Under the pieces are notes generated by a model. The model saw nothing but the letters and a program-made list of their open reading frames with translations. It ran no database searches and was not told the origin of the DNA. Position numbers and translations under genes: made by a program. From Microthyrium microscopicum (taxonomy: Eukaryota; Ascomycota; Dothideomycetes; Microthyriales; Microthyriaceae), in NCBI GenBank assembly GCA_010405405.1, contig MU004241.1, positions 986,350 to 1,026,318 of the forward strand: a DNA stretch of 39,969 nt. The letters are read 5' to 3'. Positions 1-39,969 of this stretch are shown piece after piece (the stretch's first letter is position 1; the number at the start of each line of letters is the position of its first letter).

Positions 1-58
1 ATAAAGTCCTATATACTTATTATACTAAGAATAAGACATTATTTCTACTAAGCTATAA

Positions 59-697
59 GTAGCTTAGTTATTATTTTAATTATATAGTGCTACTTATTTC
101 TTTATATAACTAATAGAGTTAGAAATTTATTTACTATTCTTAGTCTAATAGAAATTAATATTAAAGACTAGTTATAGTATACTAAAGAAGTCTTTTCTAC
201 CTTATACTACTTAAAGAATACTATTAACTTCTTTTTTTCTTAAATTATCTTTCCTATAAAAATAAGAGAGTTTTCTTTAAAAATTTCTATATCTAATACT
301 ATTATATAGCTATTAAACTAGGTAAAAATGCTTAAGTAATATAGTAAAGAAAAGACTACCTTAAGCTCTATTTATAAGTAGGTAGATTAGATACTTAGAG
401 TAATAACTAATACCTATAGTAGTAAATCTATTTAGCGTATCTAATTACACCTATAGTATACTCTAAAAATTCTATATAAAGCTTTATAACCCTTAATACT
501 ATATATTGTCTAGGGGTTATTACTATGTATAGGAATATTACTTATTAGTAACCTTTATTATATTTAAATATATCTAGCACCTAGATAAAGTAGTAATAAT
601 ATTAAAAATAGATAAGGTAATAGTACCTTTAATAGTATATTAATTAATTATAATAATAAGAGTAATAGTAAGTAGTATATAAATTAAGCTAAAAGTA
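59..697. repeat. Dispersed/tandem repeat family R1, unit 1
   Basis: First and fullest unit of a direct repeat of roughly 640 bp. It begins at the TAGTTATTATTTTAATTAT block (about 65), which recurs at 701 and 1419. Its second half (from about 508) recurs near 1226 and 1935. The differences from unit 2 that I checked are C/T or A/G transitions. No domain was recognised and no reading frame is convincing. It could be an LTR or another non-coding part of a transposon, but no terminal motif supports a class. Confidence 0.7.
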
Positions 698-1415
698 GCC
701 TAGTTATTATTTTAATTATATAATACTACTTACTTCTTTATATAATTAGTAAAGTTAGAGATTTATCTACTATTCTTAATCTAATAGAGATTAATATTAA
801 AAACTAGTTATAGTATACTAAAGAAGTTTTTCTTACCCTACGCTACTTAAAGAGTGCTATTAACTTTTTTCTTTCTTAAATTATTTTTTCTATAGGAATA
901 AGAGAGTTTTCTTTAAAAATTTCTATATTTAGTACTATTATATAGTCTATTAAGCTAAACTTAAAAGGCTTTTAGTAGCGTTCCTAACTCTAATAGTTTA
1001 TATACGTATTAGATTTAAAGTCTAAAGAATTTACTAAGTAGAATATATTTTTAGTATAATTCTACTTAATAATAAAAAGAAATATTTAATATACTATAAG
1101 CCTTTATAAATACTTTTAATAAGCTATTAAACTAAGTAAGGATACTTAAGCAATATAATAAAGGAAAAACTACTTTAAGCTCTATCTATAAATAAGTAGA
1201 TTAGATGCTTAAAGTAATAATAGTTATCTAAGAATTATTACTACGTATAAGAATATTACTTACTAGTAACCTTTATTATATCTAGATATATCTAATACCT
1301 AGATAAAGTAATAATGATATTAAGAATAAGTAAAGTAATAGTACTTTTAATAGTATATTAGTTAACTATAATAATAAGAGTAATAGTAAATAGTATATAA
1401 ATTAAGCTAAAAGTA
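698..1415. repeat. Repeat family R1, unit 2 with an insertion
   Basis: Second unit, direct orientation, 636 bp downstream of unit 1. It is about 80 bp longer overall. The extra material lies near 965-1110, where sequence absent from unit 1 separates the two halves of the A block; a short duplicated trace of the junction (TATTAAGCTA against AAGCTATTAAACTA) sits at the edges. The second half (1226-1410) matches 508-690 closely. Confidence 0.65.
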
Positions 1416-1563
1416 GCCTAGTTATTATTTTAATTATATAGTACTACTTACTCCTTTATATAACTAGTAGAGTTAAAGATTTATTTGCTATTCCTAGTTT
1501 AATAGAGATACTATTATATAGCTATTAAACTAGGTAAGAATACTTAAGCGATATAGTAAAGGC
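1416..1563. repeat. Repeat family R1, unit 3, internally deleted
   Basis: Starts with the same block as units 1 and 2. After AATAGAGAT (near 1510) it jumps directly to ACTATTATATAGCTATTAAAC, so roughly 130 bp present in unit 1 are missing. It ends near 1563, where a different repeat (R2) begins. Confidence 0.6.
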
Positions 1564-1569
1564 ATTAAG

Positions 1570-1688
1570 TAAATAAATATTTCTTTAGTTATTTTAGTAG
1601 CGTCTTATATAAGCTCTTCTTCTAAAATAATAAAAGAGGTTTCCTTATAATAAATATAGTTAAAGAACGCTATATAAAGCTAAGGTTA
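1570..1688. repeat. Repeat R2, copy 1
   Basis: About 119 bp containing ATTTTAGTAGCGTCTTATAT and AACGCTATATAAAGCTA. The same segment recurs exactly 540 bp downstream at 2110-2228 in direct orientation. Most differences are transitions; one short A/T slippage lies near the left edge. Function unknown. Confidence 0.65.
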
Positions 1689-1814
1689 TATTTAAGGACT
1701 TAGTAATTACTAAAGTAGTTACTAAGGAGTAATAACTTTTCCTTTTTAGTTAAGATAGCGCTATTTTTATATCTTATATCCTACTAAGTAAGTAGTATAT
1801 TACCTTTATAATTA

Positions 1815-2100
1815 AATTAAGTAATTATATTAATAAATGCATTTATACTCCTAACTAGTTAAAGAAGTAGCTAAGGACTACCTTAAGCTCTATTTATAAG
1901 TAAATAGATTAGATGCTTAAAGTAATAATAGTTATCTAAAGGTCATTACTATATATAAAAATATTGCTTACTAGTAACCTCTATTATATCTAGATATATT
2001 TAGTACCTAGATAAAGTAGTAATAATATTAAGAGTAAATAAGGTAATAGCACTTTTAGTAGTATATTAGTTAACTATAATAATAAGAGTAATAGTAAATA
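1815..2100. repeat. Repeat R1 partial copy (D and B blocks)
   Basis: AAGTAATTATATTAATAAAT at about 1815 opens a block that recurs near 2797. It contains the ACTACCTTAAGCTCTATTTA subrepeat also seen at about 355, 1170 and 2857. It is followed from about 1935 by a third copy of the second half of R1, ending at the AATAATAAGAGTAATAGTAA motif near 2100. Direct orientation. Confidence 0.6.
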
Positions 2101-2109
2101 GACTAAATT

Positions 2110-2228
2110 TTTTTAAATATTTCCTTAAATATTTTAGTAGCGTCTTATATAAGCTCTTCCTTTAGGATAAAGAAAGGGGTTCCTTTATAATAGATATAGT
2201 TAAAAAACGCTATATAAAGCTAGGATTA
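2110..2228. repeat. Repeat R2, copy 2
   Basis: Direct repeat of 1570-1688 at an offset of exactly 540 bp. As with copy 1 it abuts an R1 block, which suggests the two blocks were duplicated together before mutation. Confidence 0.65.
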
Positions 2229-2399
2229 AGGGTTTAGTATTTTTATAATTCTTATATTAGTAAGGACTTAGTAATCTAATAAATATTATTAAGAAAAGTA
2301 GCTATTCTTAAGTTAATAGAAGTATACTAATTATTAAAGTAAGAAAGCTTATATTATAATAATAAGTATTTTCCTAGTCTAAGACTAATAAATAAATTA

Positions 2400-2790
2400 A
2401 GTAATAGAGAAGCTTCTATAAAGAAAAGCAAAATATCTAATAATATTAGAGTTATTAACCTACTAACGTATTAAAAGTAGTTTAATTATAATACTATAAG
2501 GAATTCTTATAAGCTAGGTACTAGTTTTAGTAATAAAGTAATTAAAGAATTTTAAAACTCTAAAGTATCTATTAGTAAGTAATACTTCTAAAATATATAT
2601 TAGCTAATTACTAATAAATCTTATATACCTATAAGTTATACCTTTTAAGTTAAGAACTATAGAGGTTAGTTTATTAACTAAAATAGTTAAAAAGTTTATA
2701 TATTCTATATTCTTTACTACTAAGTTTATCTTTTATTAACTTTACTTTCCTTTTAAGTATTTAGTATATATTCTTATAAAGTTAAAGTAT
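2400..2790 (+). pseudogene. Possible coding relic, unidentified
   Basis: From about 2400 to 2790 one frame (codon start at 2451) reads as a plausible protein in which only TAA/TAG interrupt, for example the stretch NSYKLGTSFSNKVIKEF. It is in the same register as the relic at 3063-4930, but an R1 fragment (2797-2925) lies between them. No family is recognised. The evidence is the texture of the frame only, so this is a weak call; it could be chance in AT-rich DNA. Confidence 0.3.
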
Positions 2791-2796
2791 AAAACT

Positions 2797-2925
2797 AAGT
2801 AATTATATTAATAAATACGTTTATACTCCTAACTTATTAAAGAAGTAGCTAAGGACTACCTTAACTCTATTTATAAGTAAATAGATTAAATACCTAGAGT
2901 AGTTATTTATAGTAATAATAATTAT
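2797..2925. repeat. Repeat R1, short partial copy
   Basis: Repeats the D block of 1815-1935 (AAGTAATTATATTAATAAAT, then CTAAGGACTACCTTAACTCT) in direct orientation. The second half of R1 does not follow here. Its edges mark one end of the repeat mosaic that fills the first 2.9 kb. Confidence 0.6.
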
Positions 2926-3062
2926 ATTTACCTTAACTCTAATATAATTAAGATTATTTAAGTACTAGACTTATTTTTAATATTATTACCTAAAGCTTTA
3001 GTAGTAGGATTATAGCCTTTAAATATTCTTATAGTAAGTATAGTAGTTAATACTTTAAAAGC

Positions 3063-4930
3063 TTAAGTAAGTAATAATAAAAGATAACTTAATAATTAGA
3101 TAACTTCTTAACGTCCTTAGCTTAGCTAGCTTTTATAAGTATATAAAGAAATTACAACTATTAAGTATGCTCTTAAAAGTAAAAAAATAAACTCTTACTA
3201 AAATATTTAGGCTCTTATTATAGATATAATAAAGCTAAGATAGCTAGTTATTAATAGATTACTAAATAAGAATAATAATCTATAGATAATAGGTAGTTAT
3301 AGCTTATACTAAATATAAAAACTTTATATTAATTCCCTAAGTATAGAATTAAAATTAAGTAATAACTTCTTATTAGAGAAGTAGCTATTATTAACATTAG
3401 CTAAGCTATATATATCCTTTACTTATATAATTATCTAGCTAGCTTTATTCTTTTACTTTTTTAGATAGGTTAGTTTTATATAAATATAAAATAAGAACTA
3501 AACTAATTTATATATATTAATAGTACTATAATTACTTTAATAGGATATTATAAACTTAAGTAGTAGCTTACTAGGATAGAAAGCTACCCTACTAATATTA
3601 ATATTAACTAATATATAAAAAGTTATAAGTTAAGTACTAGTATAGATAATAAGTAGTTATAGCTTATACTAAATATAAAAACTTTATATTAATTCTCTAA
3701 GTATAGAATTAGAGTTAGGTAGTAACTTCTTATTAGAGGAGTAGCTATTATTAATATTAGCTAAGCTATATATATTCTTTACTTGTATAACTACTTAGTT
3801 AGCTTTATTCTTTTACTCTTTTAGATAGGTTAGTTTTACGTAAATGCGAAATAAGAACTAAGCTAATCTATATATATTAGTAGTACTATAATTACTCTAA
3901 TAGAATATTATAAGCTTAAGTAGTAGCCTACTAGGGTAAAAAGCTACCCTACTAACGTTAATATTAACTAATATATAGAAAGTTATAAGTTAAGTACTAG
4001 TATAGTATCCTTAAAGAACTAATAAGCTACTATTAAGATAAAGCTATTATAGATTAGCTCTAATAAATAAAAAGACTTTTTATAGTCTAATTATAGCTAT
4101 ATTTATATTAGATTAATAAAAGTAGTTAAAGAATATATTAAGAAGTTAAAGAAGAGTTAGCTAATTATTATAGCTAGCATTAGATACTATCTTAATTAAT
4201 ATAAACTAAATAGCTACTAAGATATCTATTATAAAGAGTAATAGCTAAAAGTAATCTCTTAGCTTCTTATAACTCTATTATAATTTACTAACTTAATAAA
4301 GAATTCTTTTAAAATAAGCTATCTATTTTTCTTTTATAATATAATATAAAGTTAGTTAAACGTTTTACTTAATTTACCTAAAAGAGACTATCTTATTAGT
4401 AAGTACTTCCTAGTATTAAGAATCTATATCCTTAACTACTCTACTAAGTTAACTATAGTTTAGAAATAGTAAACTTACCTAGTTAACTTCTAATCTAAGA
4501 AAGCATACTTAAAATGCTTCTTTCTATTTACTAATAATAAATATATTACTAAATTACTTAATATCTATAACTCTAATAGTATAAAAGTTATATAGCTATA
4601 CTAAATATTTATATATATACTATCTATATACTATATATAACTAAAACTATTTATTAAGTATATATAAGTAAAAAATAGTACTTACTTATATAAAATTATA
4701 TAGCTACTTCTATATCTTAATAAATATAAGCCTATAAAAAATAGTCTTACTATATATAATAGTATAATATTAATTAAATAGTAAATAAAATAAAGCTTTA
4801 TAACTTCTTTACGTTCTTATAATAAATAGGTATATAAATATATATAGTTTACTATTAATTTAAAAAGGTAAGAGTTGCTTAGAACCTTATTTATTACGTT
4901 TATTATAAAGAAAAAGACTATAAAGTAGGT
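3063..4930 (+). pseudogene. RIP-degraded protein-coding relic with a duplicated 120-codon segment
   Basis: One plus-strand frame (codon start at 3063, 3282 or 4098) can be followed for about 620 codons with only TAA/TAG interruptions, as expected if CAA, CAG and TGG were converted. A direct duplication of exactly 120 codons (3281-4000) lies in this frame and does not disturb it. The frame continues into a basic stretch near 4110 (VVKEYIKKLKKS) and on to a region including LPKRDYLISKYFLVLRIY near 4385. Met, His, Cys and Trp are almost missing, which fits RIP. I do not recognise the family. The 5' end is uncertain because ATG codons have been erased, and the 3' end fades near 4930. Confidence 0.65.
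3281..4000. repeat. 360-bp tandem duplication, two copies
   Basis: Copy 1 is 3281-3640 and copy 2 is 3641-4000, with no indel between them. I counted 32 differences in 360 positions (8.9%); every one is C/T or A/G, with no transversion. 360 bp is 120 codons, so the surrounding frame is kept. The pattern says the duplication was young when RIP acted and that the copies were then mutated at partly different sites. Confidence 0.95.
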
Positions 4931-5207
4931 ATATATCTTATATAATTAATTTAAAAAAACTAAGTAAGTATAAAAAGTAAAGTAAAAAAGAGAAATAAGT
5001 TACTTACGCTTAACTATTAATTTTTCTTATTCTCTATATAAAGAGCATCTATAATATAAGAAAATAAGGTTTTTTTTACTTTATACGTAAGGTTTAAAGT
5101 CTTAAGTAGCTATAAAGAAATATACTTTTTTAAGTATAGTAGTACTTTAGTATTACGCTATATAAAAGCTATTAAAATAACTTTAATAGGCACTTTTTTT
5201 ATACTTA

Positions 5208-5310
5208 AGCTAAGTAGAAAGTAAAGTAAAAAGAAAAAAAGAAGGTTAAATTAAGTTAAAGCTAAAGAAAAGATTTAGAAAGAGTACTATTTTAATTAAG
5301 AAAAAAAGGT
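5208..5310 (+). other. Purine-rich tract
   Basis: About 100 bases dominated by A and G on the plus strand (runs such as AAAAAGAAAAAAAGAAGG). It would encode a Lys/Glu/Arg-rich segment and lies upstream of the 63-bp minisatellite. It may be the basic N-terminal part of the same dead gene; no proof. Confidence 0.45.
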
Positions 5311-5387
5311 TATTATACCTTAATAACTACTTTAATAACTACTAAATCTTTAGATACTTACTATTCTAATATAGTTAAGAATAATCT

Positions 5388-5789
5388 TTGTTTAAAGTTT
5401 ATTTCTTTACTACTTTAATTTTTATATTCTTTAACTTAATAAGCTTTTTATATTTTACTATAATAATTATAATAGCTATAGAGGTAAATTCTATAATAGT
5501 TAAGGTAAAGATAGGTTTAATAAAGAAAAAGATAATAGCTATAGAGATAAATTCTATAGTAATTAAGATAGAGGTAAGTTTAATAAAAAAGGAGGTAGTA
5601 GCTATAAAGGCAAATTCTATAGTAATTAAGGCGAAAATAGATTTAATAAAAAAGAAGATAATAGCTATAAAGGTAAATTCTATAGTAATTAATATAGAAG
5701 TAGGTTTAATAGAGAAGAAGGTAATAGTTATTATTATTATTAATTACGCTTTCTTTAGTATTTGCTTAGTAGCTCTAATAATAGCCTAG
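5388..5789 (+). pseudogene. Residual open frame over a 21-residue repeat (not a functional gene)
   Basis: A 133-codon frame without stops, beginning at TTG rather than ATG. The first part is hydrophobic (Phe/Ile-rich). From about residue 30 it is four tandem 21-residue units of the type IIAIEINSIVIKIEVSLIKKE, with alternating hydrophobic and charged residues. The frame most likely stays open because the repeat unit had no Gln or Trp codon, so RIP had nothing to turn into a stop. The protein lacks Trp, His and Gln, and the flanks are as decayed as elsewhere. The ancestral unit probably had Val, Ala and Asp where Ile, Thr and Asn now stand. The opposite strand also reads as low complexity, so the coding strand is inferred. 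Confidence 0.5.
5474..5730. repeat. 63-bp minisatellite, four copies
   Basis: The anchor AATTCTATARTARTTAA occurs at 5487, 5550, 5613 and 5676, spaced exactly 63 bp (21 codons). The intervening sequence is TTTAATAAAGAAAAAGATAA or close variants. Differences between units are mainly transitions. Confidence 0.9.
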
Positions 5790-5904
5790 CTATATCTTTT
5801 ATCTTTATCTTTTTTCTTCTTACTACTTCTAAACTTTAATATAACTTTACTACTTTATTTATAAAGCTAACTAAAATATTAAAGGTTTTAAAATATATAG
5901 AATA

Positions 5905-6060
5905 TATAATAAAGGCAAATTCTATAGTAATTAAAGTAATAATAGAGAAGAAGATAATAATAATAAAAGTAAGTTCTATAATAGTTAAGATAAAAATATA
6001 GAAGGGCTAAGGTAGTAGCTATAGAGGCAACTTCTATAATAATAAAGGTAAAGTAGTATA
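5905..6060. repeat. Outlying degenerate copies of the 63-bp minisatellite
   Basis: The same anchor reappears at about 5918, 5972 and 6029, now at irregular spacing (54 and 57 bp) and with more substitutions. The array was therefore once longer, or was duplicated and shortened in steps of three bases. Confidence 0.7.
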
Positions 6061-7710
6061 CTAAGTACTATTATAATATCTCTAACCTTCTCTTATATAA
6101 AGTAGACCTTATAAAGAATAAAGAGTACTAAGTAGTAAATACTTAAAGTACTTTTCTAGACGTTTTTAGACTTCTAGGGTGCTTTAGAAGCATAAGTAAG
6201 GAAAGGTAACGTAGCTATATATAATAATAATAGCCTCTAAATATAGCGTTCTTTAGAAAAGCTAGGTAATAGTAGCTTTCCTTTATAGTAATATATATTA
6301 AGTTAAAAGTATTACTTTTATACTAAATATAGCTCCTATACTAATAAAAGAGTTTAGTAGTTTAATATCGCTATAATTACTATCCTAGATAGGTTAGTTA
6401 GAATATAGATAATAAAGCTAGTTAAAGCTAGTTATAAAGCCTTACTTAAGTATCTTAAGGAGTAATAGTATTACTATTAACTTTATAAATTCTAACTTTA
6501 TATTTTAGTAGTATAAGTCTATTATAGGATAATATAAGCTAAATAAATAGAGTAAGCATATAATTACTTTAATTAAGGATACTCTTTAGTAGTATATTAA
6601 TTATTTATAATAATAAGAATAATAGTAAGGAACTAGTTTTTAGGTAGTAGGCTTAAAATAAGGGTAATCTATTTAGAAATAATTAAGACTAATAAGTACG
6701 CAAGTAATAACGTAAGTAATAATAAATATTAAAGTAGAGCATAATAGGCGTTAAGTTAATCTCTATTGCTATTAAGAGTAGTTATATATTTAAAATCTTC
6801 TTTAATATCCTACTTAATAGTTTAAAAATAGTAGCCTTATTACTAGATATATAATTACTTACTTTAAGAACCTTATCTAGTATTTATAATTTTCTATAGC
6901 ATATATATCCTATTAGCGTATAACTAAAGTCTTAACCTTTATAATAAATAGTAAGCTACTCTTATATAAATACTAAGAAGTAATAATTATCTTTATAGCT
7001 AGCATCTTAGAGGCTAGTAGAATAGAAACTATAAGGGCGTTTAGCTATAATAATAAGTATTATATATAGAAGGCCTATAGTAATATTATTAATAGAATAG
7101 AGCCCTTTATATAGTTTATAAAGTTAAGGAAGTTTAATATTAAGGGCTATTTTGTATTATCCTTCTAATATATTATCTTAGTAAGTAATAACATTAATAA
7201 AGTATCTTTTATACTTAGAGTACTAAAGCATAAAATATTATTTAGATAGAGTAGCTAGCCTAGTTTTAACTTTATTCTTAACTTTAGAAATTGCTTTAAT
7301 AATATAAATTTATAATAAAAGTAACTACGTAGTAGATATAAAATAAAGTAGGCATAAGATAATAGTTATCTATATGCTAATCTACTTTATAAGTAAATAT
7401 AGGTTTATATATACTTAAAAGTCTAGGAATATTTATAAAGACTTAATTTAAACTACTAGAGCTAACTTTAATATATTCTATAGTATAATAAGTTATAGTA
7501 TAAGTATATAATATTCTATAGATTAGGTTTATAGAGCGCATAGTAGTAGTGCTTACTATAATATTACTAGGCTTCTAAATAATAAATAAAGATATTAGAA
7601 TAGTAACTTTAAAGTAAAATTCTATTATTTATATAAATTACTATTATTACTAATAAGTCTTTTACTTCTTATTTAATATACTATTTCTCTTTTATAAGAT
7701 TTTATTAAGG
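6061..7710. other. Stretch without a recognisable feature
   Basis: RIP-saturated DNA. A short coding-like run occurs on the plus strand near 6420-6600 (for example ASYKALLKYLKE), but no frame can be followed far and no repeat copy was found. I see nothing else to support a call. Confidence 0.5.
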
Positions 7711-7713
7711 AAA

Positions 7714-7828
7714 ACATTACGTTAATGCTATTTTGTTATTAATATAATACTACCTTAAGTATTATAAGTCGTTACTTAAACTTATTTATAAAGGAGGAGG
7801 AATCTATACTCTAGTAGTATACTACTAC
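7714..7828. repeat. Repeat R3, copy 1
   Basis: About 115 bp containing TTAATATAATACTACCTTAAG and GTTACTTAAACTTATTTA. It recurs in direct orientation about 295 bp downstream (8009-8124). The copy ends in a purine run (AAAGGAGGAGG) and the 16-nt palindrome at 7812-7827. Confidence 0.7.
7812..7827. repeat. 16-nt perfect palindrome
   Basis: TAGTAGTATACTACTA is its own reverse complement (two 8-bp arms, no spacer). It sits at the right end of repeat R3 copy 1, next to an ATT microsatellite. Role unknown. Confidence 0.7.
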
Positions 7829-7830
7829 GC

Positions 7831-7850
7831 ATTATTATTATTATTATTAT
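7831..7850. repeat. ATT microsatellite
   Basis: About six and a half uninterrupted ATT units directly after the palindrome at 7812-7827. Confidence 0.8.
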
Positions 7851-7990
7851 ATAATTAATATATACTTATAGTATAATGCTTATAAGAATACTATTAAGGT
7901 AATATAATAACGTTTGCCTTAGTATTAGCGTTATAATTACTCTTCTATAGTACTACCCTAAGGCTATTCTACCTCTATAGTAGCTATACG

Positions 7991-8132
7991 TTAACTCTCT
8001 AAAAAATAATATTATATTAATACTATTTTATTATTAATATAATACTACCTTAAGTTCTATAAGTTATTACTTAAACTTATTTAAAGATAAAGAGGAGCCT
8101 ATACCTTAGTAGTAGAAAATTAAGAGAGTTAA
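7991..8132. repeat. Repeat R3, copy 2, flanked by a 10-bp inverted pair
   Basis: The core (8009-8124) repeats 7714-7828. It is bracketed by TTAACTCTCT at 7991-8000 and its exact reverse complement AGAGAGTTAA at 8123-8132, giving a 142-bp unit that resembles a miniature inverted-repeat element. Copy 1 lacks the left inverted end and no target-site duplication is visible, so the brackets may be coincidental. Confidence 0.45.
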
Positions 8133-8519
8133 GAAAAGGGTTTAGCTCTAGCGCTCTAGCGCTTTAATATAGCACTAATAAACGTAAGCTAAAGTATATT
8201 AAATAAGGTATTAATAAGTCTAAAAATCTTAATAACCTTCTACTTTAGTATATAATTTAGCTTAATTTTAGTCGTAGGTTTATTATGTATTATAGCTACT
8301 ATAAATAGCTACTTATTTAATTTAAATAATAATAATAGGTGCTTAAATATAATATAGGATATAATAGCTATAGGTATAAGTAAAAAGGAGTATAGTAGAG
8401 TATAAGGAACGTATTAAAAATATTAGTAGAAAATAGAGTACATAAGAATTAAGTTTAGTTTAATAATAGTAATATTCTAGTAAGTTTTAGTTTAGTTACG
8501 ACTTTAGAAATGTTTAGCC

Positions 8520-9735
8520 CTAAACCTATTAATAGTACTATCTAATGTTCTTCTCTATTTAGCTACTAAAAGCTTTTATAATATTATTATTAAGCTACTA
8601 AAGAATAATAACTTCTAAATCTTCTAAAAAAGCTCTTCTTACTAGCTACTAAAGACAAAAACTACTTTTCTTTATATTACTATTAATAAAAAGTTATAAT
8701 TAAGCTTATTACGCTAGTTCTATTACTTAAAGAATTAAACGCTTTCTAGTTAGTAGCTATTAAGTTTACTACTAAGAACTAGCTTTATTATAGTAAATTA
8801 AGCTATAGAAAATTCTTTACTCTACTTATAGCTTTAGGTCTTAATATTATAATATATAATAAATGCTTCTATTAGATATATATTTAGTATAAGAAAGCTA
8901 AATATACTAGGTAAGGCGCTTAGTTATTATATCTTTTTAATAATATAATATAAAAAGATACTTAAACCTCTAGAGTCTTCTATCCTTATTAATAGCTTTT
9001 ATATCTTATTTTAGGAGTACTCTAAATAATAAATACTATCTCTTTAACGTATACTAGGATATTATAATTCTAAATTAATAAAATATAGTAACTATTTTAA
9101 AGATAAGACTTTATAAGCTATACTTATACTAGCTATAGAGATAAATTAGTAATATTATAATACTTATAAATTAATAATTAAACTAGATACTAGCTACTAC
9201 TATATATAGTAAGCTATACTTTTTAAGTTTCTATCTTATACTAATATACTAGAAAATTAGTTATAAATATAGTTAATTAGTTCTACTATATCTATAGCGT
9301 TAAGTAAAAAAAGTATTACTATCTATAGTAGAATAAGAATTAATTAGTTACTAAAGCTAACGTAATTATTAATTAAGAGCTAGCTAAAAGACAATAAGTA
9401 GCACTAGTAGAGCGGATTTAATATATAAAAAAGGTAAAATAGAAGCTAATTAACTAATATTAATATACTTATTTATAACGACTTAAGAAGATTAGGCGTT
9501 AACGTCTAGAATGTACTATACTAAAAGAAACCTAGCTTTATACCTACTAGAATATAAAGAATAGATTTAAAAGCTCTAACTATAAAGTCCTACTTACTTA
9601 AAAATAAAGAAATTAAAGATATTCTAATAAGACTATAAATTTTATTAGGCTTATATTAAACTCTTATCCTTACTTCTTTTAAATAGCGTATTATCTATAT
9701 CTATATCTTATTCTTTCTCCTTATTTATTTAAAAA
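8520..9735 (+). pseudogene. RIP-degraded protein-coding relic, unidentified
   Basis: One plus-strand frame (codon starts at 8522, 8582, 8648 and 9422) runs about 400 codons interrupted only by TAA/TAG. Readable stretches include KFTTKNQLYYSKLSYRKFFT, IALGLNIIIYNKCFY and, near 9440-9510, a strongly basic run with several positions that now read TAA or CGT. The composition (rich in Leu, Lys, Arg, Tyr and former Gln/Trp) suggests a soluble, nucleic-acid-binding protein such as a transposon product. I do not recognise the family. Neither end can be fixed, because ATG is erased and terminal stops cannot be told from RIP stops. Confidence 0.6.
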
Positions 9736-10900
9736 AAGATACCTTATATCTTTATATAATAACTATCTTCTTATTATAAGCTTTACTATTTATAGCTAAG
9801 AAGAAAAGATTTCTACTATATTTTAACTAAACTATAATATAGTATATATTATATAGATAGCTATAGATTTAGCGCCCTATAAATATCTTAATATATATTA
9901 AAATACTATGCTTATATCTCTTTCTCTATTATTAATGCTAATACTAATAGCTTAATTGCTTTTAGAAAAACGCTAAGGCTCTACTTAAGGATCTAGTTTT
10001 TACGTACTTATATAGTAATAACTTGCTTATCTGCTTCTAAGACTATATCTTACTAAGGAGAATTTAATAATATAATATTTATAAATTAGCTAGTAGTCTA
10101 TTTAGTAGAATTAAGGTTTTATTAATAAGTAGTATAGGAGTCTAGGTAGACTTTATACTTAAGTTTAGTTTAATTAGTTTCTAAGGAAGATTCTATATTT
10201 AAGTCTAGAGTATTATTATTATTCTTTTTTAACTTAGGTATTAATTTAGTTAGTATAATAGCTTTAAGGAGTTAAGAAGTAGTCTAGGATTCTAAGTATT
10301 TATAATTTATATTTTTTAGATAGGAGCGTACTTTAAATAAGAGCACTAAGAGAGTTAAGTATAGTTTTTAGTTATTTTAAAGACTATAGTATATAGTTTA
10401 TAGTAGAATTAAATAAAAGATATAATAGTATTATAATAAGTAGTAATAAAGCTATTAATTAACTAAGCAAGTTATTATAAATAAAGAAAATTATTAGAAA
10501 CTAAGATAATAAAGATATATAATGAAGGTAAATAGCTACTATTTTAATTATTATTATAAGTAGTAGATAATTATTAGGTAACGTTTAGGTCTAGTAACTA
10601 GATAAGCTCTTTATAAAAGCTTAAGGTAAAGTATAGAGAAGATATATATATTAGAAGTAAAGTAAAGAAGTAAAATAAGTTTAAATTACTATAAGTACTA
10701 AAGAAAAAGAATTTAAAATTAATAGCCTATTATTTTATTTAAAGAATTACGAATTAAAAGCTATTAAAAAGAATAAATAATTTTACTTTTTATATATATA
10801 CTATTCTATATAAATATATATTCCTAAAGTTCCTAAATTAATTTATTCTATTATATTCTATATTATATTAATTATTATATTTAAGTCTATAACTAATACT
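9736..10900. other. Stretch without a recognisable feature
   Basis: No followable frame, repeat copy or array was found here. The part near 10640-10760 is A/G-rich and could be coding debris. The right end is close to the C-terminus of the minus-strand transposase relic. Confidence 0.5.
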
Positions 10901-10959
10901 AATAAAACTAAATTGCTTAGAAGATAATATTATAATAATAATAATAATACTTAGTAGTT

Positions 10960-13900
10960 TATAAAATATATAACTCTTAGGTAATAAAATATTTATTAGA
11001 CCTCTATTTTATTATATATCTTTACTATTATTACTACTATCTTCTTTACTATTATTACTAGTCTCTTCTTTATTATCTTTATTAGTCTCCTATTTACCTT
11101 TTCTACTACTATTTAGTTTATCCTTTCTATTTTCTATTTCTTTTTTATTACTATACTTTATTTTCTTTATCTTATTAATAAGCTTTTTAAGATAAACTTT
11201 AACCTAAGCTTTATAGAGCTTTCTATTCTTTCTCTCTAGGGCTTTATATCTTACTATAGTTTTAACCTTAGCTACCTTAATTCCTTATTTACTAAAAGTA
11301 ACTAGGTTATATATTCTAGTATAATTATTATAATTAGGGTATAGATTTAACTAATAGTAATTAAAATACTTTAAGTCTCTATAAGGAACTATATATATAA
11401 TAGTTAATAGTTTATTTAGTTTATATACTTTTAACTTTATAGCTAGCTTAAATAATATAAGACTTAATAGCCTATTAAACGTAAGTTTTATAGCTTTTCC
11501 TAAGATTAGTATATACTCCTAAACTAAAGCTATAAGAAATTTAGTATATCTACGCTATAATTTAAAATCTCTTATTATTTAATCTATATTATATACTATA
11601 TAAATAATAAGTAGTTATATAGGAAGTTAACCTAAAAGACTAAAATTATTATTAAGCTCTTTCTTAGATATAGGATAGGCTTAAGCTTATATAAAATTAT
11701 ATTATTAGTAATTCTTAGTTAAGACTTTACTATACTATTAATTATTATCTTTACCTTTTTGCTATTTCTATTTATAGTAAGCTATAAAGGATTATATATT
11801 ATTCTTATTATTATCTATTATATAAGTTATACTACTATATAGTGTTATAATAAGGTAACTTAGCTAGAAAGTATTAAAATATAATACTTTACTAGAGTAT
11901 ATAAAGTCTAATTTATTATTAATAAGATCTTTATCTAAGTATATTTCTTTACTCTATATATATAATAGTATTAGCTTTAGAGAAGACTAGCGCTTCTTAA
12001 AGTCTTCTTTATAACAATTAATTAACTAGCTATATAAATAATCTTTAAGGTTATTAAGCTTAGCCTATTTACTAACATTCCTAGTAAGAAGTATACTAAA
12101 TTTATAAATACTCTTATTATGTAGCTTATCTATATAATATAATTAGAGTTATAAACTATATTTAGGCGTACTTAATAGAATAATTATAGAATAAGTTTCT
12201 TTAGATATAATCTTCTTCTTAGTAATATTATAGACTTAATAGTTATAATTATTATTATTATTCTAGATTATATTCTTAATATAATTAGTAAAATAATAAA
12301 TTATCTAAACGTACTAATTAGATTAAAAGTTAGTCTATTTTACTACTAGTATAGTATATTCTTAATATAACTTTTCTATAATACTAGAACTAGTTCTATC
12401 TATAGTACTAAATATATAAATAGATAGTATAAAATAAATTAAGTTATAAAACTTAAAGAAATTAAGTCCTTTAAACCTAGCTTAAAGAGTCTTACGCTTA
12501 TATATTACTATTTTAGTATATTCTATAATTTATAAATAGACTTATATATATTTAAGTATATTCTTATTATATAACTTATAGCTAGAAAGTATAATAATAT
12601 CTATTAAAGCTTTAATAAATTTTATTATAATTAGGTCCTTTAGAATTAAGAGTAAAGCTAAGGTAGCTATAAGTTACTTTAAAAGTGCTTATAATTCTAA
12701 GCTAGTCTTCTATTAAACGTTATAGTAGCCTTAAGCTATCCTTAGAAAGCCTAAATAAATAGGACACTATAAAAACTTATAATTAATTATAAACTTTACT
12801 TTTACGCTAAATATAGATTTCTTTTTTTTTTTTTCCTACTTAGTCTTTAGTATATTACTATCCTTCTTCTTAGTTTTTAGCGTTTTATAGGTATAGGTCT
12901 TTTATATAGCTCTATTATTCTTTATTTTAGCTACTAGTATTATAGATATTACTAGTACTCTCTTTTCTAAAATAATTTAAGCTATCTAGTCTATTACTTA
13001 CTTAACTAGTCTATTTAAAAAGAATATATATAGTAGATTAAAAGTAATTACTATATAAATATTTAATAAAGAATAATTTTAAGCAAAATTATAAATTTTA
13101 TAAATATAGTCTTTACCTTTAGCATTATTAATAGTAATAAGCTATTTAGTATACTCTCTTTTCTAATTAGCGTAATAAAATACTTCCTACTTTAATATAT
13201 TCTCTTATAAAGTTATATAAGTCTAATAGGCCTATTTACTAGTAAGGTCTTATTAATATAGTTATAGTATTAAGTAAATAGGATAGTAATATTTAGACTA
13301 GATACCTATAATTATAATAAGCTCTTTATAATCTATGCTTATATAAGTAAGAATTAAAAGATACCTTTAAAACTAGCTATTAGTAATTACTATAACGTAA
13401 CTACTCTTAAGGACTATTCTAAGTTTTATATTTTATTAGTAAATAGCTCTATAATACTTAAATATATAGTATTAAACCTTTAAATATAATATCTATAGCG
13501 TTATAAAATATCTTAAGTTTACTATTAATATCTATACTTTTTAGCCTAGAGAGTACTATAATAAGGAGAAATCCTAGTCTTCCTATAGCTCTTCTAATAC
13601 TTCCTAATAAATTAAAAATAGTTATATAGTAAGCCTATATATAGTTATTACTACGTTATTTAGATATTATAGTCTTATTTAACCTCTAATAGATAGAAAT
13701 AAGCATAATACCTAAATTAACCTTATTTTATAATTCTTACTACCTTTTTACTAATTAAGTATTAGTATAGATATACTTACTATTTTTATTCTTTTATATT
13801 ATAAGCTTAAAGTAGAGATTTTTAGTAAAAGGCCTATAAAAGATAAAGAATTTAATAATTTCTAAGATACTCTAAAAATATACCTTAACTTTACTACTTA

Positions 13901-14640
13901 GAAGATTTTTAATACTTTTTATTTTATTATATAATAGCTTCTTAAGTATTACTTCCTATTAGCTAGGTATAAAGCCTTTAAGGTTATTAATATTTTCTAT
14001 TAGTAATTTATAATTCTTTACTTTCTAACTAAGTAAGTTATATATTTTACTTCTAAAGGCTATTCCCTAAAATAACTTATTTACTTTATTCTTTAATATA
14101 CTATTAGAAACTACCTAACTAATAAACTTTAGTTCTTCCTTTAGTTAACTTTATAGCTTTACTCCTCTATAAAGCTTTTCTCTTCCTAAATAATAATATT
14201 AGTACTTTATCTTAATAATATCTTAAGGTAGTAGCTTATGCTTATTAATCTAGTTATAGCTTTTATTAGTTTTATAGGCTAGTATAGGTATACTTACTAG
14301 ATATTTTAGATTTTATTATAAGTATATAATAACTTTATTAACTATATATTATATACTACTTTTAGACTTTTAAGACTTATTAGCCTTATCTATCCTATCT
14401 TATAAATTACGTTTATACTATATTAGAATAGTAACTCTTTCTATAGCTTTAAGGGTAGCTAAAGATAAAGGTATAGTAAAAGGCGTAATTATCTTATCTT
14501 TTATTATAAGTATTTCATACGTAGTATAATTATAACTAGGATAAGTAGTAGATCTTATACTAGTAGAGAGACTATTTATAAAGGGTTCTCTTATTAAAGT
14601 TTTTATTACTAGTATTAATCTTTATACTTAATTAAAGAGC
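10960..14640 (-). pseudogene. Plavaka-type DNA transposase, RIP-inactivated
   Basis: Minus-strand relic of about 1,200 codons, a normal length for Plavaka transposases, which are DNA-transposon enzymes of fungi. Family landmarks appear in order: a VKVYF.SILEII segment near 13850; IYTNT followed shortly by two adjacent stops at 13737-13742, where the family has WW; then NKTIISK at about 13660-13679, matching the family's SDKT..S.H.GD block with the Asp codon now AAT (13677-13679); IAIFNLLGSIRRAIG near 13575-13620 (family: ITIGNL...IRR). Further on come LNFFKFYNLIYFI near 12430-12470 (family: NFPKxHxLxHxx) and ending blocks near 11270-11300 (LVTFSKQGIKVAKVKTIVR). The tail is Lys/Asn/Ser-rich (10990-11200). 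The frame shifts once between about 12700 and 13560, from an indel or intron. No terminal inverted repeats were identified. The identification rests on motif recall. Confidence 0.87.
12822..12834. repeat. T13 homopolymer
   Basis: Thirteen consecutive T on the plus strand, which would be Lys codons in the minus-strand transposase relic. It lies in the interval where that relic changes frame, so slippage here is a simple candidate cause. Confidence 0.8.
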
Positions 14641-14699
14641 CTTTAAAGGCGATTATAAGGATTTATAATAAAGAGGAACTATATATTATTTAGAAAACT

Positions 14700-15240
14700 T
14701 AATATACCTATATTTAAGAAGATTAGTCTATAAGAATAATAATATAACTTATTTAGGTTAAATATATACTAGGAGATTAAAATATATAAGTTAAATATAT
14801 CTATATTTAATTACTTTTCTTTATTATTATACGTAATATTAAAAAGGTTACGTTAGTATATTAACTTCTATACCTATTTTGTCCTTATTAACTTTTAAAG
14901 ATATAAGTATATTCTTAGTATATAAGTAGTAAATCTAGTATTAAATTTATACTAGTAATAACTAGCGTTTAATTTTGCTTAGTATTCTAAAGCTTAAGTA
15001 ATAGAGTTAACTCTTAAGAATATTACCTAATAATATTTTATTATATATATAATATACCTTTACTTACTAAATATTTCTAAACGTACTAGATATTTCTAAA
15101 TATTCTAGATAGCTAGTACTAAGACTAAGTAAAGGTGCTAGCTAATCTTATATAATTAATAGGTTATAATATTACGCTAGAAACGCGTTGCGTAACTTTA
15201 TATTATTAATTACTAGCTTAGTAAGTTAATTTTTTTAGTA
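14700..15240. other. Intergenic stretch with TCTAGA-like motifs and a CpG-dense spot
   Basis: This lies between the N-terminal end of the transposase relic and the next minus-strand coding debris. It contains near-repeats of GATATTTCTAAA (15080-15110) and, at 15174-15196, a cluster of CpG (ACGCTAGAAACGCGTTGCGT) that is dense for this window. Promoter DNA for the transposase is expected here, but no element is recognisable. Confidence 0.4.
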
Positions 15241-15389
15241 ATAGTACTATTCTATCTATCTTTCTAGTCTAACTTCCTTATATATCCTTTTTTATTAAAT
15301 TTTCTTATCTATATAATTTTTTTATCTTAAATCCTTTTTTTGTTTAGTACTAACTATTATACTATTTAAGTTAGTTAATTAATTAGCTA

Positions 15390-16330
15390 AACGAACCTTA
15401 CTTTAAACTTAAACCTTTTTACTATCTTTTTCCTTATTATTATTCCTTACTATTAATCTTTACTAACTTTACCTTCTTTATTAGCTTTATTAGCTTTAAA
15501 TTCTTTATTCTTAGGTTTAAAACTATAAAGTAAGGTTAGTTTTATAAGATCTCTAATTACTTCTAATTCTTTAAGTATAATAGTTTTAATCTCCTTATAT
15601 ATATTTAGCTTTTTCTTACGATAAGAAACTACTCTATTAAAGTTAAGAATATTAAGTTTCTCTAAATTCTAATAAGAGTAATTATTAGTAAATAGTATAT
15701 GCTATATATAGCTATTATTAATAAAATACTTTAGCAATCTACTAAGTATAAATTATTTAAACTCCTTCTATCTCTTAGTACTAAGGGCTATTATAGTACT
15801 ATAAAGCTTTAAGTTACTAAAGAATAAGGATAAGTAGCTCTAAGATGCTATAATATTTATTTATAAGTTTTCTATAAGGAAACTAGTATAATCTTTTTAA
15901 ATAAGATTAATAAGATTCTAATTATACTTAATACTAGAGCTATTATTATAGGTAGTTATTAAAACTTAACTAAATTATAAAGGTATATCTTAATAGTCTT
16001 ACTAGGTATATATATAATTATTCTAAATATATATAGTAACCTATTTAAGTAGCTAACCTTTAGTTTTAGTATAGAGGCTAGTTTACGTAAGGTAAAGAAT
16101 AATAACTATAATATTAACGCCTTTTAATTATATCTATAGTAGAAGTTTAATTTATATAAAGGCTATAATATAGGCATTATAAGTATTAGAACTTAAACTA
16201 GTAACGTCCTTTTTAACTTTATTATCTCTAATATTTATAAATATTGCAAGTAGTATATCTTTTCTACGTTCTAAGGATAGGAAAAGCTAGCCTATAATAT
16301 ATTATAATTAGTTAAATTTAGAGTTATTAT
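15390..16330 (-). pseudogene. Minus-strand coding debris, probably a gene C-terminus
   Basis: Between 15390 and 15620 the minus strand reads a charged run in one frame (for example ELEVIRDLIKLTLLYSFKPK, then a Lys/Ala/Asn-rich part) ending in a basic segment near 15400. From 15620 to 16330 two minus frames look equally plausible, so the frame is not settled. It may be the downstream part of the relic at 16330-19270 or a separate gene. No family is recognised. Confidence 0.4.
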
Positions 16331-17601
16331 TATTAGTATATTTAAGAATTTTGTAGCCTATATTATTAAAGAGATTACAGTATAATGAATTAAATCTAAA
16401 TACTTATTTTAGTATAGTTTAGCTAAAGCTATTTACTATAGTATTATATATTAATAGTACTTAAGAACTATTACAAAACGTAGCTTTTTTATATTTAAGA
16501 TTATAGATAGGTCTAGGCTAAAATAGATCTTTAGTCTATATAATTATTTAAAGTCTATATAGAGATATAATAGCTATTATTTATAGTCTATATAATGCTA
16601 CTACTTTATTATAAATCTATAAGTTAATACCTATAAAATTTGCCTAGAAAAGCTCTTATAGAGTATTATAGTTTATAAGACTAAGAAGAGTAATTATTAA
16701 TTATAAATAATATTACTCTATATCTAGTAGTAGTTTACTATAATTAGCACTCTCTAACTTTAAGAGCTTCTTCCTACTATAATACTTTTCATTAAGAATT
16801 TAGAGGTTAAAGATATAATTAAGTAACTCTTTAGTAGCTATATCTATATTATATTCTTACTTTCCTATTACTAAGTTAATTACGCTAATTATTCTACTAG
16901 CTTAATTTACAAATTTCTTAAATAAGTATTTAAGACGTTTAATATAATAATTATAAATATCTTTAAAGTCTTAACGTTTAGCATTTATATAGAATTACTA
17001 TAAATAGTAAGCACTATACTATTTAGTAAGTAATACTATTTTAGTATCTAGGATATTAGTACTATAGTTATTTATATTATCTATATTCTGCTATTATATA
17101 CTAGGACCTTAATTTTAGTAAACTTAAGTTTATACCTCTTTTAATTTCCTTAAGGCAATAGATTTCTCTATCTTAATTAAGTATCCTTAGATAGTAAAAA
17201 ATCATAAAAAGTTTATAGAATTAACTTCTATATAGATATTTATATACTTAGTAATAAGGTTATCTAATTATATATTTATAATATATATAGCTAAAATCTT
17301 TATCTTAAAATTAGAATAAAATATTATAAAGGTAATTAATATTACTATTATAGCTTTTATAGTTTTAGTCTTACTATATCTTAGCCTAGCATAGTAAATA
17401 TTAAGTCTACCCTTACTACCTTTTAAGAAAATAATATTAATAAACTCTTTTTAATCCTTATAAAGAGCCTTTATAATACTAATCTATTCTATCTTTTTTA
17501 TAAGATTTTAAATCTCTTCTAAGGTAATTCTAAAGTTAGTCTTTAATAATTATATAAAAGTAGCTATACCTAGTTTTATAAAAGTGCTTAGCGACTAGTA
17601 C

Positions 17602-17636
17602 TAATTATTATTAATATTAGTATTATTAATATTAGT

Positions 17637-17667
<31 letters not shown>

Positions 17668-17800
17668 GTATTACTATTATTAGTATTATTAGTATTTTTT
17701 ATAGGCATAATCTTATTATCTAACTATTTATTAGAATTAGAAATATCTTTAGGTATATCTTTGTAGGTATTATTATTATTATTATTATTATTATTAGCGT
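17602..17800. repeat. ATT/GTA trinucleotide tracts
   Basis: Two blocks of imperfect ATT repeats (about 17602-17696 and 17768-17796). On the minus strand they are runs of AAT/AAC/ACT, that is poly-Asn with Thr and Ser, in frame with the surrounding relic. Confidence 0.85.
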
Positions 17801-17811
17801 TATTAGCTGTA

Positions 17812-17913
17812 TTTAATTACTAACCCTATTTGTCGTTAGCTACTTTTAATTACTAACCCTATTTATTATTAGCTACTTTTAATTACTAACTCTATTCGCT
17901 ATTAGCTTTAGTA
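17812..17913. repeat. 33-bp tandem repeat, three copies
   Basis: The anchor AATTAC occurs at 17815, 17848 and 17881, exactly 33 bp apart. On the minus strand each unit reads VANxKxGxxLK with stops at former Gln/Trp positions; the plus strand also reads with one stop per unit. Substitutions are mainly transitions. Confidence 0.88.
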
Positions 17914-17961
17914 ACCTCTAGCTTAGTCTATTAATCCTAAGCTTAAGACTTTATAAAGGGG

Positions 17962-18361
17962 AAGATACTATTATTAGTAGAATAGAGAGGCGCTACTATA
18001 GTAGTATCTAAAGATTCTATATTAATATTGTCTTAGATAGAGAAGAAGAAAAGATAAGAAGTGCTATTATTAATAAAATAGAGGAGCGCTACTATAATAG
18101 TATCTAGGAATTCTATATTAATATTATCTTAGACAAAGAAAAAGGAAGGATAAGAAGTACTATTATTATTAAGATAAAGGGGTACTACTATAGTAGTATC
18201 TAAGGATTCTATATTAATATTATCTTAAATAAAGGGATAAAGAGGCTAAGAGGTACTATTATTAATAGAATAGAGGAGCACTACTATAGTAGTATCTAGA
18301 GATTCTATATTAACGTTATCTTAAATAAAGAAAGAAAGAGAATAAGAGGTACTATTATTAT
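17962..18361. repeat. 96-bp tandem repeat, about four copies
   Basis: CTACTATARTAGTATCTARR starts at 17993, 18089, 18185 and 18281, exactly 96 bp apart (32 codons). The minus strand reads units of the type QDNINIESLDTTIV...LY with one former Gln codon per unit. The plus strand is also nearly open, so the coding strand is inferred from the neighbouring relic. Confidence 0.92.
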
Positions 18362-19475
18362 TAGCTTTAAATTCCTATTTAAACTAAGATTTAGTTATAT
18401 AGTTAGATAAATCTAAATTAAGTAGCTTATTAATTAGCTTTTATGAAGTAGAACTACTACTTATTTCCTTTAAAGTTTCTTTAGTCTAACTAGTTAAAGG
18501 TTTTAACGTATTGTTTTTAATATTACTAAAGGATAAGCTACTTAATAAAGCATCCTCTTATATCTTATTAACCTTTATAGTTAACTTTTTTAGCGCGTTA
18601 GTATCTATTAATACTTTTTTAGTATGCTTTAATATAATACTAAACTCTACCTTTCTAAAGAATAAGGATAAGGTATAGATAGTAAGAATCTTCTCTAATA
18701 AAGGCTAACGTTCTAAGGAGTCTAGATATAAATTAAGTACTATAGTAAAGTAGTAATCTAGGTTATATTCTTTCTATCTTAACTATACCTAGTTAAAACT
18801 ATTTATTTAGTATATAATAGGCTTATTTAAATTATATATATATATCTTAACCTCTAGCCCTTTTAATTTAAAAAAAGCCTTATATAGATTCTTAATTAAT
18901 TAGCTATAGTCTAAAAAAATAATAACTTCTTTAGGGATTTAGAATAAAGAGAATTAAGCATTATTAGTATATTTATTATTAGGTATAATAGAAGGATAAT
19001 ATATAATTATAAGTACGTTATAAGTAGCTTAAATATTATAGTCTTAGTTAATAACTTTAGTAGTAAATTAAGAGCCCTTAAGTTTAGCTTCTAGCTTAAG
19101 TTAGATTATATAGACGTTACCTTCTTAAAAATAAGGATATTTATATCTATTTACTATAGTATAAAAATTAAAGCTTACTAAGAATTTATAGTCTTTACCT
19201 CCTAGTATTCTAGTAGTGCGTAATATAACATTATAGGAAGCCTTATTCTACTTATATGCCTAATAAAGCTATTCTACTAAATTTATACTTTAGGCTATAA
19301 ATAGATATAGGACTAAAAGATAGACTATACGTAACAAACTTATAATTCTATTATTCTTTACTTTTATAAGATTATTATAATTATTTAGAAAGGTAATATA
19401 ACTCTTCTATAGGCTAAAGACGCTATTTATAAATAGATAATTAATATTAGTAAGAATAATATTTAGATTAGTTTA

Positions 19476-19862
19476 TGTACCTTAAGAGATTAGCTAAGAA
19501 AAATTCTTTTCTATAAGTATAGCTAGGCTAGTATTAATCCTAAAGAACTAAAAGACTATAGGGTACTAATTCTAAATAATATATTAGAGATAATAAAGAA
19601 ATAGGTTAAATTTAGTATTTTTATTACTAACTATTAAATTACTAATTATAGTAGAGTAGACTTAAAAAGAGTTATTTAATAAGTTAGGATATATCTTAAT
19701 AATAAGTATAGTTATATAGCCTATAGCTAATATACTTCTATAGTATTTAATGTCTTAATTAATCTTATAAGCTAATTAGATAAGTTACTTCTTTAAGATA
19801 ACTATAAGAAACTTAATAATTATTTAGTCTATCTTTTTCTTCTTTATAATTAAATTATCTAG
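19476..19862 (+). pseudogene. Coding relic, unidentified (part 1)
   Basis: A plus-strand frame (codon start 19500) reads about 125 codons with only TAA/TAG breaks, for example INPKELKDYRVLILNNILEI and VKFSIFITNYQITNYSRVDL. It begins about 200 bp from the divergent relic at 16330-19270. The following 600 bp do not hold the frame. No family is recognised. Confidence 0.5.
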
Positions 19863-20454
19863 TAAGAAGTAGATAGTTTTAACTATTAGAATTATAATAT
19901 TTTCCTATATATTATTTTTATTCTTATTAACTTTAAAAGTATTTCTCTTATCTCTAAGATATAGGTAAATAGTTAAGGTTAATATAAACTAGGTAACCTA
20001 TTTATTATTTTTTATTATAAAGAATTACGCTTTAATATTAAAAACTATAGCTTATTAACGCTTCTTTTTTAATCTATGTATATATTTAAGCTTACTAGTA
20101 GTACTATCTTAATTAACTTTATTATTAATACTATTACCTAAGTGTTAATTTACTTTATTAATTAAATTATTTCTACTAAGAGCTACCTTTAGACTTTTTT
20201 TTAGCATATCTTCTAGATAAGGCTTATTTAAATATACTTATAAGTTATAAATCTATTAAATTAAGAGCTTACTATTAGATAGATTTACTATAAGATTATA
20301 AATAGTATATTAAGGATTCTTAAGATTTATTTAAGACGTTAGTATAAAGGTATATTTAGAAGCTTCTAAACTATTTTAGACTTTTGCTTTACCTTTATCC
20401 TTAGTCTTAGGATTTTATTTACTTAAGTCTAAAAATATAGATAAAAAATTCTCT

Positions 20455-20840
20455 TTAGCTAGGTAGGTAGAGATAGCTATAGAATCTAGTCTATATAAGT
20501 AATTAGCTAAGAATAAAGAAATAAATTTCTTTAAACTTATATTTTAATAGCTTTAGAATTATTTAGCTTACTATTTTTATAAGAAGTATAAGTTTTATAT
20601 TAATTAGAAAGAAGTTTTAGGATTATAATAGCTAGATAGCTAAAGATCTTAATAAGAATTTTGTCTTTACTTATATCTTAGTTATAAATTTAGCTATTAT
20701 AATTATATACTAATTACTAAGTATATAAAGCGTTATAAGTAGTTATGCTTATAATAAGTAGAGTAAAAGCTAAGAAAAAGATAGAAAATATAAAGAATTT
20801 AGGTAGTATTTTTTTTAAGGAAGAAGAAGTATTAAAAAAA
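20455..20840 (+). pseudogene. Coding relic, unidentified (part 2)
   Basis: A different plus-strand register (codon start 20461) reads as basic, Tyr-rich protein, for example VEIAIESSLYK, then a run rich in former Gln/Trp, Lys and Tyr up to about 20840. It may belong with 19476-19862 after an intron or indel. No family is recognised. Confidence 0.45.
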
Positions 20841-20849
20841 GAAGATAAA

Positions 20850-23180
20850 TAATAATAATAAAAGTAGTAACTTACTTATTATACTAAAGCCTAAAGGCGT
20901 AACTACTAAAAGTTAGCTATTTAGCCTAAACTTTAGGTTATTAAGCTATACTATCTATAAAAGAATAAACTTAAGGAATTATTTAAGAGAACTTATTTAA
21001 TTCTTATAATTATAAAGAATAATAAAAAAGAAAGATAGTAGTAAGAGAGAAGTTATAAGAATAAAGTAAGGAATTACTCTTTCTATTAGAGACATAACTA
21101 GAAATTTATTTATTAGTAGAGTTATTATAAAGCTACGCTATTCTATATATAATAACTAAGTATAAAATAGATTTAAAAGAACTTATTTAATCTAATAATT
21201 ATAAAATAGTAGTAAGAGAATAATAATAAGAGAGATTTAGTAGTAAAAAGATAGAAATATTCTTTTTTCTAGTATAGAATCTTCTAGTTAAATAGATAAA
21301 AACCTTACTAAAGCCTATACGTAATAACTATATAGTTCTTAAAATTAAAAGAGACTACTCCTTTCCTCTTAAATATTAAGTATAGGTATAGGTATTAATT
21401 ATAGTTTCCTATTCTATTATAATTACTACTAAACCTTATATTATAATTACTAAGTTAGGAACTTAACTAACCTTATATAAGCTAAGACTTCCTTTTAAGT
21501 TTAAGCTTATATTAGCTAAGCTCTACTTTGCTATTTTAAAATATTCTCTTTTTAGGCCTTTAATACTTCCTCTCTTACTATTATATCTCTACTTTACTAC
21601 TCTTTTATAATTACTAGATTAAATAAGTTTTTTTAATTTATCTATTCTTTAGCTATTAGTATTTTATATACTTAGTAATTACTTTAGTTTAGCTCTATAG
21701 GTATTAAATCCTTTCTCTTAAGTTAAAGATATAAATTAGTATTCTTAATTCTATAGCTTAAAGCTTTTATACGCCTAACTATTCCTTTAATAAAGCCTCT
21801 AAGCATAATTCTCTCTTATAAATTAATTATAATATTAGATAAGCTATTCCCTTAGTACTCTTATTTTAAAAGGTTTTAGTATTTTATATATAGACCTTTA
21901 GAACTAGCTCTTCTTTAGTATAAATCTTACTTTTAACTAGTAGTAACCTATAGGTACGATATTTTGTAATAGCTAACTTTAAAAATATAATATAATATTG
22001 CTTAGAGGTACTAAATAAATATTTTAGCTAACTTAATTTATTAACTTTAATATATCCTTACTAAATACTTTTTACTTCTAATTTATTACTAATTTACTAT
22101 ATTTAATAAATCTTCTTTTTCTAGTACTATTAACTCTATTAATAAATCTATACTAAATTCTATAAACGACGTAGTAAAGATAATTTATAGAATAAATTCT
22201 AAGTATAATTAAAGAAATTATAAGTAGGCTAAGTAAATAATTAGAGCTAAGAATAATATAACTAAGGTAAACCTTTATACGAAATTAGGCTATTATATTA
22301 ATAAAATAGTCCTTAATATTATCTCTATTATAAAAAAGGATATTCTTAACTAATTTAGTATAATTAGATAACTTACTAATACTATTAGTTGCAATCTTAG
22401 ATATATTAAAGTTATTAAACGCAATTTGTAATTCTCTTAAGCTATTATCTTATTAACATTTAATATCTCCTTTTATAAAGCCCTAAACTAGATTATACTT
22501 TTATATACGCAATACCTTATTAGTAATAAATAAGCTTATTAAGAACGACGTAAGTAGCAAAAGTAGCCCTATAATCTATATAATTATTTTATTTTAAAGC
22601 TAGATATAATCCTAATTATTCTATAAATAACTTAAGCGTTTATAATATTTAATAATAAAAATACGTATAGTAATTCTACTTTTAGAGGATATTAGCTATA
22701 CTATTCCTAGCTTCCTAACTAGCCTTATAGAACTATAAATAGACTATAAGGAAATTATACTTACTATCTAAATCTTATTAATAGCGTATTACTAAATATA
22801 CTATAACTATAAAGTAATAGCCTAAATTTAGCTATATTTTATCCTTTATTTAACTAATATAAATACTAAGGCTATATAATACTACTACTAGGCTTTTAGA
22901 ATAGTAATGTCTACTATTAACTATAGTAGTAGTCTAGCTATTATAAAATATAACTTCTACTATTTATATAGTATAACTTAACTTAGTATAACTTTATAAT
23001 ATTTAAATTTAAAAGTATAATTCTACTTTAGCTAGGTCCTAATAGCTATAGCTTATATTAAACTTTATAGTAATTTAATACTAATAGAAATATAGTACTA
23101 AGCTATGCTAATAAAGGCAATAATAACTTCTTCTAAAATACCTTAGAAGGTTATTATAGTAATATGCTATAGTATAGCTA
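20850..23180. other. Stretch without a recognisable feature
   Basis: Coding-like texture appears in places on both strands, but no frame could be followed with confidence and no repeat copy was found. Around 22388-22432 several CpA/TpG dinucleotides survive (GTTGCAATC, CGCAATTTGTAA), a less mutated spot. Confidence 0.45.
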
Positions 23181-23186
23181 ATTTTA

Positions 23187-23354
23187 CGTATATACCTTTA
23201 GTAATAGCTATATACTACCTAAATTTATCTAGCTACTTCTTTTAGCTCTACTAGACCCTTTTTAATCTTACGTATATATTTCTAATAATAGCTATATACT
23301 ACTTAGATTTACTTAGCTACCTCCTTTAGCTTTACTAGACCCTTCTACGCGTAT
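23187..23354. repeat. 84-bp tandem repeat, two copies
   Basis: CGTATATA begins at 23187 and 23271, each followed by AATAGCTATATACTACYTARA and TAGCTYTACTAGACCCTT. A third CGTATATA follows at 23350. The array sits directly before the start of the large plus-strand relic, so it may be duplicated promoter DNA; it could equally be part of the coding region (84 is 28 codons). Confidence 0.85.
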
Positions 23355-24512
23355 ATAATTAAAAAAGAAAAAACTTATTTTAAAGAAATACTATAAAACT
23401 TAATAGTTTTTATCTATCTTTTAAGAAACTAATACTTAGAATAGTAAAGACTTTAATATAATTATACTAGTATTTACTAAGGACTTCTTATAAAAATAAG
23501 TTATACTAGACTTAAAAGATATATATAAATTAAGCCTTTTTAACTTATTTAAGATAAATATAGATATTTATAAATATATAATTAAGATTAGTATAAGGTA
23601 CTTTAAAGGTATAATAAGCTTAAAGTTAGACCTATCTAAAAGTCTAGATATAATTTATAATATAGGTTAAGTATAGAATAATTAAACTATTTTAATAAGT
23701 TTAAATATACGTAATTTTACTAAAGTTACCTATAATAATCTCTATAGGCTAAGAAAGATTACTTTTAAGGTTACCTAAATTAAATCTTTCTTAAAGAAAA
23801 CTTATACTAGTAAATAAAAATATAAGGCCTTAATTACTTCTACTCTAAGCTCTTTTTCTTTATTTTAAAATAGACGTAATAAGAAACCTTATATTTAACC
23901 TTATATAGATCCTTAGCTAACTACTTAACCTACTTTTACTACTAAACTATTAATATATAAACATAATATATATAAAGATCTTATTCTTAACTAATTTAAT
24001 AAAGATAGCAAGGTTACTAAAAATAATAAAGATAGCAAAGTTACTAAAGATAATAAAGATAGTAAGGTTATTAAAGATAATAAAGATAGCTTAGATAAGA
24101 ATTCTAAAGATAGCTTAGTTAAGGATTCTAAAATAGAGTTAAATAATAATTTAGATAATTCTAAAGAAAAAGACTTAGAATTTCTATTAATACTACCTAG
24201 TAGAATAAAGTAAAAGTATAATAATAATAAGAATAATATAGAAAGAGTTAGTAATAGCTATAATCTTTTAGTATCTATAAATAAAAAAAAATTTAAGAAT
24301 AAATCTAGTTCTTATAATTATAAAGAATAATAAACTTTAATATAAATAAGCCTATCTAGTAAGAAAAATAAAAGTAAGTCTAAACGTAAAGAAGTAAAGG
24401 CAAAATTAACTTTAATCTTAAAAGTAATTAATAAAAATAGTAGCTAGGAATATTATACTTCTCTAAGCTTACTAGTCTAAATATTATAGCCCTAGAATGC
24501 TACTACTAATAT

Positions 24513-25217
24513 AGAGATAAGGAGCATATAATAAGATTAAGTATTACTTCTAAATAACGCTAGACCTATAAATACTACTACTATATCTTCTTAAGAACTT
24601 AAAGAACGCATTATTAAGCTAGAGATAGAGAGTATATAATAAGATTAAGCACTACTTCTAGATAGTACTAGACCTATAGATATTACTACTATATCTTCTT
24701 AAGGACTTAAAGAGTACGTTATTAAGTTAGAGATAGAGAATATATAATAAGATTAAGTACTACTTCTAAATAACGCTAAACCTATAGATATTATTACTAT
24801 ATTTTCTTAAGGACTTAAAGAGCCTATTATTAAGCTAGAGATAGGGAGCATATAATAAGATTAAGTACTACTTCTAGATAGTACTAGACTTATAAATACT
24901 ATTACTATATCTTCTTAAGGACTTAAAGAGTATATTATTAAGCTAGAGATAGGAAGCGTATAATAAGATTAAGCACTACTTCTAAATAGTGCTAAACCTA
25001 TAAATACTACTACTATATTTTCTTAAGGACTTAAAGAGCGCATTATTAAGCTAGAGATAGAGAGTATATAATAAAATTAAGTACTACTTTTAGATAGTAC
25101 TAGACTTATAAATACTACTACTATATCTTCTTAAGAACTTAAAAAGCGCGTCGTTAAGCTAGAGATAGAGAGTATATAATAAGATTAAGTACTATCTTTA
25201 GATAGTAATAGACTTAC
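24513..25217 (+). repeat. 108-bp coding minisatellite, about 6.5 copies
   Basis: The AGAGAT anchor occurs at 24513, 24621, 24729, 24837, 24945, 25053 and 25161, always 108 bp (36 codons) apart. Each unit contains TATAATAAGATTAAG and CTTCTTAAGRACTTAAA. Four stop codons recur at the same places in most units (two adjacent, one after Asp, one after SS), marking former Gln/Trp. Unit differences that I checked are transitions, with no length change. Confidence 0.95.
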
Positions 25218-26385
25218 GTAGCTTTAAAGCCTTAAGCCTTCTACTAGTAATATATAAATAAGAGATAGTAAAGTATAAGCGCTAATTTTTATAAATATTA
25301 ATTATCTATCTAAAATATATTATTTATAGAGACCTAATTCTACTACTCTAGATTATATTATATTACTCTTTACTCTATAAAAATTAAGTTATTTAATAAT
25401 AGTTAAACTCCTTCTTAATTACTTAAGAAAACGCTATAGCTCTTTAAGTATGCTAGCTTCTTTAACTATACTATCTTCTTAAAATAAGCTATTTTCTTTT
25501 AGCTATACTAAATCTTTAAGTTCCTTTAAGTACGTTATTAATTTTATTAGCGCTAAGAACGTTATTAATCTTACTACTAATAACTTAGAATTATTATTAC
25601 TTATAGTAAACGTTTTTATAAACGCTAAAGACTTAATTAAGAAAGATATTACTATACTAAATAACTTTATAGCTACTAAAGTAATTAATTTAACTATAGA
25701 AAAGGTTACTATGCTATCTAAATCTTAGTTACTAAACTTACTATCTTCTTTATAGAATAAAGTAAATACGTTACGTAGTATAGAAATAAAATACCTCTAG
25801 GAATTATAACCTTATAAGGATAAATAATAGTATAACTATAATAATAAAGATAGTAATATAAGAATTAATATATAGTAAGCTTATAAGAAATAAATTAAAC
25901 CTTATTTGTCTAATATATATAAACTAATACCTAATACTATTAGCTTTTATATGCTAAAGACTTCTAAAAATAAATATATCTAAGAACGAACTAGTTTCCT
26001 TATTAACTACTTTAACTATACTAAATATAGATTTATTATACTTAAGTCTTCTATAATAAATAAAGCTCTATATACTAAAGCTTTATAAGCTAAACTATTT
26101 TATAATATATATATAGAATATAAAGAGTCTAAAATAATTAAAGATAAGGATTTAAAAGCTTCCTTTATTACGAACTTCTATATAAGACTATTATAAAGTA
26201 AAACTTATAAGTACTTAATACTTAAAGACTAGAGAGAAATATACGTATTCTTTAATTATAAAGATAAGAATAATATATTAGACTTTATTATTTCTAAATT
26301 TAAAGTTAATATTTAAATTTATTAAGCTATTAAAATAATAATTATATATAAGTATATTATTCTTATATAAAGTCTTTATATTATA

Positions 26386-26415
26386 GATATTCTAAGCTTA
26401 GGGAAAACTATCTAG
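26386..26415 (+). other. P-loop-like motif (DxxxLGKT)
   Basis: Codons GAT ATT CTA AGC TTA GGG AAA ACT ATC TAG. The Gly-Lys-Thr codons contain no CpA or TpG and so would survive RIP. AGC can derive from GGC and CTA from CCA by transitions, which would give the DxPGLGKTxQ form known in SNF2-like ATPases. Confidence 0.5.
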
Positions 26416-29289
26416 ATACTAGTTATTATTTAGATAAATAGTTAATAAACTAAAAGCATAATAATATATATAAAGAAGTAGCGCCTTATAAGGGAAAAGA
26501 AACCTAAGCTTCTTAAGAAATATCTATTAGATATTTAAGTCCTTAGTTATTAAGGCCTTAAAGATAAAGAAAAAGGTTCTTATACGTAGTTAAAAAGTCT
26601 TAACTAACTTATAATATACTATTACTCTAAGAAATTATTAGTATAGTTAAAATCTATTATAACCTATGTTAACTTAGATAACTACTAGTATAGTACTCTT
26701 ATTATTAATATAAACTATATATAAATAATTATATTTATAATCTTAGTTTAGTTAGATAAATAGAAAAAGGTAATTAATATCTTAAAATATAAAAGTAAGC
26801 CTAACTAAGTATTTACCCTCTATGTTAACTATTTAAGCATAAAACCTAAGTTTATATTCCTAAATAAAGTCTCTTATACGCGTAGACTTTTTACTAATTT
26901 TAAAACTAATTTTAAAATACCTAAGTAAACTAATATTATTATATTAACGATATTAGGTTTATATATATCCTAAGTCTTATAACTAATTATAAGACTCTTA
27001 TAAGCATAGTTAAAAGAATAAAAAACTAGATATTATAAAACTCTAAAACCTAAGAACTATTTCTATACTAATATAGAATTAGTAGTAAATAAAGGTAAAT
27101 ACCTATATAGTTAAAGATACTTTATAATTAGAGTCTTAGTCTTAAATAAGTTTTATAAATATTAAATACTAAATAACTTAACTTATTCTAATATTAATAA
27201 AGAAACCTATATATCTAGTTATATATTATTAGAGTACTATTATAGTATATAGTCTAGAGCTACTATATTAAGTTAATCTAGAATATATTATAATATTATA
27301 ATAAGCTAACTAAACCTAATTACTTACTTAGTAAATATATAATATATTTACTTCTTTAATACTAATAAAGATATTAGGAAGTTTCTTAAAGATAAATTAA
27401 AGAAAGATTAGGTAATCTTTACTAATAACTACGTATTATTTACCTCTTTATTACTTAACGCTATTTCTAGTTAAATTACTATACTTATTATAAAAGATAT
27501 AAGATTATATAAGTATCCTAATAAAAAAGAAAAGAAATAACTTATAAGAAAATAAGCTTAAGTAAGCGCTACTTTAGTTAGTATATATACCTTATTTAAA
27601 CTTTACTATATAATAAATATAAAGCTTTTTAGTTAAAAGTATATTATACTACTTTTAAACAAAATAGGGCTTATTATTATTAATATAATAGACCTAGAAG
27701 TAATATAGCTTATAAATAAGCTTAATAAATATATAGTAGCATAAATAAATAAACTAAGGATAAGTACTATTAATAACTTTATTACTTAGCATAAAAGTAA
27801 ACTATATTAAGCTAAATAGATATAAGCTAGGCTAGCTAACTATATAGTCTATTAAACCTTTACTAAGATTATATATTATAGACTTATTATTAAGGTACCT
27901 TATCTATTAATATTAAAATAAGTAAAAGAAATTAAAAGATAGACTAAAGATAATCTCTATTACGTATTAATAAAAATTAATAGTAGCTTACTTTTAAAGC
28001 CTAACTCTAAGAAACTAACTAAGCCTAAGGATAATTTCTTTATTAAAGAAGCTTCTTAGTTTTTAAAAATAAGTACTTAGATATAGTACGTAGTAAATAT
28101 TATTAAAAAGATTTATACTAACTTAGAAACATACTTTCTTAATAAAGAGTAAAAGAAATAAGGCTTATAATAGAATAAGGTCTTAATTATTATAAAGTAT
28201 TTTACTTTTATTAGTATAATTATAATAGCGCTTTAATATATAATTAAGAAATTTAATCTCTAAGTACCTTATTTTAGTAAAACTAGTACGTTAAGTAAAA
28301 AATTATTTTTAATTAAAGTAAGCTATTTAAGAACTAGCTTATCCTTACGCAACAAAGCTAATATCTATTACTCTTTCTAAAATATTCTAAAGTCTACTAT
28401 AAATAGTTAAACGCTATTAAGAGTAAGTAAATACCTCTTTAATAAGAATATCTAGGTTCTAGTTAGAATATATAGTAGCTATAGTACTAGAAGTAACTAA
28501 TAATAAGTAAAGTATCTAATTATAATATCTATTCTAATATTACTAAGTAATTAGACTTAGGATACTAGAAAAGTTCTTTAAGTAAATAATATAGTAAAGT
28601 ATATCTTAATTAATATATTATACTTAGATAATAATTTAATTAATATACTATTACAAAATATTAATAAGCTTTAGTTAAATACTATAGGTTTTATAGAGGC
28701 TTATTCTAAAGATTAAGTAGTATAACTAATAAGACTTAAGGATTTATAAATATATCTTAAATTAGGACTAACCTAGCCTAAGTTAACTAAATTAGTATCC
28801 TAACCTAAGGAAGCCCTAGCTTCTCTATCTATAGAAGAGATATAGAAATACCTAAAGAATATTAAAAATAATATATACTAAAATATTAAAAAGAGTTTAG
28901 TTATAATTAAGATAAAGCCTAGAGATAATAAATTTAATAAATAACTTTATATATAATTAGTTTAGTTCATAGTAAGGATTAAAGTACTACTATTAAATTA
29001 TTAATAATATAAAATATTAAAAAATATACTTAAAGTTAATATTATTACTATTAATATATAAAATACATCTTTATAATAAATCTAAATATCTTAACTAGAC
29101 TAATAGACATATCTAGTAACTAAAAGAATCTAGAGAGAAATAGAAAAATAATAAGAATAGATAATAACGCTTTATAGCCTATAGAGTATTTATTTAGCTA
29201 AATATCTTTTAATATATATCTATAAGATATAACTTAACTATATCTATTTATAAATACTATTTTACTTATATTCCTCCTCCTTAATAATA

Positions 29290-30260
29290 TTAACTTATAA
29301 AATAAATAATATAGCACTATTAGTTTCTATAGCTCCTATTAGAATTTTAGGTAAAGAGCTTAGGAAGAATTATAAAGCTATATTATTTATACTATTAAGT
29401 AATTAATAATTTAAGCTAATATTCTAATAGGGTATTCTATTAATCTTCTTCCTATTTATTTATAATATTAGAACTCCTTTAAAAACAAAAATTAGTAGTT
29501 TAGTCCTTTAACTTTAGCTTTTCTATAAGTAAATCTATTATCTTTACTAGCAAAAGGTTAGTAAATTATATTATATTATAATACTAGCGTTATTAATACG
29601 CTTAAATAAACTAGAAAAGATCTAGCTATATAACTACCCTCTTTACTAGAATTAATTCTATTATCTACTTTATCTATATCTAAAGGCTAAGGAAAAGACA
29701 ATAAAGGAGAGAGAGATAAAAAAAGATAAAAATAAGGAACTAAAGATTAAGAAGGCTTAAACTTAAGGTATTAAGTTTTATTTAATTAGATAAGAAAAGC
29801 TACGTCCTTTTATAACCTTAATAATAAACTATTAGTCTAAGTAACTTTACTACCTAAATCTAGGACTTACTTATAATAACTATTACTAGTTTTAATCCTT
29901 AGCTTACTTATTTAACTCTATCTTTATACTTAATATCTTTATCTATCTTAATATTATATCTACTACTAATAACTATAAATATTATATTATTTCTTATACT
30001 AAGACAATCTATAAACTTAGTTAAGCTTTTATAAACTTAATAGGCTTATATAAATATATAAATCTTAAAAAACCTAATATAGTATTTAGATTTAAATAAC
30101 GTTTAATCCTAATATATTAATTATAATTATATTTCTTTATAATTAGCTTTATTTAGATATATACTTTAATATATACTTATTCTAGTTATAGTAACTTATC
30201 CCTTCTATATCTTTTATTAAGATTTACTTAGGTAGGTACTACTACGCTTTAATTAGACCT
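29290..30260 (+). pseudogene. Coding relic with Lys/Glu-rich segment, unidentified
   Basis: A plus-strand frame (codon start 29341) reads APIRILGKELRKNYKAILFI, then a Tyr/Leu-rich part, LYNYPLYQNQFYYLLYLYLK with former Gln/Trp stops (about 29627-29690), a highly charged stretch (KERERKKDKNKELKIKKA, about 29707-29760) and a further segment to about 30260. The charged stretch looks like a coiled coil. A diverged second version of the LYNY block lies at 30411. No family is recognised. Confidence 0.5.
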
Positions 30261-30410
30261 ACTTAAAACACCCTAAGCTAATTTTTAAGAAGTTTAAGGA
30301 AGAGTAAAGTAATACTTAAAATATAAATAAAATTAAGAGTAAGAGTAAGAACTATAATCCTTTAGAATAATTAAGTATAAACTAATTATTTTATAAATAT
30401 AGAGCTATAG

Positions 30411-30735
30411 CTATATAATTACCTACTCTACTAAGAGTAAGCTTACTATATTTTATATTCCTACTTAAAAGCTAAAAATATAAAGAAACTAGAGAATATA
30501 AAGAAAATAAAGAAGTACGTAAAGAAGGCTATAAAGAAAGCTATAAAGAAAGCTTAGTTAGAGAAGAAAGCTAAGATAAAAGAAGTTACTAACTTATTAA
30601 AGAAGACTATACTTAAAAATAAAGTTAAGATAATAACTAAAGAGGCTAAGAAGGCCTAAAGTTTAAGATATAAGATACTCTTTACTAGGTAGAAACTAAA
30701 AGTTATTATATAGAATTTATAATTACTATATTAAA
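30411..30735 (+). pseudogene. Lys/Ala-rich coding relic, paralogue of 29627-29760
   Basis: In a third plus-strand frame (codon start 30411) the sequence opens LYNYLLY, continues to YLKAKNIKKLENIKKIKKY and becomes a long Lys/Ala/Glu helix-like region (KKAIKKAIKKA near 30525-30560) ending near 30660. The opening block matches 29627-29690, with several transversions as well as transitions, so the two are old paralogues and not a recent duplication. Confidence 0.5.
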
Positions 30736-31261
30736 GTTAATTAATAATATTAGCTCTAAAAGCTTAAATAATTTTTTTTATCTATACTTTCTTACTTTAA
30801 AGGTTCTAATCTCTATATTAGGAAGCTCTCTAATATAACCTTAAATATTCTAAATATACTTATCTATAAGAGATATATAGTAAATAATAAGATAAGTTAT
30901 AAGAAAGGTAATAATTAGAAGTAGTAATTAAGAAAAATAGAATCTTAAGCTATAGGTATATTTAATAAGAGGAATTACTCTATTACTCTTAAAATCTCAA
31001 AATTTAATTAACTATTAAAAAAGTTATATAAGGTTCTAGACTTAAAATTACTACTAAGCTTTAAGGCTTCTTATCCTCTTTTTTACTACTTATCTTTTTC
31101 TATTTATAGTAATTATATTTTTATATTAAATATATATTAGTTAGTATAAAGGTTAAGATATTATCCTTAAAAAAGAAAGAGTAGAGTCTACTAAAATAAG
31201 ATAAGCTTTAGCTATAAAACTATCTACTATATTAATATTATTACTACTACCTTCTTTACTT

Positions 31262-31410
31262 ATACTTTAAAGTAGCAAATAAAAAGAAAGAAAAGAAGGA
31301 AAAGATTATAAATAAAAAGAATAAAGAATAAGAAAAGAAGAGAAAAGAAGAAAAGAAATAAGCAAAATAGAAGATAAAAAAAGAAGAGACGTAGTAAGTA
31401 AAGATAAAGA
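31262..31410 (+). pseudogene. Purine-rich, Lys/Glu/Arg-coding debris
   Basis: About 150 bases nearly all A and G on the plus strand, reading KERKEGKDYK then RIRKEEKRRKEISKIEDKKR in one frame. It resembles a charged coiled-coil tail. Neighbouring sequence to about 31150 and 31440 may belong to it. No family is recognised. Confidence 0.45.
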
Positions 31411-31542
31411 ATAACTAGACTATTATAATTAGTTATAAAACTAAGCTAATATAATAATTTAGAAGTAATAAAAGTCTAAATTATTACTATTAATTATATT
31501 TAGGCTAGAAATTAAAATAGAAGAAGTTAGCGCTTTAAGTAA

Positions 31543-31575
31543 AGAACTAAATAGTAATTATTACTATTTAGTTCT
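31543..31575. repeat. 33-nt perfect inverted repeat (16-bp arms, 1-nt loop)
   Basis: AGAACTAAATAGTAAT, one T, then its exact reverse complement ATTACTATTTAGTTCT. Both arms are identical despite saturation mutagenesis around them. It could form a cruciform; no T-run or gene end nearby makes a terminator convincing. Confidence 0.85.
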
Positions 31576-31599
31576 ATTAATATACTTTATAGATTAATT

Positions 31600-33430
31600 A
31601 GCATAACCTAGTCTACGTTATAAAATATTATTATTTATTAAAAATAAAAGAGCTTTTAATTCTTACTAAGGAAGTATAATATTAATTAAAGTTATTAAAT
31701 CTAAAATATTTAAGTATATTATATTTTTTTCTTATATTATTTCTATTTACCTCTAAGTAGATATACTTCTTATTTACCTTAATAGGAATAACTTAAAAAA
31801 TATTAAAGACTATATATACTTAAGTACTTATCTTTAGTACCTTATAAATAAAGTACCTAGTAGAATTATATTTATAGAAGGCTATAAGGTTTATAATAGA
31901 TTATATAATATAAAATTTAGAACGTAATATAGCGTCTTAAGTAATATACTAAGGCTTTTAACTACTATAGTAGAAAAAAGACGTAATCTTATTATAAGTC
32001 TACTTTATATAAAATAGCTATTAAACTTCTATTTTATTTATGCTACCTCTTATTATTTAATTAATACTAATTATAGATAAATTAGCTATATTAAAGCCTA
32101 TAATAATACTTACTTAAAATAAACTTATTATATAGTAGTAACTATATATAGGTAGCTATAGATAGTTCTTAAGCTTTATAGCGTACTTTTAATTTACTTA
32201 CCTTACTTTTAAATAAGAACGAAATAATAATAATAATTACTAACTCCTTTATTAATTTATTAAAGTTACTAGACCTAAAGTTATTACTATAAATTTATTC
32301 TTAGAAGTAGAAGATTATAACTAGAGGCTTTATTACTATAATATATTTTTTAGTACTAATGTTCCTTAATTTAATAGAGATAAGAATAGTAATCCTATAA
32401 ATAAAACTATATAGCTATTAATAATTTTAAATATAGAAAGCTAATAATAAATAAGCTAAAACGTCTAAACTACTACTTATATAATCCTCTTCGTCTTAAT
32501 AAACGTAATCTATTCTATAAATATATAATTCCTTAAATTATAAGACTAGTAAGTAAGTTATTACTAGAAATCTTACGTTAATAATAAAAACTTATAAGAT
32601 ATTAATATATAGAAGGCTAGTTACTAGAAAAGGCTAGGAATAATCTACTATTTAGATCTCTATTATAATAAGGTATAGAATACTTTAACTATATTTAGAA
32701 TAGATATTACTTTTTAGAATTTATATACTAGACTTAATTATTATTTAAGTATAGTAAATATACTAAATAATAGATTATAAAGCAAAACTATAGTAACGTA
32801 GAGGCTATAACTTTATAGTATTAAAATAATTATAACTATTAGCTAACTTATTATACTAGAGAATAAAATCTATAATACTACGTATTATAATATAAAGAAT
32901 ATAAAGGTAGTAATTTTAAGCTATAGATATATTTATAAAGTAATCTTCTTTAAAAGTATATAGGTCTTAAATAATAATATATTTAGAAAAGTCTAGAAAG
33001 TCTAGATAAGTTTAGAAATTTCTAAAAATATTTTATATAATCTTAAAGAATATTTACTTTATTATATTATTAACGCTAAATACTATTACTTACTTTATAT
33101 CTTATACATAAATATAACTTAACTATAGCTATTAACCTAAATATAAGTCTATAAGTCTTCTTCTAATAGCGTAAAGATATCTATAGGCTTAATATATAAG
33201 CCCTTAGAATTAGTAAATCTAGTTATAAGCAACGCATAGTTTTAAGTAATAACGCATTTTTAACTATTTAAGTACTACTATAGTATATTTCTCTTATATT
33301 TTCCTTTCTATATTATAATAAATTTATAACTCTTAATCCTTATAATATACTTATTATTAATTTTTAGTATATTCTCCCTATTTTAACTTTAATCTTATAT
33401 TATCCTCTTTACTTAATAATCTCTCTATAT
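31600..33430. other. Stretch without a firm feature
   Basis: Coding-like runs occur on the plus strand (for example around 31800-31930, IIFIEGYKVYNRLYNI), but frames break and no family is seen. Around 32980-33040 TCTAGA-like words cluster (GTCTAGAAAGTCTAGATAAG). Confidence 0.4.
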
Positions 33431-33440
33431 TATAATTAGA

Positions 33441-33822
33441 CTTTTAGAAGATAATATAGCTAAATAGTAGGATAGCTTAAAGGAGTATCTAAATATAACT
33501 AAAGAGAAGCTAATATAATAACTTAATATAAACTTAAATAAATATACTTAATTAGCTATAGCTATAGAGAAGCAACTTTAAGATTTATACTATAGTCTTA
33601 ATAACTATAATATATATAAAGAAAAGTAAGAAATAATTACTAATATTATATAATACCTAAATATATAATTATTAGCTAAATAAGGCTATTTATATATTAG
33701 AAGATTATATTAGCTAAGTATAAAATATAATAAAGCTATATATAAGAATAAATAATAAAGATTACTTCTTATATTAGTCTACTATTACTAACAAAATATA
33801 TACTAATAGAAATAAACAAAAG
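33441..33822 (+). pseudogene. Coding relic, coiled-coil-like, unidentified
   Basis: A plus-strand frame (codon start 33441) reads about 127 codons with TAA/TAG breaks only, including DSLKEYLNITKEKLI, AIAIEKQL and YIRRLY. Heptad-like spacing of Leu/Ile with Lys/Glu suggests helices. No family is recognised and neither end is fixed. Confidence 0.45.
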
Positions 33823-33867
33823 TCTAAACTTAGAATATACGTAAGTAAACCCCTATTCTAACTTTAA

Positions 33868-33888
33868 CTATCTATTAATAATAGATAG
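33868..33888. repeat. 21-nt perfect inverted repeat
   Basis: CTATCTATTA, one A, then TAATAGATAG, its exact reverse complement. It lies about 45 bp after the end of the relic at 33441-33822. Confidence 0.7.
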
Positions 33889-33889
33889 G

Positions 33890-34990
33890 GTCTATTACTA
33901 ATAGAACTCTACTAATATCTCTCTAAAGCTTAAGGCTAAGAAAATTAAAATAATCCTAAGATTATAGTAATATATAACCTAAGGTATAGCTATATATACT
34001 TCTAAACTTTAACTCTTCCTTAGTAGTTATAAATATATAAATATATATTTATAAAGTAATAAGTAACTATATTTATACTTTAGACTATAGAAAGTTTATA
34101 AATAGTAGCTATAATAGTTCTAAGAAAAACGCTAATACTTTAAATTATAATACTATAGTTAAGTTCCTTAGAGAGTTCTTTAAGTATAAATAATACAAAG
34201 AGCTCTTATTTTTTTATAAATTTAATTAAATAAAGAGAACTCCTATTAATAATAAGGTCTTATTTTATAGAGTAATTAATAGTATTATATTAATTAGGCA
34301 ATAAACTACTAAATTTAAAGTAATAAAATAAATTAAGAAATAAAATATAATTTATTATTACGTAATCCTTAGACTATTATAAGTTTTTCCTTTTTCTTTA
34401 ATTTAGGAAATATACTAATAATTAGAATAAAGCATAACGTTAATTATTATAAGTAAGATACTAAGGTATATTAGAATGCTTAATTCCTAGGTTAAAACCT
34501 AGCTTTATAACCTTATAGTTAATAAAGTAAACATTCTTTAAGTAAAATAAATTAGTATTAGATCTTAATAGCCTAATAAGATAGGTTAGCCTTAGATATT
34601 AAATCTCTATATATACTAGTCTAAACCCTAGCTTTAGTTTAGATACTTTCTTATCCTTTAGAGTATATTACTTATCTTACTACTCTTATATAATAAATTA
34701 GTTATCTTCTTAATATATTTATATATATTTATTAGGTTAATAGTATTTAAAGTCTACTAGCTACTTAATATAGATAGTAGATAGTACTATAAGTTAATTA
34801 AGCATAGGTTTGTTAAATACCTAAGGATTAGGCTATATTTTAGTTCCTAATATAGTAATATCTATTCTAGCTTTAAAAAATGCCTTAAACTTAGTATTAA
34901 AAGGTAGCTCTATATTAAACTTAATAGAAGTTTTTAGCAAAACTTAAGAGCTAGCCTCTATCTTAAGTTAAAGAAATAATTATAACTTAG
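33890..34990. other. Stretch without a firm feature
   Basis: A possible short plus-strand coding run (34130-34260) is the only structure seen. No repeat copy was found until the 60-bp array. Confidence 0.4.
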
Positions 34991-35004
34991 TTTTAATAAA
35001 ATGC

Positions 35005-35370
35005 TTTAAAGCTTATTTAATAAAGTTTTTAAGCTTTATAATAAAAGTAGCCTATAACTCTAAACCTAGAGCTTATTTAATAAGAGTCTTAAGCTTTATA
35101 ATAGAAGGAGCCTATAACTTTAGGTCTAGAGCTTATTTAATAAAAGCCTTAAGCTTTATAAAGAAAAGAGCCTATAACTTTAAGTCTAGAGCTTATTTAA
35201 TAGAGGCCTTAAACTTTATAATAGATAAAGCTTATAACTCTAGTTCTAGAGGTTATTTAATAAGGGTTATGAAATAAAGCGCCTACTATAACTCCTAGTT
35301 TAGTAATTATTTAATAAAGGCTTTAAGCTTTATAATAAAAGAAGCCTATAACTCTAATTCTAAAGTAGTA
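35005..35370. repeat. 60-bp tandem repeat, six copies
   Basis: GCTTATTTAATARR begins at 35011, 35071, 35131, 35191 and 35251 (exactly 60 bp apart), with a last copy at 35305 after one 54-bp unit. Sixty bases are 20 codons. The plus strand reads units of the type AYLIRVLSFIIEGAYNFRSR and stays open for four units. The minus strand reads with two conserved former Gln/Trp stops per unit. The coding strand is not settled. One unit lost six bases, again a multiple of three. Confidence 0.93.
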
Positions 35371-35399
35371 TCTAGTAAGTTAGAGTTAATAACTATTAG

Positions 35400-36580
35400 T
35401 AATTCTAATACTAAAAAAGCATCTTAATTAGACTTTTAGTATATATTAGCTAGGTCTAGTAATCTTATCTAATAAAACTAGAAAGTATTACCTATTTTTT
35501 ATATACTAGTAGGATTTAACTAAGAAATAGTATTCTATAATACTATAAATATTAGGTTTTATCTAATAGTACTAATTAGCTAATAGGCTTATATATATAA
35601 AAAATTATTTATATATTATAGAATTATTAGAACGCTATTCTTTAGTATTTTCTTATATACTTTATAGTAAGTTTCTATAAAATTAATATAACTTATTAAA
35701 ATATAGCTAGTCTATATATAGTTAACGCATTTACTACTATATTTATAAGAGAGTAAATAGTTATATAATATATAGATTAAGTAATTATTTATAAAAGGTT
35801 AGAATAGTGCCTATAATTAGTACTATAATAGTTAACTAATATCTTACTAGGTTTAATATATAGAATTAAAATTAAATTATTATATAATAATAAAAGAGTC
35901 TAGACTTATTAAGTAAGCATAGACTATAAATATAGTAATGCCTAGTATCTAACTATTATTTATTAATATATATAAAGATAGTAACTAATATAGTACTTTA
36001 AAACTTATAGACTCTATAGGTTTAGACTCTATATTAGCTTAATTAGCAATAAAGGTAGCTTCTATAGCTTATTTATAATTAAGAGAGACAAACTAGTCGC
36101 TATAGAATAATATAATAATAATTATTAATAGACTAATTACCTAAATAAAGTAATTAAGAAGTTTAATACTAGCCTCTTTATTAAAAGTATTCCCCTATAT
36201 AAACTAGATAAGCTTACTTTAGCTAGTAAAGATTAGTAGCTAAATATATTTATATATTCCTAGAATAATTTAGTAAATAATTAACTTATCTTATATAGAA
36301 GGAGTAATAATAATAGCTAGTATTTTGCTTATTATAGTAGCATAGTAGTAATAAAAGAAGATATAAACTTTTAGTAGCTTAATAGAGTAGTAATTAAGAC
36401 GTTCTTATAGAAAATAGCGTAAGTCTAATATTAACTTCTATCTAACTATTTAGATTTAGCTTATCCTACTATTACTAATTATAAACTATAAATCTCTTAT
36501 TTATCTTATATAATACTTAAACTTACTTATATGTTTAATAATATATTAATATAATAGCTAAACGTAACTTTATAATATAA
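35400..36580. other. Stretch without a recognisable feature
   Basis: RIP-saturated DNA after the 60-bp array. No followable frame or repeat copy was found. Confidence 0.45.
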
Positions 36581-36584
36581 ATTA

Positions 36585-37075
36585 ATATAACTAAACGTAA
36601 TTTTATAATATAGATTAATACCTAGCCTTTACTTTAATATAAGGAGATATAGAAATAACTTAATATAAGCTTATAATTTTAGGCCTCTTTTATATGGCCT
36701 AAGAATTAGTATATATAATAATTAGCGCATTAGATAATAATTAAATATAATAGTAAGCTAAATCCAATTTTATAATATAGGATTACTACCTAGCCTCTAC
36801 TTTAATATAGCGTAGCATAGAAATTACTTAGTATAACTTAATAATCTCTAGCTCCTTTTACGTAGCCTTAAAATTAATGAATCTAATAATAATAGAAAAT
36901 AATAGCTAAATAGGATCCTATAATCTACCTTAATTTAATCTCTTATATTAATATAGCGTAATATAGAAATGACTTAACGCAACTTGCCTCCTCTTACTTC
37001 TTTTATATAGTTCTTAGAATAGCCTATTTAATAAGAACTAATAATAATAGTTAAATAAGTTTTAAAAATATAACC
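36585..37075. repeat. Degenerate tandem repeat of about 150 bp, three copies
   Basis: Units start near 36591, 36758 and 36906 (next partial at 37051), each opening with CTAAAY and containing TTTAATATAGYGTARYATAG-like and CTCTTTTATATRG-like blocks. Spacing varies (167, 148 and 145 bp), so indels have occurred, unlike in the coding arrays. Function unknown. Confidence 0.7.
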
Positions 37076-37079
37076 TTTA

Positions 37080-38930
37080 TATATACTTAGCGTATACTAC
37101 GTTAATTAAGAGTTAAAAAGTAATAAGAAACGCTACTAAAATTAATCCTAGCACTAATATCTTTTACGTATTATATAGTATAACTTTTAAAATATTATCT
37201 TCTTTTCTTATTATTCTATATAATCTGCTTCTTATCCTCTACTATACTTATCTAAAGTTCTACTAATTATACGTTTCTATTAGAATACTTATATACTTAG
37301 TAATCTTTATTATAATATTATACTTATTAGATTCTTACTACTACTTTACTTTAATATTTAAATCCTAATAATATATTTTATATATAATATAATCTCTTAG
37401 GTAAGCCTATACTAAGTTAATAAAACTATAATAAATTTAGTAAAGTAAGGTAATATTATAAAAAGTAAAATAAGAAATAGGCTTATAGAAGCTTATAAAG
37501 GTTAAGGTATAAAAAAAGGTAAGGCTAAGTAAATTACTATGTATATTTTCTTAGCCTATAATTTATTTTTATTAGATTCTAATTTATATATTCTTCTTTA
37601 TTAGGGATAATAGACCTCTATTATAAAACTCTATAGCTTAAGACTTTTTAAGCTATAATAAATAAAATAGAATAGACTTTATAAAGTAGACGTCTAATAC
37701 TAATATAATATACTCTAAATATACTTACTAAACTAAATATTAGCTAATATAATAATTACTTACTAGCTAAACGAATGAATAGAGTTTTTAGACCTAACTA
37801 GGCAGATATAAGTTAAAGGTACTATTATTAAGCGAAATAGTACTTATAAATCTAGAAGTATTAATGAACTCTAAGCCTTAAACTCTAAGTTAGGCTTACT
37901 TAACTATCTAAAAACTAGCTTAATAATTTCTAAAAGAATAATTCCTATTAAATATTAACTAAGTCGTAATTCCTATATAGTATTAAACGCTACTTTTAAT
38001 AAAGCTCTAAAAGCTGCCTAAAATATAGGACCTATAAGTACCTTAAATAAGTCTTTTAGTAATAGCTAAGTATTTCTACTATTTATTTGTCTAGATTTGT
38101 CTAGAAAGCTAATAAATACTAATAAATATATAAGTCTTAAACTATTCTAGAAACCTTTTCTCTTTACCTTATTAATTATAATAACGTAATTACTTAGAAA
38201 AGCTTAATAGGTAACGTAGTATTATATAATATACTAGTATTTATTTCTTTTATTCTATTTTGTCTCTACCTTATTATATATATAAACTAACATAATAGTA
38301 TTAAAGTAGATTCTTCTAACTATAGCCCTTCTTAAGCTATAAGTAATAAAGACGCCGCGCTAGGTTATTTCTATTTATAGAAACTAAGATAAGCGTAAAT
38401 ATATAACTTACTACTTTCTAATATAGACTAAATGTTTATTTCTAGCTTAGGTAATTATCTTCTTAGTAATTGCCTTATATATAGTATAAATATAAATAAG
38501 CTCTCTTTATAATCTATATAATCTAGTTTACTAGTTTCTATACCTTAGTAGCTATATATAGCCTTTAAATAACTATTTCTCTCTAAGCTTATTATTATAA
38601 TACTAATAATCTTATTAATAAATCTAGTTTATTATAAGGTTTACGTTTACCTATAAGGAAAAGCAAATAAGAACCCATACTAAGCTAAAGTCTATATAAT
38701 AATAGAGTTATTAAATTAACTATAAATAAATTAACCTTAGCTATTTTTAATAGTAAGTATAACTTAGATTCTTAGCTAGATTATTAAAACGGTGCTAGTA
38801 AGTAAAGTGTAATAAGTAATAAGCTCTAGAACTATTACTATAAAGTATATTTAGAAGAGGTACTACCTAAGTTTCTAACTATAGTAATTAATATTCTAAA
38901 GGTACTAACTATATTTAAGTATAACTAATT
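37080..38930. other. Stretch without a firm feature, with one GC-rich decamer
   Basis: No coding frame or repeat copy was followed. GACGCCGCGC at 38351-38360 is the most GC- and CpG-dense decamer I noticed in the window. Confidence 0.4.
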
Positions 38931-38936
38931 CTATAA

Positions 38937-39470
38937 GAATATAAGTTTGTTCTTATATCTTCTTAAATATAGTATATATAGGATTTAGCTAACTTTAAAA
39001 ACTACTTAAATATAGTATTATATTAGTTAGTATAGAATTACTATATCTAAATAGTTAAAGATATTATTATTAAATATTTAGACTAAGTAAAATATATATT
39101 AATTAGTACTATTTAACTCTATATTTCTAAGATTACTTAAGATTAAGAAACTAAATATATAAAAGTTTGCTAAGTAACTAAGAAAAAATAGTAACTTTAT
39201 TAGATTATATAAGTATAGCAAAAATAAAAAGAACGAACCTTATATAAGTTTATATTTTTAAATAAGACTAAATTATAACTATATATTAATAATACCTTTA
39301 AGAATATATATTATTTATTAGTAAGATAATTCCTTTTTTTATTAATAACTTACTATTCTATTTATATACTAATTATAAGCATAAAACTCTTATACTTAGC
39401 TAGGGTAGGAAATATTCTAAAAACTACTAGGCTATAAAGACTATAAAATCGCTATTTTTAGGTAAACTTA
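38937..39470 (+). pseudogene. Coding relic, unidentified
   Basis: A plus-strand frame (codon start 38940) reads about 175 codons with TAA/TAG breaks, for example YKFVLISS, DLANFKNYLNIVLY and a basic, former-Gln-rich part near 39150-39230. It fades near 39470, before the window ends. No family is recognised. Confidence 0.42.
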
Positions 39471-39969
39471 TTATATATATCTATATATTTATTAAGTTAC
39501 GTATAGAGACTATTACCTAGAGAGTTAATAATTTTTAGTATAACCTACCTATATATTAAGGTAATTTAGGTTATTAAATAAATAATATAATACTAACTAA
39601 TAACTATAGTAAGTTATTAAAAATAGCTTAAATAATAGAACTTATAACTACCTTATTTAAAATAAAAAATAAGCTTACTTATTTAAAAAACTATTAGAGA
39701 TTTTATATTATATAAAACTAGGGTATAATATAAAGAGTAATAAGAGCTAATACTAGATATATATATTTCTAACTATAATAATATTAATAAGCTTTATAAA
39801 GTACGTTCTTTAAAAAACTAGTAATAATCTTACTAATATTACTATTTAGATAAAATCCTAGCCTATATAGAAAAATAATTATAATCTACCTACTTAAGAA
39901 GATAATAAGAACTAAGACTTCTTTAAGCTACTATAATATTTAGGGCGTAAGTAAAGTAGTTCTAAAGCT
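39471..39969. other. Stretch without a recognisable feature
   Basis: RIP-saturated DNA to the window edge; no frame, repeat or palindrome was found. Confidence 0.4.

What the first reader, a model, noticed from the sequence alone, without database searches (positions are those of the whole stretch)
3281..4000. Indel-free 360-bp tandem duplication whose 32 differences are all transitions
By direct alignment I count 32 C/T or A/G differences, no transversions and no gaps in 360 positions. The duplication is exactly 120 codons and in frame. It is a clean within-window record of RIP on a linked tandem duplication inside a gene.
Basis: seen in the sequence. Interest (0 to 1): 0.7.

Follow-up and report, generated by a model that had tools for sequence, protein, structure and literature searches.

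The report
RIP-mutated tandem repeat in giant transposon
Two side-by-side 360-letter copies differ only by C-to-T type changes because they sit inside a roughly 43,000-letter jumping element that appears to have been mutated along its length by a fungal genome-defence system, so the pair is an ordinary sample of a much larger record.

Summary
In detail: 3281-3640 and 3641-4000 differ at 32 of 360 sites, all transitions, no gaps. RIP is the likely process, but this is not a local record of a linked pair. The window is the inside of one ~43.4 kb transposon; the pair recurs whole in four other copies and in part in a fifth. Window against one other copy: 3682 transitions, 4 transversions over 39,978 columns. 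Its 360-column blocks average 33.4 differences and 103 of 111 are transition-only, so 32 is typical. None of 105 variable sites separates first from second units across loci: the duplication predates dispersal, and the visible mutations followed it. Only 3 of 32 differences are CpA, 18 are CpT, because CpA is nearly exhausted. The element has 5'-CATCG..CGATG-3' inverted ends, shares 2-bp target duplications with short relatives (11 of 12 insertions) and holds a sub-threshold Plavaka transposase match: probably a giant Plavaka-type DNA transposon. All 14 strong tandem arrays in the window have periods divisible by three, which hints at former coding sequence.

The parts
3281..3640 (.). first unit of the 360-bp tandem duplication
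3641..4000 (.). second unit of the 360-bp tandem duplication (repeat match runs on to 4005)
1..39969 (.). interior of a ~43.4 kb RIP-mutated transposon (about C12:984845-1028261); both ends lie outside the window beyond stretches that read N
13473..13919 (-). remnant matching the Plavaka transposase profile PF18759 (18.5 bits in a long translation, 21.9 in a shorter one; cut-off 26.3)
   Evidence: weaker matches at the same place in two other copies (C7 14.7 bits, E 0.019; C12:622k 11.2 bits, E 0.21)
24512..25213 (.). 108-bp tandem array in the same element, period a multiple of 3
17961..18363 (.). 96/192-bp tandem array in the same element, period a multiple of 3
5469..5731 (.). 63/126-bp tandem array in the same element, period a multiple of 3
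35010..35362 (.). 60-bp tandem array in the same element, period a multiple of 3 (9% indels)

Best explanation
A ~43 kb DNA transposon, probably of the Plavaka type, carried an internal 360-bp tandem duplication, probably inside one of its genes. It inserted at several places in a fungal genome. [quoted passage not shown] CpA sites were mutated almost to exhaustion, so the visible differences between two copies, or between the two tandem units, are mostly leftover CpT, CpC and CpG sites hit in one and missed in the other. Shown here: the recurrence, the ends, the target duplications, the mutation spectrum, and independence of CpA hits among five copies over 10.8 kb. Inferred: that the agent was RIP through a RID-type methyltransferase, that the transposase was Plavaka, and that the duplication lay in a gene.
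For: Pair whole at four other loci, partial at a fifth. Whole window colinear with C12:622k, 39,978 columns, 90.7%; 3682 transitions, 4 transversions, 12 gap runs of 1-6 columns. 360-column blocks of that comparison average 33.4 differences; 103 of 111 have transitions only and no gap. 0 of 105 variable sites fixed between unit classes over 11 units. CpA patterns over 5 copies fit independent hits, p = 0.92, 0.94, 0.95, 0.64, 0.91, chi-square 23 on 25 df. Two-copy rates CpA 0.85, CpC 0.23, CpT 0.18, CpG 0.14. Inverted ends, and 2-bp target duplications in 4 of 4 large and 7 of 8 short insertions. Plavaka profile match. Methyltransferase domains at four loci. 14 of 14 window arrays of score 100 or more with period divisible by 3.
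Against: The Plavaka match is below its curated cut-off and is the only domain found besides a chance-level ArgoL1; matches in the two other copies are weak (E 0.019, 0.21); the genome-wide family search found no Plavaka, window included. CpT patterns do not fit one rate per copy (chi-square 361 on 25 df), so rates vary along the element or copies share some history. The label test for unit-specific signal ranked 2 of 32, a weak hint for it. No codon-phase signal at 3281-4000, and only 1 of 44 blocks of 900 bp in the window shows phase at p < 0.001. RIPCAL's authors doubt that CpT changes reflect RIP in S. nodorum (passage). RID identity was not tested beyond the domain.
Confidence: 0.86

Rival explanations
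1. The tandem pair itself triggered RIP as a linked duplication in this one place.
For: Both units carry their own transitions (unit 1 has T/A at 24 of the 32, unit 2 at 8). Linked repeats are good RIP targets in Neurospora (recalled). The unit-label test ranked 2 of 32.
Against: The pair sits at the same place in other copies; no inherited unit difference in 105 variable sites; divergence equal to the rest of the element; [quoted passage not shown] crassa, though the same passage reports a 275-bp S. nodorum repeat with strong CpA changes (PMC2621366).
Confidence: 0.07
2. Slow deamination of methylated cytosines over a long time, without RIP.
For: All changes in the pair are transitions; the genome holds methyltransferase domains at four loci.
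Against: Ordinary mutations hardly accumulated (4 transversions in 40 kb), and the strongest context is CpA (0.85), not CpG (0.14, itself an underestimate).
Confidence: 0.04
3. The 43-kb copies are segmental duplications or another class of mobile element, and the Plavaka remnant is a nested passenger.
For: The Plavaka match is sub-threshold and covers ~150 residues of a 40-kb element; the genome-wide Plavaka search was empty. The Starship captain search was empty too, but its control was silent, so Starships are not excluded.
Against: Inverted ends and 2-bp target duplications in 11 of 12 insertions resemble published PlavakaB ends (5'-CATCA..TGATG-3', 2 or 3 bp; passage in PMC12730594); short ~0.87-kb elements share the ends.
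Confidence: 0.25
4. Assembly artefact.
For: Stretches of N flank the window.
Against: The two units differ at 32 sites and the duplication recurs at several loci with different site patterns.
Confidence: 0.01

Closest known systems
Repeat-induced point mutation (RIP), Neurospora type
   Same: C-to-T transitions on both strands, CpA strongest, repeat copies hit independently. CpT differences outweighing CpA ones between copies were also reported for Tad1 in N. crassa (passage in PMC2621366).
   Different: Near-exhaustion of CpA over the whole 40-kb window (20.6% GC, CpA/TpG observed/expected 0.08); no cross or mutant was available to test dependence on RID.
PlavakaB DNA transposons (CMCT group)
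   Same: Termini 5'-CATCG..CGATG-3' against published 5'-CATCA..TGATG-3'; 2-bp target duplication against published 2 or 3 bp (passages in PMC12730594); a sub-threshold Plavaka profile match.
   Different: Fifth terminal base differs; ~43 kb long; the genome shows strong RIP, whereas the passages seen report reconstructed Plavaka families from Agaricomycotina.
Enlarged CACTA/EnSpm elements
   Same: Related transposase group by the passages in PMC12730594; ends beginning CA, short target duplications.
   Different: A review passage cites 16-20 kb in Chondrus crispus as significantly enlarged (PMC6431247); this element is more than twice that.

Membership tests
RIP-mutated repeat | Repeated DNA carrying almost only C:G to T:A transitions | tested here: met
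   (3682 of 3686 substitutions)
RIP-mutated repeat | CpA preference, TpA gain, CpA/TpG depletion | tested here: met
   3 of 32; consistent with near-exhaustion of CpA
RIP-mutated repeat | RID-type methyltransferase in the genome | tested here: inconclusive
   methyltransferase domains at four loci; taking C3:734k (696-aa ORF) as RID rests on a recalled motif
RIP-mutated repeat | Mutation occurs in the sexual cycle | not testable with these tools
   needs crosses
PlavakaB DNA transposon | Plavaka transposase | tested here: inconclusive
   PF18759 21.9 bits, E 1.2e-4, cut-off 26.3; genome-wide family search empty
PlavakaB DNA transposon | Termini 5'-CATCA..TGATG-3' | tested here: inconclusive
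   four of five bases agree, CATCG..CGATG
PlavakaB DNA transposon | 2 or 3 bp target duplication | tested here: met
   2 bp in 11 of 12 insertions with both ends read
Starship | DUF3435 tyrosine recombinase (recalled) | tested here: inconclusive
   no match, but no control rang

The most novel reading that the evidence does not exclude
A giant (~43 kb), multi-gene Plavaka-type cut-and-paste transposon, with inverted ends of at least 17 bp, 2-bp target duplications and ~0.87-kb non-autonomous followers, amplified in a RIP-active fungus and was then mutated so completely that no long reading frame is left in the copies read. Its lost coding capacity can still be read from strong internal tandem arrays whose periods are all multiples of three.
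Probability: 0.55. Interest if true: 0.5.

Novelty: new member of a known kind. Interest (0 to 1): 0.35.

Why it matters
As a claim about linked tandem duplications the finding is ordinary: the pair looks like any other stretch of its element. The element is more useful. Two copies compared over 40 kb, and five over about 11 kb, carry almost no ordinary mutations, so they give per-context RIP rates and show that CpA sites were hit independently after dispersal. If the Plavaka assignment holds, the element is larger than the related ones cited in the passages I saw, and it sits in a strongly RIP-active genome.

Tried and rejected
Rejected: duplication in this place only; RIP differences between units inherited from before dispersal; slow CpG deamination; divergence of the pair above or below its surroundings. 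Led nowhere: tRNA scan (none); ORF lists (0, 0, 2 and 9 frames, none of them over 134 aa); Pfam scans with X at stops, which gave only Plavaka and a chance-level ArgoL1. Of the window's six frames two were scanned in full, all the other four over about 10,000-16,000, and two of these four also over about 1-10,000 and 16,000-31,000; the rest was not scanned. Six frames of 10 kb of the C7 copy gave nothing. The genome-wide Plavaka search was empty; the Starship search was empty with a silent control. Paper searches for Plavaka (8 of 9 papers listed; 15 of 388 listed) showed no title on a giant Plavaka element; some searches were used for leads only. They cover only the held open-access library. 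Of the papers cited I saw passages (PMC12730594, PMC6431247, PMC2621366); passages of PMC12543289 and PMC9674265 added nothing used here.

Rows dropped before counts: the first unit of the C2:459k copy (cut by N), so 11 of 12 units; C2 is also absent from the within-locus distances and the label test and from the unit contexts. The C4:1709k copy (rearranged, partly covered) was left out. Sites whose 3' neighbour differs between copies were left out. Arrays under score 100 were left out; these weaker ones include many periods not divisible by 3. Of the 19 right-end places, 12 were tested for target duplications with both ends.

Full report
Observation. Units 3281-3640 and 3641-4000 differ at 32 of 360 positions, all transitions, without gaps. 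The tandem repeat runs to 4005.

Setting. The window has 20.6% GC, CpA and TpG at 0.08 of expectation and TpA/ApT of 1.64, no ORF of 150 aa and no tRNA. Sequence of 43-49% GC lies within about 5 kb of the element on the left and next to it on the right.

The pair is not local. A search of the genome with the 720 bp found it whole at four other places, at 94, 92, 90 and 87% identity, and in part at a fifth, where the copy is broken by N. The entire window aligns to C12:622k over 39,978 columns at 90.7%. Of 3686 substitutions, 3682 are transitions and 4 transversions, with 12 gap runs of 1 to 6 columns. Blocks of 360 columns from that comparison have 33.4 differences on average (sd 7.0, range 16-58), and 103 of 111 have transitions only and no gap. 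The tandem pair, with 32, sits in the middle of this distribution, and its divergence does not differ from that of the element (Fisher p = 0.93). Other repeats in the window vary in age: 506/1224 has 31 transitions and no transversion in 286 positions, 40/676 has 29 and 4 in 270, and 506/1932 has 40 and 62 in 286.

Order of events. The duplication sits at the same place in the five copies where it is whole, so it predates dispersal. Among 11 units from 6 loci, 105 of 360 sites vary, and none is fixed between first and second units. First-second distances within a locus (25 to 43, mean 32.8 over five loci) resemble distances between loci (means 31.7 to 39.0). All differences among the ten units of five loci are transitions; the C2 unit has one transversion. 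Over five copies and 10.8 kb, CpA site patterns fit independent hits per copy (0.92, 0.94, 0.95, 0.64, 0.91; chi-square 23 on 25 df), with about 608 CpA sites inferred before those hits. CpT patterns do not fit a single rate per copy (chi-square 361), so CpT rates are averages over unequal sites, or copies share some history. The inferred ancestral sites hold far fewer CpA (608) than CpT (2062), so the element may already have been poor in CpA when it spread, or the most exposed CpA sites were hit in every copy and cannot be seen; I could not separate these. The label test ranked 2 of 32, a weak hint of unit-specific signal.

Contexts. The 32 differences are CpT 18, CpG 6, CpC 5, CpA 3; the five whole pairs together give CpT 78, CpG 40, CpC 29, CpA 17. 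The prediction fails because few CpA sites are left in either unit; two-copy rates from discordance are CpA 0.85, CpC 0.23, CpT 0.18 and CpG 0.14, the last an underestimate because sites where CpG became TpA were left out (three such doublets lie in the pair). RIPCAL reported CpT changes overshadowing CpA changes in Tad1 of N. crassa, but its authors doubt that CpT changes reflect RIP in S. nodorum (passages in PMC2621366). [quoted passage not shown] crassa, above the 360-bp unit, and a 275-bp S. nodorum repeat that exceeds that rule.

The element. Left boundaries coincide in five copies and right boundaries were found. Termini are 5'-CATCGTGAAAAAATTAT and its inverse, transitions allowed, flanked by equal dinucleotides: TA/TA, TA/TA, GA/GA and GA/GA in the four large copies with both ends read; 7 of 8 short relatives match too, making 11 of 12. 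Lengths from the coordinates are 43.4, 43.7, 43.2 and 45.0 kb, N stretches included. Three further pairs of ends, 43 to 49 kb apart, have interiors that read N where sampled. Short relatives, seven of about 0.87 kb and one of 0.71 kb, share the ends. A Pfam scan with X at stops found the Plavaka transposase profile at 13473-13919 on the minus strand, 18.5 bits in a long translation and 21.9 in a shorter one, against a cut-off of 26.3, with weak matches at the same place in two other copies (E 0.019 and 0.21). Published PlavakaB ends are 5'-CATCA..TGATG-3' with 2 or 3 bp target duplications (passages in PMC12730594). I read this as a Plavaka-type element with moderate confidence; the genome-wide family search was empty.

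Former coding. No phase signal is left at 3281-4000, and only 1 of 44 blocks of 900 bp in the window shows one at p < 0.001. But 14 of 14 tandem arrays of score 100 or more in the window have periods divisible by three; at one in three each this is about 2 in 10 million, (1/3)^14. Six of the 14 have 2-9% indels, and weaker arrays do not follow the rule. Outside the window, 2 of 3 strong arrays in the flanking stretches tested have such periods, and in the C12:622k copy 9 of 10 do, the exception being the 110-bp array next to the left terminus. Among six frames of the unit, one minus-strand frame has the fewest codons that are stops in all 11 units (6 of 120, against 9 to 22). So 'in frame within a gene' is plausible, not shown.

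Agent. Methyltransferase domains occur at four loci. A 696-aa ORF at C3:734k resembles RID by a motif that I recall, not by a test. One at C4:211k has a BAH domain, as DIM-2 does (recalled). That Masc1/RID homologues were identified in nearly all Pezizomycotina is stated in PMC12730594 (passage); that this genome is of that group is my inference.

Verdict. Correct observation, likely correct process, wrong setting: an ordinary piece of a very thorough RIP record in a giant transposon.

Noticed in passing
L042-L049 (C2:2669k, 3458k, 4069k; C3:13k; C5:11k, 882k; C7:713k; C14:53k): Seven elements of ~0.87 kb and one of 0.71 kb share the giant element's ends, with 2-bp target duplications in 7 of 8; likely non-autonomous followers.
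   Followed up: partly
window, 14 arrays (e.g. 3281, 5470, 17961, 24512, 35010): All 14 tandem arrays of score 100 or more have periods divisible by three.
   Followed up: partly
C12:622k copy, left subterminal region: 110-bp tandem array just inside the left end, period not divisible by three.
   Followed up: no
C7:2029-2074k copy (L016, L017, L030): Less mutated than four other copies over window 1169-12000 (CpA hit rate 0.64 against 0.91-0.95).
   Followed up: partly
window 1-2400: Partial direct repeats of different ages: 506/1224 without transversions, 40/676 with 4, 506/1932 and 1224/1932 with 62 each.
   Followed up: no
C6:1013k (L023): A shorter methyltransferase-domain gene whose translation reads PCK where the catalytic motif is usually PCQ (motif recalled).
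   Followed up: no
window 1169-12000, five copies: Inferred sites before the independent hits hold 608 CpA against 2062 CpT: the element may have been poor in CpA already when it spread, or the most exposed sites are invisible.
   Followed up: partly
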